DNA of 64,000 nucleotides from Cyclobacteriaceae bacterium (GTDB lineage Bacteria > Bacteroidota > Bacteroidia > Cytophagales > Cyclobacteriaceae), in contig JAEUUF010000002.1 of NCBI GenBank assembly GCA_016787645.1, forward strand, positions 408,472 through 472,471, in the 5' to 3' direction. The translations under genes were made by a program, and so were the position numbers. The notes beneath the pieces are model-generated. The model was given only the letters and a program-made list of their open reading frames with translations. It had not been told where the DNA came from and made no database searches. Shown here piece by piece: positions 1 to 64,000 of this stretch. Numbering within the stretch: the stretch's first letter is position 1; every line of letters begins with the position of its first letter.

Positions 1-945
1 CTCATTCATTTGCAATCGCAAAAGATTGTGAAGGCGGAGGAGATTGCCGATCGTTTCGAAATCAGCACCCGCACGGTTTATCGGGATGTCAAGGCGCTCA
101 TGGAAGCGGGGGTACCCATCGGCTCGGAGGCCGGAACTGGCTATTTCATCGTGGACGGCTATCACCTTCCGCCGGTGATGTTCACCCAAGACGAAGCCGG
201 CGCCATGCTGGTGGCCGGAAAGCTGGTGGATAAACTCACTGACAAGTCGGTGCGGCAAGCGTATACCTCGGCGTTGCATAAAATTAAATCGGTACTCGAC
301 GCCAACGAAAAGGATCGACTCCAAAGCCTGGATGCCAGCGTGGAAGTCTTTCTCCGCTCGCGTTCGGAGGGTAACGCCCCGTCCGAATTTCCGGACCATT
401 TTATGACGGCCATCCAGCGGGCGGTGGCGGCGAGGACCGTATTGAAGATCACCTACACCAACCAGCAGGGCGAAAGCAGCCGGCGAGAAGTGGAGCCGTT
501 GGGTGTTACTTACTATGCCATGGGCTGGCATCTCATCGCCTGGTGCAAGCTTCGCCAGGAGTATCGCGATTTCCGGTCGGATCGGATTCGCGACCTGGTC
601 GATACGGGCCAATCTTTTGGAAAGAAAGATCACATTTCACTGCGGGAATATTTTGAGACCGTAGCTCGGGAGAACCGGGGGATGACTCCGGTAATTCTCC
701 TCTTTGACAAAGCCCGTCTGCGGGGACGTCCGCTCTATGGTAGCGTGCGCGAGACTGACCTCGGCGACCGGATCAGGGCGGAGTTCATGATGGACAACCT
801 TGAATCCATGGCACGATGGCTACTGATGTATGGCACCGCCGTCGAAGTGGAATCACCTGAGGAGTTGAAACATGCGCTGGTAAAGCTGGTGGAAGAGTTG
901 AAGGAGCACCATGGGGTGGGGAGTGTGGTGGGCAGTGACCGGTGA
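1..945 (+). CDS. YafY/DeoR-type WYL-domain transcriptional regulator (5' end cut off)
   Basis: The reading frame is open from base 1, so the N-terminus lies outside the window; the TTG at position 10 is internal. The visible protein starts inside a winged helix-turn-helix (ADRFEISTRTVYRDVKAL is the recognition-helix region of the HTH_11 type). After a linker it has a WYL domain, with VLKITYTN and EPLGVTYYAMGWHLIAWC as its core strands, and a WYL-associated C-terminal part. Such regulators sense a ligand, or in some systems nucleic acid, through the WYL domain and control nearby genes. The stop codon and the last two codons fall in the first units of a 7-bp repeat array. No defence gene lies beside it here, so a role as a general metabolic or stress regulator is my inference. 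Confidence 0.85.
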   Translation, partial: LIHLQSQKIVKAEEIADRFEISTRTVYRDVKALMEAGVPIGSEAGTGYFIVDGYHLPPVMFTQDEAGAMLVAGKLVDKLTDKSVRQAYTSALHKIKSVLDANEKDRLQSLDASVEVFLRSRSEGNAPSEFPDHFMTAIQRAVAARTVLKITYTNQQGESSRREVEPLGVTYYAMGWHLIAWCKLRQEYRDFRSDRIRDLVDTGQSFGKKDHISLREYFETVARENRGMTPVILLFDKARLRGRPLYGSVRETDLGDRIRAEFMMDNLESMARWLLMYGTAVEVESPEELKHALVKLVEELKEHHGVGSVVGSDR

Positions 946-1004
946 TCGGTGAACAGTGAACAGTAAACGGTGAAAAGTGATCGGTGATCAGTAATCGGTA
1001 GTAA
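935..1004. repeat. Ten-unit heptamer array, GTGATCG/GTGAACA family
   Basis: Ten consecutive 7-bp units without a phase break: GTGACCG, GTGATCG, GTGAACA, GTGAACA, GTAAACG, GTGAAAA, GTGATCG, GTGATCA, GTAATCG, GTAGTAA. The TGA of the preceding regulator (943-945) is in the second unit. The same family occurs at 11163-11225 and, inverted, at 24773-24814 and 25758-25807. Confidence 0.85.
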
Positions 1005-1025
1005 AATAGAAAGTATCCCGAACCA

Positions 1026-1074
1026 GCAACTAGTATCCAGTGCCCAGTACCCAGGGCCCAGAACCTAGAACCAA
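1026..1074. repeat. Seven-unit heptamer array, GTACCCA/GTGCCCA family
   Basis: Seven consecutive 7-bp units including GTATCCA, GTGCCCA, GTACCCA, GGGCCCA and GAACCTA, ending 4 bp before the aminotransferase ATG at 1079. The array lies where its promoter or leader should be. Related arrays are at 14050-14084, 15903-15944 and, inverted, 15777-15832 and 34927-34975. Confidence 0.8.
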
Positions 1075-1078
1075 TCTT

Positions 1079-2350
1079 ATGACCAAATCATCATCATCTC
1101 CGCGTCGCGAATTTCTTCGAAAATTGTTTGTTGGTGCGGCGGCTACTATGACCCTGCCCTCATTGGCGGCAGCGGGGCCGGTACCTGAAATGCCGGTTGA
1201 CGGTGATCCTCTTGACGAACGGTACTGGGAGATGATTAAACAGCAGTTTGCGGTGCCCACCAACCGGGTGATGATGAATGCGGCCAACTTGTGCCCGCCG
1301 CCGTATGGTGTGGCGCAGAAGGTAGAGCAAACACTCACTGACCTGGGTCAGGATGTTTCATTTCAGTTCAGGGATAAGTTTGATGTCATCCGAGTTACCT
1401 CGCTGGAGAAATTGTCTGCCTACCTCGGGGTGTCGAAAGATGAAGTAGCGATCACTCGCAATACCTCGGAAGGCAACAACATCATCGTCAACGGCTTCGA
1501 TCTCAAGGCCGGGGATGAAGTGGTTTTGTGGGATGAGAACCACGAGAGCAACCTCATTTCATGGGAGTACCGGGCCAAGCGACTCGGGTTTACCGTGAAG
1601 AAAGTTACCCTGCCGGCGAACCCTGCGAGCAAGGAAGAAATCATCCAGCAGTTCCAGAAAGCGATGACTTCCCGGACCCGGGTGCTCGCTTTCTCCCACA
1701 TCAGCAATCACAACGCCATTGTACTTCCTGCCCGTGAACTTTGTGCGTTGGCGCGGAGCAAGAACATCCTCACGCATATCGACGGTGCGCAGTCCTTTGG
1801 TTTCATGGATTTGAACTTAAAGGAACTCGGTTGCGATTCGTACACCGGCAGCCTGCACAAGTGGTTCATGGGGCCGTTTGAGACTGGAGTACTTTATTTG
1901 CGTAAGGAGCTGGTGGACCGGCTCTGGCCACAGATCATCAGTGCAGGATGGGCGGAGAGTGCCAAGAGTGTGGATGCCCGCTACGGAATATTGGGACAGC
2001 GCAACGAAGCGATGCCGGCGGCGATTCCGGAGGCGGTCGACTTTCATTTAAAGATTGGCAAGCCGGTGGTCGAGGCGCGGGTGCGCGAACTCAATCGCTA
2101 TCTGCGGGCCCAGCTGGCGGCCAAAGTGCCCAACGTTCAGTTCACCTCACCGGAAGCGTTGACGGCCAACATTACCTTCTTCAATGTTCCCGGGAAGACC
2201 TCCGACCAAATCTACCGGGAGTTGTACAGCACATATGGCATTGCCAGTGCCCCGATGGCAGGGGTGCGGCTTTCGCCGAATATTTACATCACGATGGGTG
2301 ATATCGACCGGGTTGTGGATGCGGTGACCAGGATTGCTCGTGGCGCATGA
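1079..2350 (+). CDS. Tat-exported class V PLP-dependent aminotransferase
   Basis: A 423-residue member of the class V aminotransferase / cysteine desulfurase-like fold, closest in feel to isopenicillin-N-epimerase-like proteins. An Asp that would bind the PLP ring nitrogen is at about D235 (HIDGAQSFG), and the Schiff-base lysine is about K261 in the motif SLHKW. The N-terminus carries a twin-arginine signal (SPRREFLRKLF followed by a hydrophobic AAATMTLPSLAAA stretch), so the folded holoenzyme is probably exported to the periplasm. I chose the ATG at 1079; an in-frame GTG at 1040 exists only because the upstream repeat is open. No partner gene indicates the substrate. Confidence 0.85.
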   Translation: MTKSSSSPRREFLRKLFVGAAATMTLPSLAAAGPVPEMPVDGDPLDERYWEMIKQQFAVPTNRVMMNAANLCPPPYGVAQKVEQTLTDLGQDVSFQFRDKFDVIRVTSLEKLSAYLGVSKDEVAITRNTSEGNNIIVNGFDLKAGDEVVLWDENHESNLISWEYRAKRLGFTVKKVTLPANPASKEEIIQQFQKAMTSRTRVLAFSHISNHNAIVLPARELCALARSKNILTHIDGAQSFGFMDLNLKELGCDSYTGSLHKWFMGPFETGVLYLRKELVDRLWPQIISAGWAESAKSVDARYGILGQRNEAMPAAIPEAVDFHLKIGKPVVEARVRELNRYLRAQLAAKVPNVQFTSPEALTANITFFNVPGKTSDQIYRELYSTYGIASAPMAGVRLSPNIYITMGDIDRVVDAVTRIARGA

Positions 2351-2455
2351 TTCAGGCTTATCCGGAAATCCTCCGTTAATAGTTGGAAACTAATTTTTTT
2401 AATTTCCCATTACTCTTGACATAGGGCTGTCAGGGGTCGCTCGTTTATTCGTACC

Positions 2456-2716
2456 ATGAGAAACGTATTGGTATTTGCCACTTCGGTGGATTCTGCCCTG
2501 GCGGCGCGGTCGCTGAGGCATCCGCTGGATCTGCTGGTCGGGTCGTCGGGTTGGAATTTTGACCTCGACGATTGTGACCGGGTCCTGCGGGTGATCCACC
2601 CGATTGATCCGGGTGAGATTGTCCAGCTCCTTCACGACCATGGCTTCCAGTGCCGTGAACTCGGTGATGAAGTACTTAGTGTAGCGGAATCGATCACACA
2701 AAAAATGGTATCATGA
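2456..2716 (+). CDS. Small protein with HMA-like (ferredoxin-like) pattern
   Basis: An 86-residue protein starting MRNVLVFATSVDS. The pattern of a first strand, a helix, WNFDLDDCDRVLRVI and a late helix HDHGFQCREL resembles the small metal-binding-domain-like proteins common in Bacteroidota, though it lacks the CxxC of true heavy-metal domains. Its stop overlaps the next start (ATGA at 2713-2716), so the two genes are translationally coupled. Its function is unknown; the family impression comes from memory of sequence pattern only. Confidence 0.7.
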   Translation: MRNVLVFATSVDSALAARSLRHPLDLLVGSSGWNFDLDDCDRVLRVIHPIDPGEIVQLLHDHGFQCRELGDEVLSVAESITQKMVS

Positions 2717-3228
2717 GGAAAGTAATTCTCGGCGTCGCGGTTTCGCTCGATGGCTATATCGAAGGACCCAAGGGGGAATTTGACTGGTGTTTCACTGACC
2801 AGGATTACGGCATGTCGGAGTTTTTCAAAAGGATTGATGCGTTGTTCATGGGACGGAAATCTTTTGAGCTTGCCCAATCGATGGGAGGTGAAAGTCCATG
2901 GAAAGGGATTACGACCTATGTATTTTCCAATACGTTGAAGACGATCAGCGTCGCCGATACTCGACTCGTTTCTGGTGATACCCTCGAAGAAGTGAAGAAG
3001 ATCAAGGAATCGCCTGGTAAGGACATCTGGCTGTTTGGCGGTGCTGAGTTGACTTCATCACTGATGAATGCTAACCTCGTTGATGAATGTTGGCTTTCGG
3101 TGCATCCTATCCTGCTGGGGGGTGGGAAGCCGCTTTTTCAGTCTTTAAAGAATAGAAAAAACCTTGTACTCCTCAAGGTAAATCAATACGCAACTGGTTT
3201 GGTCTCACTTTGCTATGGCACGTCGTGA
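2713..3228 (+). CDS. Dihydrofolate reductase family protein (RibD C-terminal type)
   Basis: A 171-residue protein with the DHFR/RibD C-terminal fold: an initial VILGVAVSLDGYIEG strand-loop, the FMGRKSFE nucleotide-binding segment, DIWLFGGAEL (the GG loop that contacts NADPH) and ECWLSVHPILLGGGKPLF. This matches the YyaP/YwjB group, whose physiological substrates are mostly unknown. It is the second gene of a coupled pair with the 86-residue protein upstream. It converges with the lipoprotein gene at 3241 across only 12 bp. Confidence 0.85.
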   Translation: MRKVILGVAVSLDGYIEGPKGEFDWCFTDQDYGMSEFFKRIDALFMGRKSFELAQSMGGESPWKGITTYVFSNTLKTISVADTRLVSGDTLEEVKKIKESPGKDIWLFGGAELTSSLMNANLVDECWLSVHPILLGGGKPLFQSLKNRKNLVLLKVNQYATGLVSLCYGTS

Positions 3229-3240
3229 GGGGACGTTCGA

Positions 3241-4008
3241 CTAATTGCAGGTGTAGGTAATGGTTTGTGTGATGGTTGCAGCTGGGAAGGTAACCACCAT
3301 GTTGATGGATGTCGGATACCCGCTGGCGTTAAACACGTAGTCAAGATTGACTTCAGAAGGTGACGGAGTGATGCTGTGGATGATCTTCCTGGGATAATTA
3401 TCTGTAAAATAAGTTGGAACGGGAGTGCCATTGTACCGGATCAGGCGACTTTCATATTCATAAGTCGAGGTATAAGCGGGAGTCGAATCCACGGTGGTCA
3501 CCGTAGATGAGTAATTCTTTGTTGTATTGTTAGGATAAGTGTATTCTACCGTCGTAAGCTGGCCACAGGAAGTGCAAGAACTAAATCCAGTCCTTTCCAC
3601 ATGGGTGATCAACTGTCCATCAGCGTTATACGTGTAGGCCTTTACTATCCAAAGCGGATTACCAACATCGGAAATGTAAAGCGAGTCGCGAATAAGTTGA
3701 TGGCCGTTGCCGTAGAAATAGAATTCTTTAAAACCAGTGGAAGCATCCTGGATTATCAGACGGCCCTCGTTGTCATAGGTGTAGGTGGTCGTCCAGGAGG
3801 TAGCATCCATGACAGATTGCGATGATATAATCTGGCCTCCAGTGCTGTAATTGAAGGTAGTGGTAGTGGTCTGGCCGTCATTATTTATTGAAGTGCTAAT
3901 GATGCGACAGGATTGAGGGGCGGCATCGTCCTTCTTGGTGCAAGAGGAGAAAATTGCTGCAGTGACCACGAGGGTCATAACGGAAGTACGAACTCTTTTC
4001 ATCATCAT
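3241..4008 (-). CDS. Lipoprotein with YD/RHS-like strand repeats
   Basis: A 255-residue protein with a lipoprotein signal (hydrophobic VMTLVVTAAIFSSC with lipobox cysteine near residue 22). The remainder is rich in Thr, Tyr and Asn, with recurring strand units such as TYTYDNEGRLI, AYTYNADGQLI and LDYVFNASGYPT. These match the YD-repeat / DUF4595-like beta-rich surface lipoproteins of Bacteroidota. It probably sits on the outer membrane. Three Met codons at the start (4008, 4005, 4002) are equally possible. It diverges from the YkgJ-type gene with about 50 bp between starts, so the promoters must be closely packed. Confidence 0.75.
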   Translation of the reverse strand: MMMKRVRTSVMTLVVTAAIFSSCTKKDDAAPQSCRIISTSINNDGQTTTTTFNYSTGGQIISSQSVMDATSWTTTYTYDNEGRLIIQDASTGFKEFYFYGNGHQLIRDSLYISDVGNPLWIVKAYTYNADGQLITHVERTGFSSCTSCGQLTTVEYTYPNNTTKNYSSTVTTVDSTPAYTSTYEYESRLIRYNGTPVPTYFTDNYPRKIIHSITPSPSEVNLDYVFNASGYPTSINMVVTFPAATITQTITYTCN

Positions 4009-4058
4009 ACTAAAATAGGAAATTCGGGTTAGCGACTCAATGTCTACCTTTGAGAATT

Positions 4059-4649
4059 ATGCGCCTTGAAGAGCTTTCCGAGCAGGTTCAGGATTTGTTC
4101 AGCAGATTGGATGAATCCATCAGCCAGTTTCAATCGGCCACGACCCTGCATTGCGGTTGGGGTTGCGGAAAGTGCTGCTTCAAACCCGATATTGAAGCGA
4201 CGCCACTCGAGTTTATTCCCTTTGCACTTCACTTGTATAAATCAGGTCGTGCCGATGAGTGGTATGAAAAACTGAGGTCAACCCAGGATCCGGTCTGCAT
4301 GATTCTAAACCCCACCAGCGATGCGCAGGGGTTGTGTTCGGAGTACAAGCACCGCGGACTCATCTGCAGACTGTTTGGTTATTCGGCGCGAACCAACAAG
4401 TATGGGAAGAAGGAGATGGTCACTTGCTCTATTATCAAGACAGAACAAGCCGACGCCTACCAGCGGGCGGAAGCCGCGATAGACAATGAACTGGCGGTAC
4501 CCGTGATGAATCAGTATTATCTCCAATTGACGTCTATCGACCCTGAACTGGCCCGCGATTTTTATCCCATCAATGTAGCCATCCGCAAAGCCCTGGAGAC
4601 CGTGCTGCAGTATTATACCTACCACGACCAGGAGGATACAGATCGTTGA
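4059..4649 (+). CDS. YkgJ-family cysteine-cluster protein
   Basis: A 196-residue protein with the family's signature Cys cluster at C32, C36, C39 and C40 (CGWGCGKCC), plus later cysteines in DPVCMIL, GLCSEYKHRGLICRLFGYS and VTCSI. The CxxxCxxCC ... C ... CR pattern is that of the YkgJ/CxxCxxCC family, thought to bind zinc or an Fe-S cluster. I chose the ATG at 4059; a TTG nine bases upstream is also open. There is no informative neighbour. Function unknown. Confidence 0.8.
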   Translation: MRLEELSEQVQDLFSRLDESISQFQSATTLHCGWGCGKCCFKPDIEATPLEFIPFALHLYKSGRADEWYEKLRSTQDPVCMILNPTSDAQGLCSEYKHRGLICRLFGYSARTNKYGKKEMVTCSIIKTEQADAYQRAEAAIDNELAVPVMNQYYLQLTSIDPELARDFYPINVAIRKALETVLQYYTYHDQEDTDR

Positions 4650-4659
4650 ATAAGTAATT

Positions 4660-4872
4660 CTATTTTGGTTTTACGATCTCCGATGAGAATACCTGGAGAA
4701 CTTTTGCAGAAATGCGGGGAAGCACCGTGCGGGGTGCGGCGGTAGTACTGCTTGGTTTCATGGCGCCCGACCGTTTCAGGGGACCTGACCAAACGATCGT
4801 CGTCAGTGTCACCAGGACCGCTACCGCGATCCCGAGAAGCACCAGCCATAACCGATCAGTCAATGTTTTCAT
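4660..4872 (-). CDS. Small single-span membrane protein
   Basis: A 70-residue protein starting MKTLTDRLWLVLLGIAVAVL: one N-terminal transmembrane helix (about residues 8-28), then a basic, Ser/Pro-rich tail ending IVKPK. An upstream in-frame extension to 4962 exists, but the ATG at 4872 puts the membrane helix at the usual position. I do not recognise the family. It converges with the YkgJ-type gene. Confidence 0.5.
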   Translation of the reverse strand: MKTLTDRLWLVLLGIAVAVLVTLTTIVWSGPLKRSGAMKPSSTTAAPRTVLPRISAKVLQVFSSEIVKPK

Positions 4873-5099
4873 ACGATGGGAACTCTTTGGCAAATGCGAT
4901 ACCACTTCAAAAACCTTCAAATTTAACCAGATTTTGAGGGGGCCCTGTTCAATCCCGTACACCCTGGTTATTCTTTTCGTACAGTAATACCCCTGTTTTG
5001 GTACAGGGTTACAATATGGCCACCCAGATTATTCAAGGCCGGATGACCTATTTTCTGTTTACATTTGTTGCAGCATCAAGACCATTATTACACGGTATC

Positions 5100-5660
5100 A
5101 TGAAGAAGTACTTTCTCCTGGTATTTTTCGCAGCAGTGACCTCCCTCGCCTTTGGGCAGGAAGCAGCCAGCAGCCCGGTGCAATGGATGTCCTTCGAAGA
5201 GGCAGTGCAGCGCTCCAAGGTCGAGAAGCGCAAGATTTTCATTGATGTTTACACGGACTGGTGCGGCTGGTGCAAAGTCATGGATAAGAATACCTTCAGC
5301 GAGGCCAATGTGGCCAAAGTCCTGAACGAGAAATTCTACCCGGTGAAATTTGACGCAGAACAAACAAAGGACATTGAATTTGATGGACGTACGTTCAAGT
5401 TCATCCCCCAGGGAAACAAGGGTGTGCATGAACTGGCCGTGGCTCTCCTGAACAGCCAGATGTCCTACCCGACGGTTGTTTTTCTTGATGAGAATTTCAG
5501 GATGATCCAGCCGCTCCCCGGCTACCAGAAGGCTCCCGATTTTCATCGCATCATCCAGTTTATCGGCGAGGACTATTTCAAGAAAATGAAGTGGTCGGAA
5601 TTTCAGACCGTCTACAAGTCCCCTTACACGGATACCCCCGGAAACGGCTCCGGCCACTGA
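5100..5660 (+). CDS. Periplasmic thioredoxin-family protein
   Basis: A 186-residue protein. The ATG at 5100 gives a clean Sec signal peptide (MKKYFLLVFFAAVTSLAFG, cleavage near Q20). The thioredoxin active site is CGWC at C55-C58 (DVYTDWCGWCKVMD), typical of the Thioredoxin_7/DUF255-like group, and the cis-proline is in MSYPTVVFLDE. It probably reduces or exchanges disulfides in the periplasm. It is followed by a strong hairpin terminator, so it is likely the last gene of its transcript. Confidence 0.85.
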   Translation: MKKYFLLVFFAAVTSLAFGQEAASSPVQWMSFEEAVQRSKVEKRKIFIDVYTDWCGWCKVMDKNTFSEANVAKVLNEKFYPVKFDAEQTKDIEFDGRTFKFIPQGNKGVHELAVALLNSQMSYPTVVFLDENFRMIQPLPGYQKAPDFHRIIQFIGEDYFKKMKWSEFQTVYKSPYTDTPGNGSGH

Positions 5661-5676
5661 GCGATTTTCAACCCAT

Positions 5677-5702
5677 AAAAAAACCCTCTTTACGAGGGTT
5701 TT
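5677..5702. terminator. Bidirectional intrinsic terminator
   Basis: Stem AAAACCCTC (5680-5688) pairs with GAGGGTTTT (5694-5702) around a 5-nt loop. An A-run precedes it and a T-run ends it, so it can stop transcription from both the thioredoxin gene and the convergent small ORF at 5724. Confidence 0.8.
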
Positions 5703-5723
5703 GTATTTCTTGGCCAGGGAGAA

Positions 5724-5864
5724 TTAATGGTTTTCCCCGGATTGCTCTTCTTCTTTCTTCACTTTTTCCGCGTCCACAAACGCGAGAGCGTTGACAAACC
5801 CGATGATAATGGCAACGATCAGGACAAACAGGTTGGCGCCATCTCCGACTACTTGGTAGAACAT
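5724..5864 (-). CDS. 46-residue single-span membrane microprotein
   Basis: An open frame of 46 codons from ATG (5864) to TAA (5724). It starts MFYQVVGDGANLFVLIVAII, continues with IGFVNALAFVDAE, and ends in a highly charged tail (KVKKEEEQSGENH). This is a convincing N-out or N-in transmembrane helix with a cytosolic-type charged end. It fills the gap between the HD-hydrolase gene and the shared terminator, which lies 21 bp beyond its stop. I do not recognise the family; its realness is inferred from composition and placement. Confidence 0.55.
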   Translation of the reverse strand: MFYQVVGDGANLFVLIVAIIIGFVNALAFVDAEKVKKEEEQSGENH

Positions 5865-5934
5865 AGGTCAGTGGTTATTGAATTCAAATGTAAGGGTTCC
5901 GCGCTATTTGATCCAAACAAGCCCTTAAATTTCC

Positions 5935-6477
5935 TCAGATGGCCAGCTCCGCCCTGTTTTGCCTGAGCACGTCGATAATGAAAGAAATGTGCCCGGCGAG
6001 GTCAACACCGAAAAGTTCTGCCCCCTTGTATACTTCCTCCCGGTCAACCTTGGCGGCAAAGCCTTTGTCCTTGAGTTTTTTGATGACCGACTTCGCTTCC
6101 AGGCTGGCAATGCCATCGGGCCGAACCTGGGCACAGGCAACGATAAAGCCAGTAAGCTCATCGCACGCCAGCAGAGCCTTATCCAGGAGGGTTTCATAGG
6201 CCACACCCCATTTAGTATAGTGCGCAGCAATGGCGTGGGCGATTACCTCGTTGCCGGATTCGCGGAGCTTTTCTACGATCACGTTGGGGTGCTTGTCGGG
6301 ATAGGCTTCATAGTCAGCGTCATGAAGCAAGCCGGCAATGGCCCAGGTCTCTGGATCTTCGCCCAGTTTTTTGGCATACGCTTCCATGACCAGTTCGACC
6401 GTCCGCATATGGCGGAGCAGGCTGGCACTTTGGGTAAGGGAGGCGAGGAGGGTACGTGCTTCTTCTCGAGTAATCAT
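5935..6477 (-). CDS. HD-domain hydrolase
   Basis: A 180-residue protein with an HD metal-dependent phosphohydrolase domain: a first His at H23 (LLRHMRTVE), the HD doublet at H52-D53 (GLLHDADYEAYP), a further His in IAHAIAAHYTKWG, and a distal Asp in LLACDELTGF. This is the predicted-hydrolase type with a C-terminal helical part. Its start overlaps the stop of the TPR gene (ATGA at 6474-6477), so both are made from one transcript. Substrate unknown. Confidence 0.85.
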   Translation of the reverse strand: MITREEARTLLASLTQSASLLRHMRTVELVMEAYAKKLGEDPETWAIAGLLHDADYEAYPDKHPNVIVEKLRESGNEVIAHAIAAHYTKWGVAYETLLDKALLACDELTGFIVACAQVRPDGIASLEAKSVIKKLKDKGFAAKVDREEVYKGAELFGVDLAGHISFIIDVLRQNRAELAI

Positions 6478-7613
6478 TGGGGCTGTCTTCTTTTGCGCCA
6501 GTAAAGCATGTTGAATCCCGCAATGCCGATGATCAACGCCAGTACGCCGGCGACAATGATGATTTGGGCGTTGCGGAGTTTCAGCGTTTTGTTCTGGTCG
6601 CTGAGCTGGAGTTCTTCGAGGGCATTCTCCTTCTCCTGGAGTTGCAAAGCCATGTCCATCTGGGTAATTCGACGCGTGCTTTCCTCACCAAAGACTTTCT
6701 CACGCGCGCCGTCATACTTGAGCAAGGTTTCATAAGCCTCCTTCATCTTTCCCTGCCGGGCAAAATTGGCCGACATGCTTTTGAGGATCTGGGGGAGCAT
6801 GTAGTTAGCCTGCAGTTCCGCAGCGAGGGCCAGTGCATCATCGAGGTATTTTTGGGCTTGTTTGGGCTGAGCCGCCTTTTCATACATCTCGCCCAGGTTG
6901 GAAAGGATCGACAATTCCGTTGACCGGTTGCCTTGCTTGCGCACCAGTTCAAGCGCCTGCTGGTAAAAGTCGCCGGCACGCTGGTAGTTGCCCTGGCGGT
7001 AATAGACGCTGCCAATGTTCACCAGGGGATCCACGAAAGTGATACCTGCTTTCTCCGCCAGTTTCCAGGCGTCGGTATAATAGGTGAGAGCCTTGTCGTA
7101 GAGTTGCAGGTCGCTGTGGAGATTGCCCAGGTTGTTCATCGACCCGATGATCTGGTCCGTATTGCCGAGCGCGACAAAGCCTTGGTTGGATTCTTCATAA
7201 AAGGTCAACGCCTGGGAGTAATTCCGTTTCATGGAATAGATGGTGGCGATGTTGTTCTTGGTGGTTGCTATGCCTTCGGCGTTCTGGAGCGTTGTATACA
7301 GTTCGAGCGACTTCAAGTAATTGGCGAGGGCAAGGTCAAGTGCACCCTGATTTCGGTAGGCAACACCGAGGTTATTGAACGAGGCGGCCATTCCTTTTTT
7401 ATCCCCGATCTTTTCTGCCAGGATCATCGCTTCGCGGGTGTAACCGACTGCGGCAATGGGGTCCGAACTGATATAAGCCCTGAACAGCTCGTTCATGACC
7501 TTAACCCTTTCAACACCCTGCGCGGTCTTTAATTGGTTTTCCAGGCTGTCGATCGTACCTGCATAGGTGGCCAATGCAGCGAAGAAGCAGACGCTACTGA
7601 TTAAATACTTCAT
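6474..7613 (-). CDS. Exported TPR-repeat protein with C-terminal membrane anchor
   Basis: A 379-residue protein with a signal peptide (MKYLISSVCFFAALATYAG). About six tetratricopeptide repeats follow (for instance ASFNNLGVAYRNQGALDLAL and TTKNNIATIYSMKRNYSQAL), then a helical coiled segment rich in E, K and Q. A transmembrane helix near the end (IIIVAGVLALIIGIAGF) is followed by a basic WRKRRQPQ tail. This is the sensory half of Bacteroidota TPR histidine kinases without the kinase, so it may be a scaffold or a truncated sensor. It is coupled to the HD hydrolase downstream. Confidence 0.8.
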   Translation of the reverse strand: MKYLISSVCFFAALATYAGTIDSLENQLKTAQGVERVKVMNELFRAYISSDPIAAVGYTREAMILAEKIGDKKGMAASFNNLGVAYRNQGALDLALANYLKSLELYTTLQNAEGIATTKNNIATIYSMKRNYSQALTFYEESNQGFVALGNTDQIIGSMNNLGNLHSDLQLYDKALTYYTDAWKLAEKAGITFVDPLVNIGSVYYRQGNYQRAGDFYQQALELVRKQGNRSTELSILSNLGEMYEKAAQPKQAQKYLDDALALAAELQANYMLPQILKSMSANFARQGKMKEAYETLLKYDGAREKVFGEESTRRITQMDMALQLQEKENALEELQLSDQNKTLKLRNAQIIIVAGVLALIIGIAGFNMLYWRKRRQPQ

Positions 7614-7670
7614 AGCGATAAAATTAAGACATTAATCACAACCGCCACGGAATAGCTTCGGGGCAGACCG

Positions 7671-8075
7671 CTAAAACATCACCGGCCTGAGAATGACATC
7701 CACCCGCCGGTTCATGACGCGGCCGAGCGAGGAGGCGTTGTCATACACCGGGTTCTCCAGGCCCCAGTCCTTGATGTGGATCAGTTTGTCGGGAATGTCA
7801 TTTTGGGTCAGCAAGTGAAAAACCATTTCGCTGCGCATCTGGGAGAGCCACTCGTTATACCGGCGGCCCCCGATGGGGTCGGTATGGCTAATGAGCTGGA
7901 TCTCATACTTGTCGAGCAGGTTGGGAATGGAATCGAGCCAATGCAGCAGGTCGGAGGCCTGGGCTTCATCAATGAAGTAGCTGCCGCCGTCGAAATAGAT
8001 GCTCTTCCGAAGTTCGTCCTTCTGACCGTAAGCCAGGGTACCGGTAAGAACCAATATCGCCAACACACGCAACAT
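7671..8075 (-). CDS. OmpA-like peptidoglycan-associated protein
   Basis: A 134-residue protein with a signal peptide (MLRVLAILVLTGTLAYG) and a single OmpA C-terminal-like domain. The segments IQLISHTDPIGGRRYNEWLSQMRSE and RVMNRRVDVIL hold the conserved Asp and Arg that bind diaminopimelate in this family. It is much shorter than OmpA porins and has no beta-barrel, so it is probably a small periplasmic or outer-membrane-linked peptidoglycan binder. A TATCTTTA box on the minus strand at about 8085-8092 is a plausible -7 element. Confidence 0.8.
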   Translation of the reverse strand: MLRVLAILVLTGTLAYGQKDELRKSIYFDGGSYFIDEAQASDLLHWLDSIPNLLDKYEIQLISHTDPIGGRRYNEWLSQMRSEMVFHLLTQNDIPDKLIHIKDWGLENPVYDNASSLGRVMNRRVDVILRPVMF

Positions 8076-8163
8076 TCAACTAAAGATACGAAGGGAGATA
8101 TAAATGGTTATCCTTAGCTTTAAAGACATTTTGTCCTTGAAGGAGAAATTAAAACGGCTGTTT

Positions 8164-8646
8164 ATGCACAGACTTCTTATACCCTTATTCCTGCTCTCAC
8201 ATGCCGTGCACGGGCAGGAGGACAAAAAAGTGATGGAACCCATCCACCAGGTGTTTGAGGCAATGAAGAGGAGCGACAGTGCGGCCTTACGCAGGGCTTT
8301 CCACCCGGCAGCAGTCCTGTTCACTGTGCTGCGCGATCAGAAGACCAACAGCCCTATGTTGCGGAAGGAACCACTCGCTGATTTTCTGAAGTCCATCGGA
8401 ACCCCGCACAAGGATGTGTACAACGAACTTATCTGGAATGAAAAAGTCCTTATTGACGGTGACTTTGCCCAGGTGTGGGTCGACTATGCTTTTTTTCTGA
8501 ATACGACATTCAACCACTGCGGTGTCGATGCTTTCCAGTTGATCCGGAACACCGAGGGAAGATGGCTCATCTACAGCCTCTCCGACACCCGCCGCAAAAC
8601 CGACTGCGTTGTGCCGCCGGAAGTTGAGGGGCGGTTGAAGAAGTAG
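8164..8646 (+). CDS. Exported NTF2-like (SnoaL/lumazine-binding-like) protein
   Basis: A 160-residue protein; the ATG at 8164 gives the signal peptide MHRLLIPLFLLSHAVHG. The mature part follows the NTF2-like pattern: a helix with IHQVFEAMKRSDSAALRRAFHP, then strands including DFAQVWVDYAFFLN, GVDAFQLIRNTEGRWLIYSL and a final DTRR segment. Families of this kind are small pocket proteins and rarely have a known ligand. An in-frame upstream ATG at 8104 would bury the signal peptide. Confidence 0.75.
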   Translation: MHRLLIPLFLLSHAVHGQEDKKVMEPIHQVFEAMKRSDSAALRRAFHPAAVLFTVLRDQKTNSPMLRKEPLADFLKSIGTPHKDVYNELIWNEKVLIDGDFAQVWVDYAFFLNTTFNHCGVDAFQLIRNTEGRWLIYSLSDTRRKTDCVVPPEVEGRLKK

Positions 8647-8669
8647 GGATAACTAAGCGGCGTGAATCA

Positions 8670-8818
8670 GGCTATTGGCTAAATGCTGAAGGCTAAAAGC
8701 CAAAAGCTAAAGCCCTCGACTGTTCTATTCAGCGAGCAGGTTCAATGATCTCGTAGTTTGGCAATACTTCTAATCATCTACTGACTGCCAACAGCTTTCA
8801 GCTATGAGCTTTTAGCCT
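8670..8818. repeat. Inverted pair of heptamer arrays (GGCTAAA family) in a 371-bp gap
   Basis: 8670-8711 holds six 7-bp units (GGCTATT, GGCTAAA, TGCTGAA, GGCTAAA, AGCCAAA, AGCTAAA). 8784-8818 holds five units of the reverse-complement type (ACTGCCA, ACAGCTT, TCAGCTA, TGAGCTT, TTAGCCT). The two arms could pair as a long imperfect hairpin. The rest of the gap up to 9017 has no repeat; a 73-codon minus-strand frame at 8798-9019 is listed under rejected items. Confidence 0.75.
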
Positions 8819-9017
8819 ATTACACTTAGCCACGAAGCACTCAAGACTAATCCATTGCAGCGCCGCTGCTCGGTGGATTCCTATTACCCCAACCGCCCGC
8901 TTCCGGACACCTTTTTTCAAGTGCGGACGCATTTTATGCAACCATTCCTGAATTTCACCGTCTAATCTCCAGTAATACCCCATGGCATCATTATTGGCAT
9001 AATCCCAGCGCAAACTC

Positions 9018-9695
9018 ATGATCAAGCTCAAAGACATTGATAAATACGTTGATTCCCGCTTCCAGCGCACGTTCATACTCAAAGGCATCGAACTCCAGGT
9101 CGACCAGGGTGAGTTCCTCACTATCATGGGACCCAGCGGATCGGGGAAATCTACCCTCATGAACATCGTCGGCATGCTCGATGAACCCTCTGCGGGGGAG
9201 TACTACTTCTTTGATGAGCCGGTGCACAAGATGAAGGAGAAGCAGAAAAGCGACATGCACAAGAACTATATCGGCTTCATCTTCCAGGCCTACCACCTCA
9301 TCGATGAGCTCACCGTGTACGAAAACATTGAAACCCCGTTGCTCTACAAAGGAGTGGCTGCCAGCCAGCGCAAGAGCATGGTGGCGGAACTCCTTGATCG
9401 CTTCAATATGGTGGCGAAGAAAGATCTCTTCCCGGAGCAGTTGAGCGGCGGCCAGCAGCAACTGGTCGGCATCGCCCGCGCCATCGTGGGACAACCCAAA
9501 TTGCTCCTCGCGGACGAGCCCACCGGGAACCTTCACTCGGAGCAAGGAAAGCAGATCATGGACATCTTTGAAAAGCTTAACGATGAAGGAATCACCATCA
9601 TACAGGTGACGCACTCGGAAGAGAATGCGCAGCGTGGAAAGCGGGTAGTGCGTATTGCGGATGGGGCAGTGGTGAAGGATGAGCGGGTCAGATAG
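9018..9695 (+). CDS. ABC transporter ATP-binding protein (LolD/MacB type)
   Basis: A 225-residue ATPase. Walker A is GPSGSGKS with K44, the signature is LSGGQQQ, Walker B is [11 protein letters not shown] and the switch His is in VTHSEENA. The short N-terminus and the [21 protein letters not shown]-loop region are those of the LolD/MacB family, which energises lipoprotein release or mechanotransmission through FtsX-type permeases. No permease gene is adjacent. The next gene encodes a TolC-type channel, so it may serve a permease encoded elsewhere. Confidence 0.9.
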
Positions 9696-9753
9696 GAGTT
9701 GGAAGCAAGGAGTTAGAAGATAGAAGTTGGAATTTAATAAAGAGTAACGAGTG

Positions 9754-11154
9754 ATGAGTATGAGGAAAGTAATGATGGCAGCTGCACTGGTGGGTGTTGT
9801 CGCAACGGCAGCGGCGCAGAACAAGGTGCTGACCTTCGACGAGGCGGTGCGTATTGCCATGAGAAACAGTGTAACGCTCAACCAGCAGCGCAACAACCTT
9901 GAAGTAAACCAGATGCAGCGGACGGCAGCCTACGTGGCCATGGGCCCCAACGTGTCGCTCAACTCCACCGCTGTCCGCATCGATGGTAACTCGTTCAACC
10001 CCCAGTCCGGTACAGTAATCAATGGTATCCGTGATAACGTCACAGGTTCCATCAACGGCAACATCAACCTCTTCAGCGGGTTCCGCACCATCAATACCAT
10101 CAAACAAAACAACAACCTGCTCGAAGCCCAGGCCTACAACGTGGGTCGCGTTACCCAGGATGTGATCAACACGGTGGCCGCGCAATACCTCACGGTTATG
10201 CTGGACGAGGAATTATTTCGCATCGCCAAGGAGAACTACGCCTCCCTTGCCAAGCAGTTGGAGCAAGTGAAGGAACAGGCGGCACTGGGTTCGCGGTCGC
10301 CCGTGGATGAATACAACCAGGATGCCCAAACCAAGGCGGCCGAACTGCGCATGGTACAGGCGGAGATTCAACTGTACAACGACAAAGCCCTGCTGACGCA
10401 AACCTTGCTGATCGATCCATTCGAGCAATTTGATGTGGAGCGACCCAATTGGGACGTCAACGCAATTGGCAATGAAACGCTTGACATGCATGAACTCGCC
10501 GAGAAGGCGAAGATTCACCGCGGTGATTACCTCCGCGCCGTTCGCCAGGAATCGGCCCAGCGCTTCGGGATGGCAAGCGCCCGGGGAACAATGATGCCGT
10601 CGCTGTTTGCCTTTGGCACCTATGGATCGGCCTACAACTTCCAGCACAACGTACCCGATTCGATTGATGACGGCACTGGCAACATGATCCCCAACCCGGG
10701 CAAGCCCCGGCCGTTTGAAGAGCAGTTTCGCCAGAACAACGTCTACAAGCAGTATGGACTACAACTCACCATCCCGATCCTCAATGGCTTCCAGTCCAGG
10801 TCCACGTTCACTCAACAGAAGAAATTGTATGAGAACGCACAACTCAACCGGAAGAACGTAGAATACCAGATTCAGAATGACGTGATCCGCACTGTGCGCA
10901 ATTACGAAGGAGCGAAGAAGTCCTACCTCGTCACTGTTGATCAGCTCAAGTCGGCAGAAGTAGCCTTCCAGTTGGAGACGGAGCGTTATAACCTCGGTGT
11001 GACCAACTTCGTGGATTTTGTCAATGCCAACCGTGCCTTTGTGCAGGCCCAGGCCGATAAGGCAAGGGCAGAATATAATCTCGTGTTCCAGAAGCTCCTC
11101 CTCGAGTACGCAGTGGGTACTTTGAAAGCCGAGGATCTGACGGGAGGGAACTAG
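9754..11154 (+). CDS. TolC-family outer-membrane efflux protein
   Basis: A 466-residue protein with a signal peptide (RKVMMAAALVGVVATAAA) and two outer-membrane-efflux (OEP) repeats. Each has long helices rich in Q, N and A; conserved features include LTFDEAVRIAMRNS at the start of repeat one and TERYNLGVTNFVDFVNANR in repeat two. It forms a trimeric outer-membrane channel for export. GTG 9751, ATG 9754 and ATG 9760 are all possible starts; I use 9754. It follows the ABC ATPase by about 60 bp and likely shares its transcript. No periplasmic adaptor is nearby. Confidence 0.9.
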   Translation: MSMRKVMMAAALVGVVATAAAQNKVLTFDEAVRIAMRNSVTLNQQRNNLEVNQMQRTAAYVAMGPNVSLNSTAVRIDGNSFNPQSGTVINGIRDNVTGSINGNINLFSGFRTINTIKQNNNLLEAQAYNVGRVTQDVINTVAAQYLTVMLDEELFRIAKENYASLAKQLEQVKEQAALGSRSPVDEYNQDAQTKAAELRMVQAEIQLYNDKALLTQTLLIDPFEQFDVERPNWDVNAIGNETLDMHELAEKAKIHRGDYLRAVRQESAQRFGMASARGTMMPSLFAFGTYGSAYNFQHNVPDSIDDGTGNMIPNPGKPRPFEEQFRQNNVYKQYGLQLTIPILNGFQSRSTFTQQKKLYENAQLNRKNVEYQIQNDVIRTVRNYEGAKKSYLVTVDQLKSAEVAFQLETERYNLGVTNFVDFVNANRAFVQAQADKARAEYNLVFQKLLLEYAVGTLKAEDLTGGN

Positions 11155-11162
11155 GGAGGACT

Positions 11163-11325
11163 GTGAACGGTGAACTGTGAACGGTGATCGGTAATCGGTC
11201 ATCAGTAATCAGTGATCGGTGACCAGTGGCTCGGCCTGAGCAAAGGGGCCAAGACCCCAGCGCCCCAGTTTCGAGTGCCCAGCACCCAGTTGCCCTGCGC
11301 CTGGTTTCCAGTGGCCAGCACGGCC
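11163..11325. repeat. Nine-unit GTGATCG heptamer array followed by loose CCCAG-type repeats
   Basis: 11163-11225 is nine exact-length units (GTGAACG, GTGAACT, GTGAACG, GTGATCG, GTAATCG, GTCATCA, GTAATCA, GTGATCG, GTGACCA). 11251-11325 holds less regular GACCCCA/GTGCCCA/GCACCCA words of the second family. The whole lies between the TolC and S1 genes. The rest of the 340-bp gap carries the S1 promoter. Confidence 0.8.
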
Positions 11326-11379
11326 TCCGGGGCCCAAGTTTCTGGCACGCTCGACCTACCTTCCAATTGCTAAAATTCC

Positions 11380-11387
11380 TATATTTG
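11380..11387 (+). promoter_or_regulatory. Candidate -7 box of the S1 gene promoter
   Basis: TATATTTG matches the Bacteroidota -7 consensus TAnnTTTG exactly. It is 110 bp upstream of the S1 ATG and just beyond the repeat block. I see no good TTTG at the expected -33 distance, so this rests on one box. Confidence 0.4.
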
Positions 11388-11496
11388 CGGCCCCCCAAAC
11401 CGGTGGGCGGCCTTTGGTAGGTTCCAGGGGCTGATTAATCAACCAAATTTGCTTCCGGGGCGCCCGGCCGGAGCATGTAACCAGGGCAGTTTTAGC

Positions 11497-13536
11497 ATGG
11501 CAAAGAAAGAAAAGGAAAAAGGCGCTGAAAAGGCAGAGGTGAAGAAGCCCCTGGCCGTAAAAGGCGCTGAAGCCGATGTGGATGTAAAGACCGCGGAGGT
11601 TGAACTCGAACAGGATGATCTCGCCGCCTTCAAGGCCGCCAAGCGCGCCGAAGAAGAGGAGGGACTCAACCGGGTGATCAAAGATGTCACCGCCCGCCAG
11701 AGTGCAGCCACCTCCGTCTCCACTGAAAGCTTCGACTGGGATGCATTCGAGCGCAAAGGATTTGGCGAAGGCTACTCCTCCACGGAACGCGAAAATCTCA
11801 ACAAGCTGTATTCCGGCACCGTCGCTACGGTGGCGAACAGCGAAGTAGTGAAAGGCACGGTCGTGGGCATCAACAACCGCGACGTTATTCTCAATATCGG
11901 GTTCAAGTCAGACGGCCTCGTGCCGCTGGCGGAATTCAAGGATATGCCGAACCTCAAGATCGGCGACGAGGTGGATCTCTTCATTGAAGAGCGTGAAAAC
12001 GCCATGGGCCAGCTCGTTCTCTCCCGCCGCAAAGCCAAACTGGTGAAAGGCTGGGAGTATGTACAGACCGCCCTGGACAAAGACCAGGTGATCGAAGGTT
12101 TTGTGAAGCGCCGTACCAAGGGCGGCTTGATCGTCGACGTGTTCGGCATCGAGGCGTTCCTCCCGGGCTCACAGATCGACGTGAAGCCCATCCGCGACTT
12201 CGATATTTATGTCAACAAGAATATCGAGGTGAAGGTGGTGAAGATCAACTACACCAACGACAACGTGGTGGTATCGCACAAGGTGCTCATCGAGAAAGAT
12301 CTCGAGCAGCAGAAGGCGGCCATCCTCACCAACCTCGACAAGGGCCAGGTGCTCGAAGGGGTGATCAAGAACATGACCAACTTCGGCGTGTTCATCGACC
12401 TCGGTGGCGTCGACGGACTGCTCCACATCACGGACATCTCGTGGGGCCGCGTAGCGCACCCGGAAGAAGTATTGAAACTCGATCAGACCGTGAAGGTCGT
12501 TGTATTGGATTTCGACCAGGACAAGAAGCGTATCAGCCTTGGCATGAAGCAACTGACACCGCACCCGTGGGAGTCACTGCCCGCCGAGATTGTCGTGGGC
12601 TCGAAAGTGAAGGGTCGCATCGTGAACGTAGCCGACTACGGCGCATTCCTCGAGCTGCAGCCCGGCGTGGAAGGACTCATCCACGTGAGCGAAATGAGCT
12701 GGTCGCAACACCTGCGGAATCCCCAGGATTTCATCAAGGTGGGCGATGTAGTTGATGCGGTTGTATTGACCATCGACCGCGAAGAGCGGAAGATGTCGCT
12801 CGGCATCAAGCAACTCACCGAAGATCCATGGACGCGCCCTGAAGTACTCACCAAGTACGCTGTGGGCACTACCCATAAAGGCATCGTACGCAACCTCACC
12901 AACTTCGGGTTGTTCCTGGAGATGGAAGAAGGCATCGACGGCCTCGTGCACGTATCCGACCTGAGCTGGACGAAGAAGGTGAAACATCCTTCCGAGTTCA
13001 CGAAAGTAGGCGAGACCCTCGAAGTGAAAGTGCTCGAGCTGGATGCGGCCAACCGCCGCCTCGCGCTGAGCCACAAGCACCTGGAGCAAAACCCGTGGGA
13101 TACGTTCGAGACGATCTTCACACCGGGTTCTGTGCACAAGGGTACCGTGGTGAACAAGAACGAAAAGGGAATGGTGGTCGAACTGCAGTATGGCATCGAA
13201 GGCTTCTGCACGATCAAGAACATCACGAAGCAGGACGGCGGCAAAACGGAGATCGGCGAGTCGCTCGATTTCAAAGTGCTGGAGTTCTCGAAGGAGGATC
13301 GCCGCATTTCCCTCAGCCATCGCGCGATGTGGTCAGCTGATGTAGCGGAAGAAAAGCCCGCACCCCAGGCTGGTGCTGCGAAGCGCAAGCCGGAGTCCAA
13401 AGGCAAGACCATCGCCAACATCAACCAGCAGAGCGAGAAATCGACGCTGGGCGACCTGGAGGCGTTGAGTGCCCTCAAGGAAAAGATGTCGGCAGCGAAG
13501 TCGGCCTCTTCTTCTGAAGAAGGAAAGTCAGAATAA
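11497..13536 (+). CDS. rpsA: 30S ribosomal protein S1
   Basis: A 679-residue protein with six S1 (OB-fold) domains after a charged Lys/Glu/Ala-rich N-terminal tail of about 110 residues. Domain cores are recognisable as GVFIDLGGVDGLLHITDISW, GAFLELQPGVEGLIHVSEMSW and GLFLEMEEGIDGLVHVSDLSW; domains 1, 2 and 6 are more divergent. Domains 1-2 normally dock on protein S2 and 3-6 bind mRNA, which matters in Bacteroidota where Shine-Dalgarno use is weak. The ATG at 11497 begins MAKKEKEKG; the frame is open further upstream but in low-quality sequence. It is followed by an intrinsic terminator. Confidence 0.95.
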   Translation: MAKKEKEKGAEKAEVKKPLAVKGAEADVDVKTAEVELEQDDLAAFKAAKRAEEEEGLNRVIKDVTARQSAATSVSTESFDWDAFERKGFGEGYSSTERENLNKLYSGTVATVANSEVVKGTVVGINNRDVILNIGFKSDGLVPLAEFKDMPNLKIGDEVDLFIEERENAMGQLVLSRRKAKLVKGWEYVQTALDKDQVIEGFVKRRTKGGLIVDVFGIEAFLPGSQIDVKPIRDFDIYVNKNIEVKVVKINYTNDNVVVSHKVLIEKDLEQQKAAILTNLDKGQVLEGVIKNMTNFGVFIDLGGVDGLLHITDISWGRVAHPEEVLKLDQTVKVVVLDFDQDKKRISLGMKQLTPHPWESLPAEIVVGSKVKGRIVNVADYGAFLELQPGVEGLIHVSEMSWSQHLRNPQDFIKVGDVVDAVVLTIDREERKMSLGIKQLTEDPWTRPEVLTKYAVGTTHKGIVRNLTNFGLFLEMEEGIDGLVHVSDLSWTKKVKHPSEFTKVGETLEVKVLELDAANRRLALSHKHLEQNPWDTFETIFTPGSVHKGTVVNKNEKGMVVELQYGIEGFCTIKNITKQDGGKTEIGESLDFKVLEFSKEDRRISLSHRAMWSADVAEEKPAPQAGAAKRKPESKGKTIANINQQSEKSTLGDLEALSALKEKMSAAKSASSSEEGKSE

Positions 13537-13557
13537 GGAAGTAATGGTTATACTGAG

Positions 13558-13588
13558 AAAGGTGCCTGGCAACGGGCACCTTTTTTTT
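13558..13588 (+). terminator. Intrinsic terminator of rpsA
   Basis: GGTGCC (13561-13566) pairs with GGCACC (13575-13580), extended by flanking A/T pairs, and is followed by eight T's. It lies 25 bp after the rpsA stop. Confidence 0.9.
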
Positions 13589-13640
13589 GTGGTGAGGGAT
13601 TTAGTGGCTACTGGTGACTAGTTGTAGGGTTGAAGTATTT

Positions 13641-13702
13641 AGCGCCTTGCGGAGAGTGACGGTGACCACCGCAACGGCGCGGAGGCGCTGAGTTCGCAAA
13701 GG
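13641..13702. repeat. GCCTTGCGG/GGTnACCACCGC dispersed element, copy 1
   Basis: Contains GCGCCTTGCGGAGAG, then the near-palindrome CGGTGACCACCG, then GGCGCGGAGGCGC and GCAAAGG. Related copies are at 15841-15889, 25697-25752 and, inverted, 34985-35047. Confidence 0.6.
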
Positions 13703-13723
13703 AGTGTAGCCATCGCCGAACCG

Positions 13724-14035
13724 TCAACCACTTTCAACTTTTAGCCAACAGCCTTCTGCTAATTGTGGTGCTTGCTGCCAAGTAGCTAATTTCCCCCACG
13801 GCAGGCTTTTGGCCGTTGGCTATTGGCTTGGGTAAAGGTATTTGCTAGGATTGAAGCCAACCGCAAATTGCTAACAGCCAACCGCCTTTTGTGGGTACTC
13901 GCAGCTACGGAGCATGGTCTTCCCAAGGTAGGCTATTGGCTTTTGGCCGTTGGGTATTGGCGTTGATCAATTCTTCGGTCAGGACAATTTCCTTCAGCCT
14001 TTAGCCTGCAGCTTTAAGCTATAGAGTGGGTTCAC
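13724..14035. repeat. TATTGGC/TTAGCCA heptamer repeats with two hairpin cores
   Basis: Most of this 540-bp gap is repeat. One core (13761-13805) reads ATTGTGGTGCTTGCTGCC, then AAGTAGCTAATTTCCCCC, then ACGGCAGG. A second (13888-13932) reads TTTTGTGGGTACTCGCAGC and ends CCCAAGGTAGG. Each is entered by GCCAACA-type heptamers and left by TATTGGC-type heptamers, their reverse complement, so each unit is a long imperfect inverted repeat. No gene is apparent in the gap. Confidence 0.75.
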
Positions 14036-14049
14036 TCCAGAGGACTTCC

Positions 14050-14084
14050 GTGCCCAGTACCCAGGTCCGAGTACCCATTACCTC
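14050..14084. repeat. Five-unit GTACCCA heptamer array overlapping a stop codon
   Basis: GTGCCCA, GTACCCA, GGTCCGA, GTACCCA, TTACCTC. The TTA of the last unit is the reverse complement of the TAA stop of the ABC-F gene (14078-14080). Confidence 0.75.
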
Positions 14085-15724
14085 GCATTTATCGTCCGCT
14101 CGATCTCCTTGAGGTTCTCCATTTTCTTGTTGCGGAGGAAGCCGGCGATATCTTCGAAGTGTTCTTTCACGCGTTTGTTGCCGAACTCAAACACCTTCGT
14201 AGCCAGTCCATCCAGGAAATCGCGGTCGTGCGAAACGAGAATCAGCGTGCCGTCGAAGGCGCGCAAGGCATCTTTGAGAATGTCCTTTGATTTGATGTCG
14301 AGGTGGTTGGTCGGCTCATCCAGGATCAGCAGGTTGACCGGCTGCAGCAGTAGCTTGATCATGGCGAGGCGCGTCTTCTCACCGCCGCTCAGCATTTTCA
14401 CCTTCTTGTCGATGGCATCCCCCCCGAACATGAAGGCGCCGAGGATGTCTTTGATTTTCGTGCGGATGTCGCCTTCGGCAATCTGGTCGATCGTTTCAAA
14501 GACGGTCAGTTCACCTTCGAGCAGCGACGCCTGGTTCTGGGCAAAGTACCCGATCAGCGAGCCATGGCCGAGGGCACACTTGCCTTCAAAGTCAATTTCG
14601 CGCATGATGGCCTTCACGAGGGTGCTTTTTCCCTCGCCGTTCTTTCCCACAAACGCGATCTTCTCACCCCGGGCGATCGTCAGGCTCACATCCTGGAGGA
14701 CTACATGGTCGCCATACTTCTTCGTCAGGCCATCGATGATGACGGGGTAGTTGCCCGACCGTGGTGCAGGCGGAAACTTGATGTTCAGCGCGCTGGTGTC
14801 TACGTCGTCGACTTCGACAATTTCAATCTTCTCCAGCATCTTCACCCGCGATTGCACTTGCAGCGTCTTGGAGTAAGTGCCTTTGAAGCGTTCAATGAAC
14901 TGCTGAATCTCGGCGATCTGCTTCGCCTGGTCGTCAAATTGCTTTTGTTGCTGCTCCCGCCGCTCCTTGCGCAACTGGAGGTAGTGGGAGTAGTTGGTTT
15001 TGTAGTCGTAGATGCGGCCCATGGTTACCTCAATGGTTCGGTTGGTGAGGTTGTCGACGAACGTTTTGTCGTGGCTGATCACGATCACTGCCTTGGCGTT
15101 GTTGGTGAGGAAATCCTCCAGCCACTGCACCGACTCGATGTCGAGGTGGTTGGTAGGCTCGTCCAATAAGATCAGATCCGGTTTCTGCAGCAGGATTTTG
15201 GCCAGTTCGATGCGCATGCGCCAGCCCCCGCTGAATTCGCTGGTGGGGCGAGTGAAGTCCGAGCGCAAGAAGCCCAGGCCGAGGAGCGTCTTTTCAATTT
15301 CTGCGTCGAAGTTGGTTTCCTCGATGGAGTAGTATTTTTCACTCAGCTCGCTGACCTGCTCGATGATCTTCGCGTATTCGTCCGATTCGTAGTCGGTGCG
15401 TGTTTCCAGCTGGTGGTTCAGGGCTTCCATCTGGGCCTTCATGCTGTTGATTTTCGCGAATGCCTTGGCGGCCTCTTCAAAGAGCGTGGAGTCATCTTTG
15501 GTCAGCAGGTGCTGGGGCAGGTAGGCGACGACGGAGTCTTTAGGGGTGCTCACTTTGCCCCGGGTGGGCTTGTTGACGCCGGCGATCAGCTTGAGCAACG
15601 TGCTTTTCCCTGCGCCGTTTTTGCCCATGAGGGCGATGCGGTCATTCTCATTAATATTAAAGGTGATATTGCTGAAGAGGGGCGAACCGTTAAACTCTAC
15701 CGTGACTGCATCTACCGAGATCAT
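14078..15724 (-). CDS. ABC-F family ATPase (ribosome-associated, no membrane domain)
   Basis: A 548-residue protein with two ABC ATPase domains in tandem and no transmembrane helix. The first has GKNGAGKST, a FSGGWRMR signature and LLDEPTNHLD; the second has GKNGEGKST, LSGGEKTR and ILDEPTNHLD. The two are joined by a charged linker (HYLQLRKERREQQQKQF and onward), the P-site tRNA interaction motif region. ABC-F proteins of this kind bind the ribosomal E site and relieve stalled translation or protect against antibiotics. I cannot assign a subgroup such as Uup or EttA safely. Its TATCTTTG promoter box is only about 20 bp upstream of the ATG. Confidence 0.92.
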   Translation of the reverse strand: MISVDAVTVEFNGSPLFSNITFNINENDRIALMGKNGAGKSTLLKLIAGVNKPTRGKVSTPKDSVVAYLPQHLLTKDDSTLFEEAAKAFAKINSMKAQMEALNHQLETRTDYESDEYAKIIEQVSELSEKYYSIEETNFDAEIEKTLLGLGFLRSDFTRPTSEFSGGWRMRIELAKILLQKPDLILLDEPTNHLDIESVQWLEDFLTNNAKAVIVISHDKTFVDNLTNRTIEVTMGRIYDYKTNYSHYLQLRKERREQQQKQFDDQAKQIAEIQQFIERFKGTYSKTLQVQSRVKMLEKIEIVEVDDVDTSALNIKFPPAPRSGNYPVIIDGLTKKYGDHVVLQDVSLTIARGEKIAFVGKNGEGKSTLVKAIMREIDFEGKCALGHGSLIGYFAQNQASLLEGELTVFETIDQIAEGDIRTKIKDILGAFMFGGDAIDKKVKMLSGGEKTRLAMIKLLLQPVNLLILDEPTNHLDIKSKDILKDALRAFDGTLILVSHDRDFLDGLATKVFEFGNKRVKEHFEDIAGFLRNKKMENLKEIERTINAR

Positions 15725-15743
15725 AGGACTTGAAATAAGGGCG

Positions 15744-15774
15744 CAAAGATATTGTTTCCGGGCAGATTAACACA
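15744..15774 (-). promoter_or_regulatory. Bacteroidota-type promoter of the ABC-F gene
   Basis: On the minus strand TATCTTTG (15751 to 15744) matches TAnnTTTG. TGTG (15774 to 15771), one mismatch from the TTTG -33 box, lies 19 bp upstream, the consensus spacing. The predicted leader is only about 13 nt. Confidence 0.55.
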
Positions 15775-15776
15775 CT

Positions 15777-15944
15777 TGGCTGGTGGCTGGGCACTGGGAA
15801 CTAGGTACTGGATGCTGGAAGCTGATGGTAGGGGTGAAGGGCGTCGTGCCTTGCGGCAGACGGCGGTGACCACAGCAAAAAGCAAAGGGCTTAAAGTTCC
15901 GAGTCCCGAGAGCCTAGTGCCTAGTACCTAGTACCCAGTGCCGT
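15777..15944. repeat. Two heptamer arrays in inverted orientation around a dispersed element
   Basis: 15777-15832 has eight units (TGGCTGG, TGGCTGG, GCACTGG, GAACTAG, GTACTGG, ATGCTGG, AAGCTGA, TGGTAGG). 15903-15944 has six units of the opposite orientation (GTCCCGA, GAGCCTA, GTGCCTA, GTACCTA, GTACCCA, GTGCCGT). Between them (15841-15889) is copy 2 of the GCCTTGCGG element. The gap holds no gene. Confidence 0.75.
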
Positions 15945-15957
15945 GCTCAGATGACCC

Positions 15958-17730
15958 CTATTTCCCTCCAGGCACAAGTTCCACCATACTGAAGTACATG
16001 AGGTAATGCCCCAGTTCCTTCTCGGGGTAAAGTCGGATCGTGACTATGCCCGGCTGCTTGATTTCCAGCTGGCCGACTTCTTCGGTTTTGTATTCGTACC
16101 ATCCGTTTGTCGGGATGACTTTGCCGCGGATGGTTTCGGTTCCATTGCTGATGATATAGGTTCCATCTTCCCAGCCGGGAATTGCGGCATAGGTTAGCAT
16201 CACTTTATAAGTGCCGGCTGTCTGAAAGTCGGCTTTCCATTCGATCCAATCCTCGGGACCTTGCATGCGGGAGATATGGAACTGCTGCTCTTCGCCTTTA
16301 CGGTTCGCTCGCTTTGCAGCTCTTCCGTGCGTGGATGCAGTGTTGTAATTGAGCGTGACTGTCTCCTGGCCGTTTTGCTTGACGATGAAGGGATCTACAT
16401 TGGGTTCGCCGGTGATTTCGAGGACGACCACCGAGTTGATGGAGTCAAGTGGATTGATGGGCACACCAACCGTCACGGCGCTGCCTTCTCGGGATAGTAG
16501 TAAGATGGTTTCGGGGTCCTTGAGCAGATAGGCATCTTTGATATCGTTGTTCAGCCCCGTGATCTCCAGCGACCCATCCTTAGGCCAGTCAAACACATGC
16601 AGGTATAAGCGCTGACCTTTCTGTGTGCAATAGCCCCAAGGGAGATCGCCCGGAAAGGGAGAAGCACTCGTGCCGTAAATACTTTCTCCATAGCGCGCCG
16701 TCCAGTTTCCCACGCGATTCAGAATATTTGCAGAGGGAGCAGGGATGACGCCCATGCCATCGGGCCCGACGTTCAATAAATAGTTGCCGCCCTTGCTGAC
16801 TACGGCCACCAGCCGACGAATGATTTCTTGAGGCTTCTTCCAATGCTGGTCGAACTTGCTGTAGCCCCAGGTATCGTTCAGCGTCTGCGGTGTCTCCCAA
16901 TATTCTTCGATACCTCCGGTGGGCATGCCGTTGTCCGTCATGCTCTGGTAGTCGCCGAGCAGTTCTTTGTCATAGTGCCCCACGCGGCCGTTGACGAGGC
17001 ATCCTGGCTGCAAGTTGTGCACCATGTCGGCAAATTCTTTTCCCTGTTCCTGGGTATACATGCCGCGATCGAACCACACGATGGAGATGGGCCCGTAGCC
17101 GGTCAGCAATTCTTTCAACTGCGGTTTGGCTTTTTCATCCAGGTATTTCCTGAACAGCTCCGGGTAAGCCATTGTATCAAGGCTTGATTGCGAGGAGTCA
17201 TAGTCCCACGTGTTCCCATAGGCGTATGGGCTGTCCCAGTCCTCGCGGTGCGAATAGTACACCCCGAACCTTATCCCTTCCGCGGCGCACGCATCGGCCA
17301 GTTCGCGGATCGGGTTCCGGCCGAAAGCGGTGTAGTCGGTGATGTTGTACGGGCTCACCTGGGAATGATACATGGCAAAGCCATCGTGGTGCTTGGCGGT
17401 AATGATGATGTATTTCATCCCGGTTCGCTTGGCGAGCGACACCCACTCGCGCGCGTTGAAGTTCACGGGGTTGAACGACTTAGCTACCTTCCGGTAATCT
17501 TCAACGGGGATTTTGAATCGTTCCATGATCCATTCCGCGATGTCACCTTGTTCTATTCGTTGGCCTTTCCATTCGCCGCCGAGCACGGAGTAGGGGCCCC
17601 AGTGGATGAACATCCCGAACTTGGCGTCCGTGAACCATTCCTTTGTCTTTTTCTCTTCTGCTTTTCTTTCCGGCGTGCAGTGCGCAGCGATGAGCGCGGT
17701 GAGAAGTAGGGCGATGAATTTTGTTTTCAT
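15958..17730 (-). CDS. Alpha-L-fucosidase, GH29
   Basis: A 590-residue secreted glycoside hydrolase. After a signal (MKTKFIALLLTALIAAHC) the catalytic (beta/alpha)8 barrel begins KEWFTDAKFGMFIHWGPYSV, the GH29 hallmark. It contains ITAKHHDGFAMYHS, and the catalytic nucleophile Asp is in ISIVWFDRG. The C-terminal third holds beta-sandwich domains, including a carbohydrate-binding-like region (residues about 470-590, QGPEDWIEWKADFQTAGTYKV). A cysteine at the end of the signal suggests a lipoprotein, but His at -1 makes the lipobox poor. It releases L-fucose from glycans outside the cell. An upstream extension to 17793 is open but runs into repeat DNA. Confidence 0.92.
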   Translation of the reverse strand: MKTKFIALLLTALIAAHCTPERKAEEKKTKEWFTDAKFGMFIHWGPYSVLGGEWKGQRIEQGDIAEWIMERFKIPVEDYRKVAKSFNPVNFNAREWVSLAKRTGMKYIIITAKHHDGFAMYHSQVSPYNITDYTAFGRNPIRELADACAAEGIRFGVYYSHREDWDSPYAYGNTWDYDSSQSSLDTMAYPELFRKYLDEKAKPQLKELLTGYGPISIVWFDRGMYTQEQGKEFADMVHNLQPGCLVNGRVGHYDKELLGDYQSMTDNGMPTGGIEEYWETPQTLNDTWGYSKFDQHWKKPQEIIRRLVAVVSKGGNYLLNVGPDGMGVIPAPSANILNRVGNWTARYGESIYGTSASPFPGDLPWGYCTQKGQRLYLHVFDWPKDGSLEITGLNNDIKDAYLLKDPETILLLSREGSAVTVGVPINPLDSINSVVVLEITGEPNVDPFIVKQNGQETVTLNYNTASTHGRAAKRANRKGEEQQFHISRMQGPEDWIEWKADFQTAGTYKVMLTYAAIPGWEDGTYIISNGTETIRGKVIPTNGWYEYKTEEVGQLEIKQPGIVTIRLYPEKELGHYLMYFSMVELVPGGK

Positions 17731-17756
17731 GGATGGAATGAAAGTTACAAAATTCA

Positions 17757-17903
17757 TTGTGGTACTTGCAGCTAAGTAGCTATTTGTTCCCACGACAGGC
17801 GGTTGGCTTTTAGCAGTTGGCCATTGGCTTTAGTGATACTCTGCCTTATGAAGGCCAACGGCCAATAGCCAAAAGCCAACAGCCTCTTGTGGGTACTGGT
17901 TAT
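17757..17903. repeat. Hairpin core with TTGGC heptamers, and an inverted half-element
   Basis: Core at 17757-17799: TTGTGGTACTTGCAGCTAAG, then TAGCTATTTGTTCCCACG, then ACAGG. It is followed by GGTTGGC, TTTTAGC, AGTTGGC and CATTGGC. A reversed array (GCCAACG, GCCAATA, GCCAAAA, GCCAACA) at about 17853-17883 leads into TTGTGGGTACT at 17887-17897, a second half-core. Confidence 0.75.
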
Positions 17904-17938
17904 TAAGTACCGAATAGTAGCCTAATTTTTCGGTTTGG

Positions 17939-18340
17939 TTATTGGCGCGTGTATTTCGAGACCGGAATGCAGCCGCCAGTGCCCGTGAAGGTGAGTGTCA
18001 GGGTTGTGCTCGTCACGGTATAGGTGGCTGATGATGGTCCCGAACTATCGGTCCAGCTTATGGTGTTGCCACTGACGGTATAGGCTTGTGAGATCGACGC
18101 ACCGGTCACAGCAATCGTCATCATAGTGTCTGTGAAATTGATAGTATAACACGGGTAACCAGGACCTCCACAAGGCCCCTCTGCTTTGTTCTGGTTTGTG
18201 TCCGTGCATCCAGAGATGGCTGTGGTGGTCATTAGCCAGGTGCCTACAAGGGATGGAGCGGGAGTTGGATCTTTACTTTTGTTGCAGTGGGTTACTGCCA
18301 ACAGGGTAATTATGGAAATTAAAATAGCTGACCTTCTCAT
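17939..18340 (-). CDS. Lipocalin-like lipoprotein
   Basis: A 133-residue protein with a lipoprotein signal (MRRSAILISIITLLAVTHC; cysteine at 19). It has a short strand-rich mature domain beginning SLVGTWLMTTTAISGC and ending TLTLTFTGTGGCIPVSKYTRQ, the pattern of Bacteroidota lipocalin-like (lipocalin_5 type) lipoproteins. Paired cysteines near both ends could form a disulfide. The frame extends to 18430, but the ATG at 18340 gives the proper signal. Probably surface or periplasmic; ligand unknown. Confidence 0.7.
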   Translation of the reverse strand: MRRSAILISIITLLAVTHCNKSKDPTPAPSLVGTWLMTTTAISGCTDTNQNKAEGPCGGPGYPCYTINFTDTMMTIAVTGASISQAYTVSGNTISWTDSSGPSSATYTVTSTTLTLTFTGTGGCIPVSKYTRQ

Positions 18341-18560
18341 GGGCTGAGGGTTTGAATAACCTGTCACGTAACGATGTATGATCAGGCAAATTTTGCTCCC
18401 CACATACTGTGCTTCAATGATGGTTGTCATTCGAGCATTTGAGAATTGATAGCTGGTGAATACAAACAGGAGAGACCCTGCCAGGAGGTAATTTAAAAAG
18501 GCAGTAATTCTTCACTTTTGCCCTGCAATCGGGTAACTTAATGCTAAGCAACGAAGTCCC

Positions 18561-19289
18561 ATGGAAGGCGAGCGAAAATCACGGCTCATTTTCTATTTTC
18601 AACTGGTCGTCGGCATTGTCGTTTATGCCCTGTTCAACAGCACTTCCATTATCGAGAAAGCTTCTGAAGACCTTGCAAGAAGCACTTCTCGCAAGAAGGC
18701 ACTCCTGATTGTCCTGTCTGCACTGGCGGTTCTTGCCGTGCTTGCGGCGATCGCCGTGGCATTACTGGGATCAGCCAGGGAAACATCCCTGTCACAAAAG
18801 ACCGGTGCCGATCAGGCGGCCCTTCGGCAAGAATTGTCTGTCTATTTCCTGGAGCACAATGTTCAAGGAGAGCCCCAGTTTTTTCCCATAGATGACCAAC
18901 TGAGGGTAGAGGCTACGTTAGGAGAGCTCGCGTTGACGCCGACAGAAGCTATCTCGCCCGACACACTTGTGCCAGCCACCCGGATTTCATTCACCATTTC
19001 CGGGCCGTCCGTCTCGCTGCCGGTTTACTATACCTCACCGGATTATTTGATGGGTTCATCTCCGGCCCCGCGGCATGTCCTTATGGTGTTCTTCAAGGAC
19101 CTGACTAATGGAACTGAGACGCCAGAAAAGGGAAGATACCTTCTTTTGCCAGCTACGCCCGGTCCAATGAATCTCGACTTCAACCTGTCGCGCCTCTTGC
19201 CGTGTTTCTATTTTAATGAGAAACCTTGTCCGCCATTGACCAGCGAGCACCTCATCAATTTGTCAATTCGGGCCGGCCAGAAGAATTGA
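18561..19289 (+). CDS. Membrane-anchored protein with DUF1684-like C-terminus
   Basis: A 242-residue protein. Two hydrophobic helices (about residues 10-28 and 46-68) precede an extracytoplasmic part. The C-terminal 60 residues (KGRYLLLPATPGPMNLDFNL and CFYFNEKPCPPLTSEHLINL) resemble the end of DUF1684 proteins, with the conserved N/D-F-N and CPxP pattern. Usual DUF1684 proteins are larger and lipoprotein-anchored, so this two-helix version is unusual. Function unknown. It stands alone between divergent lipocalin and unknown genes. Confidence 0.6.
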   Translation: MEGERKSRLIFYFQLVVGIVVYALFNSTSIIEKASEDLARSTSRKKALLIVLSALAVLAVLAAIAVALLGSARETSLSQKTGADQAALRQELSVYFLEHNVQGEPQFFPIDDQLRVEATLGELALTPTEAISPDTLVPATRISFTISGPSVSLPVYYTSPDYLMGSSPAPRHVLMVFFKDLTNGTETPEKGRYLLLPATPGPMNLDFNLSRLLPCFYFNEKPCPPLTSEHLINLSIRAGQKN

Positions 19290-19305
19290 CAGGTCTTGAT
19301 TTTCG

Positions 19306-19364
19306 CTGCTCGTAGCTGAGTATCCCCACGACAGGCTATTGGCTATTGGCGGTTGGCTGTTGGC
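19306..19364. repeat. Short hairpin core plus GGCTATT heptamers
   Basis: GCTGCTCGTAGCTGAGTATC, then CCCACGACAGG, then GGCTATT, GGCTATT, GGCGGTT, GGCTGTT. The core is a shortened copy of the one at 20294-20340. Confidence 0.7.
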
Positions 19365-19390
19365 TTGATGATATTTTTCGAAAGAGAGAA

Positions 19391-20266
19391 ATGAATTTAT
19401 GTTTCTCTGGTTGCCTGGCGGCTAGTATATTGGGAAGTGTGAATTGGCTTGTATGTAGTGTATTGGTGGCTGTTTCGTTCTCGGGATGGGCGCAGCAAAG
19501 AAAGGAGATCTTGTTTCAATTCAGGGACTCTCCTTCGCAAACCCATTTTCACGAGACAAAGGAGATTATTTATCAACAGATTCGGTGGCATGGTGCAGAG
19601 GATAAGCTTCAGCGCCTGAAGGACAATAATGCTCCGCTATTGACAACCGATACAGTCGTCACCACGCATAGACTGAAAGTGACGAGCGGAAATGCAGACT
19701 CAATGTCCTCCTTTTTCCTCACTATGGAATATGTGGCCAGCAGTACCACAAGTAAGAAAGTGAGATGGCCACAAGGGACAGTAATTTTTGGTCATGTTGA
19801 CTCTAACCGCCCGACACATATTGATTCGGTAAATGGCCCGGGGCTGAGCGATGCCGATGAGAAGAAGCTGATCAATTCGTTTCAGCGTAGCATCGATGAA
19901 CTGTACTTTCCGGCCAGGCGGATGGGAGTGGGCGACACCCTGGTGACTCACTCACTAGTTTCTATTCCGTTTTTCGATAAGTCGTGGAATATGGACATAT
20001 CATCAACCTATGAATTGATGAGCATCGGTCCCAAAACGGCGGACTTGAGTATAACTATTCTATTTACGTTGATTGACTCCAATCTTCCGTATGAAATAAA
20101 GGTCACCGGCGGCGGGAAAGGAAAGGTCGTATACGATATCGCCAACAGCGTTGGCATCTACCGGGAAAACAACTTAAGAATGGTGGTTGAGGTCAAATTC
20201 CTCCCGGATTTGAATTTTGAGATGATCCAGACTTCAAGCTATGTCAGCCAGGTAACTGGCAAATAA
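19391..20266 (+). CDS. Exported protein of unknown function
   Basis: A 291-residue protein from the ATG at 19391. A hydrophobic segment (VNWLVCSVLVAVSFSGWA, residues about 18-36) acts as a signal peptide or anchor and ends at AQQRK. The mature part is strand-rich with alternating polar residues (TDTVVTTHRLKVTSG, DLSITILFTLID, MVVEVKFLPDLNFEMIQ), like periplasmic beta-rich proteins of Bacteroidota. I do not recognise the family. The frame opens upstream at 19346, but that start is inside a repeat array. Confidence 0.6.
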   Translation: MNLCFSGCLAASILGSVNWLVCSVLVAVSFSGWAQQRKEILFQFRDSPSQTHFHETKEIIYQQIRWHGAEDKLQRLKDNNAPLLTTDTVVTTHRLKVTSGNADSMSSFFLTMEYVASSTTSKKVRWPQGTVIFGHVDSNRPTHIDSVNGPGLSDADEKKLINSFQRSIDELYFPARRMGVGDTLVTHSLVSIPFFDKSWNMDISSTYELMSIGPKTADLSITILFTLIDSNLPYEIKVTGGGKGKVVYDIANSVGIYRENNLRMVVEVKFLPDLNFEMIQTSSYVSQVTGK

Positions 20267-20280
20267 TTCATCTGAGAGTT

Positions 20281-20452
20281 TTCAGCCTTCAGCCAATTGT
20301 GGGTACTCATTGCCAAGTAGCTAATTATTCACACGACAGGCTATTGGCTATTGGCGGTTGGGTATTGGCTTTTGTGTCACTCTTGTCCAAGCTGGTAGTC
20401 AACGGCCTTCTGCTTTTAGCCTTCAGCCTTTAGCCTAACATGGGTACTGTTG
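20281..20452. repeat. Best-preserved composite inverted element
   Basis: TTCAGCC heptamers, then the core AATTGTGGGTACTCATTGCC, then AAGTAGCTAATTATTCACAC, then GACAGG (20294-20340), then GGCTATT, GGCTATT, GGCGGTT, GGGTATT (20339-20366). A reversed array follows at 20404-20438 (GGCCTTC, TGCTTTT, AGCCTTC, AGCCTTT, AGCCTAA), running into CATGGGTACT. It fills the 230-bp gap before the cupin gene. Confidence 0.75.
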
Positions 20453-20498
20453 ACCAATCGTGTACCTTAGGAGTCACAACTCATAATTTCAACTTCCC

Positions 20499-20936
20499 AT
20501 GACCAGGATTATTCTACTTATAGTCTCCAGTTGTATTGCTCTTTCTTGCAACCAGTCAGCGAAACCAGCGAACGACCTAACCAGTGATGAATCGACACGT
20601 ACGGTAAAAGCTGTGCCCGCTGATTCAACCGAGATTGATTTTGCGGTGGTCTCGCCTAGCCAGGCGAAGGTTCTACTGGAGAATGAATACGTGCGCGTGA
20701 TTGAATACAGCCTCAAACCCGGCGAGAAGGACACCCCACATACGCATCCCCCGAAATCTTCCTACGTCATTTCCGGCGGGATGCTTCGCGTGTACCCGGA
20801 AGGTGGAGAACCGTTTGATGCCGAAGAGGTGAAAGGGATGACCGAGTGGTCGGGGAGGGTAGGTAAGCACTATGTGGAGAATATTGGGAGTACGACGGTG
20901 ACGATCTTGTTGACGGAAGTGAAGGCGGCGCGGTAG
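20499..20936 (+). CDS. Cupin-domain lipoprotein
   Basis: A 145-residue protein with a type II signal (MTRIILLIVSSCIALSC; lipobox LSC). A single small cupin barrel follows: VRVIEYSLKPGEKDTPHTHP is cupin motif 1, with two His that could bind metal, and SYVISGGMLRVYPEGGE follows it. The second motif is GKHYVENIGS. It probably works at the outer membrane or in the periplasm. It converges with the VWA gene at 20999, with a hairpin repeat in the 62-bp gap. Confidence 0.8.
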   Translation: MTRIILLIVSSCIALSCNQSAKPANDLTSDESTRTVKAVPADSTEIDFAVVSPSQAKVLLENEYVRVIEYSLKPGEKDTPHTHPPKSSYVISGGMLRVYPEGGEPFDAEEVKGMTEWSGRVGKHYVENIGSTTVTILLTEVKAAR

Positions 20937-20942
20937 GCCTCA

Positions 20943-20976
20943 CCCCCCGGCCCCCTCTCCGTAAGACGGAGAGGGG
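20943..20976. repeat. Convergent-gap hairpin repeat, copy 1
   Basis: CCCCTCTCCGT (20952-20962) pairs perfectly with ACGGAGAGGGG (20966-20976) around AAG, preceded by CACCCCCCGGC. The same leader and stem design is at 30456-30492, also between two convergent genes. It may act as a two-way transcription stop although no T-run follows. Confidence 0.75.
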
Positions 20977-20998
20977 AGGGCAGTTCACAGTTCACTGC

Positions 20999-22159
20999 TT
21001 ACCGTTTCACTTCTTCCCACACCAGGTCCTTCGACTTCGCGATTCCGCGGATCGCTTTGATCATCGCAGCATCGAGCATAGTGTCTTCATTGTTTGTTGG
21101 TGTGTTCGAGGCGATGTAGGCCTGGCGTTTTTTGTTCAGCTCCTGGATTTCGTCCTGGATCTTCTTGCGCTCACTGGCTTTCTGGTTCACATAGTCCTTG
21201 CGTTGTGCTGCCGACATGCCCTGCATTTCCTTGGGGAGTTGGGCGGCGGGAGCGGAGGCGATGATGCTTTCATCTTCCTTCGCGGCGTCTACGAGGTCCC
21301 AGCTGGAATTGGTGTAGGCGTGGGAGCTCTTCGAGACGGCACGCTCGACTTTGTTAGCCATGCCATAGCTCTCGGCATTTTGGTCCTGGGTAGCCTGCGC
21401 GGCTTTCTTCTGTTCGCCGGCAGCGCCATACTGGATGTAAGTTTTGTTCAGGCGGTCGTTGCATTCCGCGATTTTGGAATCGTACGGGGTGGAGATGTAA
21501 ACGGTCTTGCGGTTTTGCTCGATGCTCATATAGCTGCCGCCCGTGAGATCGGCACCGTCTTTCCAGTTCGTGCGGATGCCTTCATCGAAATCTCCGCAGA
21601 AGATCGTGTTGACCACCACACCTTTTTCTTTGGCCACGGAGCAGGCGAGGCGGTAGGAGACGGAGCCCTGGGTGAACGGCTCGTTGCCGGCGATGAAAAT
21701 CATTTTCAGATCCGCATCGGAGGAGGACCATGCCAGTTGGTTCAGTGAGGTACGGATCACGTGACCGCAGAACTCATTGCCGCCGTTGGTGCTAAGGGCG
21801 AACAGTTTCTCAGAGATCAGGTCCAGGTCGCTGGTCAGGCCGCTCACCTGGCGGAGATATCCTTCCGAGGCGGGGAGGCCGTCGTTGCCGTATTCGTACA
21901 GCGCAATTTTGATGTGGGGCCTTGAGCCGTCGCCGCATTTCGCCGCGGACAGTTCGTTCACGATCTTCCATAACTGTGATTTGGCCTGGTCGATGAGGCC
22001 ATCCATGCTGTTGCTGGTGTCCAGCAGCAAGGCGAGCATGATTTGCTGGTCTTTCCGCGGTTCAGCATCGTGAATGGACCGGAATCCAGACAGCAGGGTG
22101 ATCCCCACCATGACCATGGCCACCTTTAGGAGGCGCAGGCCGAAGTTGTTTGTTTTCAT
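20999..22159 (-). CDS. VWA-domain protein
   Basis: A 386-residue exported protein. The N-terminal signal or anchor (about residues 8-27) is followed by a von Willebrand A domain with the MIDAS motif DTSNSM (LALLLDTSNSMDG) and TDLDLISEKLF-type helices, to about residue 230. A long helical C-terminus (KASERKKIQDEIQELNKKRQ) looks coiled-coil. VWA domains bind protein partners through a divalent metal; the helical tail suggests a scaffold. No MoxR ATPase is nearby. Upstream is a long repeat block. Confidence 0.85.
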   Translation of the reverse strand: MKTNNFGLRLLKVAMVMVGITLLSGFRSIHDAEPRKDQQIMLALLLDTSNSMDGLIDQAKSQLWKIVNELSAAKCGDGSRPHIKIALYEYGNDGLPASEGYLRQVSGLTSDLDLISEKLFALSTNGGNEFCGHVIRTSLNQLAWSSSDADLKMIFIAGNEPFTQGSVSYRLACSVAKEKGVVVNTIFCGDFDEGIRTNWKDGADLTGGSYMSIEQNRKTVYISTPYDSKIAECNDRLNKTYIQYGAAGEQKKAAQATQDQNAESYGMANKVERAVSKSSHAYTNSSWDLVDAAKEDESIIASAPAAQLPKEMQGMSAAQRKDYVNQKASERKKIQDEIQELNKKRQAYIASNTPTNNEDTMLDAAMIKAIRGIAKSKDLVWEEVKR

Positions 22160-22240
22160 ACAATAAGCGTTTAAAGTTTATTGTAGGATGCAGCGCGGAG
22201 TGGGATTCCATAAGATTGAGTAAAGATTTTTGAGGGTGGG

Positions 22241-22405
22241 GGTAGCGAAGCGGCGCGTTCCCACAACAGGCGGTTGGCTGTTGGCGGTTGGCTTTTGGCT
22301 GAAGGCGAATGGCTAAAGGCTAAAAGCTGAAAGCTAAAAGCGGAGGGAACAAAGTTGTATTGTTGAGTTTTCAGCCTTAAGCCTTAAGCTTTGAACTTTC
22401 AGCTC
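22241..22405. repeat. Ten perfect-length heptamers plus an inverted five-unit array
   Basis: Core fragment GTAGCGAAGCGGCGCGTTCC then CACAACAGG (22242-22270). Then ten units with no phase slip (22272-22341): GGTTGGC, TGTTGGC, GGTTGGC, TTTTGGC, TGAAGGC, GAATGGC, TAAAGGC, TAAAAGC, TGAAAGC, TAAAAGC. Five units of opposite orientation follow (22371-22405): TCAGCCT, TAAGCCT, TAAGCTT, TGAACTT, TCAGCTC. The series shows the TTGGC words drifting into the AAAGC words. No gene in this 312-bp gap. Confidence 0.85.
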
Positions 22406-22471
22406 TTCACGCTGGCATTAGGTTTGTAGCAAAGTTGTTATCTTTTCGACCCTAACCCCCAACGTCAACCT

Positions 22472-24643
22472 ATGAATCGCATTGTACTTTTCGTCCTGCT
22501 GATTGCGGTCACCCCGCTACTGTCTCATGCCCAACAAGTCTCCGTCTATACCGACGACTTCTCAGGAACGCACGTCGACCTTGGCCCAGGCCAGTACGAC
22601 TACAAGAAACTGACCATCAACGGCGCCTCCAGCATCGCCTCGTTCAAGGTTCCGGCCGGGTTGAAAGTGACGTATTACGCGAAAGACAACTTCGAGGGAA
22701 ATTCACTCATCATCATGGGCGACATCAGTCCCAAGGAACTCCAGGCCAAAGGCTTCGGGTGGAACACGCTTAACTTCCCCTCTCTCATTATTGAACGGGC
22801 TCCCGTCCAGCCCCAGGGGCCGCATGTGACCATCTACCAGGACAACTTCTCCGGAGCGTACAGCTACCTGGTGCCGGGAAAACACGAGTTTGGCGCGTTT
22901 GGCATCGGCAATGATCAGCTTTCGTCGATAAAGATTCCCAAAGGGCTCAAGGTGGTGTTGTATGAACACGGCGGGTTCCAGGGGCGCACGCTTGAACTCA
23001 CGCACGACACCGGTGCGGAAGAGCTGATTCGAAATAAGTTCAACGACCAGGCTTCCTCGCTGATTGTGGAAGTGTTGCCCGAGCCGGCCAAGCCCGTGGA
23101 ACCAACGACACCGGCAACACCCGCCGTGGTGGTTCCGGTGGTAGCACCGGCGGTAGTGGAGGTGCCGAAACCCAAGCCGGCTGACGCCGAACCGATAGTC
23201 ACCATTTATGAAGGCGATTTTACAGGCAACTCCAAAGACCTGCGCGCAGGGAAATATTCGTTAGATCGGCTAGGTATCCGCAATGATGAATTGTCTTCGA
23301 TCAGCGTGCCCCGCGGATTCCGGGTTACGTTGTTTGATGGCGATGCGTTTGAAGGCCGCTCCCTGATCCTCACCGCCGACGCCCGCGCTGCCGATTTGCA
23401 CGATGCGCTGTTCAGCAACATCACCTCGTCGATCATCGTCGAGTCCATTCCCATGGTGGTGATCTTTGAAGGCGACTACAACGGCGCCCGGAAGGTATTG
23501 GATCCCGGCAAGTACATGGGTGTTGACATCGGTATCGCCAGTGTGTCTTCGGTGAAAGTACCGGAAGGATACAAGGTCACCTTGTACGAGAAAGACAACT
23601 TCAGTGGCCGCTCCCTCGTGCTCACCCACGATACCGGCACCGACTATCTTGCGAAGAATAAGTTCGACAACATCACATCCTCGCTGATCGTGGAGACTGC
23701 GCCGGTCACCGTGCCAATGGTCACGCTCTACAAGGGTGATTATTCCGGAACATCGGCCAAGTTTCCGATCGGCCGTTACGATTTCCGCGACGGTGCCTAT
23801 GAAGACAATGTGGTGTCTTCCATCCGGATCCCGCGCGGGCTTCAAGTCACGCTCTATGAAAGCGGTTCGTTCCGCGGACGCTCCATGGTGTTGCGAAAAG
23901 ATACCGGGATCGATTTCTTCCGGGAGAACCAGTTTGAGGGTATCGCCACATCCATGGTGGTGGAAGATATTCCTGAATCCGAATTGTTTGTGACGCTCTA
24001 CGAGCAGGTGAATTCCGGCTTTGAAGAGAAGGTAGGTCCCGGCCGCTACAACGCCGCCGACCTCCGGATCGGCGACAATCGCATTACTTCGGTGAAAGTA
24101 CCCAAGGGAATGCGGGTGATCTTGCACGAAGATGCCGACTTCAAGGGGAGGAGCATGACATTTGAACGCGACGGCGACTTGACGATTTCCCAGGTGTTTG
24201 ATAACCGGACTTCATCCCTCATTGTGGAAGACCTGTTCACACCGATCGTTTCCCCCCTGCCAGAAGCACCGGCACCGGCGCCCACACCAACACCCGCACC
24301 GGTGGTAGTGGCTCCCGTAGTGGTGGCAGAGGCCGCGCTGCCGGCCGCACCTCCTTGCGAAATGACTTCCGACCAGTATGCCAGTGCCATAAACGCGATT
24401 GCATCGAAGTCGTTCCGCGACGAGAAGATGGACATGGCGAAGCTGGCGACGAAGGAAAAGTGCCTCACCAACACCCAGATCCGCGGCATCGCCAAGCTCT
24501 TCTCGTTTGAGGACCAGTCGCTGGAGTTTGTCAAGTACGCCTACGACCACGCCACCGAAAAGTCAGAGTACTATACGTTGACGGACATCTTTACGTTCAT
24601 GTCTAGCAAGGATGAGTTCATGACGTTCTTGAAGGGGAAGTAG
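22472..24643 (+). CDS. Secreted protein with six beta/gamma-crystallin repeats and a DUF4476-like C-terminus
   Basis: A 723-residue protein: signal peptide (about residues 1-20), then six beta/gamma-crystallin-like domains. Each starts with a phrase like VTIYQDNFSGA and ends with one like NITSSLIVE. Calcium-binding-type motifs (N/D)(N/D)xx(S/T)S recur: NDQLSS, NDELSS, DNVVSS, DNRITS, NITSS. Domains 2 and 3 are separated by a Pro/Ala/Val linker, and a second Pro/Ala linker precedes the last 95 residues. That tail (CEMTSDQYASAI, LFSFEDQSLEFVKYAYDH) matches the DUF4476 pattern of Bacteroidota. Likely an envelope or matrix protein that may fold or bind on calcium. Confidence 0.85.
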   Translation: MNRIVLFVLLIAVTPLLSHAQQVSVYTDDFSGTHVDLGPGQYDYKKLTINGASSIASFKVPAGLKVTYYAKDNFEGNSLIIMGDISPKELQAKGFGWNTLNFPSLIIERAPVQPQGPHVTIYQDNFSGAYSYLVPGKHEFGAFGIGNDQLSSIKIPKGLKVVLYEHGGFQGRTLELTHDTGAEELIRNKFNDQASSLIVEVLPEPAKPVEPTTPATPAVVVPVVAPAVVEVPKPKPADAEPIVTIYEGDFTGNSKDLRAGKYSLDRLGIRNDELSSISVPRGFRVTLFDGDAFEGRSLILTADARAADLHDALFSNITSSIIVESIPMVVIFEGDYNGARKVLDPGKYMGVDIGIASVSSVKVPEGYKVTLYEKDNFSGRSLVLTHDTGTDYLAKNKFDNITSSLIVETAPVTVPMVTLYKGDYSGTSAKFPIGRYDFRDGAYEDNVVSSIRIPRGLQVTLYESGSFRGRSMVLRKDTGIDFFRENQFEGIATSMVVEDIPESELFVTLYEQVNSGFEEKVGPGRYNAADLRIGDNRITSVKVPKGMRVILHEDADFKGRSMTFERDGDLTISQVFDNRTSSLIVEDLFTPIVSPLPEAPAPAPTPTPAPVVVAPVVVAEAALPAAPPCEMTSDQYASAINAIASKSFRDEKMDMAKLATKEKCLTNTQIRGIAKLFSFEDQSLEFVKYAYDHATEKSEYYTLTDIFTFMSSKDEFMTFLKGK

Positions 24644-24649
24644 GAGCCG

Positions 24650-24814
24650 GTAGCGAAGCGGGGTGTTCCCACGACAGGCGGTTGGCGATTGGCTGCTGGC
24701 TGAAGGCTGTTGGCTGAAGGCTTTTGGCCAATGTATATCTACACTTCGATAATCAACGTCCGTTTACAGACCACTGATTACTACTTACCGATCACTGGTC
24801 ACCGTTCACCGACT
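24650..24814. repeat. Core fragment, seven TTGGC heptamers and an inverted CACCGTT array
   Basis: GGTAGCGAAGCGGGGTGTTC then CCACGACAGG (24650-24680). Units 24681-24729: GGTTGGC, GATTGGC, TGCTGGC, TGAAGGC, TGTTGGC, TGAAGGC, TTTTGGC. Units 24773-24814: CACTGAT, TACTACT, TACCGAT, CACTGGT, CACCGTT, CACCGAC, the reverse complement of the GTGATCG family. The array ends 2 bp from the methyltransferase stop. Confidence 0.8.
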
Positions 24815-24816
24815 CC

Positions 24817-25629
24817 CTACTTTATACCCGACACAAAATAAGCAGCGAGTTCACACTTCACGGGATGATTGGAGAAGCGGGCGATGATTTCGGTTTCCAG
24901 GTTCTGGGCTATCGACTCAAAGGCCTGGGGGTTGCGATCTTTTACTTCTTGGCCCAGGGCATGGGAGGTAAACAATCCTTTCACCAGGCTTTCGGCCGTG
25001 TCCGCCACACCGGGGAGTACTATACGCTCGACATGTACATTCCTGAAATTTGACCTGGTCATTAATTCGGTGAGCAAACCAGGGTCGTGCATCGAGTAGG
25101 GGACCTTGAACCGGGTGGTGTCTTCGCCTTTGAAGAACGGGATCAGGAGTTCATCGTAGAACAGCTTGAAGATGTCCACTCGTGTGGTATCCTCCCAGGT
25201 GCTGAATAAAAAAGTTCCACCGGGTTTGAGCACGCGGTACGCTTCGTTGGTGGCTTTCTGCTTGTCGGGCGGAAACATCATCCCGAACTGGCAGACGGCT
25301 ACATCAAAATTATTCTCAGGAAAAGGGAGGTTCTGCATATCAGCCACGCTGAACTCGACCGCATCGGAAGAGGTGAACTTGGTCTTGGCGATCACCAGCA
25401 TGTCGGGGCTCAGGTCTGTGGCGGTCAGCTTGACGGAGGACGGTAGCTGTTGGCGCAGGTGACGTGTTACCCGGCCCGTACCACTCGCGATTTCCAGCAC
25501 AGCAGTTGTTCCTTCTTTGGGAACACGACTCGCCATTTCCTTCCCATACGGCTCAAACAAAAAAGGCCCCAGGTATCGATCATAATAAGCCGGACGAGCA
25601 CCGGTGAATTTGAATACTTCTCCTGCCAT
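24817..25629 (-). CDS. Class I SAM-dependent methyltransferase (UbiE-like)
   Basis: A 270-residue Rossmann methyltransferase. Motif I is VLEIASGTGRVTRHL (glycine-rich SAM loop), motif II is ATDLSPDMLVIAKTK, the acidic-aromatic motif is NNFDVAVCQFGMMF, and RVLKPGGTFLFSTW is the post-III strand. This is the Methyltransf_11/UbiE type acting on small molecules or lipids; the N-terminal YYDRYLGPFLFEPYGKEMA is common in this group. Monocistronic between repeat blocks. Substrate unknown. Confidence 0.85.
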   Translation of the reverse strand: MAGEVFKFTGARPAYYDRYLGPFLFEPYGKEMASRVPKEGTTAVLEIASGTGRVTRHLRQQLPSSVKLTATDLSPDMLVIAKTKFTSSDAVEFSVADMQNLPFPENNFDVAVCQFGMMFPPDKQKATNEAYRVLKPGGTFLFSTWEDTTRVDIFKLFYDELLIPFFKGEDTTRFKVPYSMHDPGLLTELMTRSNFRNVHVERIVLPGVADTAESLVKGLFTSHALGQEVKDRNPQAFESIAQNLETEIIARFSNHPVKCELAAYFVSGIK

Positions 25630-25696
25630 AGTCTTCTTGTTTAAACTTTACTTGTAGTCTATCCTTGGCTCGGTGTAACCAGAGCGGAGTGTCTAG

Positions 25697-25807
25697 TGCC
25701 TAGCGGAGAGCGGCGGTAACCACCGCGAAGGCACGAAGTCGCAAAGTTCGCAATAAACACCGTTCACTGTTTACCGTTCACCGTTCACCGTTTTACTGTT
25801 CACCGCT
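25697..25807. repeat. GCCTnGCGG element, copy 3, and CACCGTT heptamers entering a gene
   Basis: 25697-25752 holds CTAGCGGAGAGCGGCGGTAA then CCACCGCGAAGGCACGAAG and GCAAAG. 25758-25807 holds CACCGTT, CACTGTT, TACCGTT, CACCGTT, CACCGTT, TTACTGTT (8 bp) and CACCGCT. From 25771 on the array is read on the minus strand as the last codons and TAA stop of the LLM oxidoreductase gene. Confidence 0.8.
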
Positions 25808-26823
25808 CCCCTCACCGCTGGTGCAATCTTATTTCCAAAAATCTCAATCGACTTCATCAGCATCTCATGCGACGGTCCACCAACGTCCATGTGGGCGGAG
25901 AAACGGGAGAGACCGAATAGTTCGTGCATCTGTAAGATTTTTTCTACGGCCTCGTTGGCATCACCGAACAGGTACGCGCCATTCTTGCCGCGGCCCTGGT
26001 CGTACTGACCGCGAGAGAAGGGAGGCCATCCTCGGCTGGCGCCCACGCGGTTCATCTGGGCTGAGTAGACCGGGTAGTAGGCATCGGCGGTCTGCTTGCT
26101 GTCTTCGCCGAATAGGCTGTGCATGTGGACGCCCACCTGCAGCTTATTCATATCGTGACCGAAGTGCTCGTACAACTCTTTGTAATAATCGAACAGCGGC
26201 TTGAACTGCGCCGGGTTACCGCCGATGATGGCGAACATGACCGGCAGTCCCACTTTGGCCGCACGCACCACCGACTCCGGCGTGCCGCCCACCGCCACCC
26301 AGATGTTCAGGTGGTTGTTCACCGCCCGGGGCAGCACCACCTGGTCCTTCAGCGCGGCACGGAACTTTCCTTTCCAGGTGACACGGTCTTGCTGGTTGAT
26401 TTGTAATAGCAGTTCGAGTTTCTCCTCGAACAGTTCGTTGTAGTGATCGAGGTCATAGCCGTACAACGGGAACGACTCGATGAAGCTTCCGCGGCCGGCC
26501 ATCAGTTCGGCGCGGCCGTTGCTGAGCTGGTCGACGGTGGCGAAGGCCTGGTAGATGCGCACCGGGTCGGAAGAACTGAGCACGGTGACGGCGCTACCCA
26601 GTTTGATTCTTTTCGTTACGGTAGCCGCCGCGGCCAGCACCACTTCGGGCACGGAGACGGCATAGTCGGGACGGTGGTGTTCGCCGATGCCGAAGAAGTC
26701 GATGCCGACTTCATCCATGAGTTTGATTTCTTCGATCAATTCGCGGAGGCGATCCCCGGCGGGCAGCGGTTTGCCGCGCGGGTCGTAGTGGTTGTCGCCA
26801 AACATGCCGATGCCTAGATCCAT
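25771..26823 (-). CDS. LLM-class flavin-dependent oxidoreductase
   Basis: A 350-residue luciferase-like (TIM-barrel) monooxygenase: MDLGIGMFGD at the first strand, IDFFGIGEHHRPDYAV (family hallmark EHH), RIKLGSAVTVLSSSDPVRIYQAFATVDQLSNGRAELMAGRG, and IWVAVGGTPESVVRAAKVGLP. It uses reduced FMN or F420-like cofactor to oxidise a small substrate; FMN is the likelier choice in this phylum. The last dozen residues (AVNSKTVNGER) are encoded by an intergenic heptamer array, so the natural C-terminus was probably extended or replaced by repeat invasion. Confidence 0.88.
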   Translation of the reverse strand: MDLGIGMFGDNHYDPRGKPLPAGDRLRELIEEIKLMDEVGIDFFGIGEHHRPDYAVSVPEVVLAAAATVTKRIKLGSAVTVLSSSDPVRIYQAFATVDQLSNGRAELMAGRGSFIESFPLYGYDLDHYNELFEEKLELLLQINQQDRVTWKGKFRAALKDQVVLPRAVNNHLNIWVAVGGTPESVVRAAKVGLPVMFAIIGGNPAQFKPLFDYYKELYEHFGHDMNKLQVGVHMHSLFGEDSKQTADAYYPVYSAQMNRVGASRGWPPFSRGQYDQGRGKNGAYLFGDANEAVEKILQMHELFGLSRFSAHMDVGGPSHEMLMKSIEIFGNKIAPAVRGAVNSKTVNGER

Positions 26824-26910
26824 GGGAGTGAGGAAAGGGTCAAAGTTCTACTTTTGGATTGATTACACAACGGGGTGAGCTATGAGTGCCTGGCGGAACG
26901 GGGGGTTTTT

Positions 26911-27090
26911 ACCGCAGAGGCGCAGAGACGCAGAGACTGTGCTTATCAATCTCGGTGCCTGAGGTACTCGAAGGCACCGAGTGGAGTGCCTGTGTATGTC
27001 GCTGGCTTCGGGAGCCTCAGCCAGCAGGAGACTGCGAAATTCTTATTGTGTTCTTCAATCTCGGTGCCTGAGGTACGCGAAGGCACCGAG
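26911..27090. repeat. CGCAGAGAC tandem words and three tandem hairpins upstream of the tricorn gene
   Basis: 26911-26938 has CGCAGAGGCGCAGAGACGCA-type 9-bp words. 26951-26981 is a perfect 10-bp stem CTCGGTGCCT/AGGCACCGAG with loop GAGGTACTCGA. 27060-27090 is the same stem with loop GAGGTACGCGA. Between them GCTGGCT/AGCCAGC (27001-27025) forms a third stem with an 11-nt loop. This 378-bp gap has no other gene; an in-frame extension of the tricorn gene across it is not credible. Confidence 0.7.
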
Positions 27091-27201
27091 CGCCAGCCCC
27101 ATTTTCTGAAGGAATGCGCCTATTCTCTTCCTAAATTGTTCTCCCCGGATTGCTCTGACCCGCAAATATTGGTAGGTTCACAATCCCCAAATCCATTGCC
27201 T

Positions 27202-30200
27202 ATGAAAAACATGTTCACTATCGCTCTCGTGGTCATCCCTCAACTTCTTTTTGCCATCGATCCGACGGATACGCGGATGATGACGAGCCCGGCCATCAGC
27301 GCCACGCAGATCGCCTTCATCTATGCCGATGACCTGTGGACGGCAAATGCCGATGGCTCCAACGTGAGACGACTCACGGTAGATGAGGGCATCGAGACGA
27401 ATCCCTATTTTTCGCCCGACGGAAAATGGATTGCTTTCAACGCACAGTATGACGGGAACACGGATGTGTTCATTATTCCTTCCTCCGGTGGTGTGCCCAC
27501 ACGCCTGACCTGGCATCCTGGTTCGGATGCTGTCCGGGGCTTTACGCCGGACGGGAAGGGCGTGTTGTTTGCCTCCCAACGTGCTGTCTTCACCGGCAGC
27601 TATGCGCAGTTGTTCACCGTTCCGCTAACCGGGGGCTTTCCCACCCAGCTGGAAATTCCCTACGCCTACCACGCCTGCTATTCACCCGATGGCTCGATGA
27701 TGGCCTATACTCCGCTGCGCGATGTATTTCTCCAGTGGAAACACTACCGCGGCGGCACCATGGCCACCATCTGGCTGTTCTCTTTCGCCGATAAGTCCAT
27801 TGTCAAGATTCCGCAAGGCCAGGGAGGGTCCAACGATACGGCACCGCAATGGGTTGGCAACAAGGTCTACTTTAGGAGTGACCGCAACGGTGAGTTCAAT
27901 GTGTATTCGTATGATGTTTCCTCCAAAGAAATTGCCCAACTCACCGACTTCAAGGACTTCCCGGTGCTGAAAATGACTACATCCTCCAATAAACTGATCT
28001 TTGAGCAGGCGGGATACCTGCATGTGTTAGACATCGCTTCTAAAAGTGTCACTCGCCTTAAACTCGGCATCGGCGCCGACCTCCTCGAACTGCGCCCGCG
28101 GCTGATGAAAGGGGCGAAGTATATTCGAACGGGAGAGATTTCTGCCTCGGGGGCACGGGCGGTATTTGATTTCCGCGGCGACATCATCACGCTGCCCGCC
28201 GAGAAAGGGGATGCCCGCAACCTGACGGAAACCACCGGCGTCCATGAGAGGGGCCCGGCCTGGTCGCCGGACGGCAAGTCGATCGCCTACTTTTCAGATG
28301 CCGGCGGCGAGTATGCCCTGCACATCAAACCCCAGGACGGCAAAGGAGCGGCGCGTGTCGTGAAACTATCCGGCACAGGATTTTACGCGCAATTGAAATG
28401 GTCGCCGGATTCGAAGAAGATCGCCTACGTCGACAATGGGAGGAACCTCTACTGGATGGATGTGGCCACCGGCGTCAGCAAGAAGATTGACGCAGACGAG
28501 TTGTACACGCCAGGGCCATTTCGCGAAATGTTTGGCGATTGGTCGAAGGATTCAAAATGGATTGCCTATACGAAAGTGTTGGAGACCAACTTCAGAAGAG
28601 TCTTCCTGTATTCGCTGGACCAGGGAAAATCGAACCCGGTGACGGACGGACTCAGCGATGCTGCCGAACCCATCTTCGACCCGACTGGGAAATACCTGTT
28701 TTTCTTCGCCTCCACCGACGCGGGACCGGTAAACAACTGGTTCGACCAGTCCAGCATTGACATGCGCGCGACCTATAGCATCTACCTGGCCACACTTCAA
28801 CGCGAAACCATTTCTCCCTTTGCGAAGGAAAGTGATGAAGAAAAAGGTAAGGAAGAAGAGAAAGCCCCGGTAAAAGAGGAACCCAAGAAAAAGAAGACAG
28901 AAGAAGAGCCTAAAAAGGAGGAACCCTTCCGGATTGACTTTGACGGAATTCAGCATCGCATTGTAAGCCTGCCGGTAGGCCCCGGAAATTATCACGGCCT
29001 TGATATGGGCAAAGAAAATGAACTTCTCTACCTGGCCTTTCCTCCGGACTATTCAGGTCCGGCTACCATGCATAAGTATGATATCAAGGAGCGCAAGGAC
29101 AGTGAAGTCACCGCCATGAACGGATATACCGTGTCTGCCGATGGGAAGAAAATGCTTTACGTGCACGAGGACACCTGGTACATCAGCGGCACGGGGGAAA
29201 AGGGCGACAAACCGGTACCCACGGGTTTGCTAGAGGTAAAAATGGATCCGGCTGCGGAGTGGCCAGCGATCATTGATGAAGCCTGGCGCGTCAACCGCGA
29301 CTATTTCTATGATCCGGGCATGCACGGCGCCGATTGGCCGGCGATCAAGAAGAAGTATGCTCAATTCATTCCACACCTGTCATGCCATAGCGACCTTCAC
29401 CGTGTTATCCAATGGATGGGCAGCGAGCTGGTGGTGGGCCATCATTTCCAGGATGGCGCCGATGAAAAGCCGAACAGTCCAACATCCGTACCGGGCGGAC
29501 TCCTCGGGGCGGACTTCAAGGTTGCCGGCGGCCGTTACCAGCTGAAGAAGATCTACGGCGGACTGAATTGGAACCCGGGCCTTCGTTCACCGCTCACCGA
29601 ACCCGGTGTGAATGCCAAGGAGGGCGATTATATCCTTGCCGTGAATGGAAAGGACCTGCTGGCCACCGAAGAGATCTACAAGTACTTCGAGTCAACCGCC
29701 GGAAAAATTGTGGAACTCACGCTTGGGCCCAATCCCAACTATACGGGATCCCATGTGGAAAAAGTTGTGCCCGTAGAAAGTGAGTGGTCACTGCGCAACC
29801 GCGACTGGGTGGAGGGGAACCTGAAGAAAGTAACGGAAGCAACACAGGGCCAGGTTGCCTATGTGTATGTTCCGAACACCGCCAATGAAGGTCATGAATA
29901 TTTCAAAAGGTACTTCTTTCCTCAAGCCAAACGCAAAGCTATCATCGTGGATGAGCGCTTCAACGGAGGTGGATACCTCGCGGATTATTACATCGACATC
30001 TTGCTGCGACCTTACCAAGCGCATTGGAACATGCGCTACGGCAAAGACCTCAAGTCGCCCAGTGCTTCTATCCAGGGCCCCAAGGTCATGATCATTGATG
30101 AGAATGCGGGGTCAGGCGGCGACATGTTGCCGTGGATGTTCCGGAAGTTCAAGGTCGGCACCATCGTGGGCAAGCGAACCTGGGGCGGCCTGGTCGGTAT

Positions 30201-30453
30201 CCTTGGGTATCCCGAATTCATCGACGGCGGTTCTGTAACCGCACCCAACGTGGGTATCTGGACCAACGACGGATTTGTCGTAGAGAACGTGGGCGTTGAG
30301 CCAGACATCGAAGTAGAGCAGATGCCTTCGGAGTTGATCAAGGGCAACGACCCGCAACTGATGAAAGCGATCGAGATTGCTTTGAAAGAATTGGAGAAGA
30401 ATCCTCCTGTTGAGCCGGTGCGGCCGCCGTACCCGGTGAAAGTGAAAAAGTAA
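27202..30453 (+). CDS. Tricorn-type protease (S41 family, beta-propeller and PDZ)
   Basis: A 1083-residue exported protein: signal MKNMFTIALVVIPQLLFA, then a tricorn-type beta-propeller region with WD40-like/TolB-like phrases (WTANADGSNVRRLT, NPYFSPDGKWIAFNAQYDG). A second propeller region runs to about residue 530. Next comes a highly charged Lys/Glu insert (about 540-575), a core helical domain, a PDZ domain (EGDYILAVNGKDLLATEEI), and the S41 catalytic domain with the serine in MIIDENAGSGGDMLP. It degrades peptides in the periplasm or at the surface. The ATG at 27202 gives the signal peptide; the frame is open to 26875 through repeat hairpins. Confidence 0.9.
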   Translation: MKNMFTIALVVIPQLLFAIDPTDTRMMTSPAISATQIAFIYADDLWTANADGSNVRRLTVDEGIETNPYFSPDGKWIAFNAQYDGNTDVFIIPSSGGVPTRLTWHPGSDAVRGFTPDGKGVLFASQRAVFTGSYAQLFTVPLTGGFPTQLEIPYAYHACYSPDGSMMAYTPLRDVFLQWKHYRGGTMATIWLFSFADKSIVKIPQGQGGSNDTAPQWVGNKVYFRSDRNGEFNVYSYDVSSKEIAQLTDFKDFPVLKMTTSSNKLIFEQAGYLHVLDIASKSVTRLKLGIGADLLELRPRLMKGAKYIRTGEISASGARAVFDFRGDIITLPAEKGDARNLTETTGVHERGPAWSPDGKSIAYFSDAGGEYALHIKPQDGKGAARVVKLSGTGFYAQLKWSPDSKKIAYVDNGRNLYWMDVATGVSKKIDADELYTPGPFREMFGDWSKDSKWIAYTKVLETNFRRVFLYSLDQGKSNPVTDGLSDAAEPIFDPTGKYLFFFASTDAGPVNNWFDQSSIDMRATYSIYLATLQRETISPFAKESDEEKGKEEEKAPVKEEPKKKKTEEEPKKEEPFRIDFDGIQHRIVSLPVGPGNYHGLDMGKENELLYLAFPPDYSGPATMHKYDIKERKDSEVTAMNGYTVSADGKKMLYVHEDTWYISGTGEKGDKPVPTGLLEVKMDPAAEWPAIIDEAWRVNRDYFYDPGMHGADWPAIKKKYAQFIPHLSCHSDLHRVIQWMGSELVVGHHFQDGADEKPNSPTSVPGGLLGADFKVAGGRYQLKKIYGGLNWNPGLRSPLTEPGVNAKEGDYILAVNGKDLLATEEIYKYFESTAGKIVELTLGPNPNYTGSHVEKVVPVESEWSLRNRDWVEGNLKKVTEATQGQVAYVYVPNTANEGHEYFKRYFFPQAKRKAIIVDERFNGGGYLADYYIDILLRPYQAHWNMRYGKDLKSPSASIQGPKVMIIDENAGSGGDMLPWMFRKFKVGTIVGKRTWGGLVGILGYPEFIDGGSVTAPNVGIWTNDGFVVENVGVEPDIEVEQMPSELIKGNDPQLMKAIEIALKELEKNPPVEPVRPPYPVKVKK

Positions 30454-30454
30454 C

Positions 30455-31297
30455 TCACCCCCCGGCCCCCTCTCTACTGCGTAGAGAGGGGGAGGGAGCG
30501 GGGCGACTTTTGCGCTTAACCGGAATAAAGACTCTCCTGCTGCCATCATCCTCCCATTTCTCAAAACTAAAAATCTCACTGATGCGGTACGGAGAGTGGT
30601 CGAGCCAATGGTTCTTGAACCGCATGAGTATACTCAATAGCTCTGTGTGGGGTGCGCTCACGATGAAGGAGGCATACATTCCACCCGGGATGGTGTAACA
30701 CAGTTCTTCCCATCCTTTCATGGATGAAGCCAATATTTCCACCCCGGCATAGTAATTCAAGTTTCTTTTTGATCCGTGAAATGCGATATGGGTGATAACC
30801 CCCAATCGTGAACCCAGCGTAGTAATTTTCTTCCTTTTCGCCAATGCCTCCGCTTTCTCAAAGTCTTTTTCAAGCTTTTCCCAATACATATTGGTATGCA
30901 CATACAATACATGCCTCGTATTGCATTGAACCACGTCGACAGCAAAAGGTAATCGTTCTTGAGGTAAATGATGAAATTGAATGCCTTGCAGGTAGGCTTG
31001 CGGCGAACGCCCGTATCGGTTCGAAAATGCCCGACTAAAAACCGCAAGAGAACCATATCCGCATGCTCCAGCCAAAGAGGATATTGAGATGCCGGGGTCG
31101 AGCACCATCAGGTGAACCGCACGCTCCAGCCGGATACGCTTCAGGCATTCGGCTGGTGACTCTCCCATCTCCTTCGTGAACAATCGCTGAAAATGATACG
31201 GCGACACGCCCACCAGGAAAGCTATCCTTTTTAACTGTAGCTTTTCAAGGTATTGTCGTTTGATGATGTCGTAAGCGCGTTCGATACGCTTGTCCAT
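30455..31297 (-). CDS. AraC-family regulator with GyrI-like effector domain
   Basis: A 280-residue protein with the DNA-binding part first: two helix-turn-helix motifs (LQLKRIAFLVGVSPYHFQRLF and ISISSLAGACGYGSLAVFSRAF, ending RYGRSPQAYL). A GyrI-like small-molecule-binding domain follows (about residues 115-270, with LGVITHIAFHG and ELCYTIPGGMYASFIV). This layout is that of Rob-like and multidrug-sensing regulators. Its C-terminal dozen residues (APSPSLRSREGAGG) come from the intergenic hairpin repeat. It may control the ABC operon on the same strand, which starts further upstream, but the order does not prove it. Confidence 0.85.
   Translation of the reverse strand: MDKRIERAYDIIKRQYLEKLQLKRIAFLVGVSPYHFQRLFTKEMGESPAECLKRIRLERAVHLMVLDPGISISSLAGACGYGSLAVFSRAFSNRYGRSPQAYLQGIQFHHLPQERLPFAVDVVQCNTRHVLYVHTNMYWEKLEKDFEKAEALAKRKKITTLGSRLGVITHIAFHGSKRNLNYYAGVEILASSMKGWEELCYTIPGGMYASFIVSAPHTELLSILMRFKNHWLDHSPYRISEIFSFEKWEDDGSRRVFIPVKRKSRPAPSPSLRSREGAGG
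30456..30492. repeat. Convergent-gap hairpin repeat, copy 2
   Basis: CCCCCTCTCTAC (30466-30477) pairs perfectly with GTAGAGAGGGGG (30481-30492) around TGC, preceded by CACCCCCCGGC. It starts 3 bp after the tricorn stop and, on the minus strand, encodes the last residues and stop of the AraC-type gene. Confidence 0.8.
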
Positions 31298-31306
31298 TTC
31301 AGCGAT

Positions 31307-33652
31307 CTAAGTTATATGGTTGAGCAACGCATTGGAGGTTCTTTGAATTCGCTTGTTCCCATAGTTTATGATCAAGATAAGCTGGGCGAGCATTAACAAT
31401 GATATCGTGATGAGTATGACGGTATAGTTGTTCAGGGGCGGTATTCGTTGACCGCGGACCATTTCACCATACAGTTCACAGAGTGTGCCGGTAAAGAATA
31501 TTGACAAAGCAAACCCCAACAGGATCGAAACAGAGGTAATCATAGTGAATTCCATCTGCAATAAATTGGCAATATCTTTTGACGAGCTGCCCAGGGCTTT
31601 CATGATTCCAATTTCCAAGGTTCGTTCCTGGATAGTCAGGTTGAGCACAATCAACATTCCCAGGAAGGCGACCGTCACAGTAAATAGTCCCAACCCCTGC
31701 ACCAGGTAGTAGGTTGGCTTGAAGTGGTTGAAAGCGCCTTCCAACAGGGTTTCCACATTGCTGATGCCGGAGTACTTGATGTTGTTCTCACCCAGTGCCT
31801 TTTCTATTTCCAGCAATGCGCCAGGTATGGGCACGCCAGCCTTCAAGCGGATGGCCACCTGGCCAAAGGCTTTGTTCTGTTCTGTCATAAACCTGTACAT
31901 GGAACCTCCGCCGTGCGCTCCGCCCATATCCCTAATAACGCCGCTATACCTGTATTTGGTTACGTTGCCTTCCTTATCGGTAACAGAAATGGTATCGCCA
32001 AACTGGATGGAGCCGAACTCAGCCGCGCGCATTGCCGGGTGGATGAAGATACAGTCGGCACACGTCTTGTCAATTCGCCCTTCCGTGACCAGCGAAGGAT
32101 TCATATCATAATCGGGCGGATATTGTTTAATCGTTGTGCTCTTGATTTTGTTGGTGAGCGGTACGGTATACGACCTGCGAAGGGTCCGCAGGTAGGCCAC
32201 TGACTCAACCGATGGCAGCTGATTTAAAAAGGCCAATCGGTTGCTGGTCGTATCGGTCATGCCGATGGTAATTGCATACCGGGAAGCACGGTAGTACGAT
32301 TCAAAGTCGGTGCGGAATGAGTAGGATAGATTTGACCCGGTAAAAAACAAGGCGATACCCGCTGATAGCAATGCAACAAGCAATGCCGTACGGATACCAC
32401 TTCGAAAGAGATTACTCATGCCATAACGAAGCTTTGCGGTATGGATAATTGTTTGAAAGTATTTTATCAACCCACTTGAGGAAGAATGAAACGTCGTTGA
32501 CAAGGCCTCCCGCACCGTTATCCGGGCAATTCGCCGGATGTGCATCATACCAAAAAGAAATGGCAATACCGACGCCGTAAGCATGACCAGGCCGTGCGTA
32601 TAAATGGGAAAGGGCTCATCAATGACGGTGAAATTCTGAAGGAAGGCGATGAACTTATTGAATAGCGCTGCGGACTTGAATCCCAGGGGAAGGCCAATGG
32701 ACAGCCCCACCGCAATGATCAGCAGCAATACGATCAGGTAACCCACGTAGATTTGGCGCGTGGAAGCCCCAAGGGCTTTTATCACGCCCACTTGAATCAA
32801 TTGGGGCAACAGCCAGGTCAATAGAATAAGTGAAAGCAGCGTTATGCCCAGTATGGTTAAGATCGCCCCGAAACTCTTCTGCAGGAAAGCGATTCCATCA
32901 ATAATGGGTTGATGCATATGCTCGCCCGGATTGGGAATAACTACTTCCGTCACCGACGCGCCTTGGGCCTTGACCAACTCGGTAATTCTATTGGCCACCT
33001 CCTGGTAGGCTTCGCGTGTCGCCTCCGTATTCCTGGTTTTGATGAGAAGTCTCGCTTTGCCCGCGGGGAGTAGAGAATCAAGTTCGGTAATGAGCGTATA
33101 GCTGTACACCACCTGCTCCATTTGTGCCGGTGCCATGCGGGCGTCGTGGACAACGCCGCCCTTGGCCACCTTCACGGTTTCCGTGCTGCCGGGGAACTGC
33201 AAGACTGCCGTATCGGAGGCGTACTCCAGAAAGTCGGTGGCATTTTGCTCAATCAGGATGAAGTGTTTCTCACTGGCGATGCGATCGGTTATCTTGAATT
33301 GATCGAGCTTCAGCGCGTTCAGATCTTCCACACCAAATACCACCAACGACATCCACACGTCCTTGTTGTTTTTGATTCTTCCGCCCAGCATCTCCCTGCG
33401 CTCCACCGTCTCCACGGACTCATGCCGCGCTATTCTCTCCTTGACTGCCTCCGTGTATCCATCCACCGTGATGGAGAAATGCGCCGGAACGGTCGCATCG
33501 AAATTCTCGTGAAAATCGCGCTCGGTCATCAGGTAGCTATAGGTCACGCTGCTGATGCCCCATCCAGAAACCGCGGCGGCCAGCACGCAAAGAATAAATT
33601 TGCCTTTGGCCACCCAGAACTCCCTCAATAGCTTTTTGATGATTGCCCTCAT
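31307..33652 (-). CDS. FtsX/MacB-type ABC permease
   Basis: A 781-residue permease of the FtsX family with a duplicated layout: an N-terminal membrane helix, a large extracytoplasmic (MacB_PCD-like) domain, and a first set of three helices (ILTILGITLLSLILLTWLLP region, YLIVLLLIIAVGLSIGLPLG). A second extracytoplasmic domain and a last set near the C-terminus follow (TVAFLGMLIVLNLTIQERTL, ITSVSILLGFALSIFFTGTL). Its start overlaps the stop of the ATPase gene (33649-33652). With that ATPase it forms a mechanotransmission transporter for lipoproteins, peptides or an antibiotic. Confidence 0.88.
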   Translation of the reverse strand: MRAIIKKLLREFWVAKGKFILCVLAAAVSGWGISSVTYSYLMTERDFHENFDATVPAHFSITVDGYTEAVKERIARHESVETVERREMLGGRIKNNKDVWMSLVVFGVEDLNALKLDQFKITDRIASEKHFILIEQNATDFLEYASDTAVLQFPGSTETVKVAKGGVVHDARMAPAQMEQVVYSYTLITELDSLLPAGKARLLIKTRNTEATREAYQEVANRITELVKAQGASVTEVVIPNPGEHMHQPIIDGIAFLQKSFGAILTILGITLLSLILLTWLLPQLIQVGVIKALGASTRQIYVGYLIVLLLIIAVGLSIGLPLGFKSAALFNKFIAFLQNFTVIDEPFPIYTHGLVMLTASVLPFLFGMMHIRRIARITVREALSTTFHSSSSGLIKYFQTIIHTAKLRYGMSNLFRSGIRTALLVALLSAGIALFFTGSNLSYSFRTDFESYYRASRYAITIGMTDTTSNRLAFLNQLPSVESVAYLRTLRRSYTVPLTNKIKSTTIKQYPPDYDMNPSLVTEGRIDKTCADCIFIHPAMRAAEFGSIQFGDTISVTDKEGNVTKYRYSGVIRDMGGAHGGGSMYRFMTEQNKAFGQVAIRLKAGVPIPGALLEIEKALGENNIKYSGISNVETLLEGAFNHFKPTYYLVQGLGLFTVTVAFLGMLIVLNLTIQERTLEIGIMKALGSSSKDIANLLQMEFTMITSVSILLGFALSIFFTGTLCELYGEMVRGQRIPPLNNYTVILITISLLMLAQLILIINYGNKRIQRTSNALLNHIT

Positions 33653-34332
33653 GCCGGATGTGCCAGGTTGTCCTTGATGCGACCATCGGTGATGCTAAAT
33701 ACCCGGTTGTAGCGGAGATGCTCAATGTTTTCGTGAGTAACCTTGATAATCGTTTTGCCTGCCGTGTTGAGGTCCAGGAAAAGTTGATGAATCTGATCAC
33801 TGGTTTTGCTGTCCAGGTTACCGGTGGGTTCATCGGCCACGAGAATTGGCGGGTCATTGGCCAGCGCGCGGGCAATGGCCACCCGCTGCTTTTCTCCGCC
33901 CGATAATTCGTTGGGATATTTTTTCCGCTTGTCGGCCAATCCAACCTGGTTCAACAAGTTCTCCGCCCGGGCCCTCCGTTCCCCGGTTGGAATGGAACCG
34001 ACTAGCTCCATGGCGAAGAGAATATTGTCGGCTGCGGATAGCGTGGGCAGCAATTGATAGAATTGAAACACAATGCCGATGCTCTTTCCCCGCCAAATGG
34101 CCAGCTCACTTTCGTTAAGTTGGGTAAGTACGGACCCATTGACTATCACCTGGCCCGATTCGGCCCGGTCGATGCCGGTGATGATATTCAGCAAGGTAGA
34201 TTTGCCGCTACCCGATTTGCCGATGATCACCACGTTATCTCCCGCTTCTACCGAGAGGCTGGCATCTTTCAGCGCGTGAACCTGGCCGCCCATCGTGTGG
34301 TACGTCTTATTGACATTTTCCAACCTGATCAT
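33649..34332 (-). CDS. ABC transporter ATP-binding protein (LolD/MacB type)
   Basis: A 227-residue ATPase: Walker [11 protein letters not shown]-loop [16 protein letters not shown], signature [15 protein letters not shown], Walker [13 protein letters not shown], and switch His in VTHENIEHL. It sits in the middle of a tight three-gene minus-strand operon, 2 bp after the periplasmic protein gene and overlapping the permease gene by 4 bp. It is the cognate ATPase of that permease. Confidence 0.93.
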
Positions 34333-34334
34333 GC

Positions 34335-34820
34335 CTAATTCTTAAAGGGCTCAATGGCTTTCATGAAGTCATCGATCTTGTTTCCGAAATCAACTTTCTT
34401 CAACACGTTACCCTTCCTGGTAATGGTGAGAATGGCATGGCCCTTGATCTTGACAGGTTTGAAAACGGCGTTGTCCGGATCCAGCCAAACAGGAAGATAC
34501 TCGCTGCCGAATTTGTTTATAAACCCCTCCTTGAGATGCCCCAACGGCATGGCACCGCCGTGTCCTCCCGAATTTCCGAAACCGCCAACCACCACTACGT
34601 TTGGTTTCAGTTTTACGTTTTTGAGCTGGTCATAGACGCGAAAAGGTTCGTTGGTGGTGGGTACCAGCAAAATCGTAAATTCATCACCCACGCTTTTCTT
34701 GTCGAACGAGTTGCCATACTGATCAGTCAGTTTCCATAATTGTTCAACGGTTTCCCTGGCGTTCTGCGCGCGAGACAAGGTGCAAGAAAAAAGGAATAGC
34801 AGGAGGAGCACATTCTTCAT
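34335..34820 (-). CDS. Exported thioredoxin-fold-like protein of the ABC operon
   Basis: A 161-residue protein with signal peptide MKNVLLLLFLFSCTLSRAQ. The mature part reads like a thioredoxin-type fold without catalytic cysteines (DEFTILLVPTTNEPFRVYDQ, LKPNVVVVGGFGN, VFKPVKIKGHAILTITRKGNVLKKVDFG). It is first in the ABC operon, so it may be a periplasmic partner or substrate-handling protein of the transporter. The fold assignment is from pattern only. Confidence 0.65.
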   Translation of the reverse strand: MKNVLLLLFLFSCTLSRAQNARETVEQLWKLTDQYGNSFDKKSVGDEFTILLVPTTNEPFRVYDQLKNVKLKPNVVVVGGFGNSGGHGGAMPLGHLKEGFINKFGSEYLPVWLDPDNAVFKPVKIKGHAILTITRKGNVLKKVDFGNKIDDFMKAIEPFKN

Positions 34821-34926
34821 ATCCGTTCATGGTTTGTTGTGGTGTAAAGAACGAGTACGTGGAAAGGAATGGTTTTGCAGATCTTGCTACATTACGCAAA
34901 TCAGAAGGTTGGGATTCGGTGTTCCG

Positions 34927-35047
34927 GGTACAAGTTGCTGGGTACTAGGTACTAGGTTCTCAGTGCTCGGTCAGATCTAGCATTGCCCTCTGCGCTGCGT
35001 TGCGCCTTGGCGTCTTTGCGGTGGTTACCCGAGCGTTCCGCAAGGCA
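34927..35047. repeat. GGTACTA heptamer array and inverted GCCTTGCGG element
   Basis: 34927-34975: GGTACAA, GTTGCTG, GGTACTA, GGTACTA, GGTTCTC, AGTGCTC, GGTCAGA. 34985-35047: CTCTGCGCTGCGTTGCGCC words, then CTTTGCGGTGGTTACC and TTCCGCAAGGC, the reverse complement of the element at 25697. These fill most of the 314-bp gap before the NHL gene. Confidence 0.7.
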
Positions 35048-35134
35048 AATCGTGCTTCTTCGTTCACGCAAGCGCCGACACAAATCTGCCTATATTGTGT
35101 CCATTCCCCGAAGTCAAGTTGAACGAGTCTATCA

Positions 35135-36283
35135 ATGAATATGGTTTTTATGCAATACCACCCTCGACTTACCCGTCTCCAGTTTGTTGCCTTCCTTCTG
35201 GTTGTAGTGCTGCTTTCCGCTTGCAACGGACCAGGCACGAAGCCGGGGGGAGGGCAGCAGGATGTCCCGTTATTCACCGTCGATCCCTTTTGGCCGAAGC
35301 CACTTCCGAACCATTGGCTGTTGGGCGAAGTGGCTGGTGTGGCGGTGGATGTGGAGGATCATGTGTGGGTGCTTCAACGCAGGATCCTGACCGAGCGGGA
35401 GATGGGAGCGGTGGCTATTCCGCCCACTTCCGAATGCTGCGCGCCGGCGCCGGCCGTGATCGAGTTTGATGCGGAGGGAAATGTGGTGCAGGCCTGGGGC
35501 GGGCAGGACACCACCCAACAGTGGTTTACCTCCGAGCATGGACTGTTTGTTGACGACAACCACAACGTCTGGGTGGGCGGCAACAACGTGAAAGACGATG
35601 TGATCCTGAAATTTTCGAAGGAGGGGAAACTGCTGTTGCAGATTGGCGAGTGGGGTGTGAGCAAGGGCAGCAACGATACGCTGCACTTGGGTGGTCCGGC
35701 TGACATCGCGGTAGATGACGAGGCCAATGAAGTGTACGTGGCCGACGGCTATCGCAATCGCCGCGTCATTGTTTTCGATGCGACCACGGGAGCGTACAAG
35801 CGGCACTGGGGTGCGTACGGCGAAGAGCCCGACGACAGCCCGCTGACCCCGTATGTGGCCGGGGAGAAACCGATCCGTTCTTTTCGGAATGTGCATTCGG
35901 TGAACCTCTCGCGTGATGGCTTGGTGTACGTCACCGACCGCGCCAACAACCGGATCCAGGTTTTTCAGAAGGACGGCAAATTCCTGCGCGAAGCTTTCCT
36001 CGCCACCCACACCCTCAACACCGGCGCCATCTGGGACATGGCCTTTTCACCCGATGCCGCCCAAACCTACCTGTACATCGCCGACGGCATGAACATGAAG
36101 GTGCGTATCGTTTTGCGGTCGAGCCTGGAAGAAGTGGGCACATTTGGCCACGGCGGCCGCAACGCCGGCGAATTTGGATGGATGCACAACATCGCCTCGG
36201 ATTCGAAGGGAAACCTGTACACGGTGGAGGTTAATCCGGGGAAGAGGGTGCAGCGGTTTGGGGGGAGGAAAGGACTTGAGTAG
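35135..36283 (+). CDS. NHL-repeat beta-propeller lipoprotein
   Basis: A 382-residue protein with a lipoprotein signal (FVAFLLVVVLLSAC). It has a six-bladed propeller of NHL repeats, with blades marked by phrases such as GVAVDVEDHVWVLQR, GLFVDDNHNVWVGG, DIAVDDEANEVYVADG, SVNLSRDGLVYVTDRANNRIQVF and NIASDSKGNLYTVEV. The family resembles peptidylglycine alpha-amidating-lyase-like propellers and may bind rather than cut. ATG 35135 and ATG 35150 are both possible. Its last 272 bp are duplicated, in decayed form, at 38504-38778 beyond the AbiE-like pair. Confidence 0.85.
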   Translation: MNMVFMQYHPRLTRLQFVAFLLVVVLLSACNGPGTKPGGGQQDVPLFTVDPFWPKPLPNHWLLGEVAGVAVDVEDHVWVLQRRILTEREMGAVAIPPTSECCAPAPAVIEFDAEGNVVQAWGGQDTTQQWFTSEHGLFVDDNHNVWVGGNNVKDDVILKFSKEGKLLLQIGEWGVSKGSNDTLHLGGPADIAVDDEANEVYVADGYRNRRVIVFDATTGAYKRHWGAYGEEPDDSPLTPYVAGEKPIRSFRNVHSVNLSRDGLVYVTDRANNRIQVFQKDGKFLREAFLATHTLNTGAIWDMAFSPDAAQTYLYIADGMNMKVRIVLRSSLEEVGTFGHGGRNAGEFGWMHNIASDSKGNLYTVEVNPGKRVQRFGGRKGLE

Positions 36284-36500
36284 TGCGCCAGGACTTGGTA
36301 TTCCTCCGACTGCTACGCCGAGCTCAGCCCTGCGTTATTTTGGCCTTTCTGGCGGCGGGCGGATTTGCTGAAGAGGTCCCTTGATTATCCGTCAACCAAT
36401 AATCGTTAATGAACTCAATTGGAAGCAATTCTTCAGGGATATGGAGGGTTGTCTAATTTTCAATTTCCATGGTTGATTTTGAGCATAAATTCTAATTTGA

Positions 36501-36532
36501 CTTGAAAATCGATATTTTGTTCAATATATTTG
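36501..36532 (+). promoter_or_regulatory. Promoter of the AbiE-like operon
   Basis: CTTG at 36501-36504, a 20-bp spacer, then TATATTTG at 36525-36532, an exact TAnnTTTG -7 box. Transcription would start near 36540, about 30 bp before the antitoxin ATG. Confidence 0.55.
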
Positions 36533-36560
36533 CTTGTTCACGTATACTAGAACAAATATA
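36525..36560 (+). promoter_or_regulatory. Inverted-repeat operator for AbiEi autorepression
   Basis: TATATTTGcTTGTTC (36525-36539) faces GAACAAATATA (36550-36560) across ACGTATACTA. Further TTTTGTTC and TTTGAACA words flank it. The palindrome covers the -7 box and predicted start site. Known AbiEi antitoxins repress their own promoter through inverted repeats, so this is a fitting operator; binding is inferred. Confidence 0.5.
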
Positions 36561-36570
36561 ATATTTGAAC

Positions 36571-37572
36571 ATGACTGAACAGGAGATTGCGCATACAGCC
36601 TTAGAAGCCCTCAAAAAGCACAAAATCCAGGGTGAGTGGCTTCCTGCAAAGGGCAGGGTGCTGGACGGGAAAGTCCGTTTCAAAATTGACAACCGAACAT
36701 TCACCTACAATGTGGAGATCAGGCAAGAAATGCGGAATTTCCTCATTCCAAAAATACTGGAGCAAAATCGCAGGAATGCTCCCTATCTGTTGCTGGCTGG
36801 GCGAATTTTCCCGAAGATCAAGGAAGAGTTGAGAGACAACAAAATAGCCTACCTGGAAGGCAATGGTGATTTCTTCCTCCGGCAAGATGATCTCTACATC
36901 TTAATTGATACCAAACATCCGCCGTTGAGGCTGAAGAATGACAAGCGCACACAGGCATTTACTAAAACAGGTATTAAGGTGCTTTTTGAATTTCTTCAGA
37001 ATCCTGGATTGATCAATAGGACGTATCGCGACATCGCCGAGCATACGAAGGCGGCAACGGGGACATTAACCAATGTCGTCGAAGGGCTGATCCAGGAAAA
37101 AGTTGTGGTTCCTGTTAATGACAAGACATTGATTTTTAAGGATAGGCGAGAAGCGATAGAAAAGTGGGCCGACGCATTCGATCGCTGGTTGAAGCCAGCG
37201 CTGCATGTCGGTACATTTAGGTTTGTTACACCCGACTGGTTTTTTAATTGGAAGAACATTAGGCTCAAGGAGGGTAAGACATGGTGGGGTGGGGAACCTG
37301 CTGGCGACATTCTTACCAATAATTTACGGCCGGCAAGTCTGACTCTTTATACTACCGAGCCGCGCTTTGAACTTATGAATAACTACCGGTTGATACCGGA
37401 TGAAAATGGCAACGTTCAGGTTTATGACAAGTTTTGGGTCACCGGAGTGGCAATTCCCAACGCCGTTCCTCCCTTGTTGGCCTATGCTGATCTTTTCAAT
37501 ACCCATGACCCTCGCTGCGGACAAATAGCTGAGGAAATCTATGAGCGATATCTTAAAGCCGATATCAGGTAG
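36571..37572 (+). CDS. AbiEi-family antitoxin (type IV toxin-antitoxin)
   Basis: A 333-residue protein. The N-terminal 120 residues contain APYLLLAGRIFPKIKEELRD and IAYLEGNGDFFL, the pattern of the AbiEi_2-type transcriptional antitoxins. Then come a winged-helix-like part (RTYRDIAEHTKAATGTLTNVVEGLI) and a C-terminal domain with EPAGDILTNNLRPASLTLYT. In AbiE systems this protein represses the operon and counteracts the nucleotidyltransferase toxin without a stable complex. I use the ATG at 36571; a TTG six bases upstream is also open. It overlaps the toxin frame by 32 bp, which suggests coupled translation. Confidence 0.8.
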   Translation: MTEQEIAHTALEALKKHKIQGEWLPAKGRVLDGKVRFKIDNRTFTYNVEIRQEMRNFLIPKILEQNRRNAPYLLLAGRIFPKIKEELRDNKIAYLEGNGDFFLRQDDLYILIDTKHPPLRLKNDKRTQAFTKTGIKVLFEFLQNPGLINRTYRDIAEHTKAATGTLTNVVEGLIQEKVVVPVNDKTLIFKDRREAIEKWADAFDRWLKPALHVGTFRFVTPDWFFNWKNIRLKEGKTWWGGEPAGDILTNNLRPASLTLYTTEPRFELMNNYRLIPDENGNVQVYDKFWVTGVAIPNAVPPLLAYADLFNTHDPRCGQIAEEIYERYLKADIR

Positions 37573-38404
37573 CTCCATGGAAGATCCATTCCGCAACGCC
37601 TTGCTGGCGGTGGAACAAGCGTGCCTCGCGTTGCGGCTTGATTTCTATGTGTTGGGTGCGCTAGCCAAGGAGGTGTGGTTCCGCAGCGAGCGCATTGCCA
37701 GCAGAGGAACGCGGGATGTTGATATTGCGGTTTTCGTGTCGGAAGAAGATCAATTTCAAAGACTCAAGGAGTTACTGATAGTGGACCATGCTTTTACAGG
37801 TTCGAAGGAAAATTCTTTTGTTCTTCGCGCACCGGGCGGCATTCAGGTCGACATTCTGCCCTTCGGTCAGCTGGAAGTCAATAACGGGGTAGCCGTCTCG
37901 GGCGGCGGACTGAACAGGATAAAAGTAAATGGGTTCAAGGAGGTCTATTTTCGCAATATCGCATCAGCGAGGGTCTTGGAAGACCGGGAATACAAGATTG
38001 CCACCCTACCTGGTATTGTACTCTTAAAGCTGATTGCTTACGATGATCGACCTGAGCAGCGCGACAAGGATCCTCTCGACTGCATCGCAATCATTGAAAA
38101 CTATTTTGAACTCCAGAGCAACTTGATCTGGGATTCTCATAATGATTTGTTCAGCGACAATGCCAACCTAAAGATGATTGCGGCGCGGGTGATCGGTCGG
38201 GAAATGCAGGGGTCACTGTATGAAAATCTTCAACTTCGGGAACGTATAGAGAAAATACTTGGACACCACATTGAATTGGGTGAAAGGAGCTCTTTCGTCA
38301 TGAAGATGGCCTCCCAGACAAATGCCACAATCGAGAATTGTACCGAGTATTTGAGTGAAATTCTTAACGGAATTCGAGACGAGCGTACGCCGGCTGGTAT
38401 ATAG
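37541..38404 (+). CDS. AbiEii-like nucleotidyltransferase toxin
   Basis: A 287-residue protein with a DNA-polymerase-beta-type nucleotidyltransferase core: YVLGALAKEVWF (GG/GS-like loop), RGTRDVDIAVFV with catalytic-type D59 and D61, and GGIQVDILPFG with a third Asp. The rest is helical. AbiEii toxins add nucleotides, in characterised cases to tRNA, to stop growth during phage infection. ATG 37541 overlaps the antitoxin gene; ATG 37577 just after the antitoxin stop is an alternative. Immediately downstream is the decayed copy of the NHL gene end. Confidence 0.8.
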   Translation: MSDILKPISGSSMEDPFRNALLAVEQACLALRLDFYVLGALAKEVWFRSERIASRGTRDVDIAVFVSEEDQFQRLKELLIVDHAFTGSKENSFVLRAPGGIQVDILPFGQLEVNNGVAVSGGGLNRIKVNGFKEVYFRNIASARVLEDREYKIATLPGIVLLKLIAYDDRPEQRDKDPLDCIAIIENYFELQSNLIWDSHNDLFSDNANLKMIAARVIGREMQGSLYENLQLRERIEKILGHHIELGERSSFVMKMASQTNATIENCTEYLSEILNGIRDERTPAGI

Positions 38405-38503
38405 CCACCTATTTGCCCATGATAGTAATGGGCATGAACCTTAACTGCGACACAAGCTGTAATCAATGAATTCTAGGTTGGGCTTGAGCACAGTGGGTTG
38501 TCG

Positions 38504-38778
38504 TTCCTCGCCACCCACACGCTGAACACCGGCGCCATCTGGGACATGGCCTTTTCACCCGATGCCGCCCAAACCTACCTGTACATTGCCGACGGCATGA
38601 ACATGGAGGTGCGGATCGTTTTACAGTCCAGCTGGAGGAAGTGGGCACCTTTGGCCACGGCGGCCGCAACGCCGGTGAGTTTGGATGGATGCACAACATC
38701 ACCTCTGATTCGAAAGGCAACTTGTACACGGTGGAAGTTAACCCGGGGAAGAGGGTGCAGCGGTTTGGGGGGAGATAG
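38504..38778 (+). pseudogene. Decayed 3' fragment of an NHL-repeat gene
   Basis: These bases align with the last 272 bp of the NHL gene (35996-36267) at roughly 90% identity by eye. They contain a one-base deletion (CCAGCTGG against CGAGCCTGG) that shifts the frame, then end with the same RFGGR followed by a TAG. The 5' three-quarters of the gene is absent. It marks the right edge of the AbiE-like pair. Confidence 0.85.
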
Positions 38779-38803
38779 GTTAGTAAGTGTGGATATGTCT
38801 ATT

Positions 38804-39874
38804 TCATTCTTTCATTATTTTACTCATACTTACTTGCCAACTTGGATGATTTGAATGGATGACTCTTCCAATTGCGCCCAGGGGATTTGGCTTGTAACTG
38901 GCTTCTCTTATGATTGATCGTTTTCTTTCCCGATTGGAAGAGATGAAGTCAAAGACTCTTTGGAGATCAACTTGGTGATGCGTTGGTGTTGTTCGAAATA
39001 TGAATGTTGCCCGATTCTGTAAGGTACTTTCCCACACAAAGAATAGGCTGGAACCTTTTCGTCTGGTGAAAATAAATCCGTCCTCGGCCAGAATACCGCT
39101 TCGATGATCAGAGTGCGTCTCTACAACGGGAACAATCTTGAAGTACTCGTCATGTTTCTTGCACAAATAGTCCATATAGAATCCTCGGTTATGTAGATTG
39201 TAGAAGTCGATAATCTGTTTGTTGGTTACTCGCCTTAGTGAACCACCAATTGAAGCAATTAGTCGACTGTCTGGAAGTTGAAAAAATTGATTTACATCAT
39301 TCTGTATGGACAGAAATAGGAGAGTTTTTTTGAAGTCGTCTATATTCTCTATATCCTTTATTTCATTGTTTTCAACCCTTAATCGTAAGTGCTCTGTATT
39401 AAACCTTTGAAAAGCTGGCTTTATTAGCTCAAATGAACGACGGGATTCCTGAATTTTCTTTTCCCATCGTTTGAAAGGCCTAACATAGACCTGGATAAAG
39501 CCATCTTGAAATATTACGCAATTCCAGTCACACTCAAGTGTCAGGGTCTTTCCTATTGTCGGCGTGTCTTTAGATGATGTTGGTTGAATTGCGGTTGGTG
39601 TCTGTGGGCTTTGCTTTTCTTGCTTTCCGTTCTGGAGGTAGTCAGAAAGCTTGGAGATTCTAACTTGAAACGCCTGGAACACTGATGCTGGATTCTCATT
39701 CCTTACCAGCCTTGTAACGGAGATAATTTGTTTCTGTTGTTTAAATGACTTCTCTGCAAACAGAGTTGGATTCTTTTTCTTTAGATGCAATATTTTGTCT
39801 ATTCGAATCTTTAGTTTTTCGAGAAGTCGTTGAGAGTTGATTCGCTTTCCGCCTAGACTTATGTCTTTTTCCAT
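38804..39874 (-). CDS. Unrecognised 356-residue protein beside the restriction genes
   Basis: Starts MEKDISLGGKRINSQRLLEK. The N-terminal 90 residues are helical and Lys-rich. A polar linker rich in Q, T, P and S (about 85-105) follows, then a strand-helix domain (LTLECDWNCVIFQDGFIQVY). The C-terminal part holds EDGFIFTRRKGSSLFFVWES, RATFIF and finally AIGRVIHSNHPSWQ. The WE-x-RAT-IF and GRV-x-H-x-W signature is one I have seen at the end of Bacteroidota hypothetical proteins, but I cannot name a domain. It is transcribed away from the PLD-SNF2 operon. A role in the island is inference from position and its low-GC composition. Start ATG 39874; ATG 39892 is an alternative. Confidence 0.65.
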   Translation of the reverse strand: MEKDISLGGKRINSQRLLEKLKIRIDKILHLKKKNPTLFAEKSFKQQKQIISVTRLVRNENPASVFQAFQVRISKLSDYLQNGKQEKQSPQTPTAIQPTSSKDTPTIGKTLTLECDWNCVIFQDGFIQVYVRPFKRWEKKIQESRRSFELIKPAFQRFNTEHLRLRVENNEIKDIENIDDFKKTLLFLSIQNDVNQFFQLPDSRLIASIGGSLRRVTNKQIIDFYNLHNRGFYMDYLCKKHDEYFKIVPVVETHSDHRSGILAEDGFIFTRRKGSSLFFVWESTLQNRATFIFRTTPTHHQVDLQRVFDFISSNRERKRSIIREASYKPNPLGAIGRVIHSNHPSWQVSMSKIMKE

Positions 39875-40414
39875 ATTTCTTATTTCCACCAAAATATGTC
39901 AGAACTATAAATTTTACCTGGCAATATTTTGTATGGCCCCAGCCTTGAATTGTGCTTCAACTAGTGGTCTTTTTTAGCCAAAAGGATTGAATTCAATCTT
40001 TCCCTTAGCCCGAACGAATAACTGTCTCGTGCTTATCAAAGCAAATTCAGAGTGCATGGAATTGTGAAATTACTTCAGGCCATTTGTCGTGGATGGCTTG
40101 CATTATAATCACTATGCGCTCTCTAGTGGAGGAGAACGGGTCAACAAGTTTCTCCCAGGTTAGGCTTTGAACTAGTGAATTCATGCCGCTTTACCTTGTG
40201 GTGTGACGTGATGTAGCAGTTATTATTCTATTTGAAATAGGGTTAAAAGTCGGGTGTATTGGAGGAATACAATGAAAGATACAAATGGCAGTTATGAGTT
40301 GACAACTTGTGTCAAAAGATAATGGAATCTCCCTCAGGCAGCCGGAAAATGCGGTACGTATTGGGAATATTGCTATTTTGAGGTATCAAAAGATTGCTGA
40401 AAATATTCAGATAG
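39875..40414. other. 540-bp AT-rich divergent control region
   Basis: No convincing gene. It lies between the divergently read 356-residue protein and the PLD-SNF2 gene, so it must hold promoters for both. It contains TATAAT-like words (GCATTATAATCA), a short ORF with a strong GGAGG (40272-40322, 16 codons, MKDTNGSYELTTCVKR) and the palindrome listed next. None of the heptamer repeats found elsewhere are present. Confidence 0.5.
40299..40315. promoter_or_regulatory. Palindrome TTGACA-n5-TGTCAA upstream of the PLD-SNF2 operon
   Basis: TTGACA (40299-40304) and TGTCAA (40310-40315) form a perfect 6-bp inverted repeat with a 5-bp spacer, 100 bp upstream of the ATG and inside the short leader ORF. 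It fits a dimeric repressor site. No regulator gene of a matching family lies next to it. Confidence 0.35.
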
Positions 40415-43400
40415 ATGTCCACTAAATTCTTCACCAATCAAAGTACTGAGACCAGCCTCCTGACAAAGTTCGAAGGCGTATTCGGCCATGTCCCTACGAT
40501 TCACTGCTTTGATGCACTCGTTGGGTACTTCAGGGCTTCGGGTTATTTTCACATACGACCCTTTCTCAACCGGATCCCTAAAATCAGGATTCTAGTCGGA
40601 ATTAATGTGGATAAGCTTACGAAAAAGTACCATGACAAGGGGCAATACTATTTGGAGAATCCGGAAGACACGAAGGAAGCATTCCTTGAAGAGACACTCA
40701 AGAATATCCAAGAGGCGGACTATGACGATGAAACAGAAAGTGGGATACTTCAATTTATTGATGACCTGATTACGGGGAAAGTTGAATTGCGCGCTCACCC
40801 AAAAAAGAAGATTCATGCCAAGGTCTACATTTTCAGGCCGGCTAACTTCAATGAACACGCCCCTTGTGAGGTAATCACTGGATCATCTAACCTGACGGAC
40901 TCCGGTTTGGGCTCATTTCCTGATTCAAACTATGAATTTAATGTGAGCCTCCGGGACTATGATGATGTGAAGTTTGCTACCGACGAGTTTGAGCATCTCT
41001 GGGAAGAGTCGGTACCTATATTGACTGCGGAAGCGAAGCGACTGAAAAAGGAATCTTATCTCCGGGACGACTATACACCTTTTGAGCTCTATATGAAGAT
41101 GCTCATTGAGTACTTCGGTAAGCGGGTGGACTACGATCCTTACAATATCGAGTTGCTCTTGCCAGACAAGTATCGAAGGCTAAAGTATCAGTCTGACGCG
41201 GCAAACCAGGGATTTGCCATCATGATGAAGCACAATGGCTTCATCCTCGCGGATGTGGTGGGGCTGGGTAAGACGATTGTGGCGTGCATGATTATCAAGA
41301 AGTTCGTTTACGAGAATGGAACGCATACGAAAGTGCTCGTCGTCGTTCCGCCGGCCATTAAGTCAAGCTGGCAAACTACCGTGAAAGAATTTCAACTGGA
41401 CAACCATTTCAGATTCATTACACTGGGGAGTCTCCACAAAATATTGGACACAGACAATTCAGATTTTCCAAACCCCGAGGAGTTTGACCTGGTCGTTGTG
41501 GATGAGTCGCATAAGTTCAGAAACGACTACACGGATATGTATGTGAAGCTGCAGGAAATCTGCAAACGTCCACGGTCAAGAGCAGCGGAAAATGGGGACA
41601 CGCGAAAAAAGGTGATACTCGTATCGGCTACGCCCCTGAACAACCGACCACAGGACATTGAAAACCAGCTATACCTCTTTCAGGACAGAAGGAATTGTAC
41701 GCTCGAGAACATCCAGAATTTGCAGGAGTATTTTAAGAAAATCAATGATACTTATCAGAAGTTAGCTGGTGAGACACCTCTTAATATTCCCAAACTGAAG
41801 CAGCTGTTTGAAAAACTTAGAAATGACGTAATCGAGCCATTGGTGATTCGCAGGACAAGGACGGATATTGAGAACAATCAAGAATATCTCGACGACATAA
41901 GGGAGCAAGGAATTGAGTTTCCAAAGATTGATGACCCCATATCGCTTCACTATAAGTTGGACAGATCATTGAGCCAGCTTTTTCTTGATACTGTGGAATT
42001 GATTACGGGTATAGATGAGGATGGTGAAGAGACCGAAGGACTTGGCTATTACCGTTATCGCGCCATTGAGTACCTGGCCAACGACTCGGATAAGCGCATT
42101 TATGGCGATGTTCGATCAATATCGGGACGATTGTCGGCCATTATGAGAACGTTGCTGGTGAAGCGATTGGAGAGCAGCGTGTATGCATTTACCCAGTCAT
42201 TGACGCGTTTGGGGAAGGCGGTGGATAACATGATTTCCATGTTGGATCATGATCGGGTATTCATTGCGCCTGACCTTGATATTAACTTTTTGCTGGAGGA
42301 GGGCCTGGGATTTGATGAGATTGAAGCGAAGATTAACCAGAAGGGTGGAAATAACCGTGAGTTCAAAGCAACCAAGTTCAGGAAGGACTTTTATGGGTTA
42401 TTGAAGTCGGACAAGAGGCTAATTGATGGTTTGATCGAACGATGGAAGGCCGTCCGAATTGACCCTAAATTGGTGGAGTTCATGAAACAAATTGACTCCA
42501 CGTTTTTCATTAAGAAGCGAAACCCAAGCGGAAAGCTGGTCGTCTTCACGGAATCCAAGGAAACAGCCGACGAGTTAACGGAAAAATTGATCAAAAAGGG
42601 TGGTCACAAAATACTGAGCATTAGTGCGGATAACCGGCAACCCATGGAGGCCACCATCCGGAATAATTTTGATGCTAACCTGGATCCGGAGAAGTGGAGA
42701 GATGAATACGACATCATCATAACTACTGAAGTGTTGGCAGAGGGCATCAACTTACATCGTAGCAATACGATCGTGAACTACGATGTCCCCTGGAATGCCA
42801 CGCGACTGATGCAACGGATTGGACGAGTGAACCGAATTGGATCAACAGCCAAGCAAGTGTATGTCTACAATTATTATCCTTCTGCCCAGGGTGATGCTCA
42901 AATTCAACTGGTAAACAATGCGCTGCGAAAGCTGCAGGCCTTTCATTCGGCTTTTGGCGAAGACAACAAGATTTTCTCTTTGCTCGAGGAGAAAGGCGAA
43001 GGCGGATTGTTCGGCAGCAAGATCCAACGGGAAGAAAGTGAAATTCTGAAGTACCTGAATGAGTTGAGGACCTTTCGAAAAAGTAATCCCAAGCTATTCA
43101 AGCAGCTGGCAAAGATTCCCAGTAAGGCTCGGTGCGGCAGAAAAGCAACGCAGGGACAAGAGGTGAACTTGATCAGCACCGCAGATGAACAGTTAAATTA
43201 CCCCCTGCAACATACTTCCATTGCTTACCTGAAGAGTGATAATCATCCAGGCATTTTCTGCCTGGTCACTCCTGATTTGGGAGCGGTAGAGCTCAACTTC
43301 CTGGAGGCCGCCAGAGTGTATCGGGCGGATCAGCACGAAAAGGCCGTGCCATTGCATCAGTCCCACCACAGTCAGGTGCTTGCCGCGCTTGACTTCTTCA

Positions 43401-43780
43401 AGTCAGAAAAGAATCAAGACTCTTTGCAAGGTGTATCCAGCAAGAGCCTAAGCAATGTGGAAAAGAAGGCCATCAAGAACCTGAATGCCGTGGTGAAGCA
43501 CGCCCCAACAGAACAGAAGCGAAAAGCAATGTTGCGCGTGATTGAAATCATTAAGAAGGGAACGTTTGCTTCCAAAGGGATGCCAAAGTCGGTCAACGAT
43601 TTCTTCGCCGCTAACGGCTACATGCTAAAGGATCATGAACAGTTTTTTGACCTGCTCTTCAAAACGGTCCTCGATCGGTATGATCTTTCCAGTCGGGTGG
43701 AGGACGGTCATTTTTCCGAACAAGCTGGTTATCGGGGCATCATCAATCCAAGAATTGTATTGACTCAAAGCTTTGAATAA
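40415..43780 (+). CDS. PLD-nuclease and SNF2-helicase fusion (restriction translocase)
   Basis: A 1121-residue protein. The N-terminal 200 residues form one phospholipase-D-type nuclease unit with H134-x-K136 (IHAKVYIF) and G156-S-S-N159 (GSSNLTDSG). Superfamily 2 SNF2-type ATPase lobes follow: Walker A DVVGLGKT with K286, DESH at D363-H366, SATPLNNRP, and motif VI QRIGRVNRIG near R801-R807. A helical C-terminal third completes it. A PLD unit with a dsDNA translocase is the cutting arm of several NTP-dependent restriction systems. The stop overlaps the methyltransferase start (TAATG), so the two form one system. It resembles DISARM and BREX parts in kind, but no drmA/B, pglZ or brx gene is present. 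Confidence 0.88.
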   Translation: MSTKFFTNQSTETSLLTKFEGVFGHVPTIHCFDALVGYFRASGYFHIRPFLNRIPKIRILVGINVDKLTKKYHDKGQYYLENPEDTKEAFLEETLKNIQEADYDDETESGILQFIDDLITGKVELRAHPKKKIHAKVYIFRPANFNEHAPCEVITGSSNLTDSGLGSFPDSNYEFNVSLRDYDDVKFATDEFEHLWEESVPILTAEAKRLKKESYLRDDYTPFELYMKMLIEYFGKRVDYDPYNIELLLPDKYRRLKYQSDAANQGFAIMMKHNGFILADVVGLGKTIVACMIIKKFVYENGTHTKVLVVVPPAIKSSWQTTVKEFQLDNHFRFITLGSLHKILDTDNSDFPNPEEFDLVVVDESHKFRNDYTDMYVKLQEICKRPRSRAAENGDTRKKVILVSATPLNNRPQDIENQLYLFQDRRNCTLENIQNLQEYFKKINDTYQKLAGETPLNIPKLKQLFEKLRNDVIEPLVIRRTRTDIENNQEYLDDIREQGIEFPKIDDPISLHYKLDRSLSQLFLDTVELITGIDEDGEETEGLGYYRYRAIEYLANDSDKRIYGDVRSISGRLSAIMRTLLVKRLESSVYAFTQSLTRLGKAVDNMISMLDHDRVFIAPDLDINFLLEEGLGFDEIEAKINQKGGNNREFKATKFRKDFYGLLKSDKRLIDGLIERWKAVRIDPKLVEFMKQIDSTFFIKKRNPSGKLVVFTESKETADELTEKLIKKGGHKILSISADNRQPMEATIRNNFDANLDPEKWRDEYDIIITTEVLAEGINLHRSNTIVNYDVPWNATRLMQRIGRVNRIGSTAKQVYVYNYYPSAQGDAQIQLVNNALRKLQAFHSAFGEDNKIFSLLEEKGEGGLFGSKIQREESEILKYLNELRTFRKSNPKLFKQLAKIPSKARCGRKATQGQEVNLISTADEQLNYPLQHTSIAYLKSDNHPGIFCLVTPDLGAVELNFLEAARVYRADQHEKAVPLHQSHHSQVLAALDFFKSEKNQDSLQGVSSKSLSNVEKKAIKNLNAVVKHAPTEQKRKAMLRVIEIIKKGTFASKGMPKSVNDFFAANGYMLKDHEQFFDLLFKTVLDRYDLSSRVEDGHFSEQAGYRGIINPRIVLTQSFE

Positions 43781-46700
43781 TGGCTACGCACAAGGAATTA
43801 CAGAATGCGCTACAGCACCCCTACGACCGAATGCTTTTTGTCAAAGGTGTTTTGCATCCGGTGTTTGGGGCATCCCTTAAACTTCTGGACAAGCCGCAAA
43901 AACCTTCCATTGATTTGACAAAGACAGAGACAGCGGTGATTGACAAGGTGCTGATTTATGGGTCAATTGACCTCGAAGACGGCGCCGATGTGACCTGCTA
44001 TGAGGTGGTGTTGAAGCCTACAGTGCGAATTGAACAAAGCCGGGTGGCGATCCAGCAGTACGTTCGCAAGCTCTTGATTTCCGGCCAGGCGGCATTGGTC
44101 AATTTTGTTGCCCCTGACAACAAGGACATGTGGCGGTTTACCCTGGTGGCCAAAGACAGCAAGGTTACGGGTAAAGGGGTAATCGAAACTGCCACACATC
44201 CCAAACGATACACCTACCTGGTTGAAAAGGATAGGCCAAACCGAACAATGGCGGAACGCATGTGGGTGCTTTCTCTATCGAAAGGAATTACATCTGAAGC
44301 TCTGATTGCGGCCTTCTCAGTCGAGGCAATGACGAAGGCCTTTTTTGACGAGTACAAGGAACACTATCAAAACTTCGTAGAGTACCTCACCGGCAAGCGC
44401 CTGACGAAGCAAAGCGGCAAATGGGTGGAGAAGAAGACTGGCCGGCCACATGCATTTCTGGCTTCAATGTTCAATGGCGACGAGAAGGCCGCGAGGGATT
44501 TCATCAAGAAGTTGATGGGCCGGATTGTATTTCTCTATTTCGTGCAAAAGAAGCGCTGGCTGGGCGCGACAACCACGAAGTATACCGATGGATCGTATGA
44601 TTTTCTATATGACTTGTTTACGCAAACCGGCGGCGATGAGCGATTCTTCCCGGTTGGACTTTCGGAACTGTTCTTCAATGCGTTGAACACCAAGCGGAAG
44701 GGTGATGATTGGAAATTGCCAACAGGCCAGGTGGTCAAAGTGCCTTATTTGAACGGAGGCCTTTTTGAGCGCGATGAGATCGACGAAAAGATCCACAAGA
44801 AGGGAGACCTACTCACGTTTCCGCCTCGCCTCTTCTCACACGTGGACAAGATGGACACGCCGAATGCCAGGGGATTTTTGGATTTTCTGAATGCCTACAA
44901 CTTTACCGTGTACGAAGACAGTGAAGATGACCATACCGTGGCCGTTGACCCGGAAATGCTTGGCCATATCTTCGAAAACCTACTGGAAGACAACAAAGAC
45001 AAGGGGGCTTTTTATACCCCCAAGGAAATCGTTCGGTACATGTGTCAGGAGAGTCTGTACGAATACCTGAAGACGTACTTGCAATCAAACAAGCATTGGC
45101 CGGCCAGGGAGGAAAAAGGGAAGGAACTGGAAGGCCACCTTCATGAGTTTGTCACGAAGAAGATTGCGGGAAACGTTATTGAGCTGGATGAGCCGCTGGC
45201 CAAAGCTTTACGCGATGTGAAGATTTGTGATCCGGCCATTGGTTCCGGCGCTTTCCCCATGGGGTTGCTGAGCGAGATATTTCATAGTGTGCAGGCGCTT
45301 TATGAACCCAGCCCGGACAAGGTCGGTGCCGTGTGGGGCATCCAAGACTGGCAGCCGCATGAAGTTAAAAAGCATATCATTCAAAACAGCATCTATGGGG
45401 TGGACATTGAAAAAGGCGCGGTGGACATTGCCCGATTGCGCTTCTGGCTTAGTCTGATTGTGGATGAACCGGCTCCGACGGCCTTGCCCAATCTTGACTA
45501 TAAGATTGTTGTGGGTAATTCTTTGGTAAGTAAACTGGATGGTGAAATCGTGGATATCGATTGGAACGCGGATGAGACAAGTCAGGGGCTATTTGGGGCG
45601 GAATTGATTGAAAAGAAGAGAAAGCTCCTCGAGCGGATCAGCTTAGAGCAAAAGGAAATCTTTAACCCGGAGAGTGATAAGAAGAAATTGGTGGCAGATG
45701 TCCGAAAATTAAAGATCGAACTTCTGGCGAATCAGCTAGAGCAAATGATCAAGCTGGCTAATCAGGATAGCGCCCCGAAGGAAGCCAGTTTCACGGACAA
45801 AAAGAAATTTGTGAAAGCGACTGAAAACTATCACGATGTCCTGGGCTGGAAAGATCGGCTAAAGCGACTTAAAGAAATCAAGGTAAGGCCAGATGAGAAA
45901 TTGGACTACTTCGATTGGAAGCTTGATTTTCCAGAAGTAATGAATGATCAGTTGGTCTTCAAACCTGGATTTGACATTGTTATTGGAAACCCCCCTTACA
46001 TCGGTGAAAAGGGAAACAAGGGAAAATTTCAGGACGTGAATTTGGGAGGCCTCAAAGATTTCTATTTGAAAAAAATGGATTACTTCTACTATTTCTTTCA
46101 TCTGGCCCTCAACCTTGTGCAAAAGGATGCCATAGTATGTTTTATTACAACCAACTATTTTGTAACAGCTACTGGCGCAACAAATTTGAGAAGGGACTTA
46201 TTTCAGAGAGCGACCGTTAAGAAGCTCGTCAACTTTGGCGAGGCGAAAGTGTTTCCAAGTGCAATGGGGCAGCATAACATGATAACCGTATTGACAAAGA
46301 GTCAGATGAATGCTCCCACTGAGGTGATTACTGTGAAAAGAACAACCGTCCTTGAGTCAAATGACTTTGAAAGGATATTTTCTAATGTTGACCACGAAAC
46401 GGACTATAGACAAGTCAAAAAGGAAGATCTCTTCGATGGTACAAATAGGTATATCAGACTCGTTACTACCGGAAATCGGAAGAATGATTCATCAATCAAG
46501 GGCATACTTGCAAAAATGGAGAGTCAGGGGGTTTTGCTTGGGAATGTATGTGAAGTAAATCAAGGGCTGCGAACAGGAGCTGACAAAGTGTCGCCAAAAC
46601 ATCTTCGAGAGTATGGATACAATCCTAACTATAGTTTGGGAGATGGTATCTTTATTCTCAGGCAGGTGGAGGTTGATAGAATGAAACTGAATGGATTCGA

Positions 46701-47406
46701 GCGAACTAGACTTAGGCCATTATTCAAGAATTCTGACATAGCTAAGTATATAGCGAAAATGGAAACTAACTATAAACTGATTGACTTATTTTGGCCGAAT
46801 GATAGGGACTTGGACATTTCAAGAATTCCCAATTTGATGGGACACCTTAAAAGGTTCAAGCCTATTCTAGAGGGCAGAAGGGAGAATGCAAATGGCATTG
46901 ATAAAGCGATCGCCAGGGGTTTGTTCTATTTTGGTTCGGTGAGACGAAAAATTGATTTTGACTTGCCAAAGATAGTTTCTCCCCAAAGATCGAGAACAAA
47001 TACATTTGCATTTGTACCAGAAGCATGGTTTGCAAGTGCTGATGTCTATTATATAACTGACCCAAGTGGAGCTGTTGATTTGATGCATCTGCTGGGTTTG
47101 TTGAATTCAAGGTTGTATAATGTCTGGCTGACCTTCAAGGGCAAGGCCAAAGGAGGGATGCTGGAATTATATCAGAAGCCGCTTACAGAAATTCCAATCA
47201 AGTTTTCAGAGGGTGCTTCCATTATAGCCACGTTATCAACTAAAATATATGAAATGAAGAGAAAGAATTTGGATACAACTAAACTGGAGCGTGAAATCGA
47301 CTTGCATGTTTATAGATTATACAAGCTTTCATATGAAGAAACTAAAGTTGTGGACCCAGATTTCACTTTGACCACAGAGGAGTACTATACGGACTCAAAT
47401 TATTGA
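43780..47406 (+). CDS. Eco57I-type adenine methyltransferase with specificity domain
   Basis: A 1208-residue protein. The N-terminal 400 residues are of unknown fold. Then comes a PglX/Eco57I-type helical lead (DPEMLGHIFENLL, GAFYTPKEIVRYM), SAM-binding motif I DPAIGSGAF (D484-F492), the N6-adenine catalytic motif N737-P-P-Y740 (IGNPPYIGE), and a TaqI-like C-terminal target-recognition region (LLGNVCEVNQGLRTG). I see no clear nuclease motif in the N-terminus; cutting would come from the PLD-SNF2 partner. It would mark host DNA and set the recognition sequence. It is translationally coupled to the partner gene by a one-base overlap. Confidence 0.88.
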   Translation: MATHKELQNALQHPYDRMLFVKGVLHPVFGASLKLLDKPQKPSIDLTKTETAVIDKVLIYGSIDLEDGADVTCYEVVLKPTVRIEQSRVAIQQYVRKLLISGQAALVNFVAPDNKDMWRFTLVAKDSKVTGKGVIETATHPKRYTYLVEKDRPNRTMAERMWVLSLSKGITSEALIAAFSVEAMTKAFFDEYKEHYQNFVEYLTGKRLTKQSGKWVEKKTGRPHAFLASMFNGDEKAARDFIKKLMGRIVFLYFVQKKRWLGATTTKYTDGSYDFLYDLFTQTGGDERFFPVGLSELFFNALNTKRKGDDWKLPTGQVVKVPYLNGGLFERDEIDEKIHKKGDLLTFPPRLFSHVDKMDTPNARGFLDFLNAYNFTVYEDSEDDHTVAVDPEMLGHIFENLLEDNKDKGAFYTPKEIVRYMCQESLYEYLKTYLQSNKHWPAREEKGKELEGHLHEFVTKKIAGNVIELDEPLAKALRDVKICDPAIGSGAFPMGLLSEIFHSVQALYEPSPDKVGAVWGIQDWQPHEVKKHIIQNSIYGVDIEKGAVDIARLRFWLSLIVDEPAPTALPNLDYKIVVGNSLVSKLDGEIVDIDWNADETSQGLFGAELIEKKRKLLERISLEQKEIFNPESDKKKLVADVRKLKIELLANQLEQMIKLANQDSAPKEASFTDKKKFVKATENYHDVLGWKDRLKRLKEIKVRPDEKLDYFDWKLDFPEVMNDQLVFKPGFDIVIGNPPYIGEKGNKGKFQDVNLGGLKDFYLKKMDYFYYFFHLALNLVQKDAIVCFITTNYFVTATGATNLRRDLFQRATVKKLVNFGEAKVFPSAMGQHNMITVLTKSQMNAPTEVITVKRTTVLESNDFERIFSNVDHETDYRQVKKEDLFDGTNRYIRLVTTGNRKNDSSIKGILAKMESQGVLLGNVCEVNQGLRTGADKVSPKHLREYGYNPNYSLGDGIFILRQVEVDRMKLNGFERTRLRPLFKNSDIAKYIAKMETNYKLIDLFWPNDRDLDISRIPNLMGHLKRFKPILEGRRENANGIDKAIARGLFYFGSVRRKIDFDLPKIVSPQRSRTNTFAFVPEAWFASADVYYITDPSGAVDLMHLLGLLNSRLYNVWLTFKGKAKGGMLELYQKPLTEIPIKFSEGASIIATLSTKIYEMKRKNLDTTKLEREIDLHVYRLYKLSYEETKVVDPDFTLTTEEYYTDSNY

Positions 47407-47661
47407 AACGCCTTGCGCTAGGAAACGCTTCATTATCATGAAAAGCTTTAGGTTATTTTTTTGGATTTTCGATTCCGCAACCCAAGAAAGTATTTTTGGT
47501 TACCCCAGCTTGAAAGATGTGATCGACTGAGTTGCGGATATTGGTTTCAGGTAGAGGCACGAACACCCGAACTAAAGGTTTGTGGTGTGGCATAATAAAC
47601 TGCCTTTAAAGTTGTTTGCAGCCCTCAGAAAGACAAAGAGTAAGTTTCAGAATTAAGTAAT
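47407..47661 (+). promoter_or_regulatory. Spacer with candidate promoter for the McrBC block
   Basis: TATTTTTG at 47491-47498 matches the TAnnTTTG -7 box, 164 bp ahead of the McrB-like ATG. The distance is long, and I find no clear -33 box or hairpin. The 255-bp gap suggests a separate transcript from the methyltransferase gene. Confidence 0.3.
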
Positions 47662-50600
47662 ATGAAAGAACCTGATCTGTTTCACGGGATAACAAAAGAG
47701 CATGTGGAAAGTGCCCTTCGTCTCATTGACCGTGAAGGATACCCTCCCGCAAGAAGATCAAGTGTGTATGATCTGGTTGCAGAGGGTATTGCCTACCCAC
47801 CAAAGTATGTTATGTCGCTCGCCGGTTATTTGCGGGATGGGAATTACATCAGGCATACCCAATTCGAAGGAGGAGAGGACAAAGTCAGCTTTGCTTACTT
47901 GAGGAATCTTGGGTTTACGATTTTGCCTAAGGAGAAGACCACTGGCTTGCAAAGAGCAAGAGAAAACGCTGAGATAACCGGAAAGTATGTTGATCAAAAG
48001 GTTGGGTCTGTTGGTTCAGCGGATGGTCTTGGACTGTGGATCGTAAAGTACAAGCAACTTATTGTCGGCAAGCGTCCTGGGGTGGTATACAATGAGCTGT
48101 ACAAATGGGAAACAGTTCGGCATTTCCAGCAAAACTGGACCGACAACCATACAGGATCCACGATCCTGGGCGTGTTGAAGAAATCTTTTAACAAGGAAAA
48201 CAACAACCTATGGAGCGGGCAAAACTTCTTTCCCTATGCCATGTTGCTGCAGTTTGCGGAGCAGGATGGAGAGAGGGTTTCGAGAATGTTCAAGAACCTA
48301 TTTGATGAAAGTACTCCGCTGGAGAAACGATTCAATGAGTTTTATGCTGAAGCGGAGGAGGCACTGAAGAAGGGATTTCCTGGGAGAGATATTGTCCACT
48401 ATCAGAGCGATCGGGTATTGATGCTCTATTTGACGCTACGGTATCCGGGGAAATACTTTCTCTACAAGTCCAAGATGTTCAAGGGCTTTTGTGAGCAGAC
48501 CGGCTTCTGGACCGTTCCTAAGACCAAAAAGAAGGAGACGTTTGGAAAGGTGGAGGAGTACCTTAAGATGTGCGAAGCGTTGAACAAGGTGCTGGTGACT
48601 GATGCGGAGTTGATGGAACTACACAAGCGCCGCCTTCCCGCTTCCATTACATTCAAGGATAATGAGCATATGCTCACTCAGGATTTCATTTATGCGGTGA
48701 CTACGTACTTGTCCGAAGATGGAGATGATGAAGCTGAATTCCTGGAGGTAGTGAAGCTTCATAGCGGCCGAACCCTGAGCGAATATTTCAATTTTCTGGA
48801 TTCACTGCTGAGTCATCTCCAAATCAGTGAGCCGGATGAACGGATCACGTTTAGCTGCAAGTCCCAACAGTTGAGTTTCATTATCGGCCATCGGTATGCG
48901 CTCGTGCTATTCAAGGATAAGCAGTCGACCAGATTCGGTGTGATGTCACCGAAGGAAATTGATGCCACTACTTCCTCTTTTGAGGGTCTCCCTGAGGCAT
49001 TCTATTCAAGACTCCAGGCTAGTGATGTGGAGACCTATTTGCCAGATATCAAGAAGGCATGCACTGTTGAACTGGATAGGACCGAACGGTCAAGGGACCT
49101 CGCCAATAATAACCCGTTCTTCCAAAAGGCGGCCTTCGATAAATCGTACAGGGATAAGCTATTTTCAAACCGTTTGTCCATGACTCCATCTACTGTGAGC
49201 CTGAATCAAATCCTTTTTGGTCCTCCGGGCACGGGGAAGACCTACCACACCATCAATGAAGCGATCAGGATCGTGGACCCTGAATACTACAGGTTACATG
49301 CACAACACCGGGATAAACTGCGTGAGCGATTCAATGAGCTCCTGATCAAGGATTGGAAGGATACGACCGGACAAGTAGCCTTCTGCACCTTTCATCAGTC
49401 TTTCAGCTACGAGGATTTTGTCGAAGGAATCAAACCCGAAGTGACGGAAGAGAAGCAGGTGGTATACAGAATTAAGGATGGAATCTTTAAGCTTATTTGC
49501 CGGCTTTCGGAAGACAATCGATTATCAGCCCAAGTAAAGAGCGACCGGCTGATCGGCTGGAATGAGGAAACTTTTCAGAAGGCTTCATTTTACAAGATGT
49601 CTTTGGGAAATGTAAATGACCCGGATGACGAGGCGGTCTATGAATATTGTATCGCGAATGGCTGCATAGCCCTTGGTTTTGGGGCGGCAACTGATTTTAG
49701 CGGCTTGGACGAATCAGGAGTTATCGCCAAAGGCAAGGAGCTGAACCTCAGAGACTATGCAATTAGCGCCTTGAATCGGTTCAAGAACTATTTGAGGGTG
49801 GGCAATTATGTGATCGTTAGTAAGGGCAACCGGTATATACGGGCTATTGGGAGAGTGACTGGAGAATACGGTTTCGATGCCAATGCGCCTGGTGATTATT
49901 ACCATACCCGTAGCGTGGAGTGGATCATTAAGGACAAGAACATTCCTGTCGCTGAGGTGTACAATCGCAATTTGTCACAACAAACCATTTATAAGATTGA
50001 CGAAGAGGGCATAAATAAGAATTTCTTCGTCCGTGGTGCCTCAGAACCGGCTGTGACAATCAAGGACAAGAACTATGTATTGATTATAGACGAAATCAAC
50101 CGCGGCAATGTGTCCAGTATTTTTGGCGAACTGATCACGCTGATTGAGAAGGACAAGCGATCAGATGGCGATGAGCCTCTGGAAGTAACGCTGCCTTATA
50201 GTAAGGAACAATTTACCGTCCCCGGTAATGTATTTATTGTCGGCACAATGAATACAGCCGACCGGAGCATCGAATCATTGGATACTGCCTTAAGAAGGAG
50301 ATTTTCTTTTACAGAAATGCCGTCAAGGCCAGAGTTGATCAAATCAGAAGGCAAATTGAAACCAACCGGCAAACTTGGAGAACTTGACCTGGTCAAGATG
50401 CTTGAGAAAATCAACGAACGCATTGGCAAGCTGGTTGACAAGGATCACAAAATAGGGCATTCCTATTTCCTGGATGTAGCTACTATTGAAGACCTCAGAA
50501 TCGTGTTCCGGAATAAGGTCATTCCACTTTTGGAGGAGTACTTCTTTGGTGATTTTGGCAAGATCGGTCTGGTGCTGGGCAACAGTTTTGTGCAGAAGGA

Positions 50601-50739
50601 GAGTGAAAAGAATTTTGGTTTCGCGGAGTTTGACGGCTATGACGATGGGGCTGTCGTGGAAGATTTGAGAAATCGTTCGATCTACCGAATTGCGGACAAA
50701 GACTGGGAATTGGAAGATTTCAAGTCCATTTATGCCTAG
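47662..50739 (+). CDS. mcrB: McrB-like GTPase with ScoMcrA-type head and an inserted EVE-like domain
   Basis: A 1025-residue protein. Residues 1-90 match the ScoMcrA-like N-terminal head pattern (EHVESALRLIDREGYPP, GIAYPPKYVMSLAG, FEGGED). A middle region of unknown fold runs to about 510. The AAA+ domain has Walker A GPPGTGKT (G520-T527), Walker B LIIDEINRGN (D810, E811) and the McrB GTP-signature MNTADRS (863-869). About 115 residues (roughly 640-755, with FYKMSLGNV and VGNYVIVSKGNRYIRAIGRV) are inserted between Walker A and B and look like an EVE/PUA-type modified-base pocket. It would assemble on modified or foreign DNA and drive McrC. Confidence 0.9.
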   Translation: MKEPDLFHGITKEHVESALRLIDREGYPPARRSSVYDLVAEGIAYPPKYVMSLAGYLRDGNYIRHTQFEGGEDKVSFAYLRNLGFTILPKEKTTGLQRARENAEITGKYVDQKVGSVGSADGLGLWIVKYKQLIVGKRPGVVYNELYKWETVRHFQQNWTDNHTGSTILGVLKKSFNKENNNLWSGQNFFPYAMLLQFAEQDGERVSRMFKNLFDESTPLEKRFNEFYAEAEEALKKGFPGRDIVHYQSDRVLMLYLTLRYPGKYFLYKSKMFKGFCEQTGFWTVPKTKKKETFGKVEEYLKMCEALNKVLVTDAELMELHKRRLPASITFKDNEHMLTQDFIYAVTTYLSEDGDDEAEFLEVVKLHSGRTLSEYFNFLDSLLSHLQISEPDERITFSCKSQQLSFIIGHRYALVLFKDKQSTRFGVMSPKEIDATTSSFEGLPEAFYSRLQASDVETYLPDIKKACTVELDRTERSRDLANNNPFFQKAAFDKSYRDKLFSNRLSMTPSTVSLNQILFGPPGTGKTYHTINEAIRIVDPEYYRLHAQHRDKLRERFNELLIKDWKDTTGQVAFCTFHQSFSYEDFVEGIKPEVTEEKQVVYRIKDGIFKLICRLSEDNRLSAQVKSDRLIGWNEETFQKASFYKMSLGNVNDPDDEAVYEYCIANGCIALGFGAATDFSGLDESGVIAKGKELNLRDYAISALNRFKNYLRVGNYVIVSKGNRYIRAIGRVTGEYGFDANAPGDYYHTRSVEWIIKDKNIPVAEVYNRNLSQQTIYKIDEEGINKNFFVRGASEPAVTIKDKNYVLIIDEINRGNVSSIFGELITLIEKDKRSDGDEPLEVTLPYSKEQFTVPGNVFIVGTMNTADRSIESLDTALRRRFSFTEMPSRPELIKSEGKLKPTGKLGELDLVKMLEKINERIGKLVDKDHKIGHSYFLDVATIEDLRIVFRNKVIPLLEEYFFGDFGKIGLVLGNSFVQKESEKNFGFAEFDGYDDGAVVEDLRNRSIYRIADKDWELEDFKSIYA

Positions 50740-52027
50740 AACGATTCAGGTATTTGAGCATGAGCAATTAACCCTGAGGCCTGACCGATGGGGTAGAAAG
50801 CTAGAACCTGAAGAGCTTGAGAAACTCTACGCTTTTAATGACCGGAAGGACAACGTTTACTTTACCGGGATTCGCCATGGGATCAAGTTCAAAAGTTATG
50901 TCGGCGTTATTCAGATAGGTGGGCTTACATTGGAGATTCTCCCAAAGGCGGATAAGCAAAAGGAGGGAACCGAGTCCGAACATTCGGCAGTCACGGCCCA
51001 GTGGAGAAATGCTCTGCTGCGCATGCTGGCAATCTGCCGGCATATTGACCTTGAATCGGTCTCGGAGGCCAACCTGGAGCGACGGCATCATTCAATTCTT
51101 GATCTCTATTTTGAGATCTTTCTTCAAGAAGTCGATAAGCTTCTGCATCAAGGACTATCGAAGAAGTACCGACACGCCCAAGGAAATGTAACCGCTCTGA
51201 AAGGAAGACTTGATTTTGGTCGCAACATTAGCCAAAACCTGATTCACCAGGAGCGATTTTATACCCATCATCAGGTGTACGATCAGGATCATCTGATAAA
51301 TCAGATTTTACTTCGTGCCCTAATTATTTTGGATCAGATAGCGACTAGTCCGTTCATAAAAGACAGGTTGGCCCGGGTGATGTTGGATTTTCCAGAGATA
51401 AAGGAAATGAGCATCCAAGCCCATCATTTCGAGCGACTTTCAGAGAATCGGAAGACCATTCATTACCAAAAAGCAATTCAGATTGCCAAGATGATTATTC
51501 TGAACTATTCCCCGGATATTCGGGGAGGTCATGAGGATATGCTGGCCTTGTTGTTTGACATGAATAAGCTCTGGGAGGAGTATGTCTATCGCGTACTTCA
51601 GCATGAAGCACCAGATAATACCTCCGTAAGCTTTCAAAACTCAAAACTTTTCTGGCAATCGGAACAAGTGAAGAAAAATATTCGTCCAGACCTCGTAATC
51701 ACAAGAACGGTGGGAGGTGAAAAAGAGACATATATCGTTGATACAAAGTGGAAAGTGCTCGACGACTTGAGGCCGGATGATGGCGATCTCAAGCAGATAT
51801 TTGCCTATAATCTTTACTGGGAGAGCTACCATAGTATTTTGTTGTATCCTTCGACGCAGACCAGGACATTACCGGTCAGGGGGATGTATGAGAAGGGAAT
51901 GAGTAAGGACCATGGGTGTATGTTAGCGTTTGTGGAGGTTTTGGATAAAGACGGTAAATTGAATGGGGGGTGTGCGGAGCAGGTGTGGTCGTGGATGACA
52001 GAGGTCAATACAGTGAGGAGCCTTTAA
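50732..52027 (+). CDS. mcrC: McrC-like nuclease subunit
   Basis: A 431-residue protein. The N-terminal domain (residues 1-100, with FTGIRHGIKFKSYVGVIQIGGLTLEILPK) is the McrC OB-like part that contacts the McrB ring. The C-terminal domain is a PD-(D/E)xK nuclease with D320 (NIRPDLVI), D337 and K339 (IVDTKWK), followed by QIFAYNLYW. The ATG at 50732 overlaps the mcrB stop by 8 bp, so the genes are coupled. A longer frame from 50690 lies inside mcrB and is unlikely. It cuts DNA once the McrB GTPase ring is engaged. Confidence 0.92.
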   Translation: MPRTIQVFEHEQLTLRPDRWGRKLEPEELEKLYAFNDRKDNVYFTGIRHGIKFKSYVGVIQIGGLTLEILPKADKQKEGTESEHSAVTAQWRNALLRMLAICRHIDLESVSEANLERRHHSILDLYFEIFLQEVDKLLHQGLSKKYRHAQGNVTALKGRLDFGRNISQNLIHQERFYTHHQVYDQDHLINQILLRALIILDQIATSPFIKDRLARVMLDFPEIKEMSIQAHHFERLSENRKTIHYQKAIQIAKMIILNYSPDIRGGHEDMLALLFDMNKLWEEYVYRVLQHEAPDNTSVSFQNSKLFWQSEQVKKNIRPDLVITRTVGGEKETYIVDTKWKVLDDLRPDDGDLKQIFAYNLYWESYHSILLYPSTQTRTLPVRGMYEKGMSKDHGCMLAFVEVLDKDGKLNGGCAEQVWSWMTEVNTVRSL

Positions 52028-52036
52028 ATTTGGTAA

Positions 52037-55000
52037 ATGAGCTCTATCGCGTTCATTGATACGGAGATTGATGCATCCGGCAAGTCAATTCTCGATATAG
52101 GAGGTGTCCGGGATAGTGGGAGCATCTTTCACTCGAATTCTATTGCCGGCTTTACCGAGTTTTTGAGTGGCGCCGATTTCATAGGTGGTCACAATATTCT
52201 CAATCATGATGTGAAGTACATCGGCGGATTGCTGGAGCGTCTTGGTATTCAGGAGGGGAACATCGTCGATACCTTGTTTCTTTCCCCTTTGTTTTTCCCT
52301 GCAAAGCCATACCATGCATTGATCAAGGATGACAAGATTGCACCTGATTCTCTCAATAATCCGCTTAATGATTCAATAGCTGCCAGAGAATTATTCTTTG
52401 CAGAGAAGGATGCTTTTGAAAGCTTAGACGAGGCTCTTAAAACAATATTCTATCGACTGCTAGCGGATAATCGTGAATTTGGGGCCTTCTTTCGGTTCAT
52501 AGGATTCAAGCCTATTGAAGAGAATGCTCTGAGTCTTATTCGAAGACGATTCAAGAGCGAGGTTTGTGAGTCTGCAAATATGGAACAGCTAATTGCTGAG
52601 ACTCCGATTGAGTTGGCATATTCTTTAGCACTTATTAATTGCCACGACCATTACTCGATCACCCCGAGATGGGTTTTGAAGAATTATCCAAATGTGGAGA
52701 GGGTGATGTACTTGTTGCGCGGCAACCCTTGTTTAAGTGGCTGCAGTTATTGTAACCAGGCATATGATATCCACAAAGGCTTAAAGAAGTACTTCGGCTT
52801 TGATTCCTACAGGACATATGCAGGGGAAGCGCTACAGGAGAAGGCTGTAACTGCCGCATTGAGCAATAAATCCATCTTGGCTGTATTTCCTACAGGAGGA
52901 GGTAAATCAATAACGTTTCAGGTTCCGGCGCTTATGAGTGGCGCAAACAGGCGAGGGCTTACTGTCGTCATCTCGCCTTTACAAGCTTTGATGAAGGACC
53001 AGGTTGACAATCTTGAGAGAAAGCATAGCATAACAGATGCGGTGACCATCAACGGTCTTCTAGATCCTATCGAGCGAAAGAGGTCAATTGATCGAGTGGA
53101 GGATGGTTCAGCTTCGATTCTTTACATATCTCCTGAGTCGCTGCGTTCGCGAACGATTGAGCGCGCCTTGCTGGGCAGAAACGTTGTTCGATTTGTGATT
53201 GACGAGGCTCACTGCTTTTCTTCATGGGGCCAAAGTTTTCGTGTTGACTATTTATACATCGGCGACTTCATCAAGTCCTTTCAGGACAAGAAGCAGCTTA
53301 CTGAAGGGATTCCTGTTTCATGCTTTACAGCGACAGCTAAGCAGAAAGTGATTGAAGATATCAAGGAGTATTTCTTTGCGAAGTTGAATTTGAAGTTGGA
53401 GGTATATACCAGTAGTGGTTCACGCGACAATCTTCATTTTAAGGTACTGGCGATTGAAAAGGAAGCCGACAAATATGCGGCCACAAAGCGCCTGCTCGAG
53501 GAAAAGCAGTGCCCGTCGATCATTTACGTATCCAGAACGGGTAAAGCGAAAAAATTAGCTGATAAGCTTACGAATGATGGTTTTCCGGCCAAACCTTACC
53601 ATGGTAAAATGGAAGTGAGCGATAAGACAGCCAATCAAGAAGCTTTCATGAATGGGAAGGTATCAACCATGGTGGCCACTTCTGCATTTGGGATGGGGGT
53701 TGACAAGAAAGATATTGGTCTGATAATTCACTACGATATTTCGGATTCCCTGGAGAGTTACGTACAAGAGGCCGGTCGGGCCGGTCGAGATGAGCACATT
53801 CAAGCAGACTGTTACGTTTTATTCGCTGAGGAGGATCTTGACAAACATTTCATCCTATTGAATCAAACCAGAATTACCAAAGATGAGATACAGCAGGTTT
53901 GGGGTGCAATAAAGGGCTTGACCGGATTTAATAAGAAGAATCTAAAGCAATCGGCTTTGGAGATCGCCCGCAAAGCAGGATGGGATGATCGCATATCTGA
54001 GATTGAAACACGAGTGACAACAGCGATTGCAGCTCTGGAAGATGCCGGTTATATAGCCCGTGGTCAAAACATGCCCCGTGTATATGCTAATAGCATTAAG
54101 TCAGCGAATGCCCAAGAGGCAATTGAAGTGATAAACGCTTCGGAACGATTTAATCCGAAGGATAAAGAAAATGCTACTCGAATCATTAAAAAGCTGATTT
54201 CAAGCAAGAGACGGAAGCAATCTGTGGATGATGAGGCCGAATCCAGAATTGACTATATCGCTGATCACCTCGGTATTCGGAAGGAGGAAGTCATTGGTAT
54301 TGTTAATAAGTTACGTGAGGAAAGGATTCTGGCTGATGGAAAGGACTTGACAGCTTTTATTAGGCGACGGGAGAGCAGGAATCAACCCCTTAATCTTCTG
54401 GAAGTTTATGTCAGGCTTGAGAGATTTTTGTTGAGCATTGTGGAGGAGCAGCCTAAGACACTAAATGTCAAACAACTGAATCAGGATGCTGAGTTGAGCA
54501 ATTGCCAGGAAGTAACTCCTGCCAGGATAACAACGATCTTTAATATTTGGTCTATCAAGAATTGGATCAAGCGCCAAAACATGAAGGACTCACGGAACTA
54601 CGTTAAAGTGGTTTCTCTATTACCGATTGAGAGCCTTAAGCTCAAACTAGACAAGAGAGCTGAATTGGCAAAGTTCATTCTGACAGTGCTTTTGGAGAAG
54701 TGCGATCATTTGCAAGTAGATCGTGAGAGTGAAGAAGTGCAAGTGGAATTTTCGGTCCTTGAGATGAAGGAGGAGTTTGAACGAAGACCCAAGCTGTTCG
54801 AGATTTCATCGTCTGTCGAAGATATGGAGGATGCACTATTCTATCTCTCACGAATCGAGGCGATCAAAATAGAAGGTGGCTTCATGGTCCTCTACAATCA
54901 GCTTACAATTGATCGCTTGGAAGTTGACAATAGGCGACGTTACAAGGATCAGGAGTATAGCAAATTGGAGCGTTTTTATAAGAGCCGGGTTCAACAGATT

Positions 55001-56857
55001 CATATTGTGGGCGAGTATGCCAAAAGAATGATAACCGATTATCGGAGTGCCTTGACCTTTGTCGAGGACTATTTTAGTCTGAACTACAGTTCATTTCTTG
55101 GAAAGTACTTTAAGGATACGCGTGGGGTAGATATCGAGAGAAATATAAGTCCATCTAAATATAGGAGACTATTTGGGGACTTGTCACCGGAGCAATTAGC
55201 AATCGTTACCGAAAAGAAAGCAAAATACATGGTAGTTGCTGCCGGGCCGGGAAGTGGTAAGACGCGAGTACTGGTTCACAAGCTGGCTTCAGTACTCTTA
55301 ATGGAGGAAGTAAAGCATGAACAGTTACTCATGTTAACATTTTCTAGAGCGGCTGCAACGGAATTCAAGATTCGCTTGATAGAGCTTATCGGCAATGCAG
55401 CGAATTCTGTTGAAATTAGAACATTTCATTCCTTTGCTTTTGATATCCTAGGCATGGTGGGATCGCTTGGAAATGCAGAAGTCGTGGTAAGTCTTGCAAC
55501 AAAAAAAATCATAGATGGTGAAATTGAGCCCAGTAGGATTGCCAAGTTGGTATTGGTTATTGATGAGGCTCAGGATATGACAGAGCATGAGTTTGGACTG
55601 ATAGAGGCCCTAATGAAAAAGAACGAAGGGATGAGGGTAATTGCCGTAGGGGATGATGATCAATGCATTTTCCAGTGGAGAGGAGCAAGTGCAAAGTATT
55701 TGCATCAATTAATACGCGCATATGGGGCGAAGAAATATGAATTAGCTCTAAACTATAGAAGTAAGAGGAATATAGTCCAATTTACAAATCAGTGGGTTCT
55801 GAGAATTAATGATCGTTTAAAGACTCGGCCGATTGAGGCAAGGTATACGGATTACGGCAAATTGCGAATCTTTCGTCACGAAGTGGGATCAATGATTGTG
55901 CCGCTGGTTGATGACATCGAGCAAAGCGAACTTGTTGGTACGACTTGCGTGATTGCAAGAACAAATGCTGAGACGCTGGAGATTTGGGGCCTTCTTTTGC
56001 ATAGAGGAATTCCGGCGAGGCTAATACAAAGTTATAACTGGTTGCGGTTGTATGACCTTGTTGAGGTGAGGTTCTTTTTGAGTTGCCTAGGGGATGAGCA
56101 GCGCTCTGTCATTTCAGATGATATTTGGGTAAGCGCAAAAAAGGCGCTTAATAGGGAATTTGCAAGGAGCACGAAGCTGAGCGTTTGTAATGCCATGATC
56201 AAGGAATTTGAATTGAGTAATCCAAAACGAAGATACTGGTCTGACTTGGAAATATTTATTGAGGAGTCAAGAGTCGATGATTTCGTTCCAGCATCTGCTG
56301 ACATCATTCTGGTTTCGACAATACATAAGGCAAAGGGCAAGGAATTTGATAATGTTTTCCTAATGCTGAAGGGTGGAAGTCCTGCCAAGGATGAAGATTA
56401 TAGACAGCTATATGTAGCTATGACCCGGGCGAAGACCAGCTTGACGATACATCTTGATCAAGGTTACTTAGACGATATCAATGTTGAGGGCATTGAGCGT
56501 CTGGTCGACCAGAACTACTATAAGGCACCTGACCAAATAGTAGTGCAGTTATCAATGCGGGATGTGTGGTTAGATGGGTTTGCCAGAATGCAAATGGACA
56601 TCTCGAAGTTGATACCGGGTGATACTCTTTTCTATCGGGAGAACGGTCTATGTGACACTAAGGGTCACCAAGTGCTTTTCTTTTCAAGTCAGTTCACAGC
56701 TCGGTTGACTGAATTAGCAAAACAGGACTATATACCTGTTTCTGCAAAAGTGGACTTTGTTGTTTACTGGAAAGGAGAAAGCCTCTCGTCGGAGATTAAG
56801 ATTGTTTTGCCTGAGATAACGTTTGGCAAAAGATCTAGTTTTGTTGATAAGCGCTGA
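52037..56857 (+). CDS. Exonuclease-RecQ-UvrD fusion helicase
   Basis: A 1606-residue three-machine protein. Residues 1-125 resemble a DEDD 3'-5' exonuclease: D8-x-E10 (FIDTEID), D58 (HNILNHD) and D112 (NPLND); the usual His five residues before the last Asp is not there. A Cys cluster (NPCLSGCSYC) precedes a RecQ-type SF2 helicase with GGGKS (K290), DEAH (389-392) and ESYVQEAGRAGRDE. A helical middle of about 400 residues leads to a UvrD-type SF1 helicase: GPGSGKT (K1075), DEAQD (1176-1180), GDDDQCIFQWRG, TIHKAKGKEFD and AMTRAKTSLTI. About 80 C-terminal residues are unassigned. It starts 9 bp after mcrC, so it probably processes ends made by McrBC or acts as its own anti-phage enzyme. Confidence 0.88.
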   Translation: MSSIAFIDTEIDASGKSILDIGGVRDSGSIFHSNSIAGFTEFLSGADFIGGHNILNHDVKYIGGLLERLGIQEGNIVDTLFLSPLFFPAKPYHALIKDDKIAPDSLNNPLNDSIAARELFFAEKDAFESLDEALKTIFYRLLADNREFGAFFRFIGFKPIEENALSLIRRRFKSEVCESANMEQLIAETPIELAYSLALINCHDHYSITPRWVLKNYPNVERVMYLLRGNPCLSGCSYCNQAYDIHKGLKKYFGFDSYRTYAGEALQEKAVTAALSNKSILAVFPTGGGKSITFQVPALMSGANRRGLTVVISPLQALMKDQVDNLERKHSITDAVTINGLLDPIERKRSIDRVEDGSASILYISPESLRSRTIERALLGRNVVRFVIDEAHCFSSWGQSFRVDYLYIGDFIKSFQDKKQLTEGIPVSCFTATAKQKVIEDIKEYFFAKLNLKLEVYTSSGSRDNLHFKVLAIEKEADKYAATKRLLEEKQCPSIIYVSRTGKAKKLADKLTNDGFPAKPYHGKMEVSDKTANQEAFMNGKVSTMVATSAFGMGVDKKDIGLIIHYDISDSLESYVQEAGRAGRDEHIQADCYVLFAEEDLDKHFILLNQTRITKDEIQQVWGAIKGLTGFNKKNLKQSALEIARKAGWDDRISEIETRVTTAIAALEDAGYIARGQNMPRVYANSIKSANAQEAIEVINASERFNPKDKENATRIIKKLISSKRRKQSVDDEAESRIDYIADHLGIRKEEVIGIVNKLREERILADGKDLTAFIRRRESRNQPLNLLEVYVRLERFLLSIVEEQPKTLNVKQLNQDAELSNCQEVTPARITTIFNIWSIKNWIKRQNMKDSRNYVKVVSLLPIESLKLKLDKRAELAKFILTVLLEKCDHLQVDRESEEVQVEFSVLEMKEEFERRPKLFEISSSVEDMEDALFYLSRIEAIKIEGGFMVLYNQLTIDRLEVDNRRRYKDQEYSKLERFYKSRVQQIHIVGEYAKRMITDYRSALTFVEDYFSLNYSSFLGKYFKDTRGVDIERNISPSKYRRLFGDLSPEQLAIVTEKKAKYMVVAAGPGSGKTRVLVHKLASVLLMEEVKHEQLLMLTFSRAAATEFKIRLIELIGNAANSVEIRTFHSFAFDILGMVGSLGNAEVVVSLATKKIIDGEIEPSRIAKLVLVIDEAQDMTEHEFGLIEALMKKNEGMRVIAVGDDDQCIFQWRGASAKYLHQLIRAYGAKKYELALNYRSKRNIVQFTNQWVLRINDRLKTRPIEARYTDYGKLRIFRHEVGSMIVPLVDDIEQSELVGTTCVIARTNAETLEIWGLLLHRGIPARLIQSYNWLRLYDLVEVRFFLSCLGDEQRSVISDDIWVSAKKALNREFARSTKLSVCNAMIKEFELSNPKRRYWSDLEIFIEESRVDDFVPASADIILVSTIHKAKGKEFDNVFLMLKGGSPAKDEDYRQLYVAMTRAKTSLTIHLDQGYLDDINVEGIERLVDQNYYKAPDQIVVQLSMRDVWLDGFARMQMDISKLIPGDTLFYRENGLCDTKGHQVLFFSSQFTARLTELAKQDYIPVSAKVDFVVYWKGESLSSEIKIVLPEITFGKRSSFVDKR

Positions 56858-56910
56858 GGTATCCAACTTGATATCTCGCAGTGAATGTTAACCTTCTCAA
56901 TCACCATTAA

Positions 56911-57735
56911 ATGATGAAATTGCTTAACTATACCTTGATTAGTATTTCGGTCTGGCTTGTCCTATTGTTGATATCAAGTTATGCCTTTACTGTGTGGCTC
57001 AATCCGATTGATTGGGAAACCGCCATTGGGGCTGTCAATTCTATAGTTGCCGCATTAGCTTTTGTTGGGATTATTTATACCGTGCAGATTCAGCGAAAAG
57101 AATTGAAGCTGCAGCGAAAAGAGTTGAAGTCGACTAGACGTGAGTTTCAGGAGCAGAATATTACTTTCAAGAAGCAGCGATTCGAGACGACTTTTTTCAA
57201 TCTATTGAATCTTCATAATTCTTTAACCGAGAAACTAACAATGCCAGTTGGAGGGCGCATTCAGCATGGGCGAGAAGCTATCCGAGATGCATACGGAGAG
57301 TTCAAGGTCAAATATTTGGAGTATTTAAGAATCAATGGCGCGCGTGAGTTTACGTGGGAGAATCTGCAGAAGATCAGACAATTGGTGATCTCTATCTTCA
57401 ACTCATTTTTTGGGGAAAAAGAAGAGTATCTTGGCCACTACCTGCGCAGCATTCATGGACTCCTAAAGTTTGTATCGGATACGGAATTAATTGAAGATAA
57501 GGAGAAGAGGCGTTATTATGATATGATAATCTCTCATTTGAATTCATACGAAGTATGCCTGGTTTATTACTATATGTCTGCTGGTCCTGGATTTACGGAC
57601 AGGAGAATGTTTGATTCTGCCCATCTAGGTGCTAGATTGAATACAGGGCTTTTAGCGGACGTGAATCATGGGCTTTTATTTGATCCCGATGAAATTATCA
57701 GGGCTGTACTCTCTATAAAGAATTTGCCTCATTAG
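56911..57735 (+). CDS. putAbiC-family membrane protein (putative phage abortive infection)
   Basis: A 274-residue protein: two transmembrane helices (about 5-27 and 40-60), a charged coiled coil (IQRKELKLQRKELKSTRREF), then the putAbiC signature (EQNITFKKQRFETTFFNLLNLHNSL). The C-terminal helical domain has YLGHYLRSIHGLLKFV and YEVCLVYYYMSAGPGF. Members are linked to abortive infection, acting at the membrane. It is last in the island, 53 bp after the fusion helicase, and is the likeliest growth-arrest or lysis effector; that role is inferred from the family and position. Confidence 0.85.
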   Translation: MMKLLNYTLISISVWLVLLLISSYAFTVWLNPIDWETAIGAVNSIVAALAFVGIIYTVQIQRKELKLQRKELKSTRREFQEQNITFKKQRFETTFFNLLNLHNSLTEKLTMPVGGRIQHGREAIRDAYGEFKVKYLEYLRINGAREFTWENLQKIRQLVISIFNSFFGEKEEYLGHYLRSIHGLLKFVSDTELIEDKEKRRYYDMIISHLNSYEVCLVYYYMSAGPGFTDRRMFDSAHLGARLNTGLLADVNHGLLFDPDEIIRAVLSIKNLPH

Positions 57736-57869
57736 TTTCTTTCTTCAGTTGCTTCCTCTTGCGCGTTCATTCTCACTTCGTCATATAGGTCGGTATTAAA
57801 AATTAACTCCACTTGTTGGTCACTCATCCCATGATCTTTTTGGGTTATTGAATCGATTTTCTTGGTCAT
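57732..57869 (-). CDS. Possible 45-residue acidic protein convergent with putAbiC
   Basis: ATG (57869) to TAA (57732): MTKKIDSITQKDHGMSDQQ followed by a Glu/Asp-rich end (DLYDEVRMNAQEEATEERN). It overlaps the end of the putAbiC gene by four bases. The residue mix is protein-like and quite unlike the antisense translation, but no family is recognised and no ribosome site is seen. Confidence 0.3.
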   Translation of the reverse strand: MTKKIDSITQKDHGMSDQQVELIFNTDLYDEVRMNAQEEATEERN

Positions 57870-58053
57870 CCGTACTAAACCCACCTTGTGCCCTGTTTTC
57901 AATTGTAATTCTTTTAACAGGTGTTATCGCATGGGGTTTCAGTTCAAATGGCCTTCCCTCACTGGCCAGTATGGCTACATACTTGAGGAGGACGTTATAT
58001 TTTCCCTTAGTTGGATCCTTCAGTATCGACTTGCTAATGGAATGTGATGTGAA
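57820..58053 (-). pseudogene. Startless open frame, possible gene remnant
   Basis: On the minus strand 77 codons are open from just after a TAA (58054-58056) to a TGA (57820-57822). They include KGKYNVLLKYVAILASEGRP, KPHAITPVKRITIENRAQGG and FSTDDQENRFNN. There is no ATG or GTG at the 5' end, and the frame overlaps the 45-residue ORF in another phase. It reads like a piece of real protein, so it may be the tail of a gene lost at the edge of the island. This 497-bp gap has nothing else but a CGCAGAGAC-type repeat near 58137-58160. Confidence 0.25.
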
Positions 58054-58232
58054 TTATTAATAAGCTTTGAAGTTGGTGGCCATGTTGCAAGTTCTGTCAA
58101 TTCAAATGGTGGAGTTGTAGTGTGGGTATTTCACCGCAGAGACGCAGAGGTCGCGGAGATAAAAAGTCACTAGCCCCTAACCCCCTTTGCTGACCCGGGG
58201 CAAGAGGCGGTAGAGTCTGCCTAGCTTGAGCC

Positions 58233-58742
58233 CTAGTCTTCCAATTTCATCAGTAACGCGAAGTCCGAGAGTGCTTCTTCTTGTCCTTTGATTGGAAACT
58301 TCGTTCTCCGGGATCCAATGATGCCGCCGATAGTAGCTCCGAAGACCGCGCCGATTCCCCCCACTACCGCACCTGTAGTAAGCGCCATCTGTTGCCCACT
58401 GCTCCCAATGGCAAACCCCAAGACTGCTCCTGCAACAAAACCGCCAGCAGCCGCCTGCCTTACACTCCGCTTTGACACCATATCTATGGATTCGATTTCT
58501 TTCGTCGCAACAGTCCGCCGTTGATTCGTGTTATATCGCTTTAGGATAACCTGTTTTCGGTCCAGGTAGATGAGACGTCCTTTGAATTTGGTTCCATCCC
58601 TGAGAACTACCTTGACGTTGTGAAGGTTGTACTCAGAACTCTTCGGATATTTTTCTTTTGGAATGTTGGAGGGAGGGGCGGGTTGTTGAGCAAGGCACCT
58701 GGTAGCGAGAAATACAAGCAATACACTAGTAAGCCTGAGCAT
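58233..58742 (-). CDS. Exported glycine-zipper protein
   Basis: A 169-residue protein with signal peptide MLRLTSVLLVFLATRCLAQ and a proline-rich start. A small beta domain follows (VKVVLRDGTKFKGRLIYLDRKQVILKRY, like an SH3/LSM-type strand meander). Next is a long hydrophobic glycine-zipper stretch (about 100-150: GGFVAGAVLGFAIG, GAVVGGIGAVFGATIGGIIG). Glycine zippers insert in or span membranes. It is the first ordinary gene after the island. Function unknown. Confidence 0.75.
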   Translation of the reverse strand: MLRLTSVLLVFLATRCLAQQPAPPSNIPKEKYPKSSEYNLHNVKVVLRDGTKFKGRLIYLDRKQVILKRYNTNQRRTVATKEIESIDMVSKRSVRQAAAGGFVAGAVLGFAIGSSGQQMALTTGAVVGGIGAVFGATIGGIIGSRRTKFPIKGQEEALSDFALLMKLED

Positions 58743-58874
58743 GACATAAAATAAAGTCGTGCGACACCAGAAAGGCAATGATAAAAATCACCAGCTGCTT
58801 GTGCGCTGATCGTCGACGCGGTTGAGGCGGGCTGAGAGTCATTTGGATATTTGCCAGTCGGCGCACAGAGATAA

Positions 58875-58980
58875 ATATCCAATATCGAATAGCGAATGAT
58901 GAATGTCGAAGTGGGGCGAGGGGCGAGGGGTCAGGCTTGCCCGCCGCAGCTTTAGCGGAGGTGGGGGCTAGGGGTCAGGA
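58875..58980. repeat. ATATCGA heptamers passing in phase into GGGGCGA heptamers, plus G/C hairpin
   Basis: 58875-58909: ATATCCA, ATATCGA, ATAGCGA, ATGATGA, ATGTCGA. The 7-bp spacing then continues with AGTGGGG, CGAGGGG, CGAGGGG and TCAGG. 58934-58980 (CTTGCCCGCCGCAGCTTTAG, CGGAGGTGGGGGC, GGGGTCAGG) recurs in reverse complement at 62446-62508. Confidence 0.75.
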
Positions 58981-59045
58981 ATGCAGGCCGAATTGTCCGA
59001 TGTCAGGATTGATCATCCAGGTACCGCGACGCGGCAAAGAGACAA

Positions 59046-59136
59046 ATATCCAATATCGAATGTCGAATGATGAATGTCGAAGTGAACTGATTGCCAATAG
59101 CCAACAGCCAATAGCCAATAGCTAATGGCCTTTAGC
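59046..59136. repeat. Thirteen-unit phase-continuous heptamer array
   Basis: ATATCCA, ATATCGA, ATGTCGA, ATGATGA, ATGTCGA, AGTGAAC, TGATTGC, CAATAGC, CAACAGC, CAATAGC, CAATAGC, TAATGGC, CTTTAGC. Two word families are joined without loss of the 7-bp phase. A near-identical composite occurs at 62355-62445. The 507-bp gap around it has no gene. Confidence 0.85.
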
Positions 59137-59249
59137 CAACCCCGTCGGGGAAAATCGTCCATCAACCTGCGTAAATCCTCCATGGTAAGCCGTGTGCCGG
59201 CGCCCCACTTTTGTATCGTCAACAACGACGAACACTAAAACAAAAAAAC

Positions 59250-59807
59250 ATGACACGCTTACAAGCATTAAGCCCTGAGCAAGCCTCGGGCAAAACAAAA
59301 GAGTTGTTCAATGGCATTCAAGGCAAACTAGGCATGGTACCCAACATGATGCGCACGATGGGCAATTCGTCAGCCGTGCTGGAAGGATACCTCCAGTTGA
59401 GTGGAGCACTTGGCCACGGTACCCTGGGCGCCAAAACAGGAGAACTGATCGCGCTGGCGGTGGCAGAAAGCAATGCCTGCGATTATTGCCTCTCCGCTCA
59501 TTCTTTCATCGGAGAAAAACTGGTGGGCATCGACATCCCGTCGCTGACAGCCGCCAGGGAAGGCAAAAGCAACAATCCGAAAACGGATGCCGCCCTGAAA
59601 TTCGCGCGTGCATTGGTGGCCAAAAGAGGCTCCGTAACGGATGCCGACGTAGCCGCCGTGAAAGCTGCGGGGTATACGGATGGCGAAGTGGGTGAAATTG
59701 TGGCTCACGTGGCGCTGAATATTTTCACGAACTACCTCAACAAGACCGCCCAAACAACCATTGATTTTCCGGTCGTTACGGCCCATGAAGAAGTGGGAGT
59801 TGTATAA
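59250..59807 (+). CDS. AhpD-like peroxidase-related / carboxymuconolactone-decarboxylase-family protein
   Basis: A 185-residue protein with the AhpD/CMD core. The redox motif is C77-x-x-C80 with H84 (ESNACDYCLSAHSFIG). An N-terminal phrase (GKTKELFNGIQGKLGMVPNMMRTM) is typical of the peroxidase-related AhpD-like group. It probably reduces alkyl hydroperoxides or recycles a peroxiredoxin. ATG 59250 gives MTRLQALSPEQ; the frame opens 39 bp earlier at a TTG. A perfect hairpin separates it from the MOSC gene. Confidence 0.88.
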   Translation: MTRLQALSPEQASGKTKELFNGIQGKLGMVPNMMRTMGNSSAVLEGYLQLSGALGHGTLGAKTGELIALAVAESNACDYCLSAHSFIGEKLVGIDIPSLTAAREGKSNNPKTDAALKFARALVAKRGSVTDADVAAVKAAGYTDGEVGEIVAHVALNIFTNYLNKTAQTTIDFPVVTAHEEVGVV

Positions 59808-59843
59808 AGAGTAGTTGTGTGTCCAATTAAACCGTTATCTTTT

Positions 59844-59874
59844 AATGGGTCGGGGTCATTCATCCCGACCCATT
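59844..59874 (+). terminator. Hairpin between AhpD-like and MOSC genes
   Basis: AATGGGTCGGG (59844-59854) pairs perfectly with CCCGACCCATT (59864-59874), loop of 9 nt, 36 bp after the AhpD-like stop and 16 bp before the MOSC ATG. No T-run follows, so it may be a partial terminator or transcript-stabilising stem. Confidence 0.55.
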
Positions 59875-59890
59875 ATCTCCTTGAAACCTG

Positions 59891-60697
59891 ATGAAAGCTT
59901 TTATTTCACGCATCCGCATCTATCCCATCAAATCGCTGGATCCTGTCGAACTGCAGGAAGCAGAAGTGGGCACGCACTCGCTGCGCTATGATCGGGAGTT
60001 TGCCATGCTGGCCCCCGATGGCCGGTTTATGAATGGCAAACGATCGGGCCGGGTGAATGAATTGAAGGCGGTCTATGATATCCCCAACTACCGGGTAACC
60101 TTTTCCGACCGTTTGGGTGGACCGGAAACTTCCTTTCATTTGCAAAACGAGCAAACCGGTGTGGAGCAGTACTTAAGCAACTTCTTTGGTGAACCGGTAT
60201 CCCTCGTGCACAATACGGAAGGTCAACTCATGGATATCCCGACGGCCAGCAGCGTGACGATCCTGAGCGAAGCCACGCTGCAATCCCTGCATAAAGAGTT
60301 CTCCGATCGCAGCCTGGAAGACGTGCGCCTTCGCTTTCGTGCGACGATTGAGCTGGGCGGCGTCGAACCTTACTGGGAAGAGAAGCTGGTGGGTGAGCCC
60401 GGCATCGGCATGCGACTGACCATGGGCGATGTGGAAATGATCGGGGTAAGCCCGCGGGCCCGGTGCAATGTGCCGCCGCGGGATCCGCTGACCGGTGTTA
60501 CCGACAAGACGTTTGTCAGGCGCATGATGAAACACCGCGAGAAGACCTTGCCGGAAGGCAGTCACCTCGCGGCCTATGGCAGTTTGTACCACCTCACCAT
60601 CAACACCTATATACCCGTTACGCAAAAGGGGAAATGGCTACGGGTGGGTGACGAGGTAAGAATCCTGGAGCCCGTTCGACTGGAAAGTGCCTCCTGA
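59891..60697 (+). CDS. MOSC-domain protein (YcbX/mARC type)
   Basis: A 268-residue protein with an N-terminal MOSC beta-barrel (IRIYPIKSLDPVELQEAEV, LRYDREFAMLAPDGRFMNGKR) and a MOSC core. The core cysteine C192 (SPRARCNVPPRDPLTG) is at the place that binds molybdenum in mARC-like proteins. Such proteins reduce N-hydroxylated or sulfoxide compounds with the molybdenum cofactor. It lies between the AhpD-like gene and an AraC regulator on one strand, so a detoxification cluster is plausible. Confidence 0.88.
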   Translation: MKAFISRIRIYPIKSLDPVELQEAEVGTHSLRYDREFAMLAPDGRFMNGKRSGRVNELKAVYDIPNYRVTFSDRLGGPETSFHLQNEQTGVEQYLSNFFGEPVSLVHNTEGQLMDIPTASSVTILSEATLQSLHKEFSDRSLEDVRLRFRATIELGGVEPYWEEKLVGEPGIGMRLTMGDVEMIGVSPRARCNVPPRDPLTGVTDKTFVRRMMKHREKTLPEGSHLAAYGSLYHLTINTYIPVTQKGKWLRVGDEVRILEPVRLESAS

Positions 60698-60720
60698 CTA
60701 TTATTATAGTAACCTTCGAT

Positions 60721-61599
60721 ATGCTCAATCAATCCTCCTTTACGCTGGTCAACCCACAAAACGGCAACTTGGTTTTCAAGCTCTTCTCGTTTGAAGACCA
60801 TAGCTGCTTTGATCATGTGCAGCGCCATAATTACTTCACCCTGATCTGGGTGACGGAAGGCAGCGGTGTGCTGAAGGCGGATTTTTCGGAGTACCCATTC
60901 GACAGAAACGCGCTGCTGGCCTTTTCTCCTTACCAGCCTTTCATGATTTCGGAAGCCAAGGATATCAAAGGAATGGCCATTCACTTTCACCCGGACTTCT
61001 TTTGTATCCTCAAACACCACAAGGAAGTTTCTTGTAACGGCGTTCTCTTCAATAATATTTATAGTCCACCCATTACCTATATCGATGCCGGTTCCGAAGG
61101 CACGTTAAGAATGGTCATTGAGCAGACCAAAACCGAAATGCAAAATCCGGCCTTGGCCCAATACGAACTGCTGATCTCTTACCTGAAGATATTTTTGATT
61201 ACCGCCTCCCGCCTGAAAGCACAACAGCAGCCCGAAGCAGCCAACGCCTCGGCCGACAGCAAGGAGCCGTTTATTTTGCAGAATCTTCGCGATGCCATTG
61301 AGGAGCATTTCAGAACCAAGCACTCGGCCAGCAATTATGCCGAACTGCTGAACATCACTCCAAAAGCATTAGCGAAAATCACGAAGACGCATTTTAACAA
61401 AACACTGACCGACCTGATTTCGGAGCGCATCATCATCGAAGCCAAGCGGGAATTGTACCTGACCAACAAGCCCATCAAGGAGATTGCCGGAGAATTGGGC
61501 TATGAAGATGAACACTACTTCAGCAGGTTCTTTAAAACCAATGCCGATGTATCGCCCCAGGTGTATCGGGAGACGGTGGGATTTGCTCGAGGGCTTTAA
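60721..61599 (+). CDS. AraC-family transcriptional regulator
   Basis: A 292-residue protein. The N-terminal cupin-like sensing domain (FDHVQRHNYFTLIWVTEGSG, ALLAFSPYQPFMISE, GMAIHFHPDFF) is followed by a C-terminal AraC double helix-turn-helix. Helix set one is near HSASNYAELLNITPKALAKI and set two near KEIAGELGYEDEHYFSRFFK, ending VSPQVYRE. It begins 23 bp after the MOSC gene and probably controls the AhpD-MOSC cluster. Confidence 0.9.
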   Translation: MLNQSSFTLVNPQNGNLVFKLFSFEDHSCFDHVQRHNYFTLIWVTEGSGVLKADFSEYPFDRNALLAFSPYQPFMISEAKDIKGMAIHFHPDFFCILKHHKEVSCNGVLFNNIYSPPITYIDAGSEGTLRMVIEQTKTEMQNPALAQYELLISYLKIFLITASRLKAQQQPEAANASADSKEPFILQNLRDAIEEHFRTKHSASNYAELLNITPKALAKITKTHFNKTLTDLISERIIIEAKRELYLTNKPIKEIAGELGYEDEHYFSRFFKTNADVSPQVYRETVGFARGL

Positions 61600-61613
61600 G
61601 CCGGGGAGTTAGC

Positions 61614-62087
61614 CTATTTCTGGTATTCGATCTTGGTGATGCGCCAAACGAACTGCCTGGCAGGAGTAGTAACTACCACCTCATCACCCACCTGCTTATT
61701 CAGCAGGGCCTTGGCCATGGGGGAATCCATCGAGATATGGTCTTTCATTCCCAGTATTTCTTCCCCGCCCACGATCCGGAACCGGTTCTTCATGCCTTTG
61801 TCGTTTGCAATCGAAACCCACGCTCCAAACATCACTTTGCCTTCCTGGTAAGGGGAATAGGTCACCACCTTCAATTCGTCGATGCACTTGCGTAAATAGA
61901 GGATTCGCTTGTCGATTTCGCGGAGGCGCTTTTTGTTGTAATGATAGTCGGCGTTTTCACTGCGATCGCCGAGGCTGGCCGCCCACGAAACTTTCTGCGT
62001 CGTCTCCGGCCGCTCTACCCGCCACAAATGATCCAGCTCCGCCTTCAGCTTCTCCATTCCTTCCGGGGTGATCATTGGGGTTTTCAT
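61614..62087 (-). CDS. greB: GreA/GreB-family transcript cleavage factor
   Basis: A 157-residue protein with an N-terminal coiled-coil hairpin. The tip acidic residues are in GDRSENADYHYNKKRLREID, the RSENADY motif that rescues backtracked RNA polymerase. A C-terminal FKBP-like domain follows (FGAWVSIANDKG, ILGMKDHISMDSPMAKALLN, GDEVVV). The YHYNKKRLREIDKRI wording is closer to GreB than GreA. It converges with the AraC gene. The ATG at 62087 is well placed. Confidence 0.88.
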   Translation of the reverse strand: MKTPMITPEGMEKLKAELDHLWRVERPETTQKVSWAASLGDRSENADYHYNKKRLREIDKRILYLRKCIDELKVVTYSPYQEGKVMFGAWVSIANDKGMKNRFRIVGGEEILGMKDHISMDSPMAKALLNKQVGDEVVVTTPARQFVWRITKIEYQK

Positions 62088-62145
62088 TTTAGCGCGAGCG
62101 GTCAGGGTTAATTAAATGGAAAATTAGGCAATTGGTTGGTGAAAT

Positions 62146-62332
62146 GGGGTTAGGGGTCAGGGGCAAGGGGATAGTAAGTTGTGGGTTACAAGGAACCTTA
62201 GAAACTCAAGGAACTTAAGAAACTCAAGGAACTTAAGAAACTCAAGGAACTTTAGGAACCCAAGGAACTCAAGGAACTTTAGGAACCCAAGGAACTCAAG
62301 AAACCCAAGGAACTTAAGGAACCGAGGATATA
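62146..62332. repeat. GGGGTCA heptamers and a 9-bp AAGGAACTC tandem array
   Basis: 62146-62173: GGGGTTA, GGGGTCA, GGGGCAA, GGGGATA. 62193-62332 holds about fifteen units of roughly 9 bp alternating AAGGAACTT, AAGAAACTC, AAGGAACTTT and AGGAACCC. One plus-strand frame gives an Arg-Asn-Leu/Ser tripeptide repeat that I do not regard as a gene. Confidence 0.85.
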
Positions 62333-62354
62333 ACCAAGTGAGTGCGCTGAGTAA

Positions 62355-62508
62355 ATATCCAATATCGAATATCGAATGATGAATGTCGAAGTGAATTGAT
62401 TGCTAATAGCCTTTCGCCAACAGCCTTCAGCCAACACCCACTAGCCCCCACCTCCGCTTAAGCTACGGCGGGCAAGCCTGACCCCTGACCCCTAGCCCCT
62501 AACCCCCG
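62355..62508. repeat. Composite heptamer array joined to an inverted G/C element
   Basis: 62355-62445 has thirteen in-phase units (ATATCCA, ATATCGA, ATATCGA, ATGATGA, ATGTCGA, AGTGAAT, TGATTGC, TAATAGC, CTTTCGC, CAACAGC, CTTCAGC, CAACACC, CACTAGC). 62446-62508 (CCCCCACCTCCGCTTAAGCT, ACGGCGGGCAAGCC, TGACCCC words) is the reverse complement of 58927-58980. The rest of the gap to 62673 shows nothing further. Confidence 0.8.
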
Positions 62509-62673
62509 TCCGTTTACGACGCCTTCTTGTCCTTCGCCCACAAGCCAAAATAGTCCCTTCGCAGCATCAGAAGCGGCCTGTCCTTTCCTGACGCTTTCTT
62601 GACCTATGACCAGGCGGCCACGGACAACACATTTGTCCCGTCAAGAGACAATATCCCTCTCGGCAAGAAAAAC

Positions 62674-63474
62674 ATGAAAGTCACCACATCGATTCTCGTT
62701 CTGTTCGCGTCGCTGTTCCTCGCTGCTTGCCAGGAAGAGGTGGCCGAACCCAATTCTGTCGCACAATTCTCCATCACCTCGGGCGTCAATGGCGCGACGT
62801 ATGACATCAAAGTTGCACAGCCGATGGACTACGGGTCTACCACCGGACAGTGCGCGGTTGTTTATGTCCTCGACGGGGAGGAGAACTTCAACTTTGTAGC
62901 CGCCGAGTGCCAAAAGCTCAGCGCGCGCTACAGCACCGAAAATGTGCTTGTCGTCAGCATCGGCCACGGCAGGAGCAGGGACCTGGACTACACGCCTACC
63001 AAAACGAGCAGTTCCATGGGTGGGGCGCCTGAGTTCCTGCGGTTCATCCGGGAAGAGCTCATACCGAAGATGGAAGTGGATTTCCGCGCGGATACTTCCC
63101 GGTCAGGCCGTGTAATCCTCGGGCACTCCTTCGGCGGCCTGTTTGGCGCCTACGCGTTCGTTGCCGACAATAATGTCTTTGGCAATTATTTACTCCTCAG
63201 CCCATCGCTCTGGTTTGACAATGAAGTCACGCTGCGCATGGAATTGGCCGAACGCAATGTGTTGAAGAACAACCAGCAGCTGGTCTTCATGGGCCTGGGC
63301 AACAAGGAAAACTTCGGCAAGATGCAGGCACCCTTTGAAGCATTCTTCCGGGCTTTAAACAACAACTATCCCAGCCTGCGTATCGCCAAGAACCTCGAGG
63401 AAGACCTGGGCCACATGGGATCGAAGAATCCCAACATCCGCAAAGGCCTCGATTTCTATTTCCAAAACCGATAA
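62674..63474 (+). CDS. Lipoprotein alpha/beta-hydrolase (esterase family)
   Basis: A 266-residue protein with a lipoprotein signal (MKVTTSILVLFASLFLAAC; lipobox AAC). The hydrolase core resembles Fes/IroE- and esterase-D-like enzymes: VVYVLDGEENFNFVAAECQ at the first conserved strand, the nucleophile elbow GHSFGG, YLLLSPSLWFDN, and a late His in LGHMGSKNPN. It is probably a surface or periplasmic esterase, perhaps acting on siderophores or sugar esters. The frame is open upstream to 62599 but lacks a signal there. Confidence 0.85.
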   Translation: MKVTTSILVLFASLFLAACQEEVAEPNSVAQFSITSGVNGATYDIKVAQPMDYGSTTGQCAVVYVLDGEENFNFVAAECQKLSARYSTENVLVVSIGHGRSRDLDYTPTKTSSSMGGAPEFLRFIREELIPKMEVDFRADTSRSGRVILGHSFGGLFGAYAFVADNNVFGNYLLLSPSLWFDNEVTLRMELAERNVLKNNQQLVFMGLGNKENFGKMQAPFEAFFRALNNNYPSLRIAKNLEEDLGHMGSKNPNIRKGLDFYFQNR

Positions 63475-63499
63475 CACCAACCATCAAACTAGCGCAATC

Positions 63500-64000
63500 A
63501 TGAAACGCTTCATCCTTATCTCCCTCATCGCGGTCCTCTTGTCTACGACAGCAGGCTTCGCCCAAACCGACAAGCCCGCCAAGTACGTGAACAGGCTGCT
63601 GACCATCGAGCCTTCCGTGGGCGTCCACACCAACATGGAAACCGACCTGCTCCTCAGCGCCCTGGTGCAGTGGAGCCCCAAGCGCAAGCTTGCCTTCGCT
63701 TCGCACTCCTCTTATAACATCAACAACATCACGGCAAGAAACGTCGAGTCCGTGCACACGGATTACAACTACTCGCTGGTACAACGGATCGGTGTGGGCA
63801 CCACGCTGTATGGCAAGCGGAGCTCACATTCGTTCTTCCTGATGGGTGGCATCAGCTACACCGCCTACCAGGAAACGCTGGTGAATCCTGCCCTCGAACA
63901 AGTGAGTACGTCCATCACTTCGCTGAGCCCGGACTATGGATTGCTCTACAGCCTGAAGAAAGGTGGGAAGAAGTGCTTCTTCACGTTCCGCGCTTACCTC
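63500..64000 (+). CDS. Outer-membrane beta-barrel protein (3' end cut off)
   Basis: 167 codons are visible before the window ends. Signal peptide MKRFILISLIAVLLSTTAGFA, then alternating amphipathic strands with aromatic ends (LTIEPSVGVHTN, LLLSALVQWSP, YNYSLVQRIGVGTTLYG, SFFLMGGISYTAYQE). This suggests a small outer-membrane barrel. It starts 26 bp after the esterase stop and likely shares its transcript. Confidence 0.7.
   Translation, partial: MKRFILISLIAVLLSTTAGFAQTDKPAKYVNRLLTIEPSVGVHTNMETDLLLSALVQWSPKRKLAFASHSSYNINNITARNVESVHTDYNYSLVQRIGVGTTLYGKRSSHSFFLMGGISYTAYQETLVNPALEQVSTSITSLSPDYGLLYSLKKGGKKCFFTFRAYL

Follow-up and report, generated by a model that had tools for sequence, protein, structure and literature searches.

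A single-chain fusion of an exonuclease-like domain, a RecQ helicase and a compact UvrD helicase with mobile carriage and a possible role against foreign DNA

The 64,000-nucleotide stretch of Cyclobacteriaceae DNA analysed here (the window) encodes a protein in which an exonuclease-like N-terminus precedes a RecQ (SF2) and a UvrD (SF1) motor, each with its motif set complete in the same chain of 1606 residues (Table 1). The fusion is real, old and mobile, and it seems autonomous: one chain holds three conserved active sites, it descends from a single old fusion, it is carried on mobile elements, its distribution is patchy and it has no fixed partner. An initial annotation made from the window alone had described a three-enzyme fusion, and this is genuine, since relatives down to 27-34% identity share its architecture and active-site residues; the recurrence of both across the 44 compared relatives places the fusion beyond chance. 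The D8/E10/D58/D112 set and the CX3CX2C cluster lie where that annotation had put them. We propose, with confidence that is about evenly balanced, that the protein is a mobile helicase-nuclease acting on its own to attack foreign DNA.

Table 1. Coordinates in the window of the fusion gene, its parts and its adjoining genes.
Feature	Position	Strand	Remarks
Exonuclease-RecQ-winged-helix-UvrD fusion	52037..56857	+	1606 aa, ATG start, 0 internal stops
DEDD exonuclease-like domain (residues 1-128)	52037..52420	+	D8, E10, H52-N53, D58, H93, N107, D112
Four-cysteine site C177, C232, C236, C239 (residues 177-239)	52565..52753	+	Probable metal site, from conservation
RecQ SF2 helicase core (residues 240-618)	52754..53890	+	
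Middle region (residues 618-1048), probably a winged-helix series	53888..55180	+	Weak HTH Pfam matches; model
Compact UvrD SF1 helicase (residues 1049-1476)	55181..56464	+	Lacks most of 1B, part of 2B
C-terminal mixed beta/alpha domain (residues 1477-1606)	56465..56854	+	Model
McrC	50690..52027	+	Stop 9 bp before the fusion ATG
McrB-like GTPase	47662..50739	+	
AbiP/putAbiC-like protein	56911..57735	+	53 bp after the fusion

The RecQ core scores 258 bits against the family model TIGR00614 (cut-off 219.8) over residues 249-612 and contains all of the RecQ motifs (Walker A TGGGKS, DEAH at 389-392 and GRAGRDE), with K290 and DEAH kept in 45/45 sequences; its 298.1 bits against the RecQ equivalog TIGR01389 fall below the cut-off of 640.2. 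The UvrD part passes the superfamily cut-offs with 116 bits to PF00580 and 74 bits to PF13361 over residues 1049-1473, contains the motifs GPGSGKT, DEAQD and AMTRAK, and keeps K1075 in 43/43 and D1176/E1177 in 42/42 sequences, gapped rows omitted; the PcrA/UvrD equivalog gives 120 against a cut-off of 911 bits. RecQ and UvrD motors are both of the 3′-5′ type. The second motor is compact, with a 1B gap from the motif Ib region to DEAQD of 35 residues versus 120 in PcrA, a 2B region of 71 residues versus 157 in UvrD, and a modelled span of 455 residues versus 655 in the D. radiodurans enzyme. In UvrD enzymes 1B and 2B regulate unwinding. With both reduced, as judged from these lengths, translocation may outweigh unwinding in this motor. 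Between the two motors, residues 618-1048 gave weak HTH, MarR-like and Crp-like Pfam matches in several of nine members, and in the model a helix-helix-hairpin unit recurs at about 656-685, 738-776, 807-860 and 900-960; the middle region is probably a series of winged helices. The C-terminal 130 residues are modelled as a mixed sheet with pLDDT of about 82-92 save in the last few residues, and the PDB sequence search returned no match for the middle region or this tail.

The N-terminus reads as a putative DEDD exonuclease. Pfam gave no family for residues 1-262 of the window protein at E up to 1, and PHROG model 403 (DNA polymerase exonuclease subunit) weakly matched 21/25 N-termini, that of the window included (E 8e-4; best member E 1e-6). 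Against the PDB, the top five of 13 rows for the family profile were exodeoxyribonuclease III (three), PolC and DEDDh, at E 0.016-0.17, with names unrelated to exonucleases beginning at E 0.23, and hhalign with DnaQ aligned across motif II at E 0.024 with a weak probability of 2%, versus E 0.64 for RNase HI as a control. In the AlphaFold2 model (15 sequences; mean pLDDT 82), residues 1-128 are predicted to follow the order b-b-b-a-b-a-b-a-a, mostly at high confidence save for 93-105, with strands at 4-11, 18-25, 30-33, 48-51 and 76-78 and helices at 36-43, 55-68 and 109-128, the last bearing D112. This is the strand and helix order of RNase-H-like exonucleases. The RNase-H-like fold supposed by the initial annotation agrees with this predicted order but is answered only in part, because the listed rows of the fold search of the model were filled by RecQ. 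In the best 50 rows of each fold search there was no DEDD exonuclease, winged-helix or tail match, and the VIA reports span the motor domains alone and are uninformative for the rest.

The acids that define DEDD enzymes are kept across the family, D8, E10 and D58 in 44/44 aligned members and D112 in 43/44, the counts being out of 44 and not 45 because one relative (L063) is without the exonuclease residues. The His or Tyr near the last Asp that marks DEDDh and DEDDy enzymes is absent; at this motif III position, set from our own alignment and the PolC alignment, stands Asn in 41/44, Ser in 2/44, Lys in 1/44 and His in none. The missing His had been noted from the window sequence and read as a sign of a weak or altered exonuclease. 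The observation is correct and describes a family-wide trait, but the weak-exonuclease reading loses ground with the acids conserved: Asn in 41/44 members beside intact acids is not decay, and a decayed exonuclease as a family property is ruled out. One might guess that H93, kept in 43/44 aligned members and modelled at the edge of the low-confidence loop 93-105, takes over the role of the His. If the proposal holds, the family-wide His-to-Asn change would allow the role of the motif III residue in DEDD exonucleases to be tested cleanly. At one locus (L066, 9929-14872), close to a TOTE-type primase-helicase, D112 is replaced by Cys and N107 by Lys, and this copy is possibly a dead exonuclease with live helicases. 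A Sulfurospirillum plasmid encodes a protein (L137, 11983-12582) that matches the exonuclease part only and adjoins an AbiEii-like gene; it would be either a free-standing domain or a remnant of the fusion.

Following the exonuclease-like domain, C177, C232, C236 and C239 are all present in 42/45 sequences and jointly absent in three, an Aliarcobacter copy (L012, which retains one aligned Cys) and two cyanobacterial copies (L051, L053). The Aliarcobacter and cyanobacterial copies occupy different regions of the tree, two in all, so that the four residues must have disappeared, or arisen, jointly on more than one occasion. Presence together in 42/45 and loss together in three indicate that the cysteines probably bind metal, and their pattern is probably that expected of a four-ligand site for zinc or 4Fe-4S. 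A radical-SAM reading of CX3CX2C was rejected because the fourth Cys co-varies with the cluster.

The history of the fusion was followed in a family alignment of 45 sequences, the window and its 44 relatives, with one relative represented in the conservation counts by its first frame only (L049); the tree and the distance correlations exclude L049, L063, L065 and L070, leaving 41 sequences. Between the exonuclease, RecQ, middle and UvrD parts, pairwise distances show correlations of r = 0.96-0.97, and those in the tail of 0.85-0.88, and the former values argue for one old fusion whose parts have travelled together. Among the first 30 relative loci, 29 hold one long frame (1506-1791 aa) and one, that of G407, is split. 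Hosts comprise Bacteroidota, Campylobacterota, gamma- and alphaproteobacteria, cyanobacteria and a Brocadia MAG, and the tree mixes these taxa: the window pairs with the copy at L042 (support 0.92), and the same-genus copy L048 and the Brocadia copy group away from it, so that the window and L048 are not sisters. These placements are consistent with transfer, with the proviso that the Brocadia copy may be MAG contamination.

Mobile carriage is seen on plasmids and viral contigs. Plasmid records matching at E 1e-60 or better number 26, of which five align in a single place to 80% or more of the query, with hosts among Bacteroides, Aliarcobacter (next to parA), Allochromatium, Thiothrix, cyanobacteria and alphaproteobacteria. 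Viral contigs gave no matches to the protein used alone as query; with the alignment, 79 loci were kept and 14 bear the fusion, 11 at full length, the others being cut by the contig end (L065, L070) or without the N-terminus (L063). One of these contigs, presumably a prophage, encodes the large subunit of a terminase some 7.5 kb away from the fusion and a methylase adjoining the fusion (L069), others have replication genes (primase-like at L060, DNA polymerase A at L063), and L058, L059 and L066 have paired large serine recombinases. On a Nostoc plasmid the fusion gene is apparently split by an IS1634-type element (L138, 8968-15713). A phage origin was rejected: the 21 phage records found at E 1e-30 or better all cover less than 80% of the query, and the 20 of them that are listed match the RecQ part only. 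Helicases dominate the best 50 of 1534 BFVD matches, next to some RNA-polymerase, polyprotein and unnamed entries.

Travel on plasmids and viral contigs would be just as expected of a protein that maintains its own element, and mobile-element maintenance is the chief rival to defence. The protein would in that case repair, replicate or stabilise its carrier plasmid, ICE or phage, for example by restarting forks or handling ends made by host restriction, which we regard as somewhat unlikely. Plasmids of many hosts, with parA beside the Aliarcobacter copy, and viral contigs with terminase or replication genes speak for such a service, but the fusion is also found in single-contig genomes of 4-9 Mb (G033, G112, G455), the window copy sits inside a defence island and the copy on the Nostoc plasmid is apparently interrupted.

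A housekeeping pattern outside defence islands had been named in advance as the finding that would count against a specialised role. The fusion is widespread yet patchy, an accessory distribution: at E 1e-100 it occurs in 15/395 genomes of the phylum and 4/97 relatives, the own genome being counted in both and the broken copy of G407 in the latter. Human WRN joins an exonuclease and a RecQ helicase in one chain. The present fusion differs from WRN in being bacterial and mobile, in having Asn at motif III, and in its extra middle region and UvrD motor. It is improbable that the protein is an accessory host DNA-repair or recombination helicase of the WRN or RecQ kind with no part in conflict: RecQ and UvrD are repair families and the WRN layout is shared, but the host already has three further RecQ-like frames and two further frames matching the UvrD part, only 3/59 same-genus genomes (own included, one copy broken) have the fusion, and its tree mixes taxa.

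The setting of the window copy, described initially as lying next to McrBC, is an apparent defence island in which McrBC, AbiEi/AbiEii, AbiP-like and type IIG-like methylase genes surround the fusion. GC content is 0.40-0.49 at about 38.5-58 kb versus 0.48-0.55 on both sides, within 34-64 kb of the window. An AbiEi/AbiEii-type toxin-antitoxin pair (36565-38404) lies at the left edge of the island, immediately to the left of the low-GC stretch, and at 40415-47406 a PLD-SNF2 helicase gene overlaps one for a type IIG/PglX-like methylase. In a Prevotella stretch, relatives of these two genes (44% and 32% identity) are likewise close together, and a Parabacteroides stretch holds a SNF2-related gene and N-6 methylase pair, in both cases without the fusion; the PLD-SNF2 and methylase genes are likely a separate two-gene restriction-like system. 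McrC and the fusion probably share a transcript, an arrangement seen in the window only. Genes at 59211-60697 stand together in same-genus genomes G146 and G405 with no island genes within 20 kb, the left border not being found there; the two flank markers occur in 5/59 and 3/59 genus genomes, own included. To the left, a gene for an NHL-repeat protein (35135-36280) has a second copy, 93% identical, at another place in this genome (G000:C7:50-1180), and the protein is found in 3/59 genus genomes only, own included.

The tie to McrBC did not extend beyond the window. In the 44 other loci there were no relatives of the window's PLD-SNF2, methylase, McrC or AbiP proteins and one weak McrB match (L042), and McrBC partnership as a rule was rejected on the absence of McrC and that single weak McrB; no partner family recurs in more than 4/44 loci, and as the locus stretches are 6-37 kb long, a missing neighbour counts less for the short ones. 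Least probable of all is that the fusion is a subunit devoted to a larger system that includes McrBC, the PLD-SNF2 helicase and methylase and AbiP: it lies on one strand with them, following mcrC by 9 bp and preceding the AbiP-like gene by 53 bp, in an ARMADA-like order of SNF2 helicase, methylase and then SF2 and UvrD-type motors, but relatives of these neighbours are absent from the other loci save for the weak McrB, and the PLD-SNF2 and methylase pair (Prevotella), like the SNF2-related and N-6 methylase pair (Parabacteroides), occurs without it.

Restriction genes of several kinds do lie near the fusion elsewhere, namely type I (L013, L041), type III-like (L065, L071), type IV (L042), Eco57I with ResIII (L061), TOTE (L066) and a methylase (L069). 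Among the few neighbours examined in L009, L034, L035, L038, L039, L045 and L046 there were no defence or restriction-type genes, and the annotated flanks of L011 list no defence genes. These scans covered selected large neighbours of some loci, 19 proteins and then ten (one from the window and four repeats), and, on viral contigs, 101 of 115 listed neighbours of 14 loci, with ten rescanned singly. Relative to 80 merged methylase loci in 18 genomes, with the own genome excluded from the counts and ResIII matches, which include housekeeping helicases, left out, one methylase was found within 5 kb of the fusion versus 0.18 expected (P 0.16), two within 10 kb versus 0.34 (P 0.045) and four within 15 kb versus 0.48 (P 0.0015), the last four falling in 3/17 genomes, two of them in G034. 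The enrichment is modest and suggestive.

An attack on foreign DNA is favoured by the three conserved centres, the patchiness, mobile carriage, lack of a partner, varied restriction neighbours, 15-kb enrichment and low GC; against it stand the weak enrichment close in, the loci without defence genes, the loss of D112 at L066 and library matches confined to one motor. Every match among the best 25 of 68 from PADLOC and the best 25 of 39 from NCBIfam spans one motor only, and hence none of these rows shows a whole defence protein. We infer which DNA the protein would act on, the polarities and joint action of its motors, its metal site and its role in defence; in the proposed scheme the winged-helix array and the RecQ core would recognise an end, gap or branched replication intermediate of invader DNA. 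The RecQ motor would open the duplex 3′-5′ and the DEDD domain would trim the exposed 3′ strand 3′-5′, comparable to the pairing of DEDD exonuclease and helicase in WRN and ExoDinG, while the compact UvrD motor might pull single-stranded DNA or strip proteins from it. Breaks made by a nearby restriction enzyme would feed the fusion, with no such enzyme being required.

More tentatively than foreign-DNA attack as such, we suggest that the family is an unnamed class of one-gene immunity, in which a single-chain DEDD-Asn exonuclease with a metal-binding clamp, RecQ, winged-helix array and compact UvrD, mobile and present in at least six bacterial groups, would process foreign ends alone as a one-protein functional equivalent of RecBCD-type enzymes. 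If so, one gene would carry a whole machine for DNA-end resection, cooperation of two 3′-5′ motors with a nuclease could be studied in a simple system, and a defence protein not covered as a whole among the listed PADLOC and NCBIfam matches would be added to those known. The RecBCD- or AddAB-like counterpart first suggested holds as functional analogy only. RecBCD, AddAB and AdnAB differ from the fusion, which unites RecQ and UvrD in one chain, with a DEDD domain in place of PD-(D/E)XK; Pfam matched no PD-(D/E)XK nuclease in it, separate subunits are lacking, and the layout is closer to WRN.

Among described systems, Hna is a single-chain SF2 helicase and 3′-5′ single-strand DNA exonuclease with proven anti-phage activity and so a tested precedent for this combination in phage defence (PMC13381803). 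ExoDinG and Hna resemble the fusion in joining an SF2 helicase and a 3′-5′ exonuclease in one chain, but their helicase is DinG/XPD-like, the Hna nuclease is PD-(D/E)XK-like and there is no UvrD part. The family profile and GajB of Gabija, a UvrD-type motor, share a single aligned stretch, and no GajA partner was found among the window neighbours scanned. DpdF and RqlH/PsyrT, RecQ-like proteins of conflict systems, match the RecQ part (literature consulted: PMC4670107 on RqlH, PMC5512222, PMC9122126); the DpdF NCBIfam model gives 205.3 against a cut-off of 550, and the Pfam matches of the fusion include no PRTase domain such as that of RqlH/PsyrT. The ARMADA order, in which a SNF2 helicase and a methylase are joined by a YprA helicase and a GajB-like one (PMC12458937), resembles the window set and is not identical to it; none of the 16 window proteins run against Pfam has a YprA/DUF1998 label (ArmC). 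The open-access literature yielded no description of a RecQ and UvrD fusion, subscription papers being outside the scope, and annotated plasmid records label relatives of the fusion 'RecQ family ATP-dependent DNA helicase'.
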